From assembly GCA_013150955.1 (NCBI GenBank), contig JAADJD010000012.1:105267-169266 (forward strand): a DNA stretch of 64,000 bases, given 5' to 3'. This document shows positions 1 to 64,000 of this stretch, in pieces. The DNA comes from Calditrichota bacterium (GTDB lineage: Bacteria > Calditrichota > Calditrichia > RBG-13-44-9 > J042). The position numbers were made by a program, and so were the translations under genes. Numbering within the stretch: the first letter of the stretch is position 1; each line of letters begins with the position of its first letter. The notes under the pieces were generated by a model. The model ran no database searches and had not been told where the DNA came from. It was given only the letters and a program-made list of their open reading frames with translations.

Positions 1-399
1 GGGAGCCCGGGTAATCTGACGGGGTTCACCGCCATCCACGGGAATGGCATATACCTGACGGTTGCGCTCGATGGATTTTCGGCGGCTGAGAAAATAAATC
101 TCTTTCCCATCGGGGGACCATTGAATAGCGCGCACGGAGTTGGGTTTTCGGATATAAACACGGGGCTGTTTATCCCGAAGGGACACCACCCAGAGCTCAT
201 TATAAGCGCCACCCGGTTTCTCGGTAGAATCTCGCGGGGTGCGTACGGTAAAGGCCACAAAATTTCCCTGGGGCTGAATGGCCACCTGGGTTACCCAGCG
301 TAAATCGACGACTTGCTGAGGCGTCAACACGCTGGCGTGGGAGTCCCCAAACCCAATAATCCCTATCCCAATCAGTAAAAGGAATATTCTTATCTTCAT
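1..399 (-). CDS. S9-family peptidase, N-terminal part (cut by window edge)
   Basis: This is the first 133 codons of a gene that runs off the left edge. The start ATG (397-399) is preceded by a CAGGAGG ribosome site at 411-417. The product begins with a hydrophobic export signal (MKIRIFLLLIGIGIIGF) and continues with a conserved-looking TPQQVVDLRWVTQVAIQPQG stretch and a beta-propeller repeat (IQWSPDGKEIYFLSRR). That combination is typical of secreted prolyl-oligopeptidase/dipeptidyl-peptidase family S9 enzymes, in which an N-terminal propeller covers a C-terminal alpha/beta hydrolase domain. The catalytic half is outside the window, so a propeller-only TolB-like protein cannot be excluded. 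Confidence 0.75.
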   Translation of the reverse strand, partial: MKIRIFLLLIGIGIIGFGDSHASVLTPQQVVDLRWVTQVAIQPQGNFVAFTVRTPRDSTEKPGGAYNELWVVSLRDKQPRVYIRKPNSVRAIQWSPDGKEIYFLSRRKSIERNRQVYAIPVDGGEPRQITRAP

Positions 400-560
400 T
401 GCCACCAGAACCTCCTGTATTTTTCTGTCCCCAATCCAATGGTTGCTTTGAAATTCCTAATCCGGCAGAAAAGATACAGAACTTTTCTCATTTATTGAAG
501 ATAGATTTTCAATTTTCAGCGGTGAATTCTGGCGATGGGATTTGGGCAAGGATCATATGT

Positions 561-806
561 TCCGGATTATGGATCAGACCACGAATGACACAATGAACAC
601 AAATAAAATACAATGGATTATGTGTGGATGAAAATTTGTTTCGGGGATCATTCGCGATTTTGTAGATATTTAGTTTCGTTCGCGTGATTCGCCGTTGAAT
701 CATTTGATTCTAACTGGATGAAAAATGGGTTCCGGTGCCTTTGGGCTATTTTTTTGTTATGATTGGAAGAAGCCGCGTGATTCGTGGTTCAGTGCATAAT
801 TTGCGC
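561..806. repeat. Degraded copies of the 165-bp intergenic element
   Basis: The gap 400-806 holds no gene. From about 561 to 706 it matches the minus orientation of the intergenic element family (CACGAATGACAC, GTGTGGATGAAAATTTGTTTC, CGCGATTTTGTAGATATTT), with decayed ends. A second, left-truncated copy follows from about 713 to 806 and ends CGTGATTCGTGGTTCAGTGC, one to two bases before the stop codon of the GWxTD gene. No flanking direct repeat is recognisable, so these appear to be old copies. Confidence 0.75.
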
Positions 807-2798
807 TTATTGAATTAAGAGGAATTGCAATTCTTTACCGGTGTGGGTCTCATTAACCAGGTCGGTCACTTTAACAGTGAGCAGATATTTTCCGTCTTTT
901 AAATTGTCCACCGGTTTTTCCCAGGCCACATGGGCATTGGACTGAGATCGTATTTCATGGTGGGTTTCCGAAAGGACCAGGTCCGGCTTTTTTTCTTTGC
1001 TTCCCAGCCAGCCAAACAGCTTTTTGAAAATATTTTTCCCCTTACCCAATCGAAATAAGTTATACGAAACATCGAAGTGGGCTTTACCGTCCGCATCTCT
1101 TCCCAGATTGTAGACCTCAAAATAAATTTTTAAAGGCACCGTTTTGTCGTGCTCATTAATCGGCTGGGGGATGATCATCAATGTGTCTTTAACAAAGACA
1201 TTTTCTTCCCGGGTCGGCAGAACATCACCCACCAGAAAGACTTCGGACATGGTGAGCATAGTATCCGGATACCAGGGTACCCGTAGCGGAACCCGCTGGA
1301 CATGTAACCGTTCACCCAGTGGATTTTCCACTCGAAAAATCACCTGATAGGTTCCGGGATCCAGCAGAAAGGTAAATTTGCTGATAAACGTATCGCCCAC
1401 TTTCTGATGAGAAATGGGAATGGTGGTGGAATCGGCCTCTACCAATCGGTAATCGGGATCAAATATACCGATCTGACTTTTAATTTCAGAATAAAACTCC
1501 GGTTCAAATACATATTGAATTTCATCGTTGGGCACATAATAATTGAATTCCACCAGTGTCTTTCCGGATTCTCCCTTGAAATGCATCCAGTTATAAAAAA
1601 CGGTTAAAGTGTCCATGCCAAAATCGGTACCCAGCACCAGCCGGCGGATATAATTCTTCATCCATCGGAAATGCATCTCATCCAGATCCTTAAAGTGAGT
1701 CCGGGCATACTCATTGGCTTCCAGCGGATCGATTTGCTCATCCATCAGCCGAATTCTTTCCCGAAATTCGCGGTGCAGGGGAGCCAGGGAGGTATAAAGA
1801 TCGTACCGGAGCCACAGCGGAATTAGCACCGTGCGTCTTCCCCCGTAGAATGCCGTCCGTCCCCGATAAAATATACCCAGAACCTCTTCCGGACCACTTA
1901 CCAGGCGGTAAAAATTCTTCCCGCCTCTTCCCACAAACGTCCAATAAATATCCGGGTGAATATGTTTGTAAAACCACATTTCAAACGGGTACAGGGCATA
2001 TCCACCGGTTCCCCGGGTACCGCTCCGGGAAATGTACATGCGGCTGGTTGGACCCAACAGAATGAAGATGTCTCCCCGGTCATCATAGCCTTTAGGTAAT
2101 AGGGGATCACTAAATTTTTGACGTGCAATTGCGGCCCGTTTAAAGAATTGTAACACATATTCATTATCCAGGGTAGCGGGAGTGGGATCCTGTCGTCGGA
2201 AGGCTTTATAAAAAAGATTGCCAATTTCCGGTTGACGGGGTGGTTTTTCTTTCAGGATGTTCTGGAGTTCATCCTCAAATAGGAGAATTTTTGCCTGATC
2301 AAAAAATTGCTCCCATAAATCGGGCTGGCGTTCAGGGGAAATGCTCTTTAACCAGTCATAAAAAATTTCTGTAATGTTTACCTGAGCCTGAGTGAAATTG
2401 TTTTCAGCAAACAACCGGACCAAGTGGTAATTCAGATAGGGATCATTTTTATCCTTATTTTTTAAGACAAAGTAGCCTTCGATCAGGATCTGGGCAGCGG
2501 TATCCGCCTTTTGCTCCTTTTCATAAACGGTCGCCAGCCAATCCCACAACGAACGGCCTGAGTCTTCCTGAAATGTCGAATCCTGCTGAATCAGTTCCGT
2601 TAAAAACTCTTTGGCCTGAGCATATTCTTTCTCTTTAACCGCCTCTTTTACACGGACCAGCTGGGTAGCAATGGAGCTTTCTGTACTACTGGCAACAGTC
2701 TGTTGAAAAGATAGACCCCCAAGAAGCAAAACGAAAAGGAACAAACGAAAAACAAGACAGGGCTTTTGAATAAAACCACTCATACTATAAAACATCAT
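807..2798 (-). CDS. GWxTD-domain exported protein
   Basis: The 663-residue product starts with a signal peptide (hydrophobic core LVFRLFLFVLLLGGLSF). Residues about 40-230 are helical and TPR-like (tetratricopeptide-like repeats of charged, Ala/Leu-rich segments). The central part has the features of the GWxTD domain: YDDRGDIFILLGPT, then ALYPFEMWFYKH. The C-terminal half is beta-rich. GWxTD proteins are found mainly in FCB-group and related bacteria, often beside peptidases or TonB receptors; their function is unknown. A terminator separates it from the upstream susCD pair, so it probably has its own promoter in 2799-2848. A second in-frame ATG five codons later is an alternative start. Confidence 0.85.
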   Translation of the reverse strand: MMFYSMSGFIQKPCLVFRLFLFVLLLGGLSFQQTVASSTESSIATQLVRVKEAVKEKEYAQAKEFLTELIQQDSTFQEDSGRSLWDWLATVYEKEQKADTAAQILIEGYFVLKNKDKNDPYLNYHLVRLFAENNFTQAQVNITEIFYDWLKSISPERQPDLWEQFFDQAKILLFEDELQNILKEKPPRQPEIGNLFYKAFRRQDPTPATLDNEYVLQFFKRAAIARQKFSDPLLPKGYDDRGDIFILLGPTSRMYISRSGTRGTGGYALYPFEMWFYKHIHPDIYWTFVGRGGKNFYRLVSGPEEVLGIFYRGRTAFYGGRRTVLIPLWLRYDLYTSLAPLHREFRERIRLMDEQIDPLEANEYARTHFKDLDEMHFRWMKNYIRRLVLGTDFGMDTLTVFYNWMHFKGESGKTLVEFNYYVPNDEIQYVFEPEFYSEIKSQIGIFDPDYRLVEADSTTIPISHQKVGDTFISKFTFLLDPGTYQVIFRVENPLGERLHVQRVPLRVPWYPDTMLTMSEVFLVGDVLPTREENVFVKDTLMIIPQPINEHDKTVPLKIYFEVYNLGRDADGKAHFDVSYNLFRLGKGKNIFKKLFGWLGSKEKKPDLVLSETHHEIRSQSNAHVAWEKPVDNLKDGKYLLTVKVTDLVNETHTGKELQFLLIQ

Positions 2799-2848
2799 GC
2801 TTTTTTATTAGTTACAGTTATCATCGGAAATTTAGTTCCCAAAATAAT

Positions 2849-2888
2849 AAAAAAACAGCCCGGCCATCCAAAAGGATTGACCGGGCTG
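2849..2888 (-). terminator. Intrinsic terminator of the susCD operon
   Basis: On the minus strand the perfect arms CAGCCCGG (2881-2888) and its complement (2856-2863) enclose a 17-nt loop and are followed by a run of seven T (2849-2855). It lies 25 bp after the stop codon of the SusD gene, as expected for a rho-independent terminator. Confidence 0.9.
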
Positions 2889-2912
2889 CGGAAATCGAAT
2901 GATTAGACCCGA

Positions 2913-4427
2913 TTAGTATGGATTTCGGATCGGGTCATTTTGATTTCGACCATAATTGGGATCGTTGGGTTCCCAATAATAAGCCTGCTTATCGGGACCG
3001 GACAGCTGCTTCGTCGGATCATCCACGTTCGGATTGGTTTGCCGTTCATCGTCACTGATCGGCAGCCGGTGAGGAATGATGTCTGGAGATTCGGTGTAGT
3101 CATTCGCACCAAAAGCCACTATTTTCGGGTAACCGGTTCGCTTCCAGTCATTGAAGACCTCGATGTTCAGGAACAGCGCAATATACTTTTCCATCATAAT
3201 CGCTTCGAACAACGCATCGCCAGTCACCGTGTCGTCATAAACGCCCAGCGTGTCCGGCTTCAATCCCCATTTTGCCTCGATGACTCGCAGTGCCTGATTC
3301 AGCTTTTCCCGTGCGGTGGTTTCATCACCCAGCTTAAACGCCGCCTCGGCCTGGATGAACAGCGTTTCCTCGTAGGTCAGGATATCATAGGACTTCGACT
3401 TATCCAGGAAGATACTGCTCAATGTCGACGCTGAAATCCTACCTTCTCCTGGAGCAGATCCAACGTAAATTGGATTCCCTGAATCATCAAATCCTGCAGG
3501 CGCGAAATAGATAGGTAAACGCGGGTCTTTTCTTTCAATCAACAAATCTACTAAAAATTTCCCAGCACGGATATATGAATCGCGTTCACGATAAAATTGA
3601 TACCAGGTGTTTGACTCGGATTCTATATCAGAATGCTTCGTCTTAAAATCGCCATCGGTGGCATTTATTCCATTCGCGGCATGATTTAACGCTTGTTCAT
3701 AAGGATTCGTATAACCTTCCGGAAGCTCTTCACCCGCTTCAAACGCTTCACCCCAATGTAAATAATAACGCGCTTTTAGAGAATGGGCAAAGCGAATCCA
3801 TTTACCAAGATCACCACCATATACATGATCATTAGCGGGTAATGTAGCTGCAAAACCAGAAAGTGGAGTCTGTAAGTCTTTAATTGCGTCATCTAACAAC
3901 TTTTGAATTGCCGCGTAAATCTCAGCTTGTGTATCCAATTTTGGTGTAGGAATGTCCGGATTTGCCGCTTCAGAATATGGGATATTGCCCCAAATGCTGG
4001 CTGCAGTACCAATTACAAGTGCTTCCCAAACCTTGGCAATCCCTCTATAATTTATCCAACCATTAGCATTACATAGTTCAATAACCTTACGAATATCCAC
4101 CAAACCACCGCCGGTATATACATCATTAAACTCACCGTCGTGATCGGCCTCCACAATTGAGTATCGATCATAGGCAAGATATTGCCGATCCGTTCCAGAC
4201 ATCTGTTGCATCCACATGGAAAAGGTACGAGCAAGCGCACCTTCTTGCATAAAGAAATGAGATATTTGAATCGTATTCAACAATACATCAGGGCTGACAT
4301 CTTTTGCCCGATTGGGATCAATTTGTAACTCAGGATCGTCCAGAAAATCCGTACAGCCTACAAATAGCAAGCCAACGAATGCAATTAAAATTAAAAATGT
4401 CCAAGAAGCTTTTATTTCTTTCATCAT
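2913..4427 (-). CDS. SusD/RagB-family nutrient-binding outer-membrane lipoprotein
   Basis: The 504-residue product has a lipoprotein signal with lipobox LLFVGC (Cys25), so it is predicted to be lipid-anchored at the outer membrane. The helical core contains WIRFAHSLKARYYLHWGEA, the conserved helix of the SusD-like family, and C-terminal ALFEAIMMEKYIALFLNIEV, the typical SusD element before the final WKRTGYP motif. It starts 17 bp after the SusC-like receptor gene with a good ribosome site and forms the extracellular lid of that transporter. No glycoside hydrolase or peptidase gene in the operon indicates the substrate. Confidence 0.92.
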   Translation of the reverse strand: MMKEIKASWTFLILIAFVGLLFVGCTDFLDDPELQIDPNRAKDVSPDVLLNTIQISHFFMQEGALARTFSMWMQQMSGTDRQYLAYDRYSIVEADHDGEFNDVYTGGGLVDIRKVIELCNANGWINYRGIAKVWEALVIGTAASIWGNIPYSEAANPDIPTPKLDTQAEIYAAIQKLLDDAIKDLQTPLSGFAATLPANDHVYGGDLGKWIRFAHSLKARYYLHWGEAFEAGEELPEGYTNPYEQALNHAANGINATDGDFKTKHSDIESESNTWYQFYRERDSYIRAGKFLVDLLIERKDPRLPIYFAPAGFDDSGNPIYVGSAPGEGRISASTLSSIFLDKSKSYDILTYEETLFIQAEAAFKLGDETTAREKLNQALRVIEAKWGLKPDTLGVYDDTVTGDALFEAIMMEKYIALFLNIEVFNDWKRTGYPKIVAFGANDYTESPDIIPHRLPISDDERQTNPNVDDPTKQLSGPDKQAYYWEPNDPNYGRNQNDPIRNPY

Positions 4428-4444
4428 TATTATCCCCTCCTTTA

Positions 4445-7400
4445 TTAATAATTAAACTGCAGAGATAAGATAAACGAACGAGTCTGAGGCATATTGAAAT
4501 AATCCAACCCCTGCCAGTTGGTATTGCCAGCCAGGTTTGTTTCTGGATCAATACCTCTATAGTTTGTCCAAGTATACAAATTCCGCCCAGTGAATCGAAT
4601 ATTAATATCCTTAATCCCGATCCACTTGCTGATCAACTCATGACGGAATTTATAGGAGATGGAAATTTCCCGTAATTTCATGTAGCTGGCATCTTCCACG
4701 AACTGGGAAGCCGGTCCGGTAAAACCACTACCTTCGTTCAACAGATACCACCATATACCACCCGGTACTTCCTTACCAGCACCCGGACCAACACCTTTGA
4801 ACACACCCGTACCTTCACGCTTGGAATCGTCCATCTTCACGACCAGGTCTTCGGGGAAGGGCTTTTCGGTGTCTTTATGCGCACCAAAGAAATACAGCGC
4901 ACCGCGGGTACCATTCCACATGTCACCACCCTGCTTGATGTCGAACAACACCGAAATGCGCAGATTATTGAACAGGGTGAAGGTGTTTCGAATGCTTCCC
5001 GTCCAATCGGGATTGGGATCCCCAATGACCCACAGCTTGCTGGAACGAACAGGATAGCCATCCTCAGCAATGTACAGATCACCTGGCTTCCAACCGGTAT
5101 ATTCTTTATCAATATTAACACCATTTACAACCTCACCTCGACCAAACCGCACAAAATCTCGCCCTTGAATCACACCGTAAGGTTGTCCAACAACTGCATA
5201 AGCCGCAGCGCTAGTAAAACCACCTAATAAAACATATTCAGCGCCCGCCAAGTCGGTAACTAAACTGTTGTTTTCTCCATAAAGCAAGCGTACATCCCAT
5301 TTGAAATTTTTCAGCTTAATGGGCTGAGCATCTAAAGCGATTTCCCATCCTTTGTTTTCAATGACAGCAGCATTTTCCAAACGACTCATAAAACCCGTTG
5401 AGGGAGGAACAGGTAAGGCAAGAATAACATCCTCAGTACGACTTTCATATCGTGTTATTTCAAGCCCAATTCTATTGTTTAAAAACCCTAAATCAAGTCC
5501 GTATTCCCATTCTTTATTTCGTTCTGGTCGAATAGCATCATTACCCTTTGTGGCGGATAGGAAAAACCCACCAAAACCGAATGCTGTAGTGGAATGAGAA
5601 ACGCCCCATCCCTGACCAAAACTTCCAGTACTATATAAAGTAATAGTTTGATAAGCACCTGGCTCACGTCCTGTTTCTCCATATGCAACTCGAACCTTAC
5701 CATAACTTAAAACTTTCTTAACAGGCTTCAACATTTCAAAAGAACTAAATTCCCAGGCACCACTGAATTTGGGGAACCAGTGACGTTTTTTCGCCCGACC
5801 AAAGGTCGAAGATCCATCATTTCTCAGAGAAGCTGATAAATATAATTGTTCCCATAAATCAAGCATGACTTGACCAAAAAACGATTCTTGTCTGATCTTA
5901 TATTCATACTCATTGGGATCGTAAGATGCTGTATTATCTAACTGATTAAACCCGTATACAAACATCTTATCCCCAATTGTCTGAAACGTATTAAACTCTC
6001 TTTGATTAATTTGATGTCCTAATAAAACATTCACATTCGCACTCGCTGGCTCAAAACGACGGGTTGCTGTAATAGCCAAATATCCATCGGTTTCCTTATA
6101 AGTAAATTTCTCCCTAATGACCCGACCTTCTGGATATGAGGAGCTACTGGGCGGATACACTGTTCGTCTATCGTCAGTGGAATAATCCGTACCCAGTGTG
6201 TAGCTGATATTTAACCAATCCAGAGGATCATATTCCAATTTGATGTTTCCAAAAGCCCGTCCTACATCGCTCACATTGACATTTTCATATACGATAAAGA
6301 ACGGATTATCGTATCCACGACTTCGATATAATTTCGTGGGTCTTTGGTAGCGATAAGAACGATGTAGACCTGTCTCGGGATCAATGTAAGGAAGATTGTT
6401 AAAATTGGGCGGCGTACGAAACGTTCCTAACAGTAATCCGCTGACGTTTGAACCCTTTTGAATTCGGTTCACGGTCACATCGGAATAATTAAAATTACCG
6501 GTAACACTCAGTTTTTCCGACAGTCGCTGAGTGGCCTTTAAATGAACGCTGTTGCGGAGATAATCGGAATTGCCTTTGATCGCACCATCGATGCTGGTCC
6601 GACCAATGGACAGATAATACGTCGTCCAGGCATTTCCACCGGACACGATAAATTGATTATCAAAATTGTGCCCAACTTCAAACATTTCCCATTCATGATC
6701 ATAAACCTTGGTTCCGTAGGTCAAATTCCCTTTTTCATCCACAAAACCGGCATTTCGCAGATAATCAGTGGTCAAAGTGTCCAATCGGGGACCCCAGCTC
6801 AACGGCGAACGGGTACTGGGTCGACCGAACACACCCTGACCATATTTTTTCTGCAGCGGAACGGTGTTGTAAACTTCATCCCAGGAATAGGAAACTTTGT
6901 AGGTGAATTTGGGCTTTCCGGGCTTACCACTCTTGGTCGTAATCAAAATCACACCCGAAGCAGCACGCGTACCGTAAATCGCCGAAGCCGCAGCACCTTT
7001 CAGAATTTCAATGGACTCAATATCATCCGGGTCAATATCCGACGCACGGTTGGTCTGGGTCACACCACCATGACGACCCACCGCACCGGCGATACTCTGG
7101 TTGTTAATCGGGGTACCGTCCACCACGATCAAAGGTTGGTTGTTTCCCTGAATGGTGTTGGCACCACGAATCCGGATGTAGGCTTCGGCACCCGGCTCAC
7201 CACTGGCCGCGATAATTTCCACGTTGGCCACCTTACCATGCAGAGCAGCAACGATGTTTTGCTCACCACTTTCCACCACTTCACGCGGCTGCACCTTGGG
7301 AATCACCACACCCAGTTTTTCCTTGGGGATTCCCACACCCATACCGGTCACCACGATTTCCTGAAGTTCCAGAACATCGGGCACCAGCTCGAAGTTGTAG

Positions 7401-7714
7401 GTAAATTCACCAGCGGTTAGCGTAATCTTTTGTTTGCTAATTTTGTACCCCAGAAAATTGGCAACCAGGGTCACTTCCTGCCCGTTGACCAATTCTGCCG
7501 GAATTTCGAACATGTAATACCCATCCACATCTGCGGAAGCACCCAATTGCAGTTCTTCAATGTAAATATTGGCTCCCGGCAGTGGGTTTCCGGCGTCGTC
7601 GGTGACCACGCCCTTTATGACGGCGCCTTCCTGGGCCAGAGCTGCACCAAAGCATAGCAAGCTTACCGCTATGCTCATCCATACAATTAAAAATGCTCGG
7701 CTAAAAGACCTCAT
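4445..7714 (-). CDS. SusC/RagA-family TonB-dependent outer-membrane receptor
   Basis: The 1089-residue product has a signal peptide, an N-terminal carboxypeptidase-regulatory-like domain (about residues 30-120, GVVTDDAGNPLPGANIYIEE), a plug domain (about 125-245, with VVDGTPINNQS and GAAASAIYGTRAASGVILIT) and a long 22-strand-type barrel ending in an aromatic residue pattern (SLQFNY). It imports a bulky substrate across the outer membrane with energy from TonB/ExbBD and works with the SusD partner encoded 17 bp downstream. A strong ribosome site (GGAGGAGG) precedes the ATG. There is no adjacent anti-sigma/ECF pair or catabolic gene, so substrate and regulation remain unknown. Confidence 0.95.
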   Translation of the reverse strand: MRSFSRAFLIVWMSIAVSLLCFGAALAQEGAVIKGVVTDDAGNPLPGANIYIEELQLGASADVDGYYMFEIPAELVNGQEVTLVANFLGYKISKQKITLTAGEFTYNFELVPDVLELQEIVVTGMGVGIPKEKLGVVIPKVQPREVVESGEQNIVAALHGKVANVEIIAASGEPGAEAYIRIRGANTIQGNNQPLIVVDGTPINNQSIAGAVGRHGGVTQTNRASDIDPDDIESIEILKGAAASAIYGTRAASGVILITTKSGKPGKPKFTYKVSYSWDEVYNTVPLQKKYGQGVFGRPSTRSPLSWGPRLDTLTTDYLRNAGFVDEKGNLTYGTKVYDHEWEMFEVGHNFDNQFIVSGGNAWTTYYLSIGRTSIDGAIKGNSDYLRNSVHLKATQRLSEKLSVTGNFNYSDVTVNRIQKGSNVSGLLLGTFRTPPNFNNLPYIDPETGLHRSYRYQRPTKLYRSRGYDNPFFIVYENVNVSDVGRAFGNIKLEYDPLDWLNISYTLGTDYSTDDRRTVYPPSSSSYPEGRVIREKFTYKETDGYLAITATRRFEPASANVNVLLGHQINQREFNTFQTIGDKMFVYGFNQLDNTASYDPNEYEYKIRQESFFGQVMLDLWEQLYLSASLRNDGSSTFGRAKKRHWFPKFSGAWEFSSFEMLKPVKKVLSYGKVRVAYGETGREPGAYQTITLYSTGSFGQGWGVSHSTTAFGFGGFFLSATKGNDAIRPERNKEWEYGLDLGFLNNRIGLEITRYESRTEDVILALPVPPSTGFMSRLENAAVIENKGWEIALDAQPIKLKNFKWDVRLLYGENNSLVTDLAGAEYVLLGGFTSAAAYAVVGQPYGVIQGRDFVRFGRGEVVNGVNIDKEYTGWKPGDLYIAEDGYPVRSSKLWVIGDPNPDWTGSIRNTFTLFNNLRISVLFDIKQGGDMWNGTRGALYFFGAHKDTEKPFPEDLVVKMDDSKREGTGVFKGVGPGAGKEVPGGIWWYLLNEGSGFTGPASQFVEDASYMKLREISISYKFRHELISKWIGIKDINIRFTGRNLYTWTNYRGIDPETNLAGNTNWQGLDYFNMPQTRSFILSLQFNY

Positions 7715-8029
7715 TTGGACCTCCTCCTTAGATTAGTTAGAGTGCTTATTACAAATTCGGAATTTTGATGTTAGGGTGTGCTACACAGTACTAAAAAAAT
7801 ATAGGCCTCCTCCATTTTTACCATTCAAGATTGATTTAATATACAACAATCATACCAAAACCACTTTCAATTAAATCCATCTCATTAATTAACAATAACA
7901 TAGATTCACTTTCAGGGTTAAACTCAAATGTGACTAAGGTCAACTTTTTCCTACTCAAAGGGGAAAAATTTTTCCCTATTTTTTGAACAAACAAAATGGA
8001 AAAAATACGGACAAATCGGCTGGAAAACT
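7715..8029. other. AT-rich intergenic region upstream of the susC-like gene
   Basis: This 315-bp stretch separates the MoxR gene from the susC-like gene and should hold the susCD promoter. It is AT-rich. I see a ribosome site next to the susC start but no convincing promoter pair, hairpin or repeat copy. A 65-codon reading frame at 7836-8033 overlapping the MoxR stop has no recognisable features and is left uncalled. Confidence 0.5.
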
Positions 8030-9028
8030 TCAAGCCATTTCTTGTAACAATCGCTGAATGATATCTAAAACGGAAATCCCTTCGGCCTCGGCATTAAAAT
8101 TGGGAATGATTCGATGTCGTAACACCGGGATGGCACAGGCGCGGACATCTTCTTCCTGAGGAGTGAATCGACCATCGAGAGCCGCCCGGGTTTTGGCACC
8201 CAGGATTAGATATTGAGAAGCGCGGGGACCCGCCCCCCAATTCACCCACTCCTTAATAAATGGTGGGGCATCGGGATTGCCCGGTCGCGTCCGATTCACC
8301 AGGCGAACGGCATATTCCACCACATTATCCGCCACGGGAATCTTCCGCAGTAGTTGCTGATAGTGCAAGATATCTTCTCGCGACAATACTTTTTGCAATT
8401 GGGGAACCGCATGACCGGTTGTGGCTTTTACAATAGCCACCTCATCGGCGAACGAAGGATAATCGATCCACAGGTTAAACATGAATCGATCCAGCTGCGC
8501 CTCGGGTAGCGGATAGGTGCCTTCCTGTTCGATGGGATTCTGGGTGGCCAGAACAAAAAAGGGTTCTTCCAGCCGGAAGGTCTCGCCTGCTGCGGTCACT
8601 TTATATTCCTGCATGGCTTCCAGCAAAGCCGATTGCGTCTTTGGAGGTGTACGATTGATCTCATCAGCCAGAACAATATTGGCAAAAATGGGGCCTTTTA
8701 TAAAACGAAACTGCTTTTTTCCGGTGGAAATATCTTCTTCGATGATTTCCGTTCCGGTAATATCCGACGGCATTAAGTCCGGGGTAAATTGAATCCGGCT
8801 AAATTTCAGATCCAGCACATCGGCTAAGGTATTGATTAACAACGTCTTGGCCAGTCCAGGAACCCCGATGATGAGACAGTGTCCCTTTGAAAAAAGCGAG
8901 ACCAGCAGCTGCTGAATGATTTCGTCCTGACCAATAATCACCTTGTGAATTTCACTTAAAATCTTCTGGTAAACTTCGGCCAGCTGTTCCAGCCGTTCGA
9001 CATCTTTTTGCATTGTTTGCTGCGACAT
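8030..9028 (-). CDS. MoxR-family AAA+ ATPase
   Basis: The 332-residue product has the MoxR order: Walker A GVPGLAKT (residues 55-62), Walker B with ADEINR (Asp122-Glu123), the TQSALLEAMQE helix, sensor-1 region VLATQNPIEQEGTYPLPEAQLDRF, and the C-terminal lid domain. MoxR ATPases act as chaperones in metal insertion or assembly of von Willebrand factor A proteins. Family members normally sit beside DUF58 and vWA genes; here the neighbours are a YjiH-like membrane protein and the susC gene, so this is an orphan copy whose client cannot be read from context. Confidence 0.95.
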   Translation of the reverse strand: MSQQTMQKDVERLEQLAEVYQKILSEIHKVIIGQDEIIQQLLVSLFSKGHCLIIGVPGLAKTLLINTLADVLDLKFSRIQFTPDLMPSDITGTEIIEEDISTGKKQFRFIKGPIFANIVLADEINRTPPKTQSALLEAMQEYKVTAAGETFRLEEPFFVLATQNPIEQEGTYPLPEAQLDRFMFNLWIDYPSFADEVAIVKATTGHAVPQLQKVLSREDILHYQQLLRKIPVADNVVEYAVRLVNRTRPGNPDAPPFIKEWVNWGAGPRASQYLILGAKTRAALDGRFTPQEEDVRACAIPVLRHRIIPNFNAEAEGISVLDIIQRLLQEMA

Positions 9029-9147
9029 GGTGGTGGCTCCTGTTTCTGAAAGCTTGAATTTTACAGAAAAGCCCCTGTGGAATCAAATACTAAATGAAAA
9101 GTCTCGAGAGTGGATCCCCTGAAATCGCTTTCCCTGGAAATTCGTGA

Positions 9148-10545
9148 TTAGTTGCTTAACCATCCCAAATAAACAAAAATCTCGACACTTCCCCATAGCA
9201 GCGGAATCAAAATGATCGTACGGAGAAAAAACAAAATAATCAAATCTCGAAACCGGATCGGAATATCTCTGAACATGTCCATAATCATGGGCCCCAGACT
9301 GGAGAAAAAGATAAGCTGCGAAACGGACAACACTGCAATAAAAAATCGAACGGCTTCACTGGATTCCACCACCAGCAAGGCCGGAATATACATTTCTGTA
9401 ATTTCTATCAGTATGGCAGAAGCCACCCGTTCGGTTTCAGGCACCCCCAGAATGTTCAGGATGGGAATCAGCGGCCGGCCCAGATATTCGAATACAGGTG
9501 TAAACTTCGCAATCAACAGGGACAGCGTTCCCACTGCCACAATGGTTCCCAGGATACTGGCCGCCAGAACAAGCCCATCCCCGAACGCCCGGGACATACT
9601 AACCGTCAGGGATGGGGCCTGTCTGGCTTTCTCCACCGCTGCATGCATTGCCCGTCTCCAGATATTCTCCCCGGAAAACGTCTTTTCTTCCTGCTTCACA
9701 TGGGCAGTGTCAACATAAATATTGGGGACATTTCGAATGGGTGGCATTCGCACCAGAATGATGGTTAATAAAACAATACAACAAAAATACATTCCAATGA
9801 TCAGGGGGAACAGGTGTAGCAGATCCAGCGTCGCGGCAACGACCCCGACGAAGCCCATCGAAACGGTAGAAAAGCAGGTGGCAATGATGAACACGTGCTT
9901 TTTCGAATAGCCTCCCTGACGATAGACGGTTCGGGTAATGTACAACCCCACGGAATAGGATCCCACCCAGGAGGCCAGAGCATCCAGAGCCGCTCTTCCA
10001 GGCAATCGAAATAACGGTCGCATGAGCGGCTGTGCCAGCACGCCAATGAATTCGAGCCCCCCATAAACAACAAATAGCTGAACCACCAGGGCACCGATGG
10101 GAATGATTAACGCCACCGAGACGCTTAACGTATTCCAGATCAATCGATCCACTCCGGCTGCACGCCACGGCGAAGGCACCCAATCCAGAAAAAACATGGC
10201 GGTCAGCAACATTCCCAACAGCCGAAGTAACAAAATTGGAGATGATGTTCGAAACTCCCGTAACCACATCCATCGGGTATTCGGGTTTTGCTTTCGGGCT
10301 GCCAACAGGGTAAATATGGCACCGGCAAGGATCAATCCCATTGTGTACCATCGGGAAATTCCGGGAAAGTGTGTCCGCAAAAGGGAAATCAGGACATCAA
10401 ACGGAACGGTATACTTGTCACCGAATGGAACAGGCAGTAAAAAGAAGGCCCAGCCGATTAAAAATGTGGTAACAAACATCCATCGGGCCCGATTTAAATC
10501 CCGTAATCCGCTCTCCATTTCCATCCGACCGGAATTACTCCACAA
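9148..10545 (-). CDS. YjiH-like membrane protein with nucleoside-recognition (gate) domains
   Basis: The 465-residue product is strongly hydrophobic, with about ten membrane segments. It contains paired gate-type segments (PIGALVVQLFVVYGGLEFIG with RPLFRLPGRAALDALASWVG, and later RAFGDGLVLAASILGTIVAVG), as in the YjiH/nucleoside-recognition family related to SpoIIIJ-pathway spore maturation proteins and nucleoside carriers. Transport substrate is unknown. The gene overlaps the start-side neighbour (DUF2461 gene) by 11 bp, so both are translated from one transcript. Confidence 0.8.
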   Translation of the reverse strand: MWSNSGRMEMESGLRDLNRARWMFVTTFLIGWAFFLLPVPFGDKYTVPFDVLISLLRTHFPGISRWYTMGLILAGAIFTLLAARKQNPNTRWMWLREFRTSSPILLLRLLGMLLTAMFFLDWVPSPWRAAGVDRLIWNTLSVSVALIIPIGALVVQLFVVYGGLEFIGVLAQPLMRPLFRLPGRAALDALASWVGSYSVGLYITRTVYRQGGYSKKHVFIIATCFSTVSMGFVGVVAATLDLLHLFPLIIGMYFCCIVLLTIILVRMPPIRNVPNIYVDTAHVKQEEKTFSGENIWRRAMHAAVEKARQAPSLTVSMSRAFGDGLVLAASILGTIVAVGTLSLLIAKFTPVFEYLGRPLIPILNILGVPETERVASAILIEITEMYIPALLVVESSEAVRFFIAVLSVSQLIFFSSLGPMIMDMFRDIPIRFRDLIILFFLRTIILIPLLWGSVEIFVYLGWLSN

Positions 10546-11344
10546 TCCGAAACATTTCTTTCTTTTCCCAATACTCCTGCAGCTCCGTTTCTACCTGTCC
10601 GCTCTCCTGAAAAATGTAAAACGGGTACAGATCCCAGAAATGATGCACAACCGCTTCCAGGAATTTCGATCCGTAGAGCAAATCGTCCTCCCGGGGATAA
10701 AATCGCCCAACACTGAATTCCGTTAGTTTTCGCCAGAAGTCGAGATCGGCGGTTAATAATTGCTCGGACTCCGGCCCTTCTTCATTTCCCAACAGCAAAT
10801 AATAATGAGTGATAATTCGATTTCGCTCCAGATAATCCTGAAACAAGTGCCCAAATTGCTGCAGGCGCGATTGCCAGTACTTTTGAAAAACACGGCGGGG
10901 ATGGCTCCCCGACCAGAATCCCACCCAAACTCCCCGTCGCTCTATGGCCAGATACAATAATGGGCCATCTGCCCAGCGCCGTCCTTCCTTCGGGAACGTG
11001 ATAAAAACGTAACGCTTAAACGGTGGGCGATCCTTCCGAAATCGCAAATCGTTATGAATGCGACTAATGGTTTTGTGAATCCGTGGTCTCACTTCCAGCT
11101 CTTCGTTCATCAATTTCACGAAGGGTGCCAGCGCCACAACCAGTGCCTTGGCGGTGGGTTTAACAAGGGTCTCGTAGGTTTGCTTATGAGATTCAAACCA
11201 TTCCCGATCGTTATGCTCATATAATCCCTGCAAAAAATCAAAAATTTCTTTGTGGAATCCCCGAAACACCACGATGCATTCGCCATTTTGAGTTTTTTCA
11301 AATATTGGAAAAAAACCGGAATCTGTCAACCCCCGCTTAATCAT
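10535..11344 (-). CDS. DUF2461-family protein
   Basis: The product (about 269 residues from this start) has the family signature near its N-terminus: FRGFHKEIFDFLQGLYEHND followed by REWFESHK, then RIHNDLRFRKDRPPFKRYV. Function of the DUF2461 (TIGR02453) family is unknown. An upstream in-frame ATG at 11377 would add 11 residues, but that ATG lies inside an intergenic element copy beginning at about 11356, so the internal start at 11344 is preferred; the ribosome site (GGGG just before the ATG) is weak and the exact start is uncertain. Confidence 0.85.
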   Translation of the reverse strand: MIKRGLTDSGFFPIFEKTQNGECIVVFRGFHKEIFDFLQGLYEHNDREWFESHKQTYETLVKPTAKALVVALAPFVKLMNEELEVRPRIHKTISRIHNDLRFRKDRPPFKRYVFITFPKEGRRWADGPLLYLAIERRGVWVGFWSGSHPRRVFQKYWQSRLQQFGHLFQDYLERNRIITHYYLLLGNEEGPESEQLLTADLDFWRKLTEFSVGRFYPREDDLLYGSKFLEAVVHHFWDLYPFYIFQESGQVETELQEYWEKKEMFRIVE

Positions 11345-11355
11345 CCCCAATTTTA

Positions 11356-11662
11356 CCCGCATTATGCATGAAACCAAGAATCACGCGAATGAATCCTAAA
11401 AAATATTAACCCCAGATTAAGCGATAGCCTACGGAATTACACGAATTAACACAAATAAAACCAATAAAATCCATTGGATTGTGTCTGGATGAAAGTGTGT
11501 TCTATAGTTTATTCGCGATTTTGTCGACATTTTTTGGTTTCATTCGCGTGATTTGCGGTTTCATGCAAAATTTGGGTTAACAAAATAACAAATAAATCCC
11601 AGAACACAATTATTTCTGTTCGTGGTAATTCATGTAATTCATAGGTGAACACGTAATCCGGG
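11356..11662. mobile_element. Older 165-bp-family element interrupted by a second copy
   Basis: The left part (11356-11410) reads CCCGCATTATGCATGAAACC and AATCACGCGAATGAATCC, the plus-orientation start of the element. It is interrupted at TTAAC by the intact copy at 11411-11576 and resumes after the second TTAAC with matching interior sequence, ending near TAATCCGGG at 11662. It touches the 5' end of the DUF2461 gene. Boundaries of this outer copy are approximate and no direct repeat flanks it. Confidence 0.7.
11411..11576 (-). mobile_element. Intact MITE-like element, 166 bp, TTAAC direct repeats
   Basis: The copy begins CCCAGATTAAGC and ends AAATTTGGG. The 5-bp direct repeat TTAAC lies immediately before it (11406-11410) and after it (11577-11581). 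It is inserted in an older copy of the same family in the opposite orientation. A 62-codon reading frame inside it is an artefact of the repeat. Confidence 0.85.
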
Positions 11663-11674
11663 TTGAAATAAAAC

Positions 11675-11759
11675 AGGGGTGTTGCCATGCGAATCAATGA
11701 GGAGGCACTTCATCGGGAACCGGCTGTTCCCTTTGATCTCGCAGGCAACACCCCTTTTT
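11675..11759 (+). ncRNA. Candidate structured RNA: three-way junction ending in a T-run
   Basis: The sequence folds almost completely. A 12-bp perfect stem (11675-11686 with 11744-11755) continues past one bulged A with 5 bp (TGCGA 11688-11692 with TCGCA 11739-11743) and 5 bp (ATCAA 11693-11697 with TTGAT 11733-11737). Inside are two hairpins: TGAGG/CTTCA (11698-11712, loop AGGCA) and GGGAAC/GTTCCC (11715-11731, loop CGGCT). A TTTTT run follows the outer stem on the plus strand (11755-11759). The minus-strand copy of the stem is followed by GTTTTATTT, so it may instead be a bidirectional terminator for the small gene at 11870-12232. It does not match the SRP RNA, tRNA, tmRNA or riboswitch consensus sequences I know. 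Confidence 0.6.
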
Positions 11760-11869
11760 CACCCCATATATACTTTTCAATGCAGGTTCAGTTCCCCAAC
11801 CGTGTTGTGGAGTTTCCTTAATTCAAACGATGTGCCCAACAGGGGTGGGAATTGCAAAGAGTGGTTCGA

Positions 11870-12232
11870 TTAATCCAGATACAACTCATCTACTTCGAAA
11901 CGTTCACAGCTATCACTGAGGCTGACGTGGATATTACGCAGCCCACATTTGTAGTAAATATCTTCCACCTGATCTTCATTCTTATTGGAATAGATATATG
12001 CCAGCCGATGCTTACAGAATTGGCATATAGGTGGAATTTCTCTCCGGCGGGGCTCTTTTTTATCGGATTGCAGGGATTTTCGAAAAAGGCTGGATATGGT
12101 TTCCAGATTGCGTGCAATGACGCGTAATATCGCCCGGATGCGCATCAAAATGTAGATTTGCACTCCCAACAGCACCACCAGAATCCCAAAAAACACATCC
12201 GGCAACTTATCCAGACTGAAAAACTCCAACAT
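11870..12232 (-). CDS. Small membrane protein with C-terminal Cys4 motif
   Basis: The 120-residue product has one N-terminal membrane segment (about residues 10-32, DVFFGILVVLLGVQIYILMR), a basic linker (KSLQSDKKEPRRRE) and a C-terminal region with CQFC, CGLR and a final SCERF, four cysteines that could bind zinc. The C-terminal domain would face the cytoplasm. A purine-rich ribosome site (GGGAAGGG) precedes the ATG. I do not recognise the family. It is a single gene, divergent from etfBA and followed by the structured RNA/terminator at 11675-11759. Confidence 0.65.
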   Translation of the reverse strand: MLEFFSLDKLPDVFFGILVVLLGVQIYILMRIRAILRVIARNLETISSLFRKSLQSDKKEPRRREIPPICQFCKHRLAYIYSNKNEDQVEDIYYKCGLRNIHVSLSDSCERFEVDELYLD

Positions 12233-12489
12233 CCCTTCCCTAACCTTTTTAATCTTTATACCATCCGTTCATTTCTATTGTTCTTGTCTATTAGCAATTT
12301 TCGGGTAAAGAAAAATCAAGTTTAACAGTTTGTCGGGAATTCTGGGAGGGCTGTTTTACTGAAGGTAAAATCTGGATTCTGCACCCCAGGAATTTTCAAA
12401 AATTATTGCAATTACAGGGATTATTTATATTTTTGAGATGTTGCGAATTTTTCTTGAATAAAATTCAATAGCAAAAAGGAGGATGAACG

Positions 12490-13239
12490 GTGAATGTTGC
12501 AGTGTGTATGAAACAAACTCCGGATACGGAGGCTCAAATCAAAATCAGTGACGATGGCACATCCATTGTTCAGGAAGGGATTAAGTGGATCATTAATCCT
12601 TACGATGAATTTGCGATTGAAGAGGGATTGCGCCTCACCGAGAAGCACGGTGGCGAAGTGACCCTGATTTCTCTGGGCCCGCCCAGCATCGAGAAAACCA
12701 TCCGGGAAGGGCTGGCGATGGGCGCCCACAAAGCCATTCGTATTGATGCACCGGCTGTGCCCGACGATCCCATGGTGACCGCCAAGGCGCTTGCCGAAGT
12801 GCTGAAAGAGGAATCGTATGACGTTATCCTGTTTGGAAAACAGGCCATTGATGACGACCACACCCAGATGGCCTCCATCGTTGCCAGCATCCTCAACCTC
12901 CCTGCGGTGACCGTTGTGGTGGAATTGTCCATTGAAAATGGAAAGGGCACAGCGGTTCGAGAAATTGAAGGTGGCCACGAGAAGGTTTCCTTTAATTTGC
13001 CAGTCATCATCTCCGCACAACGGGGATTAAATGAGCCGCGCTATCGTTCCCTGAAAGGAATCATGGCCGCCAAAAAGAAGCCCATCGAGGTGAAATCCAT
13101 TGCCCTGGATGAGGCACAACTGGTCATCGAAACGTTTTCCTATCCACCGCCTAAAAAACCGGGTCGCATTGTGGGAGAAGGCCCGGATGCGGTGCCGGAA
13201 CTGGTCAAATTGCTGCGTGAAGAAGCCAAAGTGATCTAA
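12490..13239 (+). CDS. etfB: Electron transfer flavoprotein, beta subunit
   Basis: The 249-residue product has the EtfB fold from its first residues (NVAVCMKQTPDTE), the NPYDEFAIEEGLRL helix, the signature VGKQAIDDDH-like segment (FGKQAIDDDHTQMASIVA) and the conserved ISAQRGLNEPRYRSLKGIM loop near the C-terminus. It starts with GTG behind an AAAGGAGG ribosome site. EtfB binds AMP and, with EtfA, carries electrons from acyl-CoA or related dehydrogenases to a quinone reductase or, in bifurcating forms, to ferredoxin. No dehydrogenase is encoded next to it. Confidence 0.95.
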   Translation: MNVAVCMKQTPDTEAQIKISDDGTSIVQEGIKWIINPYDEFAIEEGLRLTEKHGGEVTLISLGPPSIEKTIREGLAMGAHKAIRIDAPAVPDDPMVTAKALAEVLKEESYDVILFGKQAIDDDHTQMASIVASILNLPAVTVVVELSIENGKGTAVREIEGGHEKVSFNLPVIISAQRGLNEPRYRSLKGIMAAKKKPIEVKSIALDEAQLVIETFSYPPPKKPGRIVGEGPDAVPELVKLLREEAKVI

Positions 13240-13273
13240 AAACCAAAATTGCAAGTGTCAGGAGGTATGAAAC

Positions 13274-14245
13274 ATGTCGATGGTACTGGTTGTATCGGAA
13301 ATCCGCAATGGAGAGTTGAAGAAAATCAATCATGAAGTGTACACCGCGGCCCGACAGCTGGCCGATCAGTTGAACCTTTCCGTAGCCACGGTTTTGCTGG
13401 GGACGAATCTGGAATCCTTTACTGATGTGCCTTCCCGGTTTGGTGTGGAAACCCTCTACCTGGTTGAAGATCCCAAACTGGAAAAATACAGTCCCGACGC
13501 ATACGCCGCCGGCATCGCAGAGGTGATTCAGCAGACGTCACCGGCGGTTGTTCTCATGGGTGCATCGGCTACCGGGAAAGATTTGATGCCGCGGGTAGCG
13601 CAGAAAGTGGGAGCCACCCTGGCTCAGGATGTGATCCAATTCCGCGTGGAAAACGGGGATGTCCTTTTCACCCGTCCCATGTTTGCGGGGAAGGTCTGGG
13701 CCGATGTGAAACTGACCTCCCGTCCTCAAATGGCCACCATTCGTCCCAAGGCCATTCGACCGGAAGAAAAACCGGTGGAGGCGAGTGTGGAAAAGCTCTC
13801 CGTTTCCATTCCAGATCCGCTGGCGGTGGTGGAAGAAATCAGCACCAGCGGTGGAGGCAAGCTGGATGTAACAGAGGCCGATATCATCGTTGCGGGAGGT
13901 CGAGGCATGAAAGGCCCGGAAAACTGGCACCTGATTGAAGAACTGGCGGATGTTCTGGGAGCAGCAATTGGGGCTTCCCGCGCGGTGGTGGATGCGGGAT
14001 GGCGACCACACGGCGAACAGGTGGGACAAACCGGAAAAACCGTTTCACCAACGCTATATATCGCCTGCGGCATTTCCGGGGCCATTCAGCATCTGGCCGG
14101 CATGCTGTCTTCGAAATACATTGTGGCCATTAATAAGGATCCGGATGCTCCCATTTTTAAAGTGGCCGACTACGGTATCGTGGGTGATGTTTTTGAAGTG
14201 CTGCCCCGACTGACCGAAGAAATCAAAAAGTTAAAAAGCGAGTAG
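13274..14245 (+). CDS. etfA: Electron transfer flavoprotein, alpha subunit
   Basis: The 323-residue product has an N-terminal domain similar to EtfB and the C-terminal FAD domain with AGGRGMKGPENWHLIEELAD, GASRAVVDAGWRPHGEQVGQ and TGKTVSPTLYIACGISGAIQ, which carry the FAD-binding residues of this family. It lies 34 bp after etfB with an AGGAGG ribosome site and is followed by a strong terminator, so etfBA form a two-gene operon. It is a housekeeping-length EtfA without an added ferredoxin domain. Confidence 0.96.
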   Translation: MSMVLVVSEIRNGELKKINHEVYTAARQLADQLNLSVATVLLGTNLESFTDVPSRFGVETLYLVEDPKLEKYSPDAYAAGIAEVIQQTSPAVVLMGASATGKDLMPRVAQKVGATLAQDVIQFRVENGDVLFTRPMFAGKVWADVKLTSRPQMATIRPKAIRPEEKPVEASVEKLSVSIPDPLAVVEEISTSGGGKLDVTEADIIVAGGRGMKGPENWHLIEELADVLGAAIGASRAVVDAGWRPHGEQVGQTGKTVSPTLYIACGISGAIQHLAGMLSSKYIVAINKDPDAPIFKVADYGIVGDVFEVLPRLTEEIKKLKSE

Positions 14246-14251
14246 CGCATA

Positions 14252-14288
14252 CGCCCCGGACGTGATCGTTCCGGGGCGCTTTTTTTTC
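14252..14288 (+). terminator. Intrinsic terminator of etfBA
   Basis: Perfect 9-bp arms CGCCCCGGA (14252-14260) and TCCGGGGCG (14270-14278) are followed by a run of nine T (14280-14288), seven bases after the etfA stop codon. Confidence 0.95.
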
Positions 14289-14427
14289 ACTATACCATTC
14301 CCTTGAAGGAACACGGTCATTATCGATTACTGACCGGTGATTGATTTGAAACACTGCAGCCTCGTATAATTCCAGATTATGCTTTAGACCACAAATTACA
14401 CGAATGAACACGAATAAAAACAATAAA

Positions 14428-14612
14428 CCCAAATAATGCGTTAAACCACGAATCACGCGAATGAATTCGAATAAAATCAACAAAATAGCGAATATATCCA
14501 GGAAAACATTTTCATTCAGATAGAATCAAGTCATTCAGATAGAATCAAGTGCATTCTATTATTTTTATTGGTGTTAATTCGTGTAATTCGTGGTTTTAAT
14601 GCATAATCTGGG
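14428..14612 (+). mobile_element. Nested MITE-like element with ATAAA direct repeats
   Basis: The inner copy begins CCCAAATAATGCG and ends GCATAATCTGGG. ATAAA lies directly before (14423-14427) and after (14613-14617). It is 185 bp rather than 165 bp because of an internal 19-bp tandem duplication. Its presence within another copy shows that members of the family insert at different times. Confidence 0.9.
14512..14549 (+). repeat. Tandem duplication of 19 bp inside the element
   Basis: TCATTCAGATAGAATCAAG occurs at 14512-14530 and again, identical, at 14531-14549. Other copies of the element have this segment once, so this is a recent local duplication. Confidence 0.95.
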
Positions 14613-14832
14613 ATAAAATCTATTTGATTCTGTCTGAATGAAAATGTGTTCCCGAGTATATTCAACTATTTGTTGATATTTTTCGAATGAATTCGCGTGA
14701 TTCGTGGTTCACTACATTATTTGGGATAATCCGAAACGTCCGCCAGAAATCTTCTGCACCCCAATTCCACCCAACAACATGTGGAAAAGTACCGTTATAA
14801 AGAACCTTTCGGTAATTTGTACCATCTTTTAT

Positions 14833-14997
14833 CCCAGATTATGCATTAGCCTACGAATTACACGAATTAAAACGAATAAGAATAATAAAATCCATTGGAT
14901 GATATCTGGATGAAAATGTGTTTTGTGGTTTATTCTTGATTTTGTAGATATTTTTTGGTTGCATTCGCGTGATTCGCGGTTGAATGCATTATTTGGG
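14833..14997 (-). mobile_element. Intact 165-bp MITE-like element with TTTAT direct repeats
   Basis: The copy begins CCCAGATTATGCATTAGCC and ends GCATTATTTGGG. The direct repeat TTTAT lies at 14828-14832 and 14998-15002. It is one of the cleanest copies in the window and sits 35 bp beyond the stop codon of the RDD gene. Confidence 0.93.
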
Positions 14998-15036
14998 TTT
15001 ATTTGCCAGTACAACAACAACCGGAACGCCCCACCA

Positions 15037-15660
15037 TCAATCGCTCTTCTCCACCGAAAGCGGATCGTAAGACAGCACGCGGGTTTTTGTCCAACGATCG
15101 TACCAGGTTCGCATTTCCTTCCTGTCCAGCCCAATCCAGAATCCCAGTCCCAGCGGCAGGATGGAAATCACATATCCCAGCCAGCGCAACAGCGATTGCT
15201 CCCAGCCCGGCGGGCTCCCGTCTTCCGAAAGGATCACCACTTTTTTGACGATTTTTCCGGGCGTTTGTCCCCACCTGTACCCGAAATAGGTGTAATACAA
15301 CAGGTACAACAACCAGAACAGCGGCACCGGATACTGAATGAAAATGACTTCTCCATAAGGCAAAGCCACAGTTACAAACGCCCCGCCCCACCAGAAATCG
15401 GCAGTTACCGAAAAATAATGCTCCGGCACCTGAATCAAAAATTGCGGAATCATGGGGGAGATCCACAGAAAATACAGTTCTCCCCCACTCACCAGATATA
15501 ACCAGAGGCTGCAGACAACCCCCAGCACGATCCCATCCAGAAACTGTGCATAAATCCGATCATGAAGGGAGGCTGGATGCAAAAACTGCCTGGCTGAGGA
15601 AATTGACTGGTATCGCTGAAAAACGGGTTTCATGGTCTGCCCATGGTTACGATTATTCAA
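15037..15660 (-). CDS. RDD-family membrane protein
   Basis: The 207-residue product has the RDD layout: LHDRIYAQFLDGIVLGVV with the first membrane segment, a second pair of membrane segments around residues 100-125, then the basic RWGQTPGKIVKKVVILSEDG motif and a last segment ending RKEMRTWYDRWTKTRVL. RDD proteins are small polytopic membrane proteins of mostly unknown function, some acting as Na+/H+ antiporters. The gene stands alone; the divergent neighbour is the hybrid histidine kinase. Confidence 0.88.
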   Translation of the reverse strand: MNNRNHGQTMKPVFQRYQSISSARQFLHPASLHDRIYAQFLDGIVLGVVCSLWLYLVSGGELYFLWISPMIPQFLIQVPEHYFSVTADFWWGGAFVTVALPYGEVIFIQYPVPLFWLLYLLYYTYFGYRWGQTPGKIVKKVVILSEDGSPPGWEQSLLRWLGYVISILPLGLGFWIGLDRKEMRTWYDRWTKTRVLSYDPLSVEKSD

Positions 15661-16088
15661 TTTTTACAAAAAGCCATCACACTGTTTTCCCAATTTTAAC
15701 CATTTTTTACCGATCCACAGCGCCATTTTCGCAATTGCATTCCCCATCAAATTTAAATCGAGTTTTTCGTAAGATCACGAATTTCCCGACTGGTTCCCCA
15801 ATTCTCACGATTGAAAACAAAATATCTCAATTTGTCACCAGTGGGATATTCCCTGCCGTAGACACAGGGCAAATGGCAAGTAAAATGAAAGTCCCTTAGA
15901 GACATTCTTTTAATCCCCGCCCGGTCGATTTTTACTTCTAAAATACCATTACAATGGCCCATCGGCACATGAATGCTTGCCATTTGAGATCAAAGACATT
16001 ATTTGAGTTTAACGCAAAAAAGAAAATAATTTATCAAGGCGTTTGGGCCAATCGCCGATTATAAAAAACTAATAAAACGAAAGTAATC
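15661..16088. other. Intergenic region with a perfect 11-bp inverted repeat
   Basis: This 428-bp divergent gap must hold the promoters of the RDD gene and of the histidine kinase. CAAATGGCAAG (15870-15880) and its exact complement CTTGCCATTTG (15976-15986) bracket 95 bp that contains no gene I can support. A 76-codon minus-strand frame (15753-15983) covers it. I could not decide between a decayed insertion and a regulatory structure. Confidence 0.4.
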
Positions 16089-19001
16089 ATGTTGACACAA
16101 CTCTTACAGGCCTGGAATCGGTACCTGATTCAGCAGCCTTACTATCAGGATCACTTCATCGTTCAACGCCCGGAATTGGCCGAAAACCTGCTCATCGCTC
16201 TCAATAAAGATTGGTCAGAAACGATTACCATCGTCCCTTTTATTACGGAATTTGTTGAAAGCACCCGCCTGAGTTCCACGCACTTAATGGATTCGCTATT
16301 TGCCCTGTTACGCCTGGTCAACCAGAAAAAGATCCCTCTCTCCCGGCGCCAGGCCACGGAAATTGAACACAATTTGCAAAACCTGATCATTAAACTCAGT
16401 AGCTTTTTCACCTTCACTCGCATCGACATGAACCTGCCCACCCATCCGAAATCGTTCATCCGGATGGTGCAAAACTCCACCCCTCAATTCGAGCTCGACT
16501 CTCAGTTTCGCTTCCGCAAGGTCAACGAAGCACTGCTCCAGAAATTTGGTTATCACAAAAAGGAGTTGCTCCATCAGCATATCCGGCAGCTGTTTACCGA
16601 ATCCAGCCAGACCCTGCTGCGCTATGCCCAGCGGCAGCTGCAGCGCGGCCATCGATACATGATTCGCCTGGAGGTGGAAGCCCGCAGCTCCAAACATCGG
16701 AAATTCCGGGCCATTGTGCAAATCATGCGGGCAGAGGCTGACGATCCAGACATTGCCTACACCGGGCTCATTCAGGATGTTAGCGAAAGCAAAGAAACCC
16801 GCGATCTGGTGTCCCTCCTTTCCCTGGCCCTGGAGAATGTGGGAGACGGCATTGTGGTCATCGAGCCCCACCTGGACGGAAAAATCCTGTACCTCAACTC
16901 CGCCATGGAAAAGCTCAGCGGCTACGAACGTTACCAGCTATACGGCAAACCGTTCTCCACCCTACTCGGCAAACGGGTTCGGAAACGCATCCTTAAAGAA
17001 ATTTTCGAGGAATCCCTGAAAATTGGCTGGAAGGGCGAACTGGTACAGCACCATCGGAATGGAGATAGCTACATCGTGGAGCTGCATACAAAACCGGTGA
17101 AGGATGAAAACGGAAACATAGTGGCGATTGTGGGCATTGAACGGGACATTACCGAATTTAAAGCCGCCCACCTGAAAATTCTGGATCTGGGACGATTCAT
17201 TCAGCAAATCATCAACAATCTGCACCACCTGATCATCGTGACCGACGAGCACTTTCGCATCAAATTCTGGAACGAATCGCTGGCCCGAAAGACGGGATTC
17301 CCTGAGGATGAAGTCATCGATCGGTCGCTTTCTGAGGTGCTTCCGCAACTGATCGACTCCATTCCCCGAGAAATTTTCCGAAAGTCGCGCAAGTCCGCCA
17401 TGCTTTTCAACGAACGGCTGTCCCTCAATTTATTTTCCGAAGAAGAACGCCATTTTCAGGTGTCCATTTCCCATTTTGTGAGTGCCACCCGTGCGGAAAA
17501 TCTCTACCTCTGGGTGCTGGAAGACATCACCGAGGCATTCAAGAAGGATCAGCACATTCGCTTTCTGTCCAAAATTCCCGAAAACAGCCCCATCCTGATT
17601 TTTTCGCTCAATTTGGAAGGCAAGGTCATTTACTCCAACCCCACGGTGACCAAAACCTGTCAGGAACTGGATAACGGGAAAACCTGTCCCCAGAAGCTGC
17701 TACCCAGCACCCTGATGTACGACATTGCCGTGGGCGATTTTACCGCTGGTGACAGTCGCGAATATTTGCATCGCATTGGGGAGCGGGTGTTTCAGTACAT
17801 CGCCTTCCGTCCGGAGGATCTGGATTTCATTTTCCTGTATGGCATTGACATTACCGATCGGCTGGAACTGCAAAATCGGCTGATTCAGACCGAACGCATT
17901 CGGGCCATGGGGGAAATGGCCGCGGGTGTGGCGCACGATTTTAACAATCTGCTGGCGATCATTCTGGGACGAGTGCAACTGCTCAAGCTGAAAACGGAAA
18001 ATCAGGAGTGGGCCCAGGAACTGGAAGTGATTGAAAAAGCGGCCCAGCAGGGTAGCGAGATCGTTCAGAAGTTGCACGAAACCACTCGCCAGAAACGCGA
18101 ACGGCATTTCCAGCCGGTTTCTTTAAGCGAGGTGATTCGCGAAAGCCTGATGTTTTCCATCCAGAAGGTCAAACCCGCGGCCCAGCTCCAGGGCAAGGAT
18201 GTGCACATTCACACGCAACTGGACGATCAGCTGGTGGTGTTTGGCAATCCCATCGAATTAAAAGAACTTTTTACCAATTTGATTTTTAATGCCTTCGATG
18301 CCATGCCTGGCGGTGGCGACCTTTACATCCAGTCCCGCAGAAAAGATGACGATACGGTTGAAATTCGGGTGCGCGATACCGGCATGGGCATTCCCGAAGA
18401 AATCATCCACCGCATTTTTGATCCCTTCTTTACCACCAAGGGGGAAAAGGGTACCGGATTGGGCCTGAGCCTGGTGTACAACATCGTGACTGCCCATCAT
18501 GGAAAAATTAATGTGAACAGCGAGATTCAGAAGGGAACCGAATTTCAGATTGAACTGCCTCTGTCTAAAGAAGCGCTGGAACATAAACCTCAACCCACTG
18601 ATTGCCAGTGCGATGAGAACGGCGAGCTCCGCATCCTGGTGGTCGATGATGAACTGGAACTGCTGGAAACAACGGTTGAAATTTTACGCCTGCAATTCAA
18701 AGAAGTGGACATGGCCCGCAACGGCGAAGAAGCCATCGAGAAGTTTAAAAAGAAAGCCTACGATGTGGTGATTACCGATCTGGGCATGCCGCGCATTTCG
18801 GGGTGGGAGGTTGCCCGCGAGGTTAAGAAATACAATCCCACCGTGCGAACCATTTTAATCACCGGCTGGGGTCAGCAGGCGGAAGCGGAATTAAAGCACC
18901 ATCAGTACGTGGATCTGGTACTGTCCAAACCGTACGACATTCAGAAATTGATGGAAAAGATTCAGAAACTGTCCCATCAGGATCACGCGCTGTCCGAGTA
19001 A
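16089..19001 (+). CDS. Cytoplasmic multi-PAS hybrid sensor histidine kinase/response regulator
   Basis: The 970-residue product has no membrane segment, so it senses an internal signal. After an N-terminal helical region come about four PAS domains (starting near residues 135, 248, 375 and 495; for example LENVGDGIVVIEPHLDGKIL). The dimerisation domain has MGEMAAGVAHDFNNLLAIIL with phospho-acceptor His616, followed by an HATPase domain (NLIFNAFDAMPGGGDL, DTGMGIPEEI, GTGLGLSLVYNIV). A C-terminal receiver domain begins near residue 848 with RILVVDDELE and has phospho-acceptor Asp897 (VITDLGMP). There is no output regulator nearby, so its target is unknown. Confidence 0.95.
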   Translation: MLTQLLQAWNRYLIQQPYYQDHFIVQRPELAENLLIALNKDWSETITIVPFITEFVESTRLSSTHLMDSLFALLRLVNQKKIPLSRRQATEIEHNLQNLIIKLSSFFTFTRIDMNLPTHPKSFIRMVQNSTPQFELDSQFRFRKVNEALLQKFGYHKKELLHQHIRQLFTESSQTLLRYAQRQLQRGHRYMIRLEVEARSSKHRKFRAIVQIMRAEADDPDIAYTGLIQDVSESKETRDLVSLLSLALENVGDGIVVIEPHLDGKILYLNSAMEKLSGYERYQLYGKPFSTLLGKRVRKRILKEIFEESLKIGWKGELVQHHRNGDSYIVELHTKPVKDENGNIVAIVGIERDITEFKAAHLKILDLGRFIQQIINNLHHLIIVTDEHFRIKFWNESLARKTGFPEDEVIDRSLSEVLPQLIDSIPREIFRKSRKSAMLFNERLSLNLFSEEERHFQVSISHFVSATRAENLYLWVLEDITEAFKKDQHIRFLSKIPENSPILIFSLNLEGKVIYSNPTVTKTCQELDNGKTCPQKLLPSTLMYDIAVGDFTAGDSREYLHRIGERVFQYIAFRPEDLDFIFLYGIDITDRLELQNRLIQTERIRAMGEMAAGVAHDFNNLLAIILGRVQLLKLKTENQEWAQELEVIEKAAQQGSEIVQKLHETTRQKRERHFQPVSLSEVIRESLMFSIQKVKPAAQLQGKDVHIHTQLDDQLVVFGNPIELKELFTNLIFNAFDAMPGGGDLYIQSRRKDDDTVEIRVRDTGMGIPEEIIHRIFDPFFTTKGEKGTGLGLSLVYNIVTAHHGKINVNSEIQKGTEFQIELPLSKEALEHKPQPTDCQCDENGELRILVVDDELELLETTVEILRLQFKEVDMARNGEEAIEKFKKKAYDVVITDLGMPRISGWEVAREVKKYNPTVRTILITGWGQQAEAELKHHQYVDLVLSKPYDIQKLMEKIQKLSHQDHALSE

Positions 19002-19049
19002 CCCTGCTCCCACCGCCGGGTGGATCCACCACCTTCCTTACCGGGAACG

Positions 19050-19235
19050 TTATTCTTCCAGGGGCTGCGCCTCTTCAATAATCATATTGGGGATGTCGTC
19101 TTCCACAAGATAAACCAGCTTACACTGCTGGCAAATCAATTTGCCGCGGGTGTCATCCTGGGGATCGGGCTGGTATTCCAGCTCCCCTTTGCATTTGGGG
19201 CAAACCAGAATTTCCAGCAGTCGGGAATCCAGCAT
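19050..19235 (-). CDS. Trm112-family zinc-ribbon protein
   Basis: The 61-residue product reads [17 protein letters not shown], then [20 protein letters not shown], the standard bacterial Trm112 (YcaR-like) layout with two CxxC pairs and the conserved DDIPNM end. In bacteria these small proteins are thought to stabilise or activate methyltransferases and related enzymes. It is transcribed towards the histidine kinase gene; its own promoter lies before an element copy at 19287-19451. Confidence 0.93.
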
Positions 19236-19286
19236 GTGTCGTCTTCCTCCCTAATTAAATTCAAGTGGGCTGTTTTTCTTTTTTAA

Positions 19287-19451
19287 CCCAGATTATGTTT
19301 TAGCCTACGAATGACACGAATGAACACCAATAAAACCAATAAAATCCATCGGATTGTGTCTGGATGAAAAGGTGTTCCAGGGTTTATTCGCGATTTTGTC
19401 GATATTTTTTGGTTTCATTCGCATGATTCGCGGCTTCATGCATTATTAGGG
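19287..19451 (-). mobile_element. Intact 165-bp MITE-like element with TTTAA direct repeats
   Basis: The copy begins CCCAGATTATGTTTTAGCC and ends CATTATTAGGG. TTTAA flanks it on both sides (19282-19286 and 19452-19456). It lies between the Trm112 start and the accA stop. Confidence 0.92.
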
Positions 19452-19516
19452 TTTAATCGACAAAACCGGCGCCATTCACGTGCACCAGTAGCCAGCCGAA
19501 AATCCCGAATGGAGCG

Positions 19517-20485
19517 TCATTCTTTCCAGAATCCCATGCGGGCAAATTTCTCCACCCGTTTTTCGATTAACTCCTCGGGTGGAATCTTTACCAGTCGACG
19601 CAGTTCTTCCAGAATGAATTTTTTCAGGGTAGCGGCTGCCTGATCATAATCCCAGTGGGCACCTCCCGGCGGTTCGGGAACAATGCGATCGATCACCCCC
19701 AGTTCCAGCAGATCGGGGGCGGTTAACTTCATGGCCTCGGCAGCCTGAGGCGCCTTGGCATTGTCCCGCCACAAAATGGCCGCACATCCTTCGGGAGAAA
19801 TCACCGAATACCAGCAGTTTTCCATCATTAAAATCACGTCGCCAACACCAATCCCCAGCGCGCCACCGGAGGCGCCTTCTCCGATGATGGCAATGACGAT
19901 GGGCACCGGCAGGTGGGACATCTCCAGCAAGTTCCGGGCAATGGCCTCGGCCTGTCCCCGCTCCTCGGCGCCAATACCCGGATAAGCCCCCGGCGTATCG
20001 ATCAACGAAATGACCGGCATGTTAAACTTGGCCCCCATCTTCATCACCCGAAGCGCCTTGCGGTAGCCCTCCGGATTGGACATCCCGAAGTTGCGGTACA
20101 GGTTCTCCTTTACATCCCGTCCCTTTTGCTGGCCGATTATGACCACCCGAAACTCTTCCACCTGGGCAATGCCTGCAACCAGTGCGGGATCGTCCGCAAA
20201 ATGCCGATCGCCATGTAATTCAATAAAATCGCTGGCCATGCGCTGAATATAATCCAGCGTGTACGGCCGATCCGGATGTCGGGCCAGCTGCACCCGCTGC
20301 CAGGGCGTTAATTTGGAATAAACATCCTTGCGTAAGGCTTCAACCTTTTTTGTCAGGCGGGCAATGTCTTCGGTTAAATCCACTCCGGTCTCACGGGCAT
20401 ATTCTTCCATTTCGGCAATCTTTTTCTCCAGCTCCACAATCGGCTTCTCGAAATCGAGAATCATGCGAAAATTTTTCTTCAGCAT
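19517..20485 (-). CDS. accA: Acetyl-CoA carboxylase carboxyltransferase, alpha subunit
   Basis: The 322-residue product has the usual AccA length and order: N-terminal coiled helix ([20 protein letters not shown]), [55 protein letters not shown] and the carboxyltransferase core [19 protein letters not shown] with [14 protein letters not shown]. AccA pairs with AccD to transfer CO2 from carboxybiotin to acetyl-CoA, the first step of fatty-acid synthesis. accD is not in the window. Confidence 0.97.
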
Positions 20486-20550
20486 CCAACCCTCTGTATT
20501 TTATCCCCCACAAATTTAAACGCTAAAACTAAGGCGTTAAATGGGTATTG

Positions 20551-21270
20551 TCAATACTTACCAAAAAGACTCAGGATTTTCAACTTCCACACCATAAATG
20601 CCGCTTCGAACATGATTTTTTTGGACATTTTGGACTTCCCCACGGTGCGGTCGTAAAAAATGATCTGGATTTCCTTAATCCGGAATCCGCGCTTCCAGGC
20701 CTTAAAATTCATCTCAATCTGAAAAGAATACCCATTGGACTTGACCTCGTCCAGAGGAATGGCCTCCAGCACCTCCCGCCGGAAACACTTGAATCCGCTG
20801 GTACTGTCTTCCAGGGGCAATCCCGTAATGTACTTGGTGTACTTGTTGGCCATAACACTTAAGGCCAGACGTCGCAACGGCCAGTTGATGACGTTGACCC
20901 CACGCAGGTACCGGGAGCCGATCACCAGATCCGCCTCTTTAATGGCCTCCAGAAAGTTGGGGATCTCCCGGGGATCGTGGGAGAGGTCGGCATCCATCTC
21001 GAAGATATACTTGTAGTCCCGTTCCAGCGCATATTTAAATCCCTGAATGTAGGCCGTTCCCAGTCCCAATTTTCCGGGACGCTCCATTAAAAATACATGG
21101 GGATTTTTCTGCTGGTAGGCTTTTACAACCTCGGCGGTGCCGTCCGGTGAGTTGTCATCAATAACCAGAACATCCAGACCGGGAATGTTTAAATCAAAAA
21201 TAATGTCCAATAATTTGCCAATATTTTCCCGTTCATTATACGTGGGCACAATAACCAGTATTTTTTCCAT
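20551..21270 (-). CDS. Polyprenol-phosphate mannose synthase-like glycosyltransferase (GT2)
   Basis: The 239-residue product is a single-domain GT2 enzyme without membrane anchor: ILVIVPTYNERENIGKLLD, VIDDNSPDGTAEVV, the metal-binding FEMDADLSHDP (DxD), LVIGSRYLRGVNV and the QIEMNFKAWKRGF/RTVGKSKMS end of the dolichyl-phosphate mannose synthase group. It likely charges a polyprenyl phosphate with a sugar for use in the periplasm. It follows the RmlD-like gene by 16 bp. The DUF2723 protein encoded upstream is a possible user of the lipid-linked sugar. Confidence 0.92.
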   Translation of the reverse strand: MEKILVIVPTYNERENIGKLLDIIFDLNIPGLDVLVIDDNSPDGTAEVVKAYQQKNPHVFLMERPGKLGLGTAYIQGFKYALERDYKYIFEMDADLSHDPREIPNFLEAIKEADLVIGSRYLRGVNVINWPLRRLALSVMANKYTKYITGLPLEDSTSGFKCFRREVLEAIPLDEVKSNGYSFQIEMNFKAWKRGFRIKEIQIIFYDRTVGKSKMSKKIMFEAAFMVWKLKILSLFGKY

Positions 21271-21286
21271 AAGCGCCGAATCATCC

Positions 21287-22180
21287 TCACTTGCTTAGCG
21301 TTGTCTTCAGGTACACCAGACTCTCTTTTAATGTTTTCGGGTGGAATCCCAGTTCCTGAATGGCTTTATCTATTTTTAATCCGGCCTTGAACGGTCGGGG
21401 GGCTTGTTGTTGGAGTTGATCGGTGGTGATCGGGGTGATCAGGGAGGGATCAAAACCAAAGGTTTCGGCAATTTGAACCGCCATCTGGTAACGGTGCACA
21501 AAATCGGCACCGGAAATATGAATCACGCCTAGAAACGGTCGATTCAAAATAAGATGAATCCCCTCAGCCAGATCATCCACCAGAGTGGGGGTGTTGTACT
21601 GATCGGTAACCACCCGAATGGGTTTCCCCTGCTTCAGGTTCTGATACACCCACAAAAAGAAGTTGGATTTGACGTCCACCCCCACCCCATAAACCACGGA
21701 AGTGCGCACAATGGTAAAGGGAATACCCGATGCCTTAATCACATTCTCCGATGCCAGCTTGGCCTTGCCATAATAGCAGGGGGGATTGGGTCGATCGTCC
21801 TCACGATAAGGGCCATTCTTCCCATCGAAAATATAATCTGTTGAAATGTGAATGAGTTGAATCATTCGATTTCGGGAGGCGTGCACCAGATTTTCCACGC
21901 CCTTGACGTTCGCCCGCCAGCAAGCCTCTTTTTCCACTTCGCAGGCATCCACGTTGGTAAATGCCGCCGCATTGATGATCACATCGGGCTGAAAATCCTC
22001 AATCACCGCCTTACACTCGCGGTATTTCTCAATGTTCAGGGGACGATATTGGAAGGTTGGGGACTGCAACACCGGCTTTTCTGCCCGCGCCGTGGCCAGC
22101 AACTCATAATCTTCGATGAGCGCGGTAATGAGCTTTTGCCCCAGCAAACCATTGGCACCGGTTATTAACACCCGTTTCAT
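21287..22180 (-). CDS. RmlD-like dTDP-4-dehydrorhamnose reductase (SDR family)
   Basis: The 297-residue product has the Rossmann motif ITGANGLLGQKLI, the RmlD substrate-site sequences NAAAFTNVDACEVEKE and HISTDYIFDGKNGPYREDD, the catalytic YYGKAK (Tyr-x3-Lys) and VRTSVVYG. RmlD reduces dTDP-6-deoxy-L-lyxo-4-hexulose to dTDP-L-rhamnose. The other rml genes are absent from the window, so another deoxysugar reductase role is possible. It forms a pair with the glycosyltransferase that follows. Confidence 0.88.
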   Translation of the reverse strand: MKRVLITGANGLLGQKLITALIEDYELLATARAEKPVLQSPTFQYRPLNIEKYRECKAVIEDFQPDVIINAAAFTNVDACEVEKEACWRANVKGVENLVHASRNRMIQLIHISTDYIFDGKNGPYREDDRPNPPCYYGKAKLASENVIKASGIPFTIVRTSVVYGVGVDVKSNFFLWVYQNLKQGKPIRVVTDQYNTPTLVDDLAEGIHLILNRPFLGVIHISGADFVHRYQMAVQIAETFGFDPSLITPITTDQLQQQAPRPFKAGLKIDKAIQELGFHPKTLKESLVYLKTTLSK

Positions 22181-22425
22181 CTTCCATTCCCGAATTTTCG
22201 ATGAAACTCGAATTGAGCTCCTGCCCGCAAATTTTAAATATCTTCAAAAAATGGCGCGAACGTCTGCACAATCCTCCCGCACCACAAAAAATTCTACCTT
22301 ACTTGAAAACGCTGTCGCCGTTCAGAAAAGTAAATTAATCCATCAAAATCCCGATGAAAAATATTCTTTCACCAAAAAGGCAATTCTAAACGCAACATCG
22401 CCCTTTAGAAACGATCCCCCTCCTT

Positions 22426-23343
22426 TCAGGAGGAGAGCTGACGCAGCCGTTCCATCACCTCTTTCAATCGATACATCTCCGTGGAACCGGGTAAGGCGGC
22501 ATTGGCGGCGGCCACCAGATTGGCATACTCCACCGCATTGGGGATGTCCCCGTGCTGCAAATACGCGGCAACAAAACCGGCCCCAAACGCATCGCCACAT
22601 CCCGTGGTATCCACAATCCGGGGAACAGTAAATGCGGGGAAGGCCTTACTGCCAATAATGCCGTGACTTTCGTACACCACCACCGCGCCATTGCCTGCCT
22701 TCGTCACCAGAAGCACCTGATCGTTCCGTAAAAACGTTTTGTGAAATTCCACCTCACTCAATGTATTGGGGGAAATGATGCGAAACTCTCGTTCATTCAT
22801 CTGTAAAAAGCGGGGAATGCGAATCCATTCTTCCACATCCTCGGGGCGCCGGGGAAAACGCCGTCCCAGATCGTCAATTCCCATGAGCAGGAAATGAATA
22901 TCCAGATAAAGCCTGTCCCCTGCGGCCTGCCCAATCTGGCGAAACACGTCCAGCGTAATGTCCCACCCGGTGATCATGTTGACGATCACCATATCGGCAT
23001 CCATGAACGGTTCCACATGGTGCCATTCCAGCGGTGGGAAATTAAACAGGGCTTTTTCCCGCCGCTCTTCGGGAGAGATGTATTCCAGAATCACCTTCTG
23101 ATTCTTCTGATCGATGGCCACCAGACCATCGGGCACAATATTCGGCCGTTTGGACAGGATGGCCTGAACCTGCTCGCTGATGTCCTGTCCCACGTACGAG
23201 ACCGGGACAATCTGATCATTCTCCCCCAGCAATTCGGAAAGAATGATGATGTTGTAAAATACCCCCCCCAGACTTTCAATCGCCACCCCTTTAAAGGGCA
23301 GGATTAGATCCTTGTTAATCGTCCCAATAACGGTAACTTTCAT
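22426..23343 (-). CDS. PfkB-family carbohydrate kinase
   Basis: The 305-residue product begins KVTVIGTINKDLI and has the second PfkB signature DTTGCGDAFGAGFVAAYL with the catalytic Asp near residue 252. ADP-ribose-kinase-like, nucleoside and sugar substrates are all possible. Its start overlaps the purE stop by 4 bp (ATGA), so it is co-translated with purE. A hairpin-like CTCCTGAAAGGAGG lies at its stop codon and the next 245 bp (22181-22425) hold no gene. Confidence 0.9.
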   Translation of the reverse strand: MKVTVIGTINKDLILPFKGVAIESLGGVFYNIIILSELLGENDQIVPVSYVGQDISEQVQAILSKRPNIVPDGLVAIDQKNQKVILEYISPEERREKALFNFPPLEWHHVEPFMDADMVIVNMITGWDITLDVFRQIGQAAGDRLYLDIHFLLMGIDDLGRRFPRRPEDVEEWIRIPRFLQMNEREFRIISPNTLSEVEFHKTFLRNDQVLLVTKAGNGAVVVYESHGIIGSKAFPAFTVPRIVDTTGCGDAFGAGFVAAYLQHGDIPNAVEYANLVAAANAALPGSTEMYRLKEVMERLRQLSS

Positions 23344-23807
23344 TTAGGTAGCCTGCATTTGTTTTGTTTGAAAGTTTCCAGTTTCTGGGCCACTTCGGGA
23401 TGGGACAGGGCAAGAATCTGGGCAGCAAAAATGGCGGCGTTCCGCACCCCGGCTTTTCCGATGGCCATGGTCGCCACAGGGACACCAGCAGGCATCTGCA
23501 CAATGGCATAGAGGGCATCCACTCCCTGCAGATCGCTTCCCGCCAGGGGCACACCAATGACCGGCAGCGAGGTATAGGCAGCGATCACTCCCGGCAAATG
23601 CGCCGCCATGCCCGCACAGGCAATAATGGCCCCATATCCATCGGCCCTGGCTTGCGAGGCAAACTGCTGCACGGCATCCGGCGTTCGATGCGCCGACATG
23701 ACCCGAACATCGGCCTCTATTCCAAAATATTCCAGATATGGCAACGCCTCTTCCACAACCGGGCGATCCGATTCGCTCCCCATGATCACGGCAACCTTTG
23801 GCTTCAT
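23340..23807 (-). CDS. purE: N5-carboxyaminoimidazole ribonucleotide mutase
   Basis: The 155-residue product is a standard class I PurE: VAVIMGSESDRPVVEEAL, RVMSAHRTPDAVQQFA and AGMAAHLPGVIAAYTSLPVI contain the phosphate-binding Ser and catalytic His loops. It moves the carboxylate of N5-CAIR to form CAIR in purine synthesis, which normally needs PurK. purK is not here. The gene is translationally coupled on both sides (4-bp overlaps with the DUF4837 and pfkB genes). Confidence 0.97.
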   Translation of the reverse strand: MKPKVAVIMGSESDRPVVEEALPYLEYFGIEADVRVMSAHRTPDAVQQFASQARADGYGAIIACAGMAAHLPGVIAAYTSLPVIGVPLAGSDLQGVDALYAIVQMPAGVPVATMAIGKAGVRNAAIFAAQILALSHPEVAQKLETFKQNKCRLPK

Positions 23808-24850
23808 TCAGCGGCTTCCTCCATTTTATCCTCTTTTTTTCCTAAATTTTCCTGAAAGGTGTAGGCCATCACCTCCAGCTGATCCAGAAATACCTTCTTC
23901 CGCTGACCAATGGCCTGAACGTAGAAGTCAATCATAAACACAATACGATTTTCTTTATCGACAAAGGTGATGTTTCGAAAAGGCCCACCAATGATGTATT
24001 TGGGATTTTTCCAGGTTCCCTCCAGCCGATAGGCCGGAAATCCCTTAAAGGTAATGCGTCGACCAAACGTTTCCTCTTCCACCACCACATCGCCCTCATA
24101 AATCTTGGCCGCCAGCCGGTTGCGTTCATCGATAATCCACCGTGGGGTGATTTGCATATCTTCTGTGTAGGGCACCCAGTGTACAAACAAAGAACGATCG
24201 GGATTCAACCGGCGCAACCATACATAGCCTTCTTCCAGACTTTCATCCGCCAGGAAATAGTCATGCTGTACCCGAATGGTAAACGGGAAATGGGTGCGGA
24301 TGTACTCCTCAAGCTCCTTGTTCTCGTAACGGGCGTATACAAAACGCTTCAACCGCTGATAGTAAGAGCGTTCAAAATCCTGGTAAATGACATCTCCAAA
24401 ATCGTAAATGCGCTGGATCATATCTTCTTTGGTGGGAGCCACCAGAAACAACACATACTGCTCCAGCGCCCATACATCCTTTTTGGGGATGTAGAAGTAA
24501 TCGCCCTTCATAACGCCCTGGATGATTTCCTCCGACAACAGCGCTTTTACATTGGCCGATACCGGCTCCTCGCTATTCAGGCGAGCCAGGAAAAAGATAT
24601 TTCGGAATTTCTTGTAGGTATCGAAGCGCTCAAACGGTCGCCATTTCACCAGATATTCCGGCTCCAGCACCGGGGTGCGGTATTCCTTGGCAAAAATATC
24701 CCGAATGGCATCCTCATATTCCAGCCAGTCCAATGAATCGGCAAATACATAGATTTCATCGAACTCGCCCTGGCTATCCGGCTTCACACCGCACTGCTGA
24801 AAAAACACCAGCGCAACCAGCACCAGCAAAACGGTTTTGATGGCATTCAT
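23804..24850 (-). CDS. DUF4837 lipoprotein
   Basis: The 348-residue product has a lipoprotein signal (VLLVLVALVFFQQC, Cys20) followed by the family pattern: DEIYVFADSLDWLEYEDAIR, then a paired-domain body with FRNIFFLARL, and near the end GRRITFKGFPAYRLEGTWKN and GGPFRNITFVDKENRIVFMI. DUF4837 proteins are envelope lipoproteins of unknown function found in FCB bacteria, where they often sit near purE-type genes. Start and stop both overlap neighbours by 4 bp. Confidence 0.88.
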   Translation of the reverse strand: MNAIKTVLLVLVALVFFQQCGVKPDSQGEFDEIYVFADSLDWLEYEDAIRDIFAKEYRTPVLEPEYLVKWRPFERFDTYKKFRNIFFLARLNSEEPVSANVKALLSEEIIQGVMKGDYFYIPKKDVWALEQYVLFLVAPTKEDMIQRIYDFGDVIYQDFERSYYQRLKRFVYARYENKELEEYIRTHFPFTIRVQHDYFLADESLEEGYVWLRRLNPDRSLFVHWVPYTEDMQITPRWIIDERNRLAAKIYEGDVVVEEETFGRRITFKGFPAYRLEGTWKNPKYIIGGPFRNITFVDKENRIVFMIDFYVQAIGQRKKVFLDQLEVMAYTFQENLGKKEDKMEEAAE

Positions 24851-25815
24851 TGTTGATTTACCTCGATTTGTTGGTCTTTCTGGGTTCGATAAAATATTAA
24901 AAAAATGCCCCCGATGCCACTCATCAACATGGGTACCAGGGTATTTAAAAAGGACAGAGACAACGCCTCTGCCGGTGTTAAACCAATGCGGGTTAACAGA
25001 AAAACATACCCGGAATCGCGTACCCCCAGACCATTGATAGACGGCAGTAATCCCAACAAGAATGCCACCGGGATAACCAGAAGCAAAAATTGAAAACTGA
25101 CCTGCTGCAGGTTCAACGATTGGGCCAGTAGATAGTTCATAAAAATGAACAGAATCTGGCTGCTAAGCGAGAACAGGAACGTGATGGCAATTCGCGATTT
25201 ATGGGTTCGGAACACGTGAATGCTATTCAGCACCCGATTGAGCCGATTGCCCAGATTCAGAAATTCGATTTTTTCAAAGATCTGAACCATCCAGCGGAAG
25301 AAACGCGTGTTGAGCACCAGGCCAAACCCAAGAACAACCAAAGTTAACATGGACAGGGTCACATAGACAATACGCCAGGTATGAAAATGCTGCAAGACCC
25401 AGAATAAAGAAAAGGCGGCCAGACTTAACGTGGCCAGTAAACCCAGCAGGCGTTCAAAGAGTACGATCCCAACGCTTTCGGCCCGCCGATCACTGAGGCG
25501 GGCCACATTGTACGCCCGGCTGATGTCCCCACCAATGGTTGTGGGCAAAAAATTGTTGAAAAAATAACCGATAAAATAAAAAATCAATAATTTCTTATAT
25601 CCCGGACGAATGTCCACCGTTTGCAGCAACAGCTTCCAGCGCCAGGTTAAAAATAGCAATCCCACAAAAAAAGCTCCCAGCGCAAAAAGAAAATACAGAC
25701 CATTCACCTGGCGCAGGGTGGCATAAATTTTCGAAATATCCGCCAGATAAATCAGGTAACCCAGCAGGCCTATGCTGACCGCAAAACGGACAATTTGCAG
25801 TATGATCTTTTTCAT
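24847..25815 (-). CDS. Flippase-like membrane protein (LPG synthase TM/UPF0104 family)
   Basis: The 322-residue product has about eight membrane segments and the family landmarks FLTWRWKLLL, FFNNFLPTTIGGDISRAYNV and the late PSINGLGVRDSGYVFLL. The family contains AglD-type archaeal glycosylation proteins and the membrane half of MprF, thought to flip lipids. In this operon, directly after a DUF2723 protein, a role in moving a lipid-linked precursor is plausible but inferred. Confidence 0.88.
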   Translation of the reverse strand: MKKIILQIVRFAVSIGLLGYLIYLADISKIYATLRQVNGLYFLFALGAFFVGLLFLTWRWKLLLQTVDIRPGYKKLLIFYFIGYFFNNFLPTTIGGDISRAYNVARLSDRRAESVGIVLFERLLGLLATLSLAAFSLFWVLQHFHTWRIVYVTLSMLTLVVLGFGLVLNTRFFRWMVQIFEKIEFLNLGNRLNRVLNSIHVFRTHKSRIAITFLFSLSSQILFIFMNYLLAQSLNLQQVSFQFLLLVIPVAFLLGLLPSINGLGVRDSGYVFLLTRIGLTPAEALSLSFLNTLVPMLMSGIGGIFLIFYRTQKDQQIEVNQQ

Positions 25816-25827
25816 CCAGCCACAAAA

Positions 25828-28647
25828 TCAGGATCGTTTCTTCTGCTGTCGCTTTAACTTCTTGTATTCCTCCAGACGTTTCCTGGCCGTCTTGTCATTG
25901 GGATTCTTTTCCAGCCATTCCTCCAGGATCTGGATGGATTTATCGATTTCACCCAATTCTTTATATACATCCACCAGATATCCTTTGATCCGGGGATTTC
26001 CTGGCATCTGGCTCAACACCGCCTCGAATGCAACCCGCGCAATTTTCCAGTAACGATTTTGCGCGGCCAGCTCCCCAATGGCCTGCAATTGCGGTGGGGG
26101 ATAATTTTTAACCGACAACGAATCCAGAGGCTTTTCCCCACTCATGTAGGCAATGCCTTCCAGATAGGCCCGAACGCGGGGATATTTGGGATTATCCTCC
26201 AGAAGCCGCTGAAATGCCAGGCGGGCAATCGACCACTGCTTGGCCTGCATGGCAATTTCGCCAATGCTACGCAACTCCTCGTGGGTAAAGTTCTGCAAAT
26301 TCATCCGATCCAGTGGCCGCACACCGGCAATAAAGCCATATCCTTCCAGAATCTTCTTCATCAACGGCGTGTTGTAGGGAATAACCTCTGGTGGCATCAC
26401 CTTAAACACTTTCTGGATGACCTCTTTGAACCGAACGGTATCCCCGTGAGTGATGTAATACGATGCCAGCTGAGAAAACGCCGCCCGATAATTCTGGATC
26501 AATCCGCGGTGAATGTAGTCGTAGTACACGTTGGGATTATCCAGGTTGCGATATTTAAATTTGTTCATGAGCATATCGTACAAAATTTCCGGATGAATCG
26601 ACCAGTTGGGCAGCGTGGTAATCTTCATCACCAGCCCATCCATCCGCAAATAGCGACGCAGGCCATCCAGCATATTGTCCTGAGAAACGGTCACCCCAAA
26701 ATACAACGGCTTTTGAAATCGGTTGGCAAACAAAATGTTCAGCACCATGAAGTCCTGCACACGCAGGAACTGGTTGGCAAATTTGGGGCCCAGTTCAAAA
26801 CGCATGGGGCCTTCGGGCTTACCGCGATATTCGGGAAACACCCGCTTGACTTCTTCGAACTCTTTCTCGCGATATTCTGAGGGCACGTCTATTTTAATCG
26901 TCTTTTTCTCAGGCCAGTACACCGGCATGATGTTCCGGATCTGATCATCCGGCAGGCTGATGGGCACTTTGGGTTCTTTATTTTTCAATTGCAGAATGTA
27001 CCAGTCGGTATTGAGCAGACTGAGATTGGCCACCCGAACATCCTGACGGATTTTCTCCACCTCCTGCAAATACCAGAGGGGAAAGGTGTCATTATCCCCA
27101 TTGGTATACAACACCCCATTCTGTTCCACATTGATGAGCATGTTGTAAGAATAATCCCAGGGCAGATAATTCCCCGTGCGGTTCTGTTCTCGATAATTCT
27201 TGGCCAGCACCTGCAACGGCAACAAAATAAACAGGATCAGGGTGACCAGTCCGGGAATGATGGGACTTTGCTTGCCCACCTTATTTTGCAACCATTCCAG
27301 GACGGCTGCCGCACCAATGCCGATCCAGATGGAAAACGCAAAGAAGGATCCCACATAGCTGTAATCTCGCTCACGGGGTTGCGGATCGGGCTGATTTAAA
27401 TAGAGCACGATGGCCAGCCCGGTCATAAAAAACAGGGCAAAGACCGCCAGCCCGTATTTCCAGTCCCTCCGAAAGTGATAATACGCCCCCAGTAATCCCA
27501 TTAATAGCGGTAATCCCAGAAACTTTGAAGGATCCACATCATGTTCGTTGGCAGACTTCCCCATGAAATTCCACAAAAAGTATCGGATGTACATTTTATT
27601 TATCTGATAGCGCCAGAAGAAATCCCAGGCACTGCTGTAACGTTTTCCGTTTGGGGACTCCCGCCAGACCTTTTCTCGATCCAGCGTGTGTTCCCCGTAC
27701 TGCTCCCGCTTCAGATAGCTGATGAACCGTTCGATGGTTTCCGGGTCGTTTTCGTCAATATTGGGATCCAATCCGGAACGGATGTAAATGGTCAGGTAGC
27801 TGGAATACCCAATAATGATCAGCAGCAACGAAGAGATCAGTAACGAAGCGAGCGGATGCCGACTTTGCAGCGCCAGCACCAGCCCAACCACCAGCAGCAG
27901 GATCAAGAAAATCAGACCGGCAAATCCCCCCATCTCGGCAACTTTGGGTACGCCCATGATGGTTACCGGGTAAACCAATCCGGTCAATCCGGCCCCCACA
28001 ATCACCATCAGGATAAAATTTTTCAGATTCAATTCATAGCGGCGGTAAAACACAATCATGACCACCATGGGCAACGCCAGCACATTCAACAGGTGTACCC
28101 CGGTGGCCAGACCAATGATGTATGCAATAAGCAACAGGTACTTTTCGTTTCCTATTTCCTGGTGTCGGGTGCTCCAGCGGAAAATTAACCACACCACCAG
28201 ACTGGTGAAGAACATGGATGGCGCATATACTTCGGCTTCTACCGCATTGAACCAGAAGCTGTTGGTGAAGGCAAACGTCAACGATCCGATGACTCCCCCC
28301 AGATACGGGATGTACGCGCTGAACCCCTCGGTCTTCTTGTAGAATTCGGAAATGACCTGCACAATAATCAAATATAAAAAGAAGACCGAAGCGGCCGAAG
28401 ACAACACGGAGATAAAATTCACCCGCATGGCAATGTCTTCAAACAGAGGCAACAAAGTAAAAATTCGTCCCACCAGCAGATACAGGGGTGCCCCTGGCGG
28501 ATGCGGAATCCCCATGGTGTAGGAACAGGCAATAAACTCCCCACAGTCCCAGAAGGACACAGTGGGCGCCATCGTCATATAGTACACGATCATACTGAAC
28601 ACAAACACAAACCCGCTCAACAGCTTATGAACCCATTCATTCTTCAT
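25828..28647 (-). CDS. DUF2723 membrane protein with C-terminal TPR repeats
   Basis: From the ATG at 28647 (AAAGG ribosome site six bases upstream) the product has 939 residues; an upstream ATG at 28692 would overlap the preceding gene by 56 bp and is less likely. The N-terminal half is polytopic and starts with the DUF2723 signature APTVSFWDCGEFIACSYTMG and HPPGAPLYLLVGR, which resembles the catalytic loop of GT-C transferases. The C-terminal 300 residues are soluble, with at least three TPR-like units (WSIARLAFQRLLEDNPKYP). It probably glycosylates proteins or lipids on the periplasmic side; the acceptor is unknown. Confidence 0.9.
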   Translation of the reverse strand: MKNEWVHKLLSGFVFVFSMIVYYMTMAPTVSFWDCGEFIACSYTMGIPHPPGAPLYLLVGRIFTLLPLFEDIAMRVNFISVLSSAASVFFLYLIIVQVISEFYKKTEGFSAYIPYLGGVIGSLTFAFTNSFWFNAVEAEVYAPSMFFTSLVVWLIFRWSTRHQEIGNEKYLLLIAYIIGLATGVHLLNVLALPMVVMIVFYRRYELNLKNFILMVIVGAGLTGLVYPVTIMGVPKVAEMGGFAGLIFLILLLVVGLVLALQSRHPLASLLISSLLLIIIGYSSYLTIYIRSGLDPNIDENDPETIERFISYLKREQYGEHTLDREKVWRESPNGKRYSSAWDFFWRYQINKMYIRYFLWNFMGKSANEHDVDPSKFLGLPLLMGLLGAYYHFRRDWKYGLAVFALFFMTGLAIVLYLNQPDPQPRERDYSYVGSFFAFSIWIGIGAAAVLEWLQNKVGKQSPIIPGLVTLILFILLPLQVLAKNYREQNRTGNYLPWDYSYNMLINVEQNGVLYTNGDNDTFPLWYLQEVEKIRQDVRVANLSLLNTDWYILQLKNKEPKVPISLPDDQIRNIMPVYWPEKKTIKIDVPSEYREKEFEEVKRVFPEYRGKPEGPMRFELGPKFANQFLRVQDFMVLNILFANRFQKPLYFGVTVSQDNMLDGLRRYLRMDGLVMKITTLPNWSIHPEILYDMLMNKFKYRNLDNPNVYYDYIHRGLIQNYRAAFSQLASYYITHGDTVRFKEVIQKVFKVMPPEVIPYNTPLMKKILEGYGFIAGVRPLDRMNLQNFTHEELRSIGEIAMQAKQWSIARLAFQRLLEDNPKYPRVRAYLEGIAYMSGEKPLDSLSVKNYPPPQLQAIGELAAQNRYWKIARVAFEAVLSQMPGNPRIKGYLVDVYKELGEIDKSIQILEEWLEKNPNDKTARKRLEEYKKLKRQQKKRS

Positions 28648-29770
28648 AGACCTTTTCCACTCCTGTTTTTTTCCTCCAATGCACCTGAACATTCACATTA
28701 CCAACACGATGTAAAAACTTTCGGATAAACAGCAAATCCCGGAAACGCTTCCGCTTCAACAGAAAATACTCGAACACAATGCTACCGGGATACATGCGCT
28801 GCAATACCACGGAATCGTCCACCTTGCGCAGCCGCTGGGTTCGCATCCGGTTCCGCAGGATGATGTGCATATGCCGAAACACCCAGTAGTACGCCCGCAC
28901 AATGGCCCAGGCATTCCGCCAGTGGCCTTTTACAAATTCACTCATAAACGCCGTGCTATCCAGCAGCACGCGAATGGGCAGGCGTAACATAAGGCGTCTT
29001 TTGGAAAGGTTCTTGATTAACAAGAAAATGTTGTTGCGAAAGTTCCAGTAGGTTTTTCGGGGATTGGCCCGATCCAGTGTTCCGCCGACAAAGTGCCACA
29101 CCCTGGACTGGGGAACGGAAACCACATCCCATCCCGCCAGGCGCAGGCGCCAGCACAAATCGATTTCTTCCATGTGGATCACAAAATCCTCATCCAGCAA
29201 TCCCACTTCATCCAGGGCGGCCTTGCGTAAAAACAGGCAGGCACCGGATGCCCAGAACAGCCCCAGTGGCTGATCGTACTGACCTTCATCCTTTTCGGTG
29301 GTAAAAAAAATGCGGCCACGGAGGAAGGGGTAACCCAGCCAGTCGATGAATCCGCCACAGGCACCCGCGTATTCCAGCTGATCGCGCTGCTGCAATCCCA
29401 GAATTTTCGGCTGAATGGCCGCAATCTGAGGATTGGATTCAAAAGCGGCAATCACGGGCTCAATAAAACCCGGATCCACTTCGGTGTCGTTATTCAACAA
29501 ACACACATATTTGCCGCGGGCAACTTTTAGCCCCACGTTGTTGCCACGGGCATACATATAATTTTCCGGATTCCGGACGATTTTTACCTCCGGGAAATGC
29601 CGCGAAACATACTTGACGCTCTCGTCATCGGAGAAGTTGTCCACCATGATGATTTCCAGATTGGGGTAGGTCACCTTTCGCAGGGAATGAAACAGATCCG
29701 GCAAAAACTTGATGCCATTGAAATTTAAGGTAACAATGGAAACCAGCGGATATTCGTTATTTTGATACAT
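28637..29770 (-). CDS. Family 2 glycosyltransferase (rhamnosyltransferase-like)
   Basis: The 377-residue product has a GT2 domain with VSIVTLNFNGIKFLPDLFHS, IIMVDNFSDDESVKYV, the DxD-type CLLNNDTEVDPGFI, ASGACLFLRKAAL and HMEEIDLCWRLRLAGWDVVS, the pattern of WbbL/rhamnosyltransferase enzymes. A basic C-terminal tail of about 100 residues may associate with the membrane. It is the first gene of the glycan/purE run and overlaps the DUF2723 gene by 11 bp. Confidence 0.93.
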   Translation of the reverse strand: MYQNNEYPLVSIVTLNFNGIKFLPDLFHSLRKVTYPNLEIIMVDNFSDDESVKYVSRHFPEVKIVRNPENYMYARGNNVGLKVARGKYVCLLNNDTEVDPGFIEPVIAAFESNPQIAAIQPKILGLQQRDQLEYAGACGGFIDWLGYPFLRGRIFFTTEKDEGQYDQPLGLFWASGACLFLRKAALDEVGLLDEDFVIHMEEIDLCWRLRLAGWDVVSVPQSRVWHFVGGTLDRANPRKTYWNFRNNIFLLIKNLSKRRLMLRLPIRVLLDSTAFMSEFVKGHWRNAWAIVRAYYWVFRHMHIILRNRMRTQRLRKVDDSVVLQRMYPGSIVFEYFLLKRKRFRDLLFIRKFLHRVGNVNVQVHWRKKTGVEKVYEE

Positions 29771-29874
29771 AAAGATTACACTACCCCAAATTTTAAAAGG
29801 ATTTCAGTTTAAGAAAAATACAAAATTAACGCAAGCGATAAAAAACGGGTTCCTTCTCCCCCCAGATACACAAC

Positions 29875-29895
29875 GACCCACCCGAATGGTGGGTC
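29875..29895 (-). terminator. Hairpin after the DUF1844 gene, weak terminator candidate
   Basis: Perfect 8-bp arms GACCCACC and GGTGGGTC enclose a 5-nt loop, 33 bp after the DUF1844 stop codon. No T-run follows on the minus strand (GTTGTGTATC), so termination activity is uncertain. Confidence 0.4.
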
Positions 29896-29927
29896 TGGAA
29901 TGGTATCGATTTTCATGTTTTCGCAAA

Positions 29928-30362
29928 CTAATTTTTCGAGGATGCTTTTTCATCCGATTCCGCGGCCTTCTGACCCGATGCTTCCGTTGCCGCCTGAGCA
30001 GAGGCTTCCTCTTTCGGTTTCTCGGCTTCCTTCGCCTCTGCAGAACGCTCCGCCGTTTGCTGTTCCGCCTGTCGGGCCTTTTCGCGTTTTTCTTTCTCGT
30101 ACTCGTCCACGTAATTCAGCTTCAGATCGGCCAGGGTCTGGGTCAGTAATCGCTCCTCGTTTTCGGTCAGATTCCCGCTGGTTTTCTCTTTCAGCATATC
30201 CAGCATGTCAATGGCCATCTTTGCCATTTCCAGATTGCGTTCAATCTTGTTTGTGGCCGGATTCTTAATCTTTCCCAGACTCATCCAGGCCTGAAAGCGC
30301 CACTGTTCAACCAGGGAGAAAAACAGCATTTCATTCTTCTGTTCATGAGACAGCTTTTCCAT
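29928..30362 (-). CDS. DUF1844-family protein
   Basis: The 144-residue product has the short DUF1844 helical core (LSHEQKNEMLFFSLVEQWRF, then LEMAKMAIDMLDMLKEKTSG and NLTENEERLLTQTLADLKLN) and a low-complexity Ala/Glu/Lys-rich tail of about 50 residues that looks disordered. The family is widespread and of unknown function. The gene is monocistronic, divergent from rlmN across a 166-bp region. Confidence 0.88.
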   Translation of the reverse strand: MEKLSHEQKNEMLFFSLVEQWRFQAWMSLGKIKNPATNKIERNLEMAKMAIDMLDMLKEKTSGNLTENEERLLTQTLADLKLNYVDEYEKEKREKARQAEQQTAERSAEAKEAEKPKEEASAQAATEASGQKAAESDEKASSKN

Positions 30363-30528
30363 CCATCTGCCTCCTCATTTTTAATTGACAGAAATCCACA
30401 TTTTTATAATTTCTTGTATCCGCTTTGTTTCCGGTTTTCAGGGAAAATTTTTAAATTATTGGCGTTTTTCTAAGTGGTTAATGTAAATTGCGCCCTAAAA
30501 TTTAACAATAAGATTTTGAATTTTGCTG

Positions 30529-31611
30529 ATGAAGTCGACCACTGTACATCGCCCCTCCCTGCTGGGAGAAACACCGGAGGCCATTCAACAGGCCATTGCG
30601 CGGTTCAACCAACCGCGTTACCGGGGCAAACAGATTTACAAATGGATGCACCTGAAGAATGCGGATTCATTTCTGGAAATGAGTGACCTGCCGCTGGCCT
30701 TTCGCCAGCAGCTGGAAGCGCATTTTGCCATTAAAACCCTGCGGCTGGTAGTACGCGAAGTTTCCAGAGACGGCACCGAGAAATACCTCTGGGAATTGCA
30801 TGACGGTCTGCGGATGGAAAGCGTGCTCATCCCGGACGGGCAGCGGGTTACCCTGTGCATCTCCTCTCAGGTGGGATGCGCCCTGGACTGCCAGTTCTGC
30901 GCAACCGGGCGTATGGGGTTTTCCCGCAATTTAACCAGTGGAGAGATTGTGGAGCAGGTTCTTCGGGCGCAGCAGCTTTCTGGCCGGCGCATTACCAACA
31001 TTGTGTTTATGGGTATGGGAGAGCCGTTTTTAAACTACCCGCGGGTCATTCAGGCAGCCCGGATTCTGGGCGATCCCGAAGGGCTGGCCATTGCCAACAA
31101 ACGCATCACCATTTCCACCAGCGGGATCATTCCCAAAATCTATCAATTTGCGCGTGAAAAGCATCCGTATGGACTGGCCATCTCCCTGCATGCCCCCAAC
31201 CAAGCGCTGCGGGAACAGATCATGCCGCTGGCGGAAAAATTTCCGCTGGATGAACTCCTGGCCAGTGCACGATTTTACGTGGCCCAGCACAAACGGCTGC
31301 GCATCACTTTTGAGTACGTGCTGTTAAAGGGCGTAAACGACGAGCCCGCACATGCGCGGGAACTGGTGCGGATCCTCTCGCCCATCCGCTGCAAATTGAA
31401 TTTGATCCCCTACAACGATTGTGGTCTGGGATTCCAGGCGCCTTCGGAAGAGCGGATTCAGAAATTTCTGGAACCGCTGCTGCGGGCACCTTTCACGGTC
31501 ACGGTGCGGCGCAACCGGGGCAACGACATTCAGGCGGCGTGCGGTCAGCTTTACGTGAAAACCGAAGCGAAAAAACGATTCATCATACAACCTGCGGTAT
31601 CGGAATCCTGA
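30529..31611 (+). CDS. rlmN: Dual-specificity 23S rRNA A2503/tRNA A37 methyltransferase RlmN
   Basis: The 360-residue radical-SAM enzyme carries the cluster motif CALDCQFC (Cys117, Cys121, Cys124 from the ATG at 30529), followed by ATGRMGFSRNLTSGEIVEQV and NIVFMGMGEPFLNY. Near the C-terminus is ACGQL, containing the methyl-carrying catalytic Cys. An in-frame TTG two codons earlier is a less likely start. It methylates C2 of A2503 in 23S rRNA and A37 in some tRNAs. An intact repeat element begins 12 bp after its stop codon. Confidence 0.97.
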   Translation: MKSTTVHRPSLLGETPEAIQQAIARFNQPRYRGKQIYKWMHLKNADSFLEMSDLPLAFRQQLEAHFAIKTLRLVVREVSRDGTEKYLWELHDGLRMESVLIPDGQRVTLCISSQVGCALDCQFCATGRMGFSRNLTSGEIVEQVLRAQQLSGRRITNIVFMGMGEPFLNYPRVIQAARILGDPEGLAIANKRITISTSGIIPKIYQFAREKHPYGLAISLHAPNQALREQIMPLAEKFPLDELLASARFYVAQHKRLRITFEYVLLKGVNDEPAHARELVRILSPIRCKLNLIPYNDCGLGFQAPSEERIQKFLEPLLRAPFTVTVRRNRGNDIQAACGQLYVKTEAKKRFIIQPAVSES

Positions 31612-31622
31612 TCATGAATAAA

Positions 31623-31787
31623 CCCAAATAAAGCGTTAAACCACGAATCACGCGAATGAAACTAAAAAATATCTACAAAATCGCAAATAAACTCTGGAAC
31701 ACATTTTCATTCAGACACAATCCAATGGATTTTATTGGTTTTATTTGTGTTCATTCGTGTCATTCGTAGGCTATTGTTTAATCTGGG
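31623..31787 (+). mobile_element. Intact 165-bp MITE-like element with ATAAA direct repeats
   Basis: The copy begins CCCAAATAAAGCG and ends TTTAATCTGGG. ATAAA lies at 31618-31622 and 31788-31792. It occupies most of the rlmN-adk gap; the rest (31793-31949) should contain the adk promoter but shows nothing distinctive. Confidence 0.93.
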
Positions 31788-31949
31788 ATAAAAAAACTTG
31801 TGTTGGAATGCGCGCTGTCGAATATGTTAATTTTATCACAATAGGATGGGGTGGGAGGCTTAATTTATTCACCCGGAAACAATCAGATTCGGGTCATACA
31901 GCCGAATTCAGTAAACCATCCGTTCCACAAACTGTAGCGAGGTGTGAAC

Positions 31950-32603
31950 ATGTACATCATTCTTCTTGGAGCCCCAGGCGCCGGTAAGGGAACCCAGGCG
32001 AAACGCATCATGGAGCAATACCGAATTCCGCAAATTTCCACCGGAGACATTCTGCGGGCGGAGGTTCAGGCCCAGACGGAACTGGGCAAACTGGTCAAAA
32101 GCATCATGGATCAGGGAAAGCTGGTTTCCGATGACATCATGATCAAAATCATCGAAAAACGGATTCAGCAGCCAGATTGCCAGAACGGCTTCATCCTGGA
32201 TGGTTTTCCCCGAACCATTCCCCAGGCAGAGGCCCTGGAAGCATTGATCCAGAAACTCAACTCCGGCAAATTGAAGGTCATCGAAATCAGCGTCCCGGAT
32301 GATGAAATCATCAAGCGGATTAGCAATCGCCGGGTATGCCGCAATTGTGGCAAAGATTACAACCTGCTCTTCAATCCGCCACCCCCGGACAACAAATGCG
32401 AAGTGTGCGGTGGCGAAATCATCCAGCGCAGCGATGACGCCGAAGAAACCGTCCGCAAACGCCTGACCGAATACCGGAATAAAACTGCGGCCCTGGTCGA
32501 ATACTACGAAAAGAAAAACCGACTCTATCGGGTGAACGGAATGCAGTCCATTGACCGGGTATTTGAGGACATTCAAAAAATCCTGGAATCGAACGGTCAT
32601 TAA
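31950..32603 (+). CDS. adk: Adenylate kinase (long form with zinc-binding lid)
   Basis: The 217-residue product starts YIILLGAPGAGKGTQAK with the P-loop, then ISTGDILRAEV, DGFPRTIPQAEAL (substrate-binding) and a lid with CRNCGKDYN and CEVCGGEI, whose four cysteines would hold zinc. It converts ATP + AMP to 2 ADP. The ATG at 31950 is preferred over the in-frame GTG six bases upstream because the GCGAGG ribosome site is spaced for it. A strong terminator follows. Confidence 0.97.
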   Translation: MYIILLGAPGAGKGTQAKRIMEQYRIPQISTGDILRAEVQAQTELGKLVKSIMDQGKLVSDDIMIKIIEKRIQQPDCQNGFILDGFPRTIPQAEALEALIQKLNSGKLKVIEISVPDDEIIKRISNRRVCRNCGKDYNLLFNPPPPDNKCEVCGGEIIQRSDDAEETVRKRLTEYRNKTAALVEYYEKKNRLYRVNGMQSIDRVFEDIQKILESNGH

Positions 32604-32630
32604 AATCCTGCAGGAATCGCTCATTGGATT

Positions 32631-32673
32631 AACGCGGTGCCAGCTAAATGAGCGGGGCACCGCGTTATTTTTT
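32631..32673 (+). terminator. Intrinsic terminator of adk
   Basis: Perfect 11-bp arms AACGCGGTGCC (32631-32641) and GGCACCGCGTT (32656-32666) are followed by ATTTTTT. It lies 27 bp after the adk stop codon. Confidence 0.95.
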
Positions 32674-32732
32674 GCACTAACCCGCGAATAAACCCACGAA
32701 TCCCACGAATTTACATGAACGAAAATATTAAT

Positions 32733-32897
32733 CCCAGATTTTTCATTCGCCTACGAATGACACGAATTAACACTAACAAAACAAATAAAATACATTGGAC
32801 TGTATCTGGATGAAAATGTGTTCCGGGAGATATTAGCAATTTTGTTGAGATTTTTCGGATTCATTCGCGTGATTCGCGATTCCAAGCATTATTTGGG
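32733..32897 (-). mobile_element. 165-bp MITE-like element with near-perfect direct repeats
   Basis: The copy begins CCCAGATTTTTC and ends GCATTATTTGGG. The flanks are TTAAT before and TTAAA after, four of five bases identical. Fragments of the family also lie just before it (CCCACGAATTTACATGAACG, from 32702) and just after it (TTTGCGGTTTCATG, near 32941), so this gap (32674-33176) is composed largely of element sequence. Confidence 0.88.
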
Positions 32898-33176
32898 TTA
32901 AAACAGAATTTGGGTCGATTTTTTTGGATGAGTTTTCGGGATTTGCGGTTTCATGTATCATTTGGGTTACGCACAGATTCGTGACCCTTCGCGTCAACGA
33001 TCCGGGCGATCCGCGGGAATTTGGGGAACCCTTTGTCGCAATCCAGGGGAAGCCATTCCGGAAAAACAATTCGGGAAAGACGTGGTCTGATGCGCAATCC
33101 GGGCTTAAATTACCATCCCATGCGGACGGGTAAATACAAATGGAAATCTGAACATCCGGCCCCGTTAACAAGGGTT

Positions 33177-34454
33177 ATGGCGGCAGGGAAGCTGGTTTTT
33201 CTATGGTTCGCCATCGCGGGATGGTTACTCCTTTCCGGATGTGCGGAACGGGAGCGGAAGAACCCTTTTGATCCCGGCGCCGATCAGGAAAGTCCCGTCC
33301 GCCTGTCCCTGAAACCCACAGAAACCGCCGTTGTCCTGGAATGGGAAGTGGAGCCCATCTCGCACGTGGTGGGGTTTCGGATTTACCGCTCTGTCGATGA
33401 CAACCGGCATTTCCAATTATACCAGGAGGTGGGCAGCGACCATCGGGTCTTTCTGGATTCCAATGTGGAACCATATCGCTGGTATTACTACCGGGTCACC
33501 GCCCTGGGCCCGGCCACCGAAAGCCTGCCTTCCAACACCGAGAAAACCTATCTGGGAAAAGGGAAAATCTACCTGATCTCTCACTACGGCTTCTGGGTGC
33601 GTCAGCTGAGCTACGACCTGCTCCACACCCTGAACCAGTTCGATACCCGTTTTCCACCGGTCGAATGGGCACCCTATCTGAAGGAAAACATCGTCTGGCT
33701 GGCTTATGGCCCTTACAGATACATCGGGCGCATCCATCTGAGTCTGGCCAAGGAAGAGGATTATTTTGACGATGTACTCAAAATCCCCATCGATGTGGAG
33801 GTAGATCCCCGCAACGGCAATCTATTTGTTCTGGACGATGGCACCAACGAACTCATTCAGATCAACAACTTAACGGTCACGCACCGGGTGGAACTTCCTC
33901 CCAATGTGTACATTCGGATGACACTGCAACCGGAGGCGCGCCGGATGGGCATTCTGGGCGAGTCCCTTTTCCTGTGGATGTCCCTGGACTCCCGTGCCAT
34001 CCTCTTTACCCACTCCCTGCCGGAAACGCTTTCTTTTCAGGATCAGGCCATTACCCGCGATACCATCTACCTGCTGGCCACGGCACTACAATCCCAGAGC
34101 ACCCGGCTCATTACCCTCTCCCCCACCACTGGCGAGACCACAGATCGATGGTTAAATGGGATATTCCATAAAATTGCGGTGGACAATGATCAGCAGGTGT
34201 TTTACCTGGCCCAGATCACCGATATCCGCCGCCCGGACACCCAGCAACGGTTGGTGAAACTTTCTTTTAATGGAGATCGTCTACTGGAGCTGGATAATTT
34301 CAATTTTATTGCAGATATTCAAATTAATCCGTATGATAATTCGGTAGTGGTGGTGGATCGATTAAAAGATCGTTTGTTTTTGATCCGTACGGACGGAAAA
34401 ATAATTTCCGAATCCATCAAACTTTATGATCCCATTCGTGTTCATATTGAATAA
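33177..34454 (+). CDS. Lipoprotein with fibronectin-type III and beta-propeller-like regions
   Basis: From the ATG at 33177 the product has 425 residues and begins with a lipoprotein signal (LVFLWFAIAGWLLLSGC). A fibronectin-III-like domain follows at about residues 40-125 (VVLEWEVEPISHVVGFRIYR, RWYYYRVTAL), then a region of repeated beta blades (IDVEVDPRNGNLFVLDD, IQINPYDNSVVVVDRL), as in NHL/YncE-type propellers. Upstream in-frame ATGs exist but would hide the signal peptide. Its TAA overlaps the ATG of the next gene by one base, so it is coupled to the phosphatase and might be its envelope sensor partner. Confidence 0.7.
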   Translation: MAAGKLVFLWFAIAGWLLLSGCAERERKNPFDPGADQESPVRLSLKPTETAVVLEWEVEPISHVVGFRIYRSVDDNRHFQLYQEVGSDHRVFLDSNVEPYRWYYYRVTALGPATESLPSNTEKTYLGKGKIYLISHYGFWVRQLSYDLLHTLNQFDTRFPPVEWAPYLKENIVWLAYGPYRYIGRIHLSLAKEEDYFDDVLKIPIDVEVDPRNGNLFVLDDGTNELIQINNLTVTHRVELPPNVYIRMTLQPEARRMGILGESLFLWMSLDSRAILFTHSLPETLSFQDQAITRDTIYLLATALQSQSTRLITLSPTTGETTDRWLNGIFHKIAVDNDQQVFYLAQITDIRRPDTQQRLVKLSFNGDRLLELDNFNFIADIQINPYDNSVVVVDRLKDRLFLIRTDGKIISESIKLYDPIRVHIE

Positions 34455-36517
34455 TGCTTAGAATTCCGAAAAATATTCTGATCGTTTTCATCCTGTTTCT
34501 ATCGATAGCCATCCTGTTCATCGATATTTTCACCTACTACTCCCAGTTACAGATACCCGCACTGGAGAACCTGCGGGAGATGTTCATTCTGCTGATGGCA
34601 TTCTTCTGGTTCCTGCTCATAAAAAAGCAAAAATTCTCGGAATTTTCCCTGAAGAAGAAGCTTTTCTACCTGGCCATGCTGATATCGGCCAATTACCTGG
34701 TAGCCACCTTTCTTTCCATCGTGCTGAACCCGCTTTATAGCCGGATGTTTCCCCCCCGCTACCAGTCCCTGAGCGCGATCATTTACGCAACCCTGATCAG
34801 CATTGTGGCCATTGTGACGTTGATTCCGTCGTTCCTGATCCTGAAAGAACTCTTCTTTTACAAGCCACGCCGCCGCACCCGGCTATATTTGAACAGCTTC
34901 GTATTCCTTTTGCTTTTCGCTTCCATTGGGGCGTTCATTCAGAAAAGCTCCGTGTTGCAATTTTCCTATCAGCCAGAGGTACTGGCGTTTTACCTGGCGC
35001 TGGCCGTGGCCACCCCCCTGCTGTTTCATAACGACTGGCTGACCTATCTGCCCCGAAAGGAAAAGCTGCTGTATTTTTTTCTGGGTGGGCTGGTCTTTGT
35101 GGAAACTTCCTTCTTATTCGATGCGGCGTTCGATCCACATCTGGCGGCGTACAGCATTTCACTGGCCACCTTTACTTTCGGTTTGTGGCTGGTGCTTTTG
35201 CTTTATTTAATGATCGCCGAGTTTAAACTGATGATTTATCTGCCCACGGCAAAGGCATTCGATCGCAAAATCAAAGAGGTGAATTCCCTGTACAATCTGG
35301 CACGCACGCTGAACACCGAACTGGAACCGGAGCGGTTACATCAGTTAATTACGCAGCTCACCGCGCGGGTGCTGGAAAGCCAGAGCACCTGGCTGGAAAT
35401 TTACGACGAGAAAGCGCACACCCTGAAGGTGGTGTCTCACATCAACTTATCCCCAACCCAGCTGGCCAATAACCCCTTTCACGTGAACGATGGCCTGAAT
35501 CGGATTCTGATAAAAGAAGGTCGCCCCCTGCTGTTGAATGACCTGGCTCAGCATCGGGAATTTCGCCACATTTTAAAATGGAAGCGCGATGCACGGGCCC
35601 TGATCGCCGCACCCCTGTTTTCCAACCGGGGACAACTGATGGGCATTCTGTATGCCACCAAACCCCGCCCCTTTGGTTTCGATGTGGACGATGTGTCCCT
35701 GATCGAAGGATTTGCCAACCAGGCCGCCATTGCCCTGGAAAATGCCCACCTGCTTCAGGAATCCATCCAGCGGGAACGGCTGGAGCAGGAGTTGAAAATT
35801 GCCCGCGAAGTTCAGCTGAAACTGCTCCCCCAGACCATGCCTGAAGTCGAAGGTCTCCAGGTAGTAAGCTATTCGCTGACGGCTTACGAGGTAGGAGGCG
35901 ATTTTTACGACTTCTTCCAGTTCGCCGATGGGAATTTCGGGCTGGTCATTGGCGATGTATCCGGTAAAGGGACATCGGCGGCGTTCTACATGGCGGAATT
36001 TAAAGGCGTGATCCAGACGCTGGCCCGCACACTGGACGATCCCCTGGAACTGGCCATCCGCGCCAACGAAATCATTTACCGCAACATGGAGCGCCGATCC
36101 TTTGTGAGCGCGGTCTTCGGGAAATACGATCAACGCCGGCAACAATTTCAATTTGTCAGGGCCGGTCATACCCCGGTCATTTACTGTCAGGCCGCAACGG
36201 CTGAGGTGCAATTCCTGCAGCCGTCGGGACTGGGCATTGGGCTGGACAGCGGCGACATCTTTACCCGGGTCACCCGCATTGAGCAAATTTCCCTGCTGCC
36301 TCAGGACATTCTTTTCCTTTATACGGATGGACTGACCGAGGCCCGGAATCCCCATGGCGAGGAATTCGGGGAAGAACGCCTGCAACAGCTGCTGGCTCAG
36401 TGCCGCAACGAGAATCTTCATCGGATGAAAGAAATCGTGTTTGATCGGGTGATGGATTTTATTCAAAATACACCGCTACATGATGATTTGACATATGTCA
36501 TCCTGAAAAAACGGTGA
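34454..36517 (+). CDS. Membrane-bound GAF/SpoIIE-type PP2C phosphatase (RsbU-like)
   Basis: The 687-residue product has about seven to eight membrane segments in residues 1-265, a coiled linker, a GAF domain (about 280-430; LESQSTWLEIYDEKAHTLKV to QAAIALENAHLL) and a C-terminal SpoIIE phosphatase domain with VGGDFYDFFQ, VIGDVSGKGTSAAFYMAEFK, LYTDGLTEARNPHGEEFG and HDDLTYVILK, which hold the metal-binding aspartates. It would dephosphorylate the STAS antagonist encoded 82 bp downstream in response to an envelope or redox signal. Confidence 0.94.
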   Translation: MLRIPKNILIVFILFLSIAILFIDIFTYYSQLQIPALENLREMFILLMAFFWFLLIKKQKFSEFSLKKKLFYLAMLISANYLVATFLSIVLNPLYSRMFPPRYQSLSAIIYATLISIVAIVTLIPSFLILKELFFYKPRRRTRLYLNSFVFLLLFASIGAFIQKSSVLQFSYQPEVLAFYLALAVATPLLFHNDWLTYLPRKEKLLYFFLGGLVFVETSFLFDAAFDPHLAAYSISLATFTFGLWLVLLLYLMIAEFKLMIYLPTAKAFDRKIKEVNSLYNLARTLNTELEPERLHQLITQLTARVLESQSTWLEIYDEKAHTLKVVSHINLSPTQLANNPFHVNDGLNRILIKEGRPLLLNDLAQHREFRHILKWKRDARALIAAPLFSNRGQLMGILYATKPRPFGFDVDDVSLIEGFANQAAIALENAHLLQESIQRERLEQELKIAREVQLKLLPQTMPEVEGLQVVSYSLTAYEVGGDFYDFFQFADGNFGLVIGDVSGKGTSAAFYMAEFKGVIQTLARTLDDPLELAIRANEIIYRNMERRSFVSAVFGKYDQRRQQFQFVRAGHTPVIYCQAATAEVQFLQPSGLGIGLDSGDIFTRVTRIEQISLLPQDILFLYTDGLTEARNPHGEEFGEERLQQLLAQCRNENLHRMKEIVFDRVMDFIQNTPLHDDLTYVILKKR

Positions 36518-36598
36518 AATTGCCATGATGAGGATATTAAATAAATATCACAACGAATCATCTTCCCTGGCCGTATAGAAAAATGTTGGAGGAATGCA

Positions 36599-36961
36599 AT
36601 GGAAAAATTTTCAGTGACCCGAACCGACGAAGGGGCGGTGACCCTGCTGAGCCTGAAAGGTTTTCTGGACGCCCACACGGCTCAGACTTTTGAAAACGTG
36701 CTGAAAACGCTGATGAATGAACAGCGATACGCCATCGTCGTGGATATGAGCGAACTGGATTACATCAGTTCTGCCGGAATGGGTATTTTCATGGGCTTCA
36801 TCGAAGAAGTCCGGGAAAACCAGGGTGATATTAAATTCTGCTGTGTGAATCCCCGGGTCTACAAGATTTTTGATCTACTGGGATTCCCGAACATCTTTGA
36901 ATTTTATGCCACCCGGGAAGAAGCCATTGGCCAATTTAAAAATATCAGGGATCATTCATGA
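36599..36961 (+). CDS. STAS-domain anti-anti-sigma factor (RsbV-like)
   Basis: The 120-residue product is a single STAS domain. The phosphorylation loop is MSELDYISSAGMGIFMGFIE; Ser58 (second Ser of SSAG) is the likely site. In its unphosphorylated form it would bind the RsbW-like kinase encoded next and release a partner. A GGAGG ribosome site precedes the ATG, and the stop overlaps the next start by 4 bp. Confidence 0.95.
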   Translation: MEKFSVTRTDEGAVTLLSLKGFLDAHTAQTFENVLKTLMNEQRYAIVVDMSELDYISSAGMGIFMGFIEEVRENQGDIKFCCVNPRVYKIFDLLGFPNIFEFYATREEAIGQFKNIRDHS

Positions 36962-37425
36962 AAATCCGAAAAACACAGACCTCATCCAATAAAAAGAAAG
37001 TGTACCGGCTGCGGTTGCCCGCAGAAACCCGTAACCTGGATATTATTCGAAAATTTGTGGTGGGGATTGCGGAGCAATGTGGTTTTTCCGAAGAGGATGT
37101 GTACAACATTGAACTGGCCGTGGACGAAGCAGCCTCCAATGTTATCAAACATGCCTATACCCACCAGACGTCCAACGAAAAGATCATCGACGTGGCGGTA
37201 CGCGAACGATCGGACGGACTGGAAATTGTGATTGGTGATAAAGGCAAGGGATTTGATCCCCAGGCGGTAAAACCACCCGACATGGGAGAATACATGAAGA
37301 AATTGAAGAGCGGTGGATTGGGCCTGTATCTGATTAAAAAGTTAATGGATAAGGTAAGTTTTCGGATGCGTCCCGGCGTGCGCAACGAAATTCGCATGAT
37401 CAAATACTTAAAACAGGATGGATAG
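36958..37425 (+). CDS. RsbW-like anti-sigma serine/threonine kinase
   Basis: The 155-residue product is a GHKL ATPase of the HATPase_c_2 type: NIELAVDEAASNVIKHAYTH (N-box), IVIGDKGKGFDP (G1) and GGLGLYLIKKLMDKVSF (G2). It would phosphorylate the STAS protein and bind a sigma factor or other target. An N-terminal basic extension of about 20 residues precedes the domain. No sigma factor gene is in the operon, so the output may be encoded elsewhere or be non-transcriptional. Confidence 0.94.
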   Translation: MKIRKTQTSSNKKKVYRLRLPAETRNLDIIRKFVVGIAEQCGFSEEDVYNIELAVDEAASNVIKHAYTHQTSNEKIIDVAVRERSDGLEIVIGDKGKGFDPQAVKPPDMGEYMKKLKSGGLGLYLIKKLMDKVSFRMRPGVRNEIRMIKYLKQDG

Positions 37426-37428
37426 CCC

Positions 37429-39207
37429 ATGCCTTCGTACTACGATTACTTGCTGGAAAAATTCGGTGGCGACAACGACCCGGACGAAATAAATCGTCGC
37501 CTGCTGGAACTGTCGTCCCTTTTCGAAATCAGTCGAACGCTCAATGCATCGCTGGAACTTTCCCACATTTTAAACAACGTACTGCTCATCCCGATGGGGC
37601 GGCTCTTGATCTCCCGGGGACTCATCCTGCTGATCCGGGATTCCCTTTGTCGGGTGGAGCTTGCCAAGGGAATCCGCGAACCGGTAGAACACCGGACGTT
37701 TCCAGCAGTACCCTTACCGGAAGAGGCATTCGAGATCAGCGCCCTTTCGGAAACGCAGGCATCTGCATCGGAGCTGATTCCATTTCTACGGCGCCTCCAG
37801 TTGCAGGTGGGCATTCCGTTTATTTCCCGCAATCGGGTACTGGGCTATGTGTTCTACGGCAACAAACTATCCCGACAGCCGTTCTCGGAGGCAGAGCTCA
37901 ATTTTTTAACCTCACTGGCCAATATCGGGGCTACAGCCATTCAGAATGCCCTTCAGCTGGAGGAAATCCGGCAGGTAAACCGGGAACTGGATGAAAAAAT
38001 CCAGCAATTGAAAACCATCTTCGATATTGGTGAAGGTTTATTATCCACCTTGGACGAACAGGAGATTCTTAAAATTCTCTGCTACTCCCTTGCGGGCCAG
38101 ATGACCATTACCCGATACGCGGTGGTGTTGAATCATCCCCGCCAGGGCTACCAGCTGGCCATTCACAAGGGCTACGCCCGCGAGGCGCTTCGTCGGCTGG
38201 AACCGGCGTTTGCGGAACTGTTTCATCTGAACGAAGCCACTCACTGCCCCAACATTTCCCATCCTCAGGCCCGACAGGCGCTGGAAGATGCTGGCGTTGC
38301 AGTCATCATTCCCATGCATAGCCAGGGAAAATGTCTGGGCGTGGTACTGCTGGGCCCCAAAGTCAACGGTCAACCGTTCCGTGCGGTCGATCTGGAATTT
38401 TTAACCACGCTGGTCAACCAGGCAGCCATCTCTCTGGAAAACGCCCGGCTGTTTCGGGAAACTCTGGAAAAACAACGCATTGAAGAAGAATTAAACGTGG
38501 CCCGAACCATCCAAATGCAGTTGCTGCCCAAACAGTTTCCCCATGTACCGGGCTATGCCATTCACGGCCTGAATCTGCCCAGCAAACAGGTGGGCGGGGA
38601 TTATTTCGACATCATTCAGATTGCCCCACACCGCATTGCCCTGGCCATTGGCGACGTGACCGGAAAAAGCGTTCCCGCCGCCCTGTTGATGGCCAATCTC
38701 CAGTCCGCCTTGCGCATCATGATCGGCGAAGACATCCCTCTACCCCGGATCGTTGCCCGACTCAACCGCCTCATCTATCAGAACACCGAGGCGGACAAAT
38801 TCATCACCTTTTTTATTGGCATCCTGAACACCCGGAATCACGCTTTTACCTATGTCAATGCGGGGCACAATTACCCCCTGTGGTGTCGGCGGGGACGCCT
38901 TCGCGCTCCCCTGACTACCGGTGGGATCATCCTGGGCATTATGGAAGAGGCCGTGTACGAAGCGGACACCATTTATCTGGAACCGGGCGATGTTTTGCTG
39001 GCCTATACGGACGGCATCACCGAAGCCACCAATCCGCAGGGCGAGGAAACGGGTGAGGCGTTTCTGGAAACGCTGCTGGAAAAACACCATCAATTGCCAT
39101 TGCCGGAATTGTTTGAAAGGATCATTCAGGAAATTCACGCCTTCTCAGCCGGCGCCGCACAACAAGATGACATTACCCTGCTGGGCTTAAAACGATTGGA
39201 CAACTGA
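37429..39207 (+). CDS. Soluble double-GAF/SpoIIE-type PP2C phosphatase (RsbU-like)
   Basis: The 592-residue product has no membrane segment. Two GAF-like domains (about residues 20-180 and 190-345, the second ending QAAISLENARLFRETLEKQR) precede the phosphatase domain: LNVARTIQMQLLPKQFPHVP, VGGDYFDIIQ, AIGDVTGKSVPAALLMANLQ, AYTDGITEATNPQGEETG and QDDITLLGLK. It starts three bases after the RsbW-like gene. With the membrane-bound phosphatase upstream, it gives the module two inputs, one envelope-linked and one cytoplasmic. Confidence 0.95.
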   Translation: MPSYYDYLLEKFGGDNDPDEINRRLLELSSLFEISRTLNASLELSHILNNVLLIPMGRLLISRGLILLIRDSLCRVELAKGIREPVEHRTFPAVPLPEEAFEISALSETQASASELIPFLRRLQLQVGIPFISRNRVLGYVFYGNKLSRQPFSEAELNFLTSLANIGATAIQNALQLEEIRQVNRELDEKIQQLKTIFDIGEGLLSTLDEQEILKILCYSLAGQMTITRYAVVLNHPRQGYQLAIHKGYAREALRRLEPAFAELFHLNEATHCPNISHPQARQALEDAGVAVIIPMHSQGKCLGVVLLGPKVNGQPFRAVDLEFLTTLVNQAAISLENARLFRETLEKQRIEEELNVARTIQMQLLPKQFPHVPGYAIHGLNLPSKQVGGDYFDIIQIAPHRIALAIGDVTGKSVPAALLMANLQSALRIMIGEDIPLPRIVARLNRLIYQNTEADKFITFFIGILNTRNHAFTYVNAGHNYPLWCRRGRLRAPLTTGGIILGIMEEAVYEADTIYLEPGDVLLAYTDGITEATNPQGEETGEAFLETLLEKHHQLPLPELFERIIQEIHAFSAGAAQQDDITLLGLKRLDN

Positions 39208-39262
39208 TCCAATGGTGGAAGAAAAACGCCGTTTTGCAACACAAGGGAGCCATCCGTAAGCC

Positions 39263-40171
39263 ATGAATCGTTCTTTCAACACCATTCGCGATGGCTATTT
39301 GCGGATGAAACATTCGCGTGTTCACTACCTGGAAGCGGGTACCGGAAGCGCCGTGGTAGTCCTCATCCATGGCGGCGGTAGCGATTGTGCCCGATTGTCC
39401 TGGTCGCCCATCGTGCCCGCGCTGGCCAAAACGTACCGGGTGCTGGCACCCGACCTCCCGGGATACGGAGAAAGCGATTCCATCCCCCTCCACAACCCGA
39501 TTCAAGACCTGGCAAATTTCCTGGCAGATTTTCTACAACAGTTAAATATTGGTTCCTGCCACCTGGTGGGATTGTCCATGGGCGGGGCCATTGCACTGAC
39601 CTTCAGCCTTCACCATCCAGAACGGGTGCAATCCCTCACCCTTCTGGCCAGCTATGGATTGGGAAATTATGTGCCGGGTGGACGGATCAGTTACTGGCTT
39701 TCCCGGAAAGTATGGGTAACCCGCGCAGTCCGTCGCCTTCTGAAAACCAGTCCCCTGTTTTTACGGTATTCCCTGCGGAACGTAATATACAATCCACGTC
39801 GCATTACGCGTTCATTTGTGCGGGAAATGCAACACCAGCTGCGACGGGCTTCGGACGGAAGCGCCTGGTATCGGTTCATCCAATCGGAACTTACCCCCAC
39901 AGGGTTGCGAACCATCTTTCCGGCAGATCAGCTCCGGCGTATTCCAATACCGGTGCTCTTGCTTCACGGACTGGAGGACAGGCTAATTCCCTACCAATTT
40001 TCTCAACAGGCAGCTCGCCACCTTCCCTTAGCGGAATTGCGTTTAATTCCTCACTGTGGCCACTGGATTCCCCGGGATGCTCCTCAACGCCTGATTTCGA
40101 TTCTGGAAACATTTCTTACAACTCCAAGCCAGGATCAGAATCCCACGGAATCCTACGAAACACCCGAATGA
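39263..40171 (+). CDS. Alpha/beta-hydrolase
   Basis: The 302-residue product has the hydrolase landmarks: LIHGGGSDCARLSW (oxyanion region), APDLPGYGESD, nucleophile elbow GLSMGGA (Ser105), an acidic residue in LEDRLIPYQF and His in HCGHWIPRD. The substrate is unknown; the group includes C-C bond hydrolases and esterases. The last dozen residues (NPTESYETPE region) are encoded by sequence that matches the terminus of a repeat element (CCTACGAAACACCCGAATGA), so the natural C-terminus may have been altered by an insertion. Confidence 0.9.
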   Translation: MNRSFNTIRDGYLRMKHSRVHYLEAGTGSAVVVLIHGGGSDCARLSWSPIVPALAKTYRVLAPDLPGYGESDSIPLHNPIQDLANFLADFLQQLNIGSCHLVGLSMGGAIALTFSLHHPERVQSLTLLASYGLGNYVPGGRISYWLSRKVWVTRAVRRLLKTSPLFLRYSLRNVIYNPRRITRSFVREMQHQLRRASDGSAWYRFIQSELTPTGLRTIFPADQLRRIPIPVLLLHGLEDRLIPYQFSQQAARHLPLAELRLIPHCGHWIPRDAPQRLISILETFLTTPSQDQNPTESYETPE

Positions 40172-40390
40172 AACACAAATAACAACAAATAATGCATGGA
40201 ACCGCAAATCACGCGAATGAATCCAAAAAAATCTGCAAAATCGCGAATAAACCCTGAACACATTTTCGTCCAGAAATAATCCTGTGGGTTTATTATTTTT
40301 ATTTGTGTTCATTCGTGTCATTCGTAGGCTATTGCATAATCCGGGTTTAATTTGCGTGAATTCGTAGGCGAATGCATAATCTGTGTTTAT
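40139..40390. repeat. Composite of intergenic element copies
   Basis: A minus-orientation start (about 40139-40180) runs out of the hydrolase gene, followed by a nearly complete plus copy (about 40184-40345, ending GCATAATCCGGG) and a loose terminus (about 40350-40390, TTCGTAGGCGAATGCATAAT). No clean direct repeat remains. Confidence 0.75.
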
Positions 40391-40418
40391 GATTTGCAGG
40401 CAAGGTAATTGTTAACAC

Positions 40419-40628
40419 TCAAACCTTCTTCCTTTTAAACCGCTCATCCAGAAAGGATTTGATGGTCAGGATGACCGTTAAGATCACCGCCAGGCGGAAA
40501 GACGTCACCCAGTCCACATGGCCGCTACCCTCACTGATCCAACGATAAACGAATGTCACAACTGCCGCAACCAGAAACGATACCAGAAACAATATTGCCC
40601 CCTGAATCATTATTTTCCGGAAATTCAT
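40419..40628 (-). CDS. Small two-segment membrane protein, unknown
   Basis: The 69-residue product has a first membrane segment (AILFLVSFLVAAVVTFVYRW), a short polar loop and a second (SFRLAVILTVILTIKSFL), ending in a basic tail (DERFKRKKV). I do not recognise a family. It is bracketed on both sides by intergenic elements (40139-40390 and 40659-40818). Support is the clear membrane topology and a purine-rich GGAAAGGG just ahead of the ATG region. Confidence 0.55.
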   Translation of the reverse strand: MNFRKIMIQGAILFLVSFLVAAVVTFVYRWISEGSGHVDWVTSFRLAVILTVILTIKSFLDERFKRKKV

Positions 40629-40658
40629 GGTTTTCCCTTTCCATTTGAATCCAATTAT

Positions 40659-40818
40659 CCCAGATAATGCATTAAACCGCGAATCACGCGAATGAAATCA
40701 AAAAACACCCACAAAATTGCGAATAAATTCCGAAACAAATTTTCGTCCAGATATAATCCAACGTAGTTTATTATTTTTGTATTAATTCGTGTAATTCGTG
40801 GTCCAAAGCATAATCTGG
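40659..40818. mobile_element. Degenerate MITE-like element, about 160 bp
   Basis: The copy begins CCCAGATAATGC, continues AACCGCGAATCACGCGAATG and ends GCATAATCTGG (third G lost). Flanks are TTAT and TTTAA, so the direct repeat is not preserved. It lies between two small membrane-protein genes. Confidence 0.8.
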
Positions 40819-40896
40819 TTTAAAGATAAGCGAGAAGCACCAAAAAACACAAGCTCAATTCCGCTGTTTTTCCTGCAAAGTCTTCCAGACAGGTGT

Positions 40897-41328
40897 CTAT
40901 ACATCCAGAAAAGCGTGTCGATCCCGATAATTCAAATAAATGGACATGCACAGTGCCGTTAAGAACCCAAGCAAGGTCAGCACATCTACCAGGACAGGAT
41001 TGAACGTCCAACCGGTAAGTTGCTCCAGCAGAAACTGGATGTAAGAGGTGGGCATATCGTAATATCCCAGACGCCGACGGACCTGCCAGTGCCAGTCCGT
41101 GGACGGGCAGTAACCGAATCCGTACCAGATGCCCAATCCAAACCAGGAAAATCCGGTCAACAACAGGGTGTACAGATTCCACCGACGGGTCCGCCTCCAG
41201 GCCCATCCCAGCAGATTAAAAACAATCAGGGCACTGTGGAATACGAAAAAGAACCCGTTTAGAAAACGATCAACGATCAACGGCATGACCGCCCCATAGA
41301 ATATGTTCCCCGACACAATTTTAAACAA
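40897..41328 (-). CDS. DUF2784-like small membrane protein
   Basis: The 143-residue product has four predicted membrane segments (about residues 15-43, 52-70, 92-105 region, 115-135) and a central loop YGFGYCPSTDWHWQVRRRLG. A Cys-Pro-x-Thr-Asp/Glu-x-Trp-type loop in a four-helix membrane protein recalls the DUF2784 family; I call it tentatively. The function is unknown and the gene appears monocistronic. The downstream region to 41586 on the upstream side contains nothing I recognise. Confidence 0.65.
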   Translation of the reverse strand: MFKIVSGNIFYGAVMPLIVDRFLNGFFFVFHSALIVFNLLGWAWRRTRRWNLYTLLLTGFSWFGLGIWYGFGYCPSTDWHWQVRRRLGYYDMPTSYIQFLLEQLTGWTFNPVLVDVLTLLGFLTALCMSIYLNYRDRHAFLDV

Positions 41329-41586
41329 ACCGGAGAATGCCGGGGTCCATCCTGTTCAACAGGCTTGTCAGATTCAGGATGTATGAAAATTCCTATTTCG
41401 TGCGAAATGGCCAATCCAGAACATACGCAATCCGTTCCCCTGTGGCCCGGGTACATTCCCATTCAAGCATTCATGAAAAAAACTACCGGAGCATGATGAC
41501 CGATTCTCCACCATATTAATGGACAGTTCCCTTTCCCGACATCCATTTAAACTGACCCTGGACAAGCCGGGTCGTTCACCCTTCCA

Positions 41587-43146
41587 TCAGTTAATAAACA
41601 AATCCGCGCCGGGACCGACCGGAATCCCCAGTAACATCCACAGGCTAAACAACACAATCCAGGAAAGCAGAAAAACAATCGTGTAAGGTAGCATGGTCGC
41701 AATGACCGTTCCGATACCGGCATTTTCATCGTACTGTTCCACAAAGGCAACAATCAGCGCAAAATAGGACATCATGGGAGAGATGATGTTGGTCACGCTG
41801 TCCCCGATGCGATAAGCCACCTGCACCAGTTCGGGGGCAAATCCCAGCAGCATGAACATGGGAATAAAGACTGGTGCCAGAATGGCCCACTTTGCAGAGG
41901 CGCTCCCCATAAACATATTGCTGAAAGCGGAAAAAATGACAAACGCAATCATCAACGGAATGGCACCCAACCCACTGGCCCGCAATAATTCGGCACCTTC
42001 CACGGCTATGATCAATCCCAGATTGGTCCATTTAAAATAGGCCACAAACTGAGCGGCAAAAAAGCATAGCACCAGGTACAGTCCCAGCCGTTCCATGGCT
42101 TTGCCCATGCCTTTCATGACATCGGAATCGTTGCGGATGGTTCGGGCGCCAATACCGTAGGCAATCCCGGTCACCGCTGCGCTGATGAAGATGAAGGTCA
42201 CAATGCCCTTCATAAACGGGGAATGCAGAATGCTACCGTCTTCGGGATTGCGCAAGAAGCCGTTTTCCGGAATCAGTCCCCACAGGACAATGGCAATCAG
42301 GATCACCGTGGCCACCAGGGCATATTTCAATCCCCTTCTTTCTTCCGCGGTTAGTTGACGTAATTCTTCCGGTTTCTGGCTTCCTCGATATTCTCCCAGT
42401 CGGGGAATCACGATGCGCTCCGTTACCCAGGTTCCGGCGGCAGCGATCAGGAAGGTGGAAGCAATCATGAAATACCAGTTGCATGCCGGATTGACCAGAT
42501 AGCCGGGATCGACGATCTGGGCAGCCTCCTGAGACAGTCCCGCCAGCAACGGATCCACCGTCCCCAGCACCAGATTGGCACTGTATCCTCCGGAAACACC
42601 GGCAAAGGCGGCGGCCAGACCGGCGATGGGATGACGCCCAATGGCCAGAAAAATGATGGCACCCAGGGGCACCAGCAAGACGTAACCCACCTCGCTGGCG
42701 GCATTGGAAAGCACCCCGCTAAACACCACCACAAACGTAATCAGCCGACGTGGCGCACTGATGACCAGCAACCGCAGCACCGAACCAATCAGGCCACTGC
42801 TCTCGGCAATCCCGATACCCAGCATGGCCACCAGCACCACCCCCAGTGGGGCGAACCCGGTAAAATTATCCACCATTTCCGTGATAATCCGATGGAGGCC
42901 GTCCACGCTGAGGAGGTTGACCGGACGAATGGTTTCTCCCGTTCCCGGATGGGTAACACTCAAATCGAACTGGGCGGCTATCCAGGATAACACCACGACT
43001 CCCGCTGCAAACAGGGCAAACAGGGTGGCGGGATGCGGCAGCGCATTCCCGACCCGTTCCACAATTTCCAGAAATCGGGCAATCAATTTCGGCTCCGATT
43101 TAGCCGTCGCCTTATTCCCTTTCTTACCGGTGCTTTCCTTTGCCAT
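41587..43146 (-). CDS. AbgT-family transporter
   Basis: From the ATG at 43146 (GGAGGG ribosome site five bases upstream) the product has 519 residues. Landmarks are the N-terminal [40 protein letters not shown], the [20 protein letters not shown] loop and [20 protein letters not shown], all typical of AbgT proteins. The family covers p-aminobenzoyl-glutamate uptake in E. coli and sulfonamide/PABA efflux in others. An ATG 21 codons upstream adds only a polar extension. No aminobenzoyl-glutamate hydrolase gene is adjacent. Confidence 0.95.
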
Positions 43147-43460
43147 AAAGACCCTCCAACTTGTTTTTCTCTCAATGACGATTTCCTTTCCCTGATGCAG
43201 ATAGTCCACCCCGGTGTTGGTTCAGGGGAAAAGGCCTGTGGATCAGGGAAAATTCGTGGTTTGCTAACGGTGGTGTTTCTATTCGAGCTGCTTCATACAG
43301 TGCATTCTTTACATTTTCGTAGAGGTGAATATTAAATGTGGATGCATAAAAAGCAATGGGATTTTTTAATTTTTCCAGAAACTGGAAACATACCTCCGAT
43401 TCCCACCACCCCTATTTACTGTTGGATAAGGAGAACCCTCGCTTACGACCCATGCGGTTT
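43147..43460. other. Intergenic region without recognised content
   Basis: This 314-bp stretch between the AbgT gene start and the stop of the carbonic-anhydrase-like gene should carry the AbgT promoter. I see no hairpin with T-run, element copy or plausible gene in it. Confidence 0.5.
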
Positions 43461-43841
43461 TCATGGATCGGTCAGCTCGTGCACCTGCCAGTGCTCATCC
43501 ACCCACAGGGCGATGACTTCCAGTTGCGGATACAGCTGGCGCACCCAGTGTACGGCCTGCTTTAGATGTTGATGCTGTTGTTCCGGTGGGGCGGGATTGC
43601 CGGCACAATCGTAATGACCCACCACCGCAATTCCCACACTGCGATGATTTTCCACCGAAATCTGCAAACGTTTCCGGATGGAATCCACCACCGCCGCATC
43701 GTCCTGACGGGCCAGAATGCCATTGGGACCGGGCTCGGTGATGGTATCCACGTAATCCACCTGAAATCGGCGCTGTAAATAGCGAATTACCGGTAACTGA
43801 ATGCGTCCGTCCATGCAGCTGATTGCGGTGCAAAAGGCCAT
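43461..43841 (-). CDS. Short beta-carbonic-anhydrase-like protein
   Basis: From the ATG at 43841 (GGAAGG ribosome site) the product has 126 residues. It keeps the metal-site pattern of beta-carbonic anhydrases: Cys9-x-Asp11-x-Arg13 in ISCMDGR, and His76-x-x-Cys79 in GHYDCAG. The overall length is little more than half that of a normal beta-CA (about 200 residues). Related short proteins are usually annotated hypothetical or carbonic-anhydrase-like, and activity is unproven. Upstream extension to 43940 lacks a ribosome site. Confidence 0.75.
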   Translation of the reverse strand: MAFCTAISCMDGRIQLPVIRYLQRRFQVDYVDTITEPGPNGILARQDDAAVVDSIRKRLQISVENHRSVGIAVVGHYDCAGNPAPPEQQHQHLKQAVHWVRQLYPQLEVIALWVDEHWQVHELTDP

Positions 43842-43967
43842 GGGTTTCCTTCCGTTTTTTTGAAACGCCAATATAGTGAACGCCGTTCGTTTGCCAAAAT
43901 GGAAAAGAAAGTTAGAAGGCACCGCCCCGTGTATGGGCAATCCGGGCTCAATGAATCGTTTTGCCCC

Positions 43968-44750
43968 TCACTCAAACCGCCTGAAATCCGGGGATCGCTT
44001 CTCGAAGAAGGCCTGGACGGCTTCGGCGTGTTCCGGGGTCTGCAGGCATTCCAGAAACATCTGGGTTTCGCGATCGATGGCCTGATTTAACTGCTGCAGG
44101 AATTCCGGTGGCCGGATGAGCGATTTAATGCGCCGGAGCACACTGGCGGGAAGCGCCACCAGCTGGTCGCAACGCTGCCGGGCCAGCGTGTCCACCTGAT
44201 CATCCTCACAAATCTCACTCACCAGTCCCAATCGACGGGCTTCCTCCGCATCAAAGGTTTCTCCCAGCATTAGCCAGTGGGATGCCCGGACAAAACCGGC
44301 CATTCGGGGCAACATGAACGAACTCCCGAATTCCGGCACCAGGGCCAGACGCACAAACGGCAGGCTGAACCGGGTCGACTTACCCGCAATGACCAGATCG
44401 CAATGGGGCAGAATGGTACTGCCCAGTCCCACCGCCACGCCTTTAACGGCAGCCACAATTGGCTTGGGAAAATTTACCACGGTTTTAATAAATTGAAAGA
44501 CGGGAATATCCTCCCGGCGCCGCCCCATCTCCGGCCATTTATGAAAATCGCTGAGATCGTTCCCTGCGGTAAATGCGTCGCCTTCCCCACGGAGCAGTAC
44601 CACCCGCACGTCGCTGGAATCCCGGGCTTCCTCGAACGCCTGAATCAACAACTGATACATTTCTGTGGTGACGGCATTCTTTTTCTCCGGTCGGGCAAAT
44701 GCAACGGTCATCACCCCTGCCGCCGTTTCCCGATGAATGGGAGATTGCAT
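43968..44750 (-). CDS. Enoyl-CoA hydratase/isomerase (crotonase) family protein
   Basis: From the ATG at 44750 (AGGAGG ribosome site eight bases upstream) the product has 260 residues. It has the crotonase order: VAFARPEKKNAVTTEMY, LLRGEGDAFTAGNDLSDF (oxyanion hole), AAVKGVAVGLGSTILPHCDL and LALVPEFGSSFMLPRMAG. The Glu in PEFGSS corresponds to the acid/base of isomerase-type members, so a delta3-delta2 enoyl-CoA isomerase-like role is likely. A longer frame to 44942 lacks homology-like sequence. Confidence 0.9.
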   Translation of the reverse strand: MQSPIHRETAAGVMTVAFARPEKKNAVTTEMYQLLIQAFEEARDSSDVRVVLLRGEGDAFTAGNDLSDFHKWPEMGRRREDIPVFQFIKTVVNFPKPIVAAVKGVAVGLGSTILPHCDLVIAGKSTRFSLPFVRLALVPEFGSSFMLPRMAGFVRASHWLMLGETFDAEEARRLGLVSEICEDDQVDTLARQRCDQLVALPASVLRRIKSLIRPPEFLQQLNQAIDRETQMFLECLQTPEHAEAVQAFFEKRSPDFRRFE

Positions 44751-45079
44751 AACGGTGTCCTCCTGCTGTTTTTGCTTTCCATCATAACCAATATTCCCGG
44801 TGGAAACAAATGAAAATATGGGCGATTCCGTTGAAAATTTCAATAGCGGCGTTGGATTCGGCAACAGCTCCGCATCGGTTGAAATAATTGAATTCCGCAA
44901 GACCAGTCCCCGTTCGCTGTGGAAAAATTCAACGGTAGCCAATATCGCGGGGCAGGCATCACCCGCTTTCTGAGCCGGATAAGTTCTGTAAAATGAATGA
45001 GTTGTGTATTACCGGCTTTTTTCCGGCATTCTTTTTGACTGTTTTTATAGCGGGAACTAAAAATTTCAAGGAGGGGAAA

Positions 45080-45238
45080 ATGGTGGTTTTATTGGTCATC
45101 GCCAGTTTTGCGGTCATGATTGCCATCGAGCAGCTGGTCGCCCTGCGTCGCCGCCATCGGGTGAACTCGCCAGCGGAGACCGAGGAAGCCAGAACGCTGG
45201 TTCCGCGAACACCGCATGAAACCCAGATGATGCCTTAA
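45080..45238 (+). CDS. 52-residue single-pass membrane protein
   Basis: The ATG at 45080 follows a strong AAGGAGGGG ribosome site, better than any for the longer frame starting at 44993. The product has one N-terminal membrane helix (VVLLVIASFAVMIAIEQLVA), a basic stretch (LRRRHR) and a polar tail. Small proteins of this shape occur beside respiratory genes, but the family is not recognised. The stop codon lies at the edge of an intergenic element cluster. Confidence 0.55.
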   Translation: MVVLLVIASFAVMIAIEQLVALRRRHRVNSPAETEEARTLVPRTPHETQMMP

Positions 45239-45703
45239 GAATAACGCATGCAACCGCGAATCCCGCGAATAAATCCAAAACATATCCACAAAACCGCGAA
45301 TAAACCCAAATAATGCATTAAACCCAAATAATGCGTTAAACCACGAATCACGCGAATGAATTCGAAAAAAATCAACAAAATAGCGAATATATCCAATAAA
45401 ACATTTTCATTCAGATAGAATCCAGTACTTTTTATTATTTTTATTGGTGTGAATTCGTGTCATTCGTAGGCTAATGCATAATCTGGGATAAAACTAAAAA
45501 TATCCACAAAATCACCAATAAACCCGGAAACAAAACTTCACCCGGATATAATCTAAATTTTTATTGGCGTTCATTCGTGTCATTCGTGGTTCTAATAAAT
45601 AATCTGGGTTTATTTGCGTTCATTCGTGTCATTCGCGGTCTGACGCATGAATATTTTTGTTCGTGTGCATCCGTGTAATTCGCAGGCCAACGCAAAATCC
45701 GGG
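45233..45703. repeat. Cluster of nested intergenic elements
   Basis: At least three copies overlap here. A nearly intact plus copy spans 45305-45487 (183 bp because its first 18 bp, CCCAAATAATGCATTAAA, are duplicated) with ATAAA on both sides (45300-45304, 45488-45492). Remnants of an older copy precede it (45233-45304). Another follows to TAATCTGGG at 45608, and further termini run to AAATCCGGG at 45703. No gene is present between the 52-residue protein and rnfA. Confidence 0.85.
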
Positions 45704-45752
45704 TTTCATCCCGTCACTTGCTTTATTTTTCCGCTCCTGAAAAACCCGGGGA

Positions 45753-46334
45753 TCATCCCCCCAGACCGGCAAATCCCATAAATGCCATGGACAGGATACC
45801 GGCCACCATCAGGGTCAGGGCGGTGCCTTTGACCAGGCCGGGAATATCGGACAGATCCAGCGCCTCCCGGATGCCGGCCATGATGATCAGTGCCAGACTG
45901 AACCCTGCACCCGCACCCAGCGAGAAAATCAGCGACTGGATAAAATCGTATCCCCGATTGGTTTGAAACAGCGCCATTCCCAGGATGGCACAATTGGTGG
46001 TGATCAACGGCAGGTAAATGCCCAGCGCACGGTAGAGCACCGGACTGAATTTCTTAATAAACATTTCCACCAGCTGCACCGCAGAAGCGATGACCACAAT
46101 GTAGGAAATCAATTGCAGGTAAGGGGCTTCGATGATCAGCAAAATCTGGTGGATGGCATAAGCGAAAATTGAACTAATGAACATCACAAAGGTGACGGCA
46201 GCCCCCATGGGGCCGGCCGTTTTCAGTTTGCCGGACACCCCCAGAAAGGGACAAATCCCCAGAAACGAGCTCAACACAAAATTGTTGATCAACGCGGCAT
46301 TGATGAAGATAAACGATAGGGATTCACCGGTCAT
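45753..46334 (-). CDS. rnfA: Rnf complex subunit RnfA
   Basis: The 193-residue, six-helix protein has the RnfA/NqrE pattern: INAALINNFVLSSFLGICPF, then IYLPLITTNCAILGMALFQ and GLVKGTALTLMVAGILSMAF. The Cys in each half (GICPF and TNCAI) matches the pair that binds an intramembrane FeS cluster in RnfA/E. It is the last gene of the cluster; its start overlaps the rnfE stop by 4 bp. Confidence 0.97.
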   Translation of the reverse strand: MTGESLSFIFINAALINNFVLSSFLGICPFLGVSGKLKTAGPMGAAVTFVMFISSIFAYAIHQILLIIEAPYLQLISYIVVIASAVQLVEMFIKKFSPVLYRALGIYLPLITTNCAILGMALFQTNRGYDFIQSLIFSLGAGAGFSLALIIMAGIREALDLSDIPGLVKGTALTLMVAGILSMAFMGFAGLGG

Positions 46335-46963
46335 ACCACTACCCTTTCCTGTTGTTTTTTAGCCCGTTCGCGCAGCCAGTTAAAAAATAGCAACCAGGCC
46401 CCCAGCACAAAAAAGGCCCCACCGGGCAGGATCATGATGGACCAGGGTTCAAATCCCGGACCAAAAATGGGAATTCCCGCCAGGGTACCGTTGCCCAGCA
46501 GCTCCCGCACCACGCCCAGACTCAGCACCGCAAAGGTAAAGCCGGCGCCCATGCCCAGGGCATCCATAACCGCTTCCTTTACTGGATGTTTGGAGGCAAA
46601 GGCTTCCGCACGCCCCAGAATGATACAGTTCACCACGATCAGGGAGATAAATGCGCCCAGGCTCTTGTGAACCTCCAGACTGACGGCCTGAATGATATAT
46701 TCCGCCACGGTCACAAACGTGGCGATGATCATGATGTAGGATGCAATGCGCACCTGCCGGGGAATCAGCTTCCGAAACAGGGACACAAAAAAGCTGGACA
46801 TCACCAGCACAAAAGTGGTGGCGATTCCCATCACAATGGAATTGATGACCGAATTGGTCACGGCCAGTACGGGACACATCCCCAGTACCTGAACAAATAC
46901 CGGATTCTCCTTCCAGATTCCCTTGAGCAGGATGTCCATGCTGGTGGTTTCTTCCATCTTCAT
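46331..46963 (-). CDS. rnfE: Rnf complex subunit RnfE
   Basis: The 210-residue membrane protein has LLKGIWKENPVFVQVLGMCP and IVVNCIILGRAEAFASKHPV, the RnfE/NqrD signatures, including the two cysteines that, with those of RnfA, coordinate an intramembrane cluster. The C-terminus ends in a basic segment. Start and stop overlap rnfG and rnfA by 4 bp each, indicating translational coupling. Confidence 0.97.
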   Translation of the reverse strand: MKMEETTSMDILLKGIWKENPVFVQVLGMCPVLAVTNSVINSIVMGIATTFVLVMSSFFVSLFRKLIPRQVRIASYIMIIATFVTVAEYIIQAVSLEVHKSLGAFISLIVVNCIILGRAEAFASKHPVKEAVMDALGMGAGFTFAVLSLGVVRELLGNGTLAGIPIFGPGFEPWSIMILPGGAFFVLGAWLLFFNWLRERAKKQQERVVV

Positions 46964-47679
46964 TGCGAAGCTCCCTGTTTCAAAACATCCAGATTGCGTT
47001 GAATGATCGGCAGTATTTCACGACTGCTCTTCAATAAAATATTGGTAATGGCACGGGAAGAAATGGTTGCCCCGGTGATGGCCTCGATTTGCCAATCGGC
47101 GGTTTTCTGCCCTTTTTTTACCATTTCCAGCGGATGCACCAGATCGCTCAAATCTGGCGTGAGCTTTACCACCAGGGCCTTAAAATTGGCGATAAATTCG
47201 GGATCGGTTTCAATTTTGGAACCCAGTCCCGGAGTTTCCTTGCTTTCCAGGACCTTCATGCCTACAATGACCTCCCGCTCGGGATCGTAACCGTAAATAA
47301 TGTGAATCACATCCTGAAAGCCCTGGCCTTTTGCCTCGATGGCCACCCCTACCAGCTTCCCCCGGTCATCGTAACCGGCGTAAATTTTGAATACCCGCTT
47401 TTCCTTTCCCCGCTCGGGGCGCAGGGTGCCATCTTTTTCCACCACAAAGGCCTGCTTCTGGCTGGCATTGGGCAGTACATCGAATATGGCCCGCTGTAAA
47501 AATTCGGCCTTGTTTTGCTCGATGATCGGCAACGTCAGCCGGTAGGTCACCACAATCAACAATCCTGCCAGCAGCCCGATGGTTCCCATGGTCAGGATCA
47601 TCCGAAAACTGCTCACATCGTCGCCGCCTTCACCAGCAGAGGGATGATGATGTCCCGCTCCGTGCATGTGCATGGTCAT
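46960..47679 (-). CDS. rnfG: Rnf complex subunit RnfG (FMN-binding)
   Basis: The 239-residue product has one membrane anchor (TMGTIGLLAGLLIVVTYRLT) and a periplasmic FMN-binding domain with IEAITGATISSRAITNIL, where the Thr of TGAT carries covalent FMN. Unusually, its cytoplasmic N-terminus is His-rich (MHMHGAGHHH) and could bind metal. A 113-bp gap with no recognised feature separates it from rnfD; its stop overlaps rnfE. Confidence 0.95.
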   Translation of the reverse strand: MTMHMHGAGHHHPSAGEGGDDVSSFRMILTMGTIGLLAGLLIVVTYRLTLPIIEQNKAEFLQRAIFDVLPNASQKQAFVVEKDGTLRPERGKEKRVFKIYAGYDDRGKLVGVAIEAKGQGFQDVIHIIYGYDPEREVIVGMKVLESKETPGLGSKIETDPEFIANFKALVVKLTPDLSDLVHPLEMVKKGQKTADWQIEAITGATISSRAITNILLKSSREILPIIQRNLDVLKQGASQ

Positions 47680-47792
47680 TCCAGTAATTTTTTCATTCTG
47701 ATCATGCCGGTCGATTCATCCGACAGGTACCGCTCACCTTCTTTTTACTTGCCGTTCAAACTTTCCCGCATTCGTTTCATCACCCGCGTCTT

Positions 47793-48815
47793 TCAGGATT
47801 CGGACTTTCGCATTCCATAGATTCGGGGTCGAACCACCTTGTTAATCAAGGGCGTTAATGCATTCATCAACAAAATGGAATACATGACTCCCTCCGGAAG
47901 TCCACCCCACACTCGAATCACCACCACCAGCAATCCCACCCCCACACTAAAAATCCACACGCCCTTCTGGGTAATGGGAGAGGTCACGGGATCGGTGGCC
48001 ATGAATACGGCGCCCAGCATCAATCCACCGGCAAACAGGTGAAACCAGGGGGCCGGATATTTCGTCCCATCTACCCAATGCAACAACGTGGCCAGCACAA
48101 ACACGGTGGCCAGAATGCCCACCGGGATTCGCCAGTTGATGACCCCCCGAATGGCCAGGTAAATCCCGGCCAGTAAAATGATCACGGCAGCCGTTTCGCC
48201 CAGCGATCCCGCTGTACTCCCCAGCAGTAAATCGGTGATTCCCGTGGGTTGCATCTCAAATTTCATTTTTGCAAGCGGTGTTGCCGCCGACAACGCATCC
48301 ATCCGGGGTTTCATGAATGGCAGGGTAAGCAGGTCGCCACGAATTTGAAAGAAATTTTCCAGCGAGGCATGGGGCATCCAGGTGGTCATGGAAACCGGAA
48401 ACGCGGCCTGCAGGAAGGCGCGTCCCACCAGGGCGGGATTAAAAATATTATACCCCAATCCCCCAAAAAGAATTTTTCCCAGTACCACCGAAACCACCCC
48501 GCCCAGGAATGCCATCCACAACGGAATGCCGGGTGGCAGCGTCAAAGCAAACAACAAACCGGTAATGACTGCCGAACCGTCCCGAATGGTGTTAACGGGA
48601 TTGTTCTGCTGGCGGCTCCAGATCCATTCGGGCAACAGGGCCCCGGCCAGCGACACCGCGATTAGCAGCACGGCATTGATTCCAAAATAATAAACACTGG
48701 CCAGAATGACTGGCAGCAGCGCATAATTGACCTGCCACATGATGAATCGCGTATCGTGCGGGGATTTAATAAACGGCGAGGTGGTTAACAGAAGTTTCGG
48801 TTCCCGGGTCTTCAT
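47793..48815 (-). CDS. rnfD: Rnf complex subunit RnfD
   Basis: From the ATG at 48815, which overlaps the rnfC stop (ATGA), the product has 340 residues and about nine membrane segments. It begins KTREPKLLLTTSPFIKSPHD, a normal RnfD start, and carries LGSTAGSLGETAAVIILLAG, the region of the flavinylated Thr. An in-frame ATG 37 codons earlier would overlap rnfC heavily and is rejected. RnfD is part of the ion-translocating core. Confidence 0.95.
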   Translation of the reverse strand: MKTREPKLLLTTSPFIKSPHDTRFIMWQVNYALLPVILASVYYFGINAVLLIAVSLAGALLPEWIWSRQQNNPVNTIRDGSAVITGLLFALTLPPGIPLWMAFLGGVVSVVLGKILFGGLGYNIFNPALVGRAFLQAAFPVSMTTWMPHASLENFFQIRGDLLTLPFMKPRMDALSAATPLAKMKFEMQPTGITDLLLGSTAGSLGETAAVIILLAGIYLAIRGVINWRIPVGILATVFVLATLLHWVDGTKYPAPWFHLFAGGLMLGAVFMATDPVTSPITQKGVWIFSVGVGLLVVVIRVWGGLPEGVMYSILLMNALTPLINKVVRPRIYGMRKSES

Positions 48816-50167
48816 GCTTTTGCTGCCTTCTCCCTTGCCATTTTTTCTCTCAGTAGCGCCTTCGCCACCCGAAATCGTTGCACCAGCGGAATATTCGATG
48901 GACAAACGTAGGAACAGGAACCACACTCAATACAATCCATGATGTAGTGTTCCAGCATATCGTCATAGCGGCGCACGCGCGCCAGCATTCCCAGCAGACT
49001 GGGATTTAAATACATGGGACAGGCATCCACACACTTCATGCAATGAATGCAGGGATATTCCTGACGGGGTACGACTTCGTATTCCGTTAAAAACAGTACC
49101 CCGGATGTGCCCTTCAGAATGGGTACCTCCAGCGACCGCTGCGGCATGCCCATCATCGGGCCGCCGAACAGCACCTGGCGCACGTTTTCCTTCATCCCCC
49201 CACAATAGGCGATCACATCGGTCAGGCGGGTACCGATGGGAACCAATAGATTGGCCGGCCGCTGAATGCCCGGCCCGGTCACCGTTACCACGCGCTCAAT
49301 CAGCGGTTGATTGTATTTGAACATCTGGCCAATTGAGGCCACGGTCCCCACGTTGTTGACCACCACCTCCACATCAATGGGCAGGCGTCCGCTGGGCACT
49401 TCCCGGTGCAACACGGCCTCAATCAGCATTTTTTCCGCACCCTGGGGATATTTGGTCTCCAGGGGAATGACCTCACAGGGCAAATCGGAGGGCAGCTGCT
49501 CCCGCAGCAACTCGATGGCGTCCCACTTGTTATCTTCCACCCCGATGAATGCCTTCTCGGAACCCAGGATTTTCAGGATCACCCGAATGCCCAGGAAAAT
49601 ATCCGGGTAGCGCTCCAGCATGATGCGATAATCAGTGGTCAGGAAGGGCTCGCATTCCGCCGCGTTCACAAAGAAGAAACGGGCGTGTTTGCCTTCCGGT
49701 ACGGCGTATTTCACGTGAGTGGGAAAGGCTGCTCCACCCAGCCCCACAAACCCACCCAGGCGGATCATCTCCAGCAACTCTGCCGGGGAAAGCGACTCCC
49801 AGTCGATGGGATGTTCGTTCACCAGGGTCTGGGGAGAATACGGATCGCGTTCAATGACGATGGCTTCCACCATGCGCCCGCCGGGATGTTCCCGGGGCTC
49901 AATGGCTTTTACCACTCCGGTGACCGGTGCATGGAGTGCGGCGGAAACAAAGGCGGCCGGCTCGGCAATCAATTGCCCCCGGTAGACCCGTTCGCCGAGT
50001 TTTACCAGCGGCCGGGAGGGTGCCCCGGCGTGCTGGCTCAGTGGCAAAACGTATTCGTCCACAAACGGCATGCGCTCGATGGACAAATGCCGGGTAAAAT
50101 GCTTATAATCATCGGGATGAATCCCGTGTTTAAAGGTCTTTTTTTCTCTCTGAAGCAACAATTCCAT
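48812..50167 (-). CDS. rnfC: Rnf complex subunit RnfC (NADH-side FeS flavoprotein)
   Basis: The 451-residue product has an N-terminal barrel-sandwich part, a Rossmann/FMN region (FVGLGGAAFPTHVKY, FFVNAAECEPFLTTDYR, the NuoF-like pattern), an SLBB part and two [4Fe-4S] motifs, CIHCMKCVDACPMYLNP and CIECGSCSYVCPSNIP. RnfC exchanges electrons with NAD(H). It is short, ending soon after the clusters, without the long Ala/Lys-rich tail of E. coli RsxC. A 107-bp gap separates it from giant gene A. Confidence 0.96.
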   Translation of the reverse strand: MELLLQREKKTFKHGIHPDDYKHFTRHLSIERMPFVDEYVLPLSQHAGAPSRPLVKLGERVYRGQLIAEPAAFVSAALHAPVTGVVKAIEPREHPGGRMVEAIVIERDPYSPQTLVNEHPIDWESLSPAELLEMIRLGGFVGLGGAAFPTHVKYAVPEGKHARFFFVNAAECEPFLTTDYRIMLERYPDIFLGIRVILKILGSEKAFIGVEDNKWDAIELLREQLPSDLPCEVIPLETKYPQGAEKMLIEAVLHREVPSGRLPIDVEVVVNNVGTVASIGQMFKYNQPLIERVVTVTGPGIQRPANLLVPIGTRLTDVIAYCGGMKENVRQVLFGGPMMGMPQRSLEVPILKGTSGVLFLTEYEVVPRQEYPCIHCMKCVDACPMYLNPSLLGMLARVRRYDDMLEHYIMDCIECGSCSYVCPSNIPLVQRFRVAKALLREKMAREKAAKA

Positions 50168-50274
50168 ACCGCCTTCTCACCATTTCATATTCCAGCCCAA
50201 TCGATGCATTTTCTCCGCCCTGCGACCCGTTCATTCACCATTCAATCATTCCGTCTGCAGACACCCCATGGCCA

Positions 50275-53200
50275 TCACTCATGCGACGGCTCCGATTCCT
50301 TTTTCCCATTCCCACGGGCCCGCTCGGCAAAGGCTTTCAGGGTCTGTTTTAATTTCTCTGCGTTCTGGCCGTACCCGCTCAATTCCAGCAACCGCCGGGT
50401 CAATCGCGCATGATAAATCTGCTCGTGCTGTTGTTCCAGCTCCTGTTTCCGCTGCTGGTACGCTTTCTCCAGCGCCTCCTGTTTTTCCTGCAGCTGGCGC
50501 TCCATTTCGTCCCGCGCCTCCTGCCGAATCCGCTCAACCAGGCTGGAACGCAATCCCGCCAATTCCTGCAGTAAATGCCAGTACCGGAGCCGATCCTCCG
50601 TATCCAGAACGATCGCCGGCCTGACCACCACCCGCAGCAAACGGTCCTTTTCGTCCACCACCTCGATGTAGGGCTCCAGCCCCTCCCGATCTTCCGGCGC
50701 CATGTTCAGGTAATCCACCAGCGGCACCATCTCCCGGTGCCATTCCTTCTGCGGCCGATACTGAAACTGATGGCGGAAACGGGCTTCGTGAACTGCCCAG
50801 TGGGCAAAGGTTACCGGATGGGTGATTTCCTGATAATGTTTTTCCCCGGTTCGCCCCCACTCGCGAACGGTCACCCAGTCCTGTTCCGGTTCGGGATTGG
50901 CGGAAAGATCCAGCCGCGCCTGAAATTCCCCGGGAACCGACGGGTCGTACGTCCACAGGGGAACGGTTCGGGTCTGCACCGCCCGCCGGGCCTGCTCCAG
51001 CACCTTTTCCGGCAACAGACCGTGAGCATGCGGTTCCGGGGTGTAAATCACCGCCAGTGCGGGACCGGAATATTGCAACATCCGCTGCAAATCCCGGAGC
51101 AGGGGTCCCGGATACCCGATGCTGGCCTGCATGACAAACGCCTGCCGGAACGCCAGGGCCATCAAGGCCAGTTCCTGTTTGCGGAATTGGGGCTCCTGCC
51201 ATTGACTGGCGAAACTGCCCGCTCCCGGTTGTCCGCCGGTAGCCACGTATCCCTGGGAATCGAACACCACTATTTTCACCGGAAACTGTCCCTGCAGCAA
51301 TCGAGATAACCCGGCCAGACCGGCTTCACCCAGTGCACCATCGTCACCGACCACCACCAGGGGCGGCACCAGGGCCTTTTCTTCCTCGGTTAACCGATCC
51401 CAGTCCAGAGCAGCCAGTTCACGGTCGTGGGTTTTGGGATCGTAGGTATCGTCCAGTATCCAGCGAGCTTTTCGCAACAGGCGGAAGGTTTCCAGCATTT
51501 TGCGGGTCAATCCGGTCAAAAGGCCTTCGGCCAGAGCCGGAGCCTCTCCATAGCGCTGGTGTACCCAGGGAAAAGGAAAGGGATTGTAAGGATAGATGCC
51601 ACTCCAGAAGGCCACGCTGCCGGAATCCACCGCCATGGCCAGCCGGGCCCGTCCATCGCCGGTGGCGCCTTTTTCGTACACGTCCCGTAATTCTTTTAAA
51701 GCCGTGACCATTCGGGTCAGTTGCTCCAGCCACTTTCGGTCGATGGTGACCGGGGATTCCCCTTCCTCCCGCAGCAACTCCATCAGGGTGTCCAGGTCCA
51801 GCTTGCGGGTCTCCAGCCCACTCAGCTTTCGGGCAAAGGCTTCAAAATCATTGATTTTCAGGGATTGGCTGACCTGCCCCTGGACGCGCGCTTCCAGCTG
51901 TTGAATCATTTCGCGAATGCGCGACAGCAGTTGCTGCAGGTGCGGTTGTAACACGGCTTCGGCCGCCGCAGCGACCAATCGCATCCCGATCTTAATGCCA
52001 CTGGCAGGCGGGGCATTATCCCCCCCAAGCATGGCATGGTACACTTTGCGATTCAACAGGGCGTAAACGTGGGTCTCGGGCGCCTCCTCCCGAATCAGGG
52101 CGTGCAGCCTTTCCAGCGGAACGTCGGGAAGGGCCATCAAGAACTCCCAGTTGCGCCGGTGCATGGCCACATCGCGATCGGTTTGTTCCATCATCTCCAG
52201 CGCCTCTTCCGGACACACCGCCACACAGAGGTTGCAGGATTTGCAGGCATCCGGATTCACCGCAAGGGTAAAAATCAACCCGTTTCCCTTCTGTTCCTGA
52301 TGCACCCGATCGAAGAACGTTTCTGTGCGGACGATGGGGACGTCCTGGATGGCCTGCACAAATCGATCAAAGTCCTGCTCCAGCTCCGTTTTCAACGATT
52401 CGTTGGGTTTCATGATTTCCAGCAATTGCTGAAACGCATCGCGGAACAATTCCCCAAGGGTCAGGTGCTGGTGCAACTCATCCTTCTGGAAGATTCTATA
52501 GGCCAGTTTGGCCAGGTTATCGCCAACGCGTTGTAATTGCATCAATGGGGTACCGCGGGATTCTGCCTGTTGCAGCCCCACACGCACGATGTCTGCCAGC
52601 TGCTGTACGGTTCCCGGCAGGGCACTTTCCGGACACAGAGTCCAGCACAGGCCACAGGCGGTGCAGTTTTCGGGAATCAGGCGGGGCAATTTTTTGCGGG
52701 AAGGGCTGAAGTCCCGAAAAGCGCTGCTGCGGGCCGGCATGGCTCCCGTGGCCAGGGCCGGTGTGATTAACGTTTGCGCCGGACGGCGGGTTTCGTAAAA
52801 ATACCCCACCGTTTCCCAGAAATGGGTCAGGTCAAAAATGGACTGATCGAATTGCCGGGTCTCGCGGACAGTCCATGGCGCAGGCGGTTCCCCGATGCGC
52901 ACCTCTTCCACCGGCGGCAGGGTAGACCAATCCAGCGGGCTCACCTGCTCCATGCCCTTTTGCAGCGCCTGAAAGGCTTCCTGCACCAGAGAGGGGCTAC
53001 TTTCCAGCTGCTCTTCCAGTCCCTTCCGGTAAGCGTCCAGCAGCCGGGAAACTTCTGAGGCGTCCCAGGACGGACAAACCTTTAACATCGCTCCCATCAG
53101 GGCATGGTTTATCAGCGGCGATTCAAAATGGGAATCCGAACCCACCTGGCGGGCAATTTGACGGGCATTGAGCACAAACAGGCGCAGCTCCCGTTGCTGA

Positions 53201-55008
53201 ATTTCCCGGCGAATCCGATCCGGTAGCTGAAACCAGACTTCCGGCGCCGCATCTTCCCAGTTGAGGATCAGAATGCCACCGCGCACCGGTGTCCCCAGCT
53301 GCTCCAGCGAACTTAAAATGGCCACATCCTGCACCACCAGCGCCTGTAACCCGGTGGATTGCTGTCGGGCCTCGGAATCGTTCAGGAAGCGTTCCAGCCG
53401 GTAATCCGTATAGGGTAACGCCTGATGCAGATGGTATTCCGGGATCGTCCGCAGCGCCCAATTTAGCACGTGATAAAGCGAACGGGCCAGAATATTTCCC
53501 GCCATCGTTCCCCCGGTTCCAGACACCGCCAGAAAGCGAAACGTTTGCCGCGGCAGTAGCGTGGCTCCGGTTGTATCCCCCCGCTTCGGGAGCAACCCCA
53601 GCTGATCGCGCCGGGGGTAGTCCCGATCCAGCCGCTGCTGCACCTGTTCCAGAATGGGAAATCGCACCTCTTCCTGCCGAAAAGCCACTCCCAGGTAGAA
53701 TAGCTGGCGAGATTCGCCAGTGGGGAGCATGTTTTCCACAGCGGCCTGAAGTTCCTCCGGTGAAGGGTTGCCACCACCGATCCCGTAAATGGCAGAAAAG
53801 AAACGGGGACGATCGGAGAGTTTTTCGTAAACGGCGTATTCGGGATATGGCAGTGGGCCGTTTCCCCGGGCACCATTTTCCAGGGCCCGATCCACTGCCG
53901 CCCGAATGTCCCGCAACAGGGGCGGGTCTTCCGCAAGCGCGGGATCCACCCGCTCGAACACGGTAACCGCCTTTTTGCCTTTTAACAAATGGGAGATGTG
54001 TTCCCCCGGAAAGGGGCGAAACATGGTGATATTCAGCACACCCACCTTCAATTTGCGCTGTTTGCGCAGCGCATCGGCCAGCATTTCCAGGTCTTCCACC
54101 AGAGAACCCTGCGCCACCAGGACGTAATCGGCATCGTCCAACCGATAGGCCTGAACCCGCTGGTAGTGCCGACCGGTAAGCTGCGCAAATTCCTGGAACA
54201 CCTGATCGGCCAGCGGTGCCACGTGCTGCCAGAAATACGGCCTTCGGGCTGCAACGGCCCGGAAGAAGCTTTCCCGATCCTGAACCGTTCCCAGTCCCAG
54301 CGGGCGATCCAGATCAAACCATTCGGGAATCCGGCGCCGTTTCTCGCCAAAAATCTGTTTCTGGGCGGGGGTGGGACATTCAATTTGGTCGGAAGGATCC
54401 CCCAAAAATCGGGCGATGAGTTCCGGTTCCGGCATGCGCAGGGGTTGCACGGAATGGCTGGTCAGGTAGCTGTCCTGTGCGACCAATCCCGGATTCAGTG
54501 CCAGTTCGGCCAGCCGATGGGCAATCAAGGCAAAATCGGCGGCTTCCTGCACGTTTTTGGCAAACAGCTGGAAGAGCCCGGATTCGGAGAGAGCGTGATA
54601 GTCCGCGTGGCCTGGCAACAATGAGTCTGCCTGCTCTCCCGGCGCTCGACTGGTCAGGTGAATCACAAAAGAAAGCCGCTTGCCCACGGCGGCATCCAGG
54701 GAGGCGCGCATTTCGGCCGGCCCGGTGCCACTGGTAAAGGCCACCGAACGCAAACCCACCAGCGCCGTTCCCACGGTGATTCCGGAAAGAATCCGGCTGT
54801 CGGCAGTGGATCTAAAGACCAGCACCCGCGGCGAGTCTGCCACCGAGCGCCGGTGCTGCCCCAGCCTGGCCGTATTGGGAATGGCATGAACCTGCATGGC
54901 CTCAGCGGCCGCTTCTTCCACTTTCCATACCGCCCGATGACCATCCAGTGCATCCGGGATGCCTGGAAACGGCGGTTGATGTTCCGAGGTTTTCTTTTTA
55001 AACCACAC
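50275..55008 (-). CDS. Giant degenerate PFOR-like iron-sulfur protein (A)
   Basis: The likely start is GTG at 55008, giving 1577 residues and an 11-bp overlap with rnfB; an ATG at 55092 would overlap rnfB by 95 bp. The order follows pyruvate:ferredoxin oxidoreductase (NifJ, about 1170 residues). Domain I-like sequence has HLTSRA and GHADYHALSESGLFQLFAKN (residues 115-165). Domain II-like sequence has LNITMFRPFPGEHI (about 325). A gamma-like Rossmann part has FLAVSGTGGTMAGNI (about 492-505). Two [4Fe-4S] motifs follow at Cys782-792 and Cys922-932, about 130 residues apart. A TPP-domain-like part has VVVGDDGALGEAG and VATGGQPGAGSF (about 1218-1265). A coiled-coil tail is added. The catalytic Asn before TGGQ in NifJ is Ala here. 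Pyruvate oxidation is therefore doubtful; electron transfer between KorAB/ferredoxin and Rnf is inferred. Confidence 0.75.
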   Translation of the reverse strand: MWFKKKTSEHQPPFPGIPDALDGHRAVWKVEEAAAEAMQVHAIPNTARLGQHRRSVADSPRVLVFRSTADSRILSGITVGTALVGLRSVAFTSGTGPAEMRASLDAAVGKRLSFVIHLTSRAPGEQADSLLPGHADYHALSESGLFQLFAKNVQEAADFALIAHRLAELALNPGLVAQDSYLTSHSVQPLRMPEPELIARFLGDPSDQIECPTPAQKQIFGEKRRRIPEWFDLDRPLGLGTVQDRESFFRAVAARRPYFWQHVAPLADQVFQEFAQLTGRHYQRVQAYRLDDADYVLVAQGSLVEDLEMLADALRKQRKLKVGVLNITMFRPFPGEHISHLLKGKKAVTVFERVDPALAEDPPLLRDIRAAVDRALENGARGNGPLPYPEYAVYEKLSDRPRFFSAIYGIGGGNPSPEELQAAVENMLPTGESRQLFYLGVAFRQEEVRFPILEQVQQRLDRDYPRRDQLGLLPKRGDTTGATLLPRQTFRFLAVSGTGGTMAGNILARSLYHVLNWALRTIPEYHLHQALPYTDYRLERFLNDSEARQQSTGLQALVVQDVAILSSLEQLGTPVRGGILILNWEDAAPEVWFQLPDRIRREIQQRELRLFVLNARQIARQVGSDSHFESPLINHALMGAMLKVCPSWDASEVSRLLDAYRKGLEEQLESSPSLVQEAFQALQKGMEQVSPLDWSTLPPVEEVRIGEPPAPWTVRETRQFDQSIFDLTHFWETVGYFYETRRPAQTLITPALATGAMPARSSAFRDFSPSRKKLPRLIPENCTACGLCWTLCPESALPGTVQQLADIVRVGLQQAESRGTPLMQLQRVGDNLAKLAYRIFQKDELHQHLTLGELFRDAFQQLLEIMKPNESLKTELEQDFDRFVQAIQDVPIVRTETFFDRVHQEQKGNGLIFTLAVNPDACKSCNLCVAVCPEEALEMMEQTDRDVAMHRRNWEFLMALPDVPLERLHALIREEAPETHVYALLNRKVYHAMLGGDNAPPASGIKIGMRLVAAAAEAVLQPHLQQLLSRIREMIQQLEARVQGQVSQSLKINDFEAFARKLSGLETRKLDLDTLMELLREEGESPVTIDRKWLEQLTRMVTALKELRDVYEKGATGDGRARLAMAVDSGSVAFWSGIYPYNPFPFPWVHQRYGEAPALAEGLLTGLTRKMLETFRLLRKARWILDDTYDPKTHDRELAALDWDRLTEEEKALVPPLVVVGDDGALGEAGLAGLSRLLQGQFPVKIVVFDSQGYVATGGQPGAGSFASQWQEPQFRKQELALMALAFRQAFVMQASIGYPGPLLRDLQRMLQYSGPALAVIYTPEPHAHGLLPEKVLEQARRAVQTRTVPLWTYDPSVPGEFQARLDLSANPEPEQDWVTVREWGRTGEKHYQEITHPVTFAHWAVHEARFRHQFQYRPQKEWHREMVPLVDYLNMAPEDREGLEPYIEVVDEKDRLLRVVVRPAIVLDTEDRLRYWHLLQELAGLRSSLVERIRQEARDEMERQLQEKQEALEKAYQQRKQELEQQHEQIYHARLTRRLLELSGYGQNAEKLKQTLKAFAERARGNGKKESEPSHE

Positions 55009-55864
55009 GGCTCGTCTTCGCTTCCTGTTTTTCCGTTTTCCATTGCTGGAACCATTCCGGAAACTGCTGACCATCCACCCAGGTGATGGCACCGGTGGGG
55101 CATCGCAGCGTTGCCAGTTCGGTTTCCAGATTCAATTTATCCTGTTGCACAATGGGGAGATTGTTTTTCATGAGGATCAGGCCTTCGGGCGCATCGGCGG
55201 CGCAGATGCCGCATCCGGTGCAGGCCACCTCGCAAACCGCCAGCGCTTCGTCACCGGCCAGCAGCGATTTGCACTGAACGATCAGGTGTTGCGAAATGGG
55301 GTACAGCTCCAGAATGCCCTTCGGACAGGCACGGACACAATCGCCACAGCCGGTGCACTTTTCCACGTCAATCATGGGCAGGCCATTGGGCGCCATGAAC
55401 ATGGCATCGAAGGTGCAGGATTCCACACAATCACCCAGCCCCAGACATCCGTACACACATCCTTTAAATCCACCGGTCACGGCGGCGGCTGCCCGGCAGG
55501 AGGGATACCCATCGTATTCGGCAATTTGCGGGGCCACATCCCGACTGCCCGCACAGAGCAGGCGGGCCACTTTTTTAACGGTTTGACCGGCATCCACTCC
55601 CAGATATTCCGCCACAATGCGCGCCGTTTCCGGACCACCAACGGGACACTGACCGGGCAACACCTTTCCCGCCACCACATTTTCGGCAAAGGCGCGGCAT
55701 CCCGGAAAACCGCAGGCACCGCAATTGGCGCCGGGCAGCATCTCCTCCACCCGGCCAATCCGGGGGTCTTCCTGAACCTTCAACTTGCTATTGGCAATGG
55801 CCAGAGAAATGGCCAGAAATACGCTCAACGCCGCAATGAATCCAATGGCCGTGGCCACATCCAT
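54998..55864 (-). CDS. rnfB: Rnf complex subunit RnfB (polyferredoxin)
   Basis: The 288-residue product has an N-terminal membrane helix (IGFIAALSVFLAISLAIANS), the RnfB four-Cys domain ANCGACGFPGCRAFAENVV with CPVGG, and several further Cys clusters including EKCTGCGDCVRACPKGILEL and CEVACTGCGICAADAPEG, in which the last Cys is shifted. RnfB receives electrons from reduced ferredoxin and passes them to the Rnf core. Instead of lying next to rnfA, it sits between the two giant PFOR-like genes. Confidence 0.96.
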   Translation of the reverse strand: MDVATAIGFIAALSVFLAISLAIANSKLKVQEDPRIGRVEEMLPGANCGACGFPGCRAFAENVVAGKVLPGQCPVGGPETARIVAEYLGVDAGQTVKKVARLLCAGSRDVAPQIAEYDGYPSCRAAAAVTGGFKGCVYGCLGLGDCVESCTFDAMFMAPNGLPMIDVEKCTGCGDCVRACPKGILELYPISQHLIVQCKSLLAGDEALAVCEVACTGCGICAADAPEGLILMKNNLPIVQQDKLNLETELATLRCPTGAITWVDGQQFPEWFQQWKTEKQEAKTSRVV

Positions 55865-55876
55865 CCCTGATTGCTC

Positions 55877-58800
55877 CTATAAATAGGGTTCCGCCCGTTT
55901 CAATAATTCATCCAGTCCCGGCTCGTCTGGATTCTTTGGCTTTCCGGGATGAATGATGTGCACCGGGCATTTTTCTGCAGCCAGTACCAATTCGCGATAG
56001 GTACCGGCCGTGGGGTCTTTGATGTACGCCTGCTTATTGTCGTTGTACGCAAACAGCTGATTGTTGATGTTGATACATTCCCCACAGCTGGTGCAGCGGG
56101 GCGTTTCGATATATGGCTCATCAAAACTTAATTCTTCCTCTTCTTCCTCTTCGGGGGGTGCCTCGGTCACTTCTGCGGATTCCGTCGGCGGGGCCGATTC
56201 GGTTTCCGGCGGTGGCGCCGGTGCGGTACTGGACGGCATGCCCACCGGAGCAGCCGGCATGGTGGCCTGGCCCAGCAATCCCGCCGCAATGTTGGACACG
56301 ATATCCCGCGCCACTTCTCCCAGCGTTTTCTCCAGCTCCGCCTGGTAGCGCTGTTCAATGGCCTGAATTTCGGATTCCATTTCCTGTCGCAAACGGGCCT
56401 GCTCGGCTTCCAGCAAGCGCCGGGCATGGGAGTTGTGAATGCCACCCAGCTCCTGTAGCAGGTGCCAATCCGCCAGAAGCGTTCGAGCCGCTTCGACCAG
56501 CTTCCGGGTTACCACCACCCGTTGCAATCGATTCGCCTCGTCGATCATCAAAATAAAGGGAATCTTGTGTTCCCGCTCGCTGTCTGTCAGCCGTTCATAC
56601 TCCTCCAGAGGCACAAAGCGGTCGTCCTGCACCTCGGGTGGAAGCAACAGAAAATGATGATCGAAAAGCACATGGGTGCTCAGCAGATCAATAACCGTAA
56701 AGGGCAGTTCCTGTTGCACTTCTTCGCCCGCTGCTCCCGTAAAGGTAATGGTGTTTCGGGGCCAATCCTTTTCGGGATCGGGATTGCCGTTGAGGGAAAA
56801 ACATTCCGCCCAGGTGGTTCCGGCACCCGGATGGTAGGTAAATGCCGGAAAGGCACGGGCCTCCTGGGCTGCCGCTGCAATTAGATACGGCGAAAGGGCG
56901 GGGTAAAAATCCGGTGCCCCCACAAACACACTCCACAGCGCCGGGCCGGGGTAAGCCAATCCCTGTTGAAGCGCCGTCTGCAACACCTCCACATTGGCCA
57001 GACTGGCCTGGCAGACAAAGGGGCGATTGAGTCCCAGCGCCATCCGCGCCATGCGGCCCACCCAGCCGGAAAGACAGGGGGTTTCCCGCGGGGACGCCGG
57101 CCCCTCGCACACATCGCGCAATTCCAGCATGATTTTAATGGGAAATTCGCTGGACAGCATTTCCAGCACCATCTCCCGATTGAGTTCGTTTTGCAGATCG
57201 GCCCTCAGGTAAATAAGCAACGGGGGCAGCAAAGCGCGCTCTGCATCGGTCAAATATTCCAGCCGAAATCGACGGAAGAAGGGATCGTGCTTTTCTTCCT
57301 GATACCGATTCTCCACTTCCAGCCGGGCCACATGCACCGCCCGGAAAAAATCCACCATGGAATGCATGCGGGCCTCATATTCTCCCAGTGCCCGTGCCAG
57401 ATTTTCCACCGTATCCGGCATCAGGATGGGAGCAAAACTGCCATTTTCGCTCCAGCCTTCGCCCACCGGTGTTTCTGCGGATTCCATCGGCAACGGCTCC
57501 GGATGAAACAGCGAGCGATGTTTTTTCAGGACGGCAATGGTCTCCCGAATCCGATTTCGACGGGCTTCCGGTAAGGGCTCTCCCTCTATGGCGGTGGATT
57601 CCAGAATATCGGACAGGCGGTTAAAATCCAGATCTTCCTGAAATGCCGTTCCCACCGAAGCCTTCAGTTTTTCGGGTTCCAGCGCCTCCCGGCGCTTCTG
57701 CGCATCGCTCCTCAAAATGTCCGTCAGGCGAGCAATCAATCCTTCCAGTTCATCTGCAAAAGGGCCCATTCGGAACCGCCGATGTACGTTCCAGGCATGG
57801 CGATAGAGTTGCAGGGCCGTTGACGGCTCGCATCCCAGAACCCGCCCGTTCACTTTCAGTGCCCGACGGGCGGTCATCCAGTTTTGCAACAGGGTTTCCT
57901 TCCGTTCCGGGGATATGACCGTCTCCTGCAGGATGGACTCTACCGCCATTTCCCACAATTGCGAAAGGGTCGCACGCGTTCCCCGCTCCACCAGGCGCTT
58001 CATTTCCTTTTCCAGGCGCAGAACGTCCCGGCGGAATTGCTCCCCGGCTTCCCCATCGGGAGCCGCCTGCTCGATGACCGCATCGATGATTTGCTGCAGA
58101 GGTTGCACCATCCGATCAGGATCATCCACCAAACAAATCGGGAAATGGTACCGAATGGAAAGCAAATCCCGAAACGGATGCAACAGTGCCGGAATGAATC
58201 GGCTGGTGCGGAAGGTCTTCACCACGCCTTTCAGAGGCGTTCCGGTTAAATGAAAGGCCAGATAGTCCTGAAATTGCTGCGGTTCCAGTTTTTGCGCTAC
58301 ATCGGCATGGTCTGCAGAGGCTTCCTGAATGCGCAGGCCTTCGGCCGATAATTCTGGCGGTTCGGCAAATTGTTCCAGCGTTTCCACATCTGCCGCCTGC
58401 ACCTTCTCCCAGCCAAATTTCACCGCCGCGGCTTGCTCCTCCGGGCAACGGGACAGGAAGTCCTGCCACTGCGCCTCGGTCACCCGCATCCACTTTTCCG
58501 AATCTTCCTGAACCACCTTTAAGAACGCGCCCAGAAAAACCGCGGACACCCAGCGTTCGTCTGCGGCCACCCCATGCTCCCGCGCCGCCTGCAGGGCGTC
58601 CACCAGGTACAACCGGCAATGTTTATCCCGCAAACGCTGGCGCGCGGCAGAAGGAATCGCCATCCAGATGCGTTCCGCCTCCACTGGATTTCCCTGCAAA
58701 ATGAGAAAACCACCCTCTTTTAAGGCTGCCACATCCTCCGCCAGCTGGAAGAGCAACCACTCCGGGGAAAGCACCCCATCCACTTCCGCCGCTGGCAGGG

Positions 58801-60259
58801 ATTCCGGGAGCGCCCGTGGGGCCAGAAAAATCCGCGTGCGATGGGAAAAAGCGGATGTTTGAATCCCGTACGTACCGTTCAAAATCCTGCGAAGTGCTTC
58901 GGTAAACTGGCGACTCTGCCAGAGTCCCGCCTCAGACCGGTACATCAGGGTGAAAGGTGCAGCCTTCCGGGAAGCTTCCGGGGTCTGATCTTTCCCGGAG
59001 GTTTTCCGGGAAACCCCGGGTAAATGAATCGTCACCGCCGGCGATCCCTTTTTCAAGAGCCGCTCCAGTTCCTGCTCCATGGCTTCGGCATTCAACCGGG
59101 GCCCCTGCTGGTGCATCACCACCATTCGAGGCCGATCCTTGACCTGGGTATATGGCGGATAAAGGGCCAGCTCTGCCGGCACCGCGTTGCCCTTGCACAG
59201 GCCGCGCTCAAAGGCCTTTTCAAAACTGAATTGCAACGATCGGGCAAAAAATTCAGGTCGTGAACGTTCGGAGGGGAGTAACAGAACGACCTGCTTCTTC
59301 CCTTTCAACAGCCGCGCCAGCAGGTGTCCCGGAAAAGGATGAATCAAATGCAACCGAATCAGTCCGATGGAGCGCTTCGTCTTGCTGGCAATTGCATCGG
59401 CAACCGGCCGAATGGCGGCAAAATCTTCTCCGGTGGTGATGATGACCGTGTCGGCTTCCTCCACCCCGATCGCCTGAACCAGATCATAATCCCGACCGGT
59501 GAGTTCACGATAAGCCGTAAGAATGGTTTGTAATTGCTCAAAAAAATCCACCGTGTCATCCACCGGAACCGTCAGTTCGGAAAAATCGAAATATTCCGGT
59601 ATTCGCCGGCGGGTATCGCCAAAAATGTTCTTCTGCCAGTCCACGGGACAGGGAATTTCATCTCCCGGCTCTCCCAGAAACCGGTGCAGCGCTGAGGGAG
59701 CCAGGGCCTGAATGGGCTTCAGGGTTGTGTGGGGCCCTCCGTGCGGGAAAATAACCACCCCAGGCAACAACATCTGTTCCGCCAGTTTACGGGAAATAAT
59801 CGCCAGATCGACCGCCTGCTGCACATCCGCAGCTACCCACTGGAAGAACGGCGCACGCGCCACGGGAACGGGATGTTCCGCCACCCAGTGAATAACAAAA
59901 GGCTGGCGCAGGTACCCCTGAATTTCCGGTAAACGGTCACCCGTGCCCACAAACGCAACGCGTTTACCCAGCCGGGCCTGACCGGCCAGCTCTTCTCCCG
60001 TGGAAAACACACCGCGAGTGACGAAGGTTGATACGGGGTGATCCTTTTGCGCAGGATTCGGCCCGGATTGCAGCCGGTTCCATAGCCAGAGCAGAAAAGA
60101 AGAAGGCTCGTCCTTTCGGATCCCGACCATTTCCGCTGACTGAACCGCCAGTTCCAGTGCAGCGGTCAGAGAATCCCAGGCCACTTCCACCGGCTGAACA
60201 TACGAATCGGATGTTTTCGATGCTGCAGATCGAACATTGGATTTATTCGTCGTTTTCAT
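55877..60259 (-). CDS. Giant degenerate PFOR-like protein (B), thiamine site lost
   Basis: From the ATG at 60259 (GGTGGAG ribosome site) the product has 1460 residues and overlaps korB by 17 bp. It is a paralogue of giant A: shared stretches are FLGEPGDEIPCPVDWQKNIF (FLGDPSDQIECP in A), HPFPGHLLARLLKGKKQVVL, SLNGNPDPEKDW and WHLLQELGGIHNSHARRLLE. In the thiamine region (PPLLIYLRADLQNELNREMV) the GDG motif is gone, and the TGGQ motif is missing. The two internal ferredoxin motifs of A are absent. A Pro/Glu-rich linker (about residues 1320-1380) leads to one C-terminal Fer-like motif, Cys1389-x2-Cys1392-x2-Cys1395 and Cys1431-Pro. It looks like a non-catalytic partner of A with one electron-transfer cluster. 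Confidence 0.75.
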   Translation of the reverse strand: MKTTNKSNVRSAASKTSDSYVQPVEVAWDSLTAALELAVQSAEMVGIRKDEPSSFLLWLWNRLQSGPNPAQKDHPVSTFVTRGVFSTGEELAGQARLGKRVAFVGTGDRLPEIQGYLRQPFVIHWVAEHPVPVARAPFFQWVAADVQQAVDLAIISRKLAEQMLLPGVVIFPHGGPHTTLKPIQALAPSALHRFLGEPGDEIPCPVDWQKNIFGDTRRRIPEYFDFSELTVPVDDTVDFFEQLQTILTAYRELTGRDYDLVQAIGVEEADTVIITTGEDFAAIRPVADAIASKTKRSIGLIRLHLIHPFPGHLLARLLKGKKQVVLLLPSERSRPEFFARSLQFSFEKAFERGLCKGNAVPAELALYPPYTQVKDRPRMVVMHQQGPRLNAEAMEQELERLLKKGSPAVTIHLPGVSRKTSGKDQTPEASRKAAPFTLMYRSEAGLWQSRQFTEALRRILNGTYGIQTSAFSHRTRIFLAPRALPESLPAAEVDGVLSPEWLLFQLAEDVAALKEGGFLILQGNPVEAERIWMAIPSAARQRLRDKHCRLYLVDALQAAREHGVAADERWVSAVFLGAFLKVVQEDSEKWMRVTEAQWQDFLSRCPEEQAAAVKFGWEKVQAADVETLEQFAEPPELSAEGLRIQEASADHADVAQKLEPQQFQDYLAFHLTGTPLKGVVKTFRTSRFIPALLHPFRDLLSIRYHFPICLVDDPDRMVQPLQQIIDAVIEQAAPDGEAGEQFRRDVLRLEKEMKRLVERGTRATLSQLWEMAVESILQETVISPERKETLLQNWMTARRALKVNGRVLGCEPSTALQLYRHAWNVHRRFRMGPFADELEGLIARLTDILRSDAQKRREALEPEKLKASVGTAFQEDLDFNRLSDILESTAIEGEPLPEARRNRIRETIAVLKKHRSLFHPEPLPMESAETPVGEGWSENGSFAPILMPDTVENLARALGEYEARMHSMVDFFRAVHVARLEVENRYQEEKHDPFFRRFRLEYLTDAERALLPPLLIYLRADLQNELNREMVLEMLSSEFPIKIMLELRDVCEGPASPRETPCLSGWVGRMARMALGLNRPFVCQASLANVEVLQTALQQGLAYPGPALWSVFVGAPDFYPALSPYLIAAAAQEARAFPAFTYHPGAGTTWAECFSLNGNPDPEKDWPRNTITFTGAAGEEVQQELPFTVIDLLSTHVLFDHHFLLLPPEVQDDRFVPLEEYERLTDSEREHKIPFILMIDEANRLQRVVVTRKLVEAARTLLADWHLLQELGGIHNSHARRLLEAEQARLRQEMESEIQAIEQRYQAELEKTLGEVARDIVSNIAAGLLGQATMPAAPVGMPSSTAPAPPPETESAPPTESAEVTEAPPEEEEEEELSFDEPYIETPRCTSCGECININNQLFAYNDNKQAYIKDPTAGTYRELVLAAEKCPVHIIHPGKPKNPDEPGLDELLKRAEPYL

Positions 60260-61235
60260 TATGATTGTCTCCACCCACAGGATTTACGGCAAATTTATCA
60301 AATTCTCTTTCCAGAACCGCTTTGCGCATCTCCAGCGTGGTGACCCGCCGGGGGCGACGAATTTCGTCATACACGTCCACATTTTCGTTGCGGTACAAAA
60401 TTCCCACCACGGCCTTGCTTTCATCGGAGGCAATTTCCCGCGCCCGATGAATGTCCGAAGGATCGTGCTCAATCTGATTCTTGTAAATCCTGGCCAGACT
60501 GTCATCCAGTTGAAGGCCATTCTCGTGAGTCAGAATGAGGATGTTGTTGGGATCGTTGATAAACGGATCGAAGATATCTGGTAGATAAGTGGGACAGCGT
60601 TGTAAAATCCGCACGAACGAAAAACCGTGATGATGAAAGGCCTGCCGGATAACCTCATACAGTAAATCCGGAATCCACTCCACCGCCTGGGCCACAAACG
60701 ATACGTTGGTTACACCCAGCGTCACGGTAAGCGGATTAAGGCCTTCAATATAGGAACCGTAAGGGGTGGTGTTTGTCTTCAGCCCTTTGGGAGATGTGGG
60801 AGAAACCTGCTTCTTGGTCAACCCATAAATCCGATTGTCGTGCACCATGGCCACCATATTCATATTGTAATGAATGGCATGAATCCAGTGGGCGCTTCCA
60901 ATGCTGAAACAGTCGCCATCTCCCATGTTTACAAAAACGTGCAGATCGGGACGCCGAATTTTAATGCCCTGAGCAATGGGCAGCGCCCGACCGTGCACCC
61001 CGTGAAATCCATAGGCATTCATGTAATGCGGAAAACGGCTGGAACATCCGATTCCGGACACAAACACCGCTTTTTCGGGTGGGATGCCTTCATCCCGCAA
61101 CAATCGCTGAACCGCCGTTAGAATGGCATTGTCCCCGCAACCGGAACACCAGCGAGGCATTCCCCCCTGGTAATCCTCCAGCCGACGATATTCCTCTTCA
61201 ACATCCAGCAAACGTTCAAGGTCTAATCCGAACAT
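60243..61235 (-). CDS. korB: 2-oxoacid:ferredoxin oxidoreductase, beta subunit
   Basis: The ATG at 61235 fits the GGAAGG ribosome site better than the GTG at 61244. The 330-residue product has the thiamine-binding subunit motifs intact: MPRWCSGCGDNAILTAVQRL, SGIGCSSRFPHYMN, NMGDGDCFSIGSAHWIHAI and DNRIYGLTKKQVSPTSPKG. It is the 2-oxoglutarate-type (KorB) length without its own ferredoxin domain, and works with KorA to oxidise a 2-oxoacid to an acyl-CoA while reducing ferredoxin. Pyruvate or branched-chain 2-oxoacids cannot be excluded. Confidence 0.96.
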   Translation of the reverse strand: MFGLDLERLLDVEEEYRRLEDYQGGMPRWCSGCGDNAILTAVQRLLRDEGIPPEKAVFVSGIGCSSRFPHYMNAYGFHGVHGRALPIAQGIKIRRPDLHVFVNMGDGDCFSIGSAHWIHAIHYNMNMVAMVHDNRIYGLTKKQVSPTSPKGLKTNTTPYGSYIEGLNPLTVTLGVTNVSFVAQAVEWIPDLLYEVIRQAFHHHGFSFVRILQRCPTYLPDIFDPFINDPNNILILTHENGLQLDDSLARIYKNQIEHDPSDIHRAREIASDESKAVVGILYRNENVDVYDEIRRPRRVTTLEMRKAVLEREFDKFAVNPVGGDNHNENDE

Positions 61236-61250
61236 GCGTGTCACCTTCCT

Positions 61251-63149
61251 TTATTTGATTTCTTTTAATTTTTCCAGAATGACCTGTTCGATTTCACCCG
61301 GCTTGTAGGGTCTGCCGTATACCCGCGACCAGCTATCCACATCGATGAGGAACCGGGCACGCAACAGCCAGGCCAGATTCGAATAGCGCCGATTGTTTTC
61401 ATCGATCAATTCTTCGCCGGGATCATCGGAGTAATTGATCTCGATGCACAGCACCTTTTTGAATCGTTGCAGAATTTCCTTGATCCCAGACGCCATGGGT
61501 TGCAGGAACTTGATGTTCAGCGCAGAAACCCGGTAGCCTTTCTCCCGGACCCGGGTGACTGCCTCTTCGATGGCGCCCTTGGTGCTTCCCCAGCCAACGA
61601 TCAGCAGATCGCCTTCGGGATCGCCAAACACTTTGGGTGGCTTAAGCGTTTTCTGAAACGCGGCCAGCTTCATGCTGCGGCTGCGGGCTCCTTCCTGATT
61701 GATCCAGGGCTCATACGCCACCTTCCCTTCGCGATCATGGGCCAATCCGGTGAGCGAGTACATCCCATTCGGCTGGCCGGGAATGATCCGCCGGGATAAT
61801 CCCGTTTTGGGGTCCCAATCGTACGGTTTGGTACCCGGGGGAACGGGGCTCTGGTCGATCGGTGGAGCCACCCAATCCCGGGAAAAGCGCGGCCGCGGAA
61901 ACGGCTGCTGACCGGTGGCCAGATTGGCATCGGATAAAACAATAACCGGCAGGCGGAAGGTTTCGGCAATCTTGCGAGCGGTGATCACCGAATAAAAACA
62001 ATCTTCGATGGTGGAACAGGCCATCACCACTTTGGGGGCATCGCCATGGGTACTGAACAGGGCCGCCAGCAAATCTCCCTGTTCCACTTTGGTGGGGAGT
62101 CCGGTGCTGGGACCACCACGCTGCACGTTGATTACCACCAGCGGCACCTCAATCATGGACGCCAATCCGATAATTTCGGTTTTTAACGACATGCCTGGAC
62201 CGGAAGTAATGGTCACCGCACACTTACCGGCGTAGGAGGCGCCCACGGCAAATCCGATGGCCGCAATTTCATCTTCCGCCTGATGCACAATACCACCCAC
62301 ATGCTCGAAAATCTCGCTTAAATAATGGGAAGCGGAAGTGGCTGGCGTGATAGGGTACATGGCGCATACTTCCATGCCCGAGGCAATGATTCCCAGTGCC
62401 AGCGCGACATTGCCATTCATCACCACCTGAGGCTCGGTAATCCCCGCCGATGGAATGCGGAACTTAAAATCCAGATGTTCCTCTGCCCAGGCATAACCGG
62501 CGTTGAACAACTTCAAATTCAGGTCGGCGACCTTCTCGCCTTTCTTGATCCACAGTTCGTATACTTCCTTTCGGGCCAGCTCCAGATCCCGCTCGTAAAG
62601 ATTACACAACATGCCCAGGACAAACATATTCTTCCCCCGTCGGGGACTGATGGTGTATTTCAAACACTCCTCTTCCATGGGCACTTCGATAACTTTGTAG
62701 CCTTCAGAAACCAGGCGATCGTAGGTTTTGGTGTAAGCTTCGCGAATGGCGGGATCTTTGTGGGTTCGCCACATGTTTTCCAGCAAGATAATGGCGCCTG
62801 GTTTTAAATTACCGGTATCCACTCGCCCCAGAAGCACCTGTTCATTAAACGCCACGATCAGATCGGCATCGTCGCCCACATTGGTTATGTAAAAAGACCC
62901 CAGACGGATGCGGATACCGCTGGCCCCGGTAATGGTTCGGGGTGGGGGTTGAATTTCGGCCGGAATGATCTCCACCGTCCAGATACCGTTTCCCATTTTC
63001 GCGGAAATGGCACCGAACGTCTGACCGGCTTTTTGAGCCCCTTCTCCGGAATCGCTGACGATTTCCACAATATGTTCGGGGAGTTCGATGATTTTTTTCT
63101 CTTTCACGACCGGATGGGGTTCATGCTGAGTTGGGGTTGCTTCTGCCAT
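61251..63149 (-). CDS. korA: 2-oxoacid:ferredoxin oxidoreductase, fused gamma-alpha subunit
   Basis: The 632-residue product fuses a gamma domain (about residues 30-200; DSGEGAQKAGQTFGAISAKM) with an alpha domain: VCAMYPITPATSASHYLSEI, HQAEDEIAAIGFAVGASYAG, TITSGPGMSLKTEIIGLASM and QRGGPSTGLPTKVEQGDLLA. These hold the usual substrate and thiamine contacts. It is the first gene of the cluster, six bases ahead of the GTG of korB. An AAGGTACC region precedes its ATG; the promoter should lie in 63150-63300. Confidence 0.96.
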   Translation of the reverse strand: MAEATPTQHEPHPVVKEKKIIELPEHIVEIVSDSGEGAQKAGQTFGAISAKMGNGIWTVEIIPAEIQPPPRTITGASGIRIRLGSFYITNVGDDADLIVAFNEQVLLGRVDTGNLKPGAIILLENMWRTHKDPAIREAYTKTYDRLVSEGYKVIEVPMEEECLKYTISPRRGKNMFVLGMLCNLYERDLELARKEVYELWIKKGEKVADLNLKLFNAGYAWAEEHLDFKFRIPSAGITEPQVVMNGNVALALGIIASGMEVCAMYPITPATSASHYLSEIFEHVGGIVHQAEDEIAAIGFAVGASYAGKCAVTITSGPGMSLKTEIIGLASMIEVPLVVINVQRGGPSTGLPTKVEQGDLLAALFSTHGDAPKVVMACSTIEDCFYSVITARKIAETFRLPVIVLSDANLATGQQPFPRPRFSRDWVAPPIDQSPVPPGTKPYDWDPKTGLSRRIIPGQPNGMYSLTGLAHDREGKVAYEPWINQEGARSRSMKLAAFQKTLKPPKVFGDPEGDLLIVGWGSTKGAIEEAVTRVREKGYRVSALNIKFLQPMASGIKEILQRFKKVLCIEINYSDDPGEELIDENNRRYSNLAWLLRARFLIDVDSWSRVYGRPYKPGEIEQVILEKLKEIK

Positions 63150-63837
63150 GATGGTACCTTCCAGTTATGCGCGTTAAGGGTTTAGCGATTCGTTATATTT
63201 TTCACAAGCATCTTAAAAAGCTTACAGCCGATCAGAAGCGAATCGGCTGTTTTATTGTCGTACCAATCCATTGAAAAATAAACCGAAGATGCTGTTGTTT
63301 ATGCTGGCAACAGACGGATTTACGGCTCCTTTACGTTTTCTGTTGACTCATCAATCTATAATTAAACCCACGTTATCGTCAAACCACCGCGACATCCGTC
63401 TTACATCACGAAAAAATTAGAAAACCAATACGGAAGGGTCAAGCGAAAAGAAAAAATTGATTCACAGTATTAAATAATTGAGGGGGCGGATATCACCAAA
63501 TTCAAGAACATCACGCGGCGGACTGCCGAAAATGGAGGGGAAAGCCATCTTTTCAAAGAATGCCATTGAATTCGTTTTTGAAGCATAACACTCCACATCT
63601 CTCAAATACTTGATTTAAGAAATCAGAAAACGTAATTTTTGTGATCGTTAAGGAGTCTACGGGCATTTCCTCCATTGTTTTTTCCGGTGAGGGGATACCC
63701 CAAAGGTTTTTACTTAAAAATTTTAACAGAAAAACTAACCGTGCCCATCAGGTTCCCCAATTAAAGCAGATGGTTCCGGGAGGACGGTTGGAATAGCAGG
63801 CATTCAGAAGGCGATGATCATGCTACACTTGATTCAT
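63150..63837. other. Upstream region of the kor-rnf cluster, with one hairpin
   Basis: No gene is supported in this stretch. A hairpin with perfect 9-bp arms ACAGCCGAT (63224-63232) and ATCGGCTGT (63242-63250) is followed by TTTATT on the plus strand, and by AAGCTTTTTAAG on the minus strand, 75 bp before the korA start. It may be a terminator for a plus-strand transcript or a leader structure of the kor-rnf operon. The rest is AT-rich with no clear promoter or repeat. Confidence 0.5.
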
Positions 63838-64000
63838 CCCAAATAACGCGTTAAACCACGAATCACGCGAATGAATTCGAATAAACCCAAATTTTGCATG
63901 AAACCGCGAATCACGCGAATGAAACCAAAAAATGTCGACAAAATCGCGAATAAACTATGGAACACATTTTCATCCAGACACAATCCAATGGATTTTATTG
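63838..64000 (+). mobile_element. Two nested MITE-like elements, cut by the window edge
   Basis: The first copy starts at 63838 (CCCAAATAACGCG). After 48 bp it is interrupted at ATAAA (63881-63885) by a second copy starting CCCAAATTTTGC at 63886, which runs past the end of the window. The pattern is the same as at 14371-14725. Confidence 0.85.

Follow-up and report, generated by a model that had tools for sequence, protein, structure and literature searches.

We find that a cluster of ten genes in a Calditrichota genome probably encodes one membrane-associated, ion-pumping 2-oxoacid:NAD+ oxidoreductase, in which electrons would pass from KorAB, a 2-oxoacid:ferredoxin oxidoreductase, through a pseudo-PFOR scaffold (PFOR, pyruvate:ferredoxin oxidoreductase) with a swinging ferredoxin to the Rnf complex. 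Gene order, homology, catalytic loss, the ferredoxin tether and the co-variation with KorAB were obtained directly; from these we infer the physical complex, the electron path, its direction and the substrate.

Results

The cluster lies on the minus strand of the window (the whole 64,000-nucleotide stretch that was analysed), in the order korA-korB-GiantB-rnfB-GiantA-rnfC-D-G-E-A (Table 1). The original prediction of ten minus-strand genes, combining korAB, all six rnf genes and two giant reading frames, proved real, and the coordinates were confirmed; the range 50275–63149 covers five of the ten genes, and the other five, all rnf, are at 45753–50167. The rnfB and GiantA frames overlap by 11 nt.

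Could such an arrangement be due to chance or to faulty assembly? Both are excluded, because the same ten-gene order recurs in a sister genome (G001) and selection on the giants is purifying, with a dN/dS of about 0.17 versus 0.02–0.05 for the kor and rnf genes. Chance clustering is also ruled out by the conservation of the gene order across many phyla, and the long open frames, the dN/dS value and the orthologues elsewhere (in 13 Calditrichota genomes and also in other bacteria) rule out that the giants are pseudogenes. Their faster evolution compared with kor and rnf fits the expectation for non-catalytic scaffolds.

Table 1. Features of the KorAB–giant–Rnf cluster (window coordinates).
Feature	Position	Strand	Length (aa)	Description
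korA	61251..63149	-	632	2-oxoacid:ferredoxin oxidoreductase alpha (gamma-alpha fusion)
korB	60243..61244	-	333	beta subunit; TPP_enzyme_C; 6n2n_B, E 4e-51
GiantB	55877..60259	-	1460	ATG start; alternative GTG at 60274 (1465 aa)
GiantB linker	56120..56293	-	~60	Pro/Glu-rich, flexible; residues about 1328-1385
GiantB ferredoxin domain	55880..56119	-		residues 1386-1465; single [4Fe-4S]; Cys 1394, 1397, 1400, 1436
rnfB	54998..55864	-	288	ferredoxin-side Rnf input; Pfam FeS/Fer4; TIGR01944 96.7 bits, above cut-off
GiantA	50275..55008	-	1577	GTG start; PFOR-layout pseudoenzyme
GiantA dicluster region	52201..52665	-		CTACGLCWTLCP (782-793) and CKSCNLCVAVCP (922-933), ~130-residue insert between
rnfC	48812..50167	-		NAD(H)-side subunit; RnfC_N, Complex1_51K, SLBB; TIGR01945 523 bits
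rnfD	47793..48815	-		TIGR01946 334 bits
rnfG	46960..47679	-		TIGR01947 95.9 bits, slightly below cut-off 102
rnfE	46331..46963	-		TIGR01948 235 bits
rnfA	45753..46334	-		TIGR01943 243 bits

The complete set rnfABCDGE is present, including the Fe-S input of RnfB and the NAD/FMN domain of RnfC. The six subunits, the order B-C-D-G-E-A and the standard RnfB and RnfC domains are shared with known Rnf complexes, but here GiantA sits between B and C. In the cultivated Caldithrix abyssi, rnfBCDGEA are consecutively numbered, without a giant (PMC5317091). The genome studied here has only one rnfC and three COX1-family oxidase genes. It also has genes for a 2-oxoglutarate dehydrogenase and a canonical PFOR, besides further genes of POR type, so the KorAB–Rnf module is not its sole route.

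KorA, which scored 519 bits against NCBIfam TIGR03710 (cut-off 483), has as its nearest solved structure the Magnetococcus 2-oxoglutarate:ferredoxin oxidoreductase (6n2n_A, E 5e-81), and in the alignment to it retains YPITPAT, the AEDEIA glutamate and QRGGPSTGLPT. KorB retains the ThDP motif GDGD...DNRIYGLTK and four cluster cysteines (WCSGC, GIGCSS, QRCPT), with a TIGR02177 score of 237, below the cut-off of 262. The pair thus has the KorAB architecture, a gamma-alpha fused alpha subunit and a beta subunit with the ThDP motif and four cysteines. The two have their subunit architecture, their ThDP motifs and the ligands of the cluster in common with the Magnetococcus enzyme; however, the latter stands alone with a soluble ferredoxin, whereas the KorAB studied here comes with a giant scaffold of its own and with Rnf. 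That the nearest solved relative is a 2-oxoglutarate enzyme does not settle the substrate specificity.

GiantA follows the PFOR layout, with POR_N, PFOR_II, POR, two Fer4 with an insert, a TPP_C-like region and a coiled C-terminus, and the model of its residues 1–1010 matches PFOR 1b0p with Z 36.4 over 774 aligned residues (pLDDT 76, moderate confidence). At the PFOR positions T31, E64, R114, D963 and N996, it carries P, S (or Asp when aligned differently), R, D and A, and at the three proximal [4Fe-4S] cysteines compared, C812, C815 and C840, it carries P, S and S. Judged by this alignment, R114 and D963 are kept in GiantA, but the proximal cluster and most residues of the thiamine site are gone. 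Both [4Fe-4S] motifs of the ferredoxin-type dicluster (domain V) are retained (CCCC/CCCC). The dicluster cysteines were invariant in all 19 giants first compared; the lineage L159 was later found to have lost both motifs, which indicates that the dicluster is no obligatory wire.

In GiantB, Pfam matches are limited to PFOR_II, POR and Fer4_13. A profile–profile comparison matched it to the giants with E 6e-67, and the model of residues 600–1465 (pLDDT 73, moderate confidence) matches PFOR residues 694–1170 with Z 17.4 over 276 aligned residues. The five PFOR positions listed above are occupied by E, V, E, A and G, the three proximal-cluster cysteines fall in gaps, and the residue alignment to PFOR places no domain V dicluster in GiantB. 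On this alignment, GiantB, too, is a decayed PFOR; its dicluster is gone, and a single-[4Fe-4S] ferredoxin is attached to it by a linker. Hence, the PFOR domain order proposed for both giants holds for GiantA (Pfam and fold) and for the C-terminal half of GiantB (profile–profile comparison and fold), with a partial view in Pfam; their paralogy extends to both N- and C-terminal parts (34% over GiantA 139–439 and 29% over 1164–1521).

Domain order I-II-III-V-VI and fold are those of single-chain PFORs (Desulfovibrio africanus 1b0p/7plm, Moorella 6cin). The giants differ from these in their size of 1460–1660 aa, the inter-cluster insert of ~130 aa, which the parent form described below also has, and additional regions at the C-terminus. 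In the window pair, the proximal cluster and most of the thiamine site are missing as well, and GiantB has a ferredoxin domain but no dicluster.

This ferredoxin tail had been overlooked in the original prediction. It scored 32 bits against Fer4_13 (cut-off 24.5), has the CxxCxxC...C ligand set and matched D. africanus ferredoxin I (1dax) with E 8e-4; the linker before it was recognized by pLDDT values <50 at model residues 729–762 and 764–794, corresponding to GiantB 1328–1393. The four cysteines of the tail are invariant in 14 of the 14 GiantBs, and no other part of the protein is as well conserved as the tail (66–89% identity versus 22–66% in the body). In D. africanus, ferredoxin I naturally serves PFOR as its partner. 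Both are single-[4Fe-4S] ferredoxins, but the D. africanus protein is soluble, whereas that of GiantB is covalently tethered to a pseudo-PFOR.

From what did these giants arise? In our reading, the ancestor of both was a PFOR with intact catalysis and a ferredoxin at its C-terminus, of the kind that other bacteria encode between rnfB and rnfC. This parent form, one giant with a ferredoxin tail, occurs in Proteobacteria, Bacteroidota, Gemmatimonadota and others, and retains all eight PFOR residues tested, including T, E, R, D and N at the ThDP/substrate sites. The PFOR-like proteins of the original prediction are better described as decayed paralogues of an intact, widespread PFOR–ferredoxin giant found elsewhere in the same rnf operon than as docking proteins of an unspecified type. 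Homologues that usually occur apart from rnf or kor would have spoken against the module, but this is not the pattern observed: the giant directly adjoins rnfC at 87 of 89 testable loci in many phyla. In L077 and L167, the giant is intact and the stretch at hand shows no rnf.

The intact residues of the parent form, together with a closest NCBIfam model that is itself PFOR (TIGR02176), could mean that we are dealing with ordinary, active enzymes of the PFOR or indolepyruvate type that happen to cluster with rnf. However, the TIGR02176 scores are 203 bits for GiantA, 52.5 for GiantB and, even for the intact parent giant L030, 429, far under the equivalog cut-off of 911, and T31, E64, N996 and the proximal-cluster cysteines are missing from the window giants. 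We consider this explanation very improbable, and for the window pair, with catalytic residues lost and family cut-offs far off, we reject it.

Decay goes with KorAB. korAB is present with all 12 decayed giants whose contigs show the neighbourhood (3 more are at contig ends), an association with a Fisher p of 6e-6 when kinship is ignored, and at least two independent catalytic losses are placed on the tree. Seventeen giants are intact despite korAB on the same contig, and hence korAB alone does not cause decay. Wherever such a korAB is directly upstream of rnfB, korB and rnfB are separated by a GiantB-like gene, the smallest being a 340-aa domain-VI remnant. All tail-less giants are paired with a tailed GiantB, including that of L170, which is itself intact; the two apparent exceptions are one contig cut and one frameshift. 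Support for the A clade is modest (69, domain VI tree), and several decayed giants form long branches.

These patterns also bear on the idea that the giants stand outside the electron path as structural or regulatory pseudoenzymes, with an ordinary soluble ferredoxin linking KorAB to Rnf. Such a role would suit fast-evolving proteins and the loss of GiantA catalysis throughout its clade, along with the clusters in L159. On the other hand, no GiantB has lost any of the four tail cysteines, the tail is their most conserved part, and that one of the two proteins always keeps it would be hard to explain if no electrons were carried; we regard this idea as improbable.

Discussion

In the mechanism that we propose, KorAB, from its intact motifs, would convert 2-oxoacid and CoA to acyl-CoA and CO2, passing the electrons onto its [4Fe-4S] cluster, and would be the sole catalytic thiamine enzyme of the cluster. 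GiantA and GiantB, having lost catalysis, would form an asymmetric pseudo-PFOR scaffold keeping KorAB at RnfB. The GiantB ferredoxin, on its linker of ~60 residues, would take the place of a soluble ferredoxin and shuttle between KorAB and the RnfB input clusters, perhaps via the GiantA dicluster. RnfCDGEA would then deliver the electrons to NAD+ and export Na+ or H+. Of the 2-oxoacid-to-Rnf module as first predicted, the coupling of KorAB or ferredoxin to Rnf by the giants is well supported by conservation, and the gating of electron flow is unsupported.

Could the same complex run in reverse? Low-potential electrons would then be pushed by NADH and the ion gradient back through Rnf, and the tethered ferredoxin would hand them to KorAB or an intact giant for the reductive carboxylation of acyl-CoA. 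Autotrophs and sulfur/iron oxidisers are numerous among the parent-type hosts (Thiocapsa, Allochromatium, Gallionellales, the Solemya symbiont), Rnf operates backwards in Azotobacter (PMC12174285), and a closed path would shield low-potential electrons in an oxygen-respiring cell; three COX1-family oxidase genes are present here. However, the genome of the window organism has a 2-oxoglutarate dehydrogenase, heterotrophs from Bacteroidota and Gemmatimonadota are numerous among the parent-type hosts as well, and nothing in the sequence fixes the direction. We view physiological reversal as possible, though rather unlikely.

A PFOR gene or genes between rnfB2 and rnfC2 were noted in the Solemya velum symbiont, in one inferential sentence proposing that pyruvate feeds its Rnf (Dmytrenko et al. 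2014, PMC4287430). This locus, recovered among our relatives as L066, is of the same type, and the passages of that paper on it are silent on the ferredoxin tail, KorAB and duplicated dead giants, all features of the present case. The claim that no system of such composition has been described therefore stands, within our search, for KorAB with both giants, and not for a PFOR between rnfB and rnfC. Known Rnf, a Na+/H+-translocating ferredoxin:NAD+ oxidoreductase, is fed by soluble ferredoxin (PMC12174285), whereas this operon brings along a 2-oxoacid oxidoreductase and a tethered ferredoxin of its own. In the literature within reach, which mostly excluded subscription journals and preprints, neither the tethered ferredoxin nor the takeover by KorAB nor the catalytically dead pair of giants turned up, and on a PFOR–Rnf or KorAB–Rnf supercomplex we found only the Solemya sentence; a 2025 RNF/NQR review mentions neither PFOR, oxoglutarate nor supercomplex.

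Rnf is usually viewed as a pump supplied by the free ferredoxin pool, chiefly in anaerobes. In the cells studied here, 2-oxoacid oxidation may drive ion pumping without free ferredoxin. Evenly poised, in our judgement, is the broader proposal of a widespread Rnf class with its own tethered-ferredoxin 2-oxoacid oxidoreductase input, one branch of which has a duplicated, dead, two-part scaffold that plugs KorAB in and needs no soluble ferredoxin. Pyruvate and 2-oxoglutarate dehydrogenases leave the large redox drop between 2-oxoacid and NAD+ uncoupled from ion pumping; if the proposal is true, bacteria with such a dedicated, tethered input, even those that respire oxygen, could conserve it. Alternatively, in reverse mode, the ion gradient would power reductive carboxylation, with low-potential electrons kept from oxygen. 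Either way, this would be a bioenergetic complex of many phyla, testable because its carriers include the cultivable Thiocapsa, Allochromatium, Algoriphagus and Persicobacter, and the KorAB takeover would offer a traceable case of an enzyme turned scaffold, with the redox function split between duplicates.

Gene Organization of the Cluster

All ten minus-strand genes of the original prediction, several of them overlapping or only a few bases apart, were confirmed in the window; the range assigned to them (50275-63149), however, covers five of the ten. The window comes from a member of Calditrichota, and the same set in the same order was found in the genus mate G001. The contig ends ~850 bases upstream of korA (the window is 105267-169266 of a 169266-base contig). 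In G001, the region upstream of korA carries apparent genes for a 2-oxoacid dehydrogenase E2-like acyltransferase and a lipoyl synthase, named by eye from the sequence. Elsewhere in the window, an enoyl-CoA hydratase/isomerase family gene lies ~0.8 kb downstream of rnfA, and a 663-aa protein almost without family match adjoins a SusD-like/TonB receptor pair.

Positions of the features discussed (in the window unless a locus is named)
Feature	Position	Strand
korA	61251-63149	minus
korB	60243-61244	minus
GiantB	55877-60259/60274	minus
rnfB	54998-55864	minus
GiantA	50275-55008	minus
rnfC	48812-50167	minus
rnfD	47793-48815	minus
rnfG	46960-47679	minus
rnfE	46331-46963	minus
rnfA	45753-46334	minus
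Enoyl-CoA hydratase/isomerase family	43968-44942	minus
SusD-like/TonB receptor pair	2913-7714	
663-aa protein	807-2798	minus
Acyltransferase, lipoyl synthase	L021:156-1865 (G001)	
Two korAB pairs	L158:12170-19000 (G143)	
GiantA lacking dicluster motifs	L159:7086-11744 (G279)	
rnfB in two frames	L066:~9337-9901	
Out-of-frame tail	L066:~14665	

Fold and Catalytic State of the Giants

Both giants had been credited with the PFOR domain order. For GiantA, this holds: Pfam gives POR_N, PFOR_II, POR, two Fer4 motifs and TPP_enzyme_C, solved PFORs align along most of its length, and the model of residues 1-1010 (pLDDT 76) matches D. africanus PFOR (1b0p) with Z 36.4 over 774 residues. For GiantB, Pfam recognizes only PFOR fragments and a terminal ferredoxin domain, and the order is borne out in the C-terminal half, which matches giant columns 740-1549 in a profile-profile comparison (E 6e-67), both cluster motifs being absent; the GiantB model (pLDDT 73) matches Moorella PFOR residues 694-1170 (Z 17.4). 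Its ferredoxin tail, which matches D. africanus ferredoxin I, follows a segment predicted to be disordered (1328-1393).

Catalytic residues (D. africanus numbering) were read from the alignment to solved PFOR and from family alignments. At T31, E64, R114, C812, C815, C840, D963 and N996, GiantA has P, S, R, P, S, S, D and A; the E64 column can be read as Asp in one family alignment, and the glutamate is lost under both readings. GiantB retains none of the eight. KorA and KorB retain their motifs and cluster ligands, and the Magnetococcus 2-oxoglutarate enzyme is nearest to them. Between the window and G001, dN/dS was 0.168 and 0.169 for the giants and 0.021-0.051 for the kor and rnf genes, rough values as dS is high. 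The identity of GiantB to its relatives is 66-89% in the tail and 22-66% in residues 640-1320; its ferredoxin is held while the body drifts within the fold. Locus L159, in which GiantA lacks both dicluster cysteine motifs and GiantB retains its tail, is a natural test of the need for the GiantA dicluster.

Co-Variation of Catalytic Decay, korAB and Tail

The search of genome contigs gave 80 loci, all of the parent type or near it, the groups represented including Gammaproteobacteria, Betaproteobacteria, Bacteroidota, Gemmatimonadota, Acidobacteriota, Planctomycetota, Myxococcota, Verrucomicrobiota, Hydrogenedentota and others. In the parent type, a single giant of ~1650 aa retains the eight PFOR residues, has both dicluster motifs and carries a ferredoxin tail; its gene lies between rnfB and rnfC or, in Bacteroidota, first in the operon. 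Checked across genomes, the association of the giants with rnf held up: rnfC adjoins 87 of the 89 giants with at least 1.5 kb of contig beyond them, a proportion that is not built in, because the search patterns were derived from the giants and not from rnf. The two exceptions, L077 and L167, have intact giants, and the available stretch of each lacks rnf genes; in L167, korAB is directly upstream. An rnf-independent use of the intact giant is possible at these two loci. The GiantB profile was matched in 14 of 40 Calditrichota genomes, 13 of which have GiantB itself, and in 33 of 385 relatives; GiantB proper also occurs in at least 10 genomes outside the phylum. Both cluster types are present in G008, G020, G021, G022, G023, G031 and G035.

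Among 106 classified giants, 74 were intact without korAB on the contig, 17 intact with it, 12 decayed with it and 3 decayed without visible korAB (Fisher's p 6e-6, over loci that share descent). In these last three (L023, L039 and L166), the contig end cuts the side where korAB is expected; the parent-type giant of the class mate G022 was placed among those with korAB, since its contig also carries the type-1 cluster of that genome. The tree has at least two separate catalytic losses, in the window's A clade and in L092/L166 (L031, a GiantB, is to be disregarded there). The tail was followed in the 100 giants whose 3' end is contained in the contig: it is present, with no tailed GiantB, in 84; it is missing beside a tailed GiantB in 12; both tails occur in 2; and there is no tail in the remaining 2. 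Of the latter, the contig of L039 is cut upstream, and in L066, from the gill symbiont of Solemya velum, the tail is in another frame; therefore, the tethered ferredoxin is never demonstrably absent in these loci. In L066, rnfB is also split, reflecting, like the out-of-frame tail, sequencing error or decay.

In the INTERMEDIATES loci (Gemmatimonadota, two Planctomycetota, one Lysobacterales, one Myxococcales), korA-korB lies upstream of rnfB and the giant is still intact, except in L092, where Ala replaces N996. Between korB and rnfB, a 330-520 aa gene, whose profile matches GiantB (probability 97%, E 1e-11) and the giants (95%, E 6e-8), is, judging by these profiles, a remnant of giant domain VI. 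L170 combines a catalytically intact, tailless giant with a tailed 513-aa GiantB-like protein after korAB, and the decayed giant of L165 still has its own tail. In L165, L168 and L170, korA-korB-GiantB follows rnfA instead of preceding rnfB, an order that suggests that korAB-GiantB moves as a cassette. In L158, GiantB and rnfB are preceded by two successive korAB pairs, which suggests a single scaffold serving two 2-oxoacid substrates.

Discussion

PFOR genes flanked by rnfB2 and rnfC2 were noted by Dmytrenko et al. (2014, PMC4287430) in the Solemya velum symbiont, with pyruvate suggested as the donor to its Rnf. In Caldithrix abyssi, rnfBCDGEA are consecutively numbered with no giant listed (PMC5317091), whereas the window cluster has giants. 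Our search of an open-access collection turned up no account of the tethered ferredoxin, the KorAB takeover or the A/B pair.

How might such a cluster work? KorAB would oxidize a 2-oxoacid while held near RnfB by the GiantA/GiantB pair, a putative descendant of the PFOR dimer; the tethered ferredoxin would bring the electrons to RnfB, and Rnf would pass them to NAD+, exporting ions. Passage through the GiantA dicluster, lost in L159, is a possible extra electron step, and the whole flow may run in reverse. Because its genome has COX1-family oxidase genes, 2-oxoglutarate dehydrogenase, a canonical PFOR and one rnfC, the host probably respires, with this cluster as its only Rnf. As read from sequence, the cluster is real, conserved and functionally coherent: an Rnf with a putative dedicated 2-oxoacid oxidoreductase.
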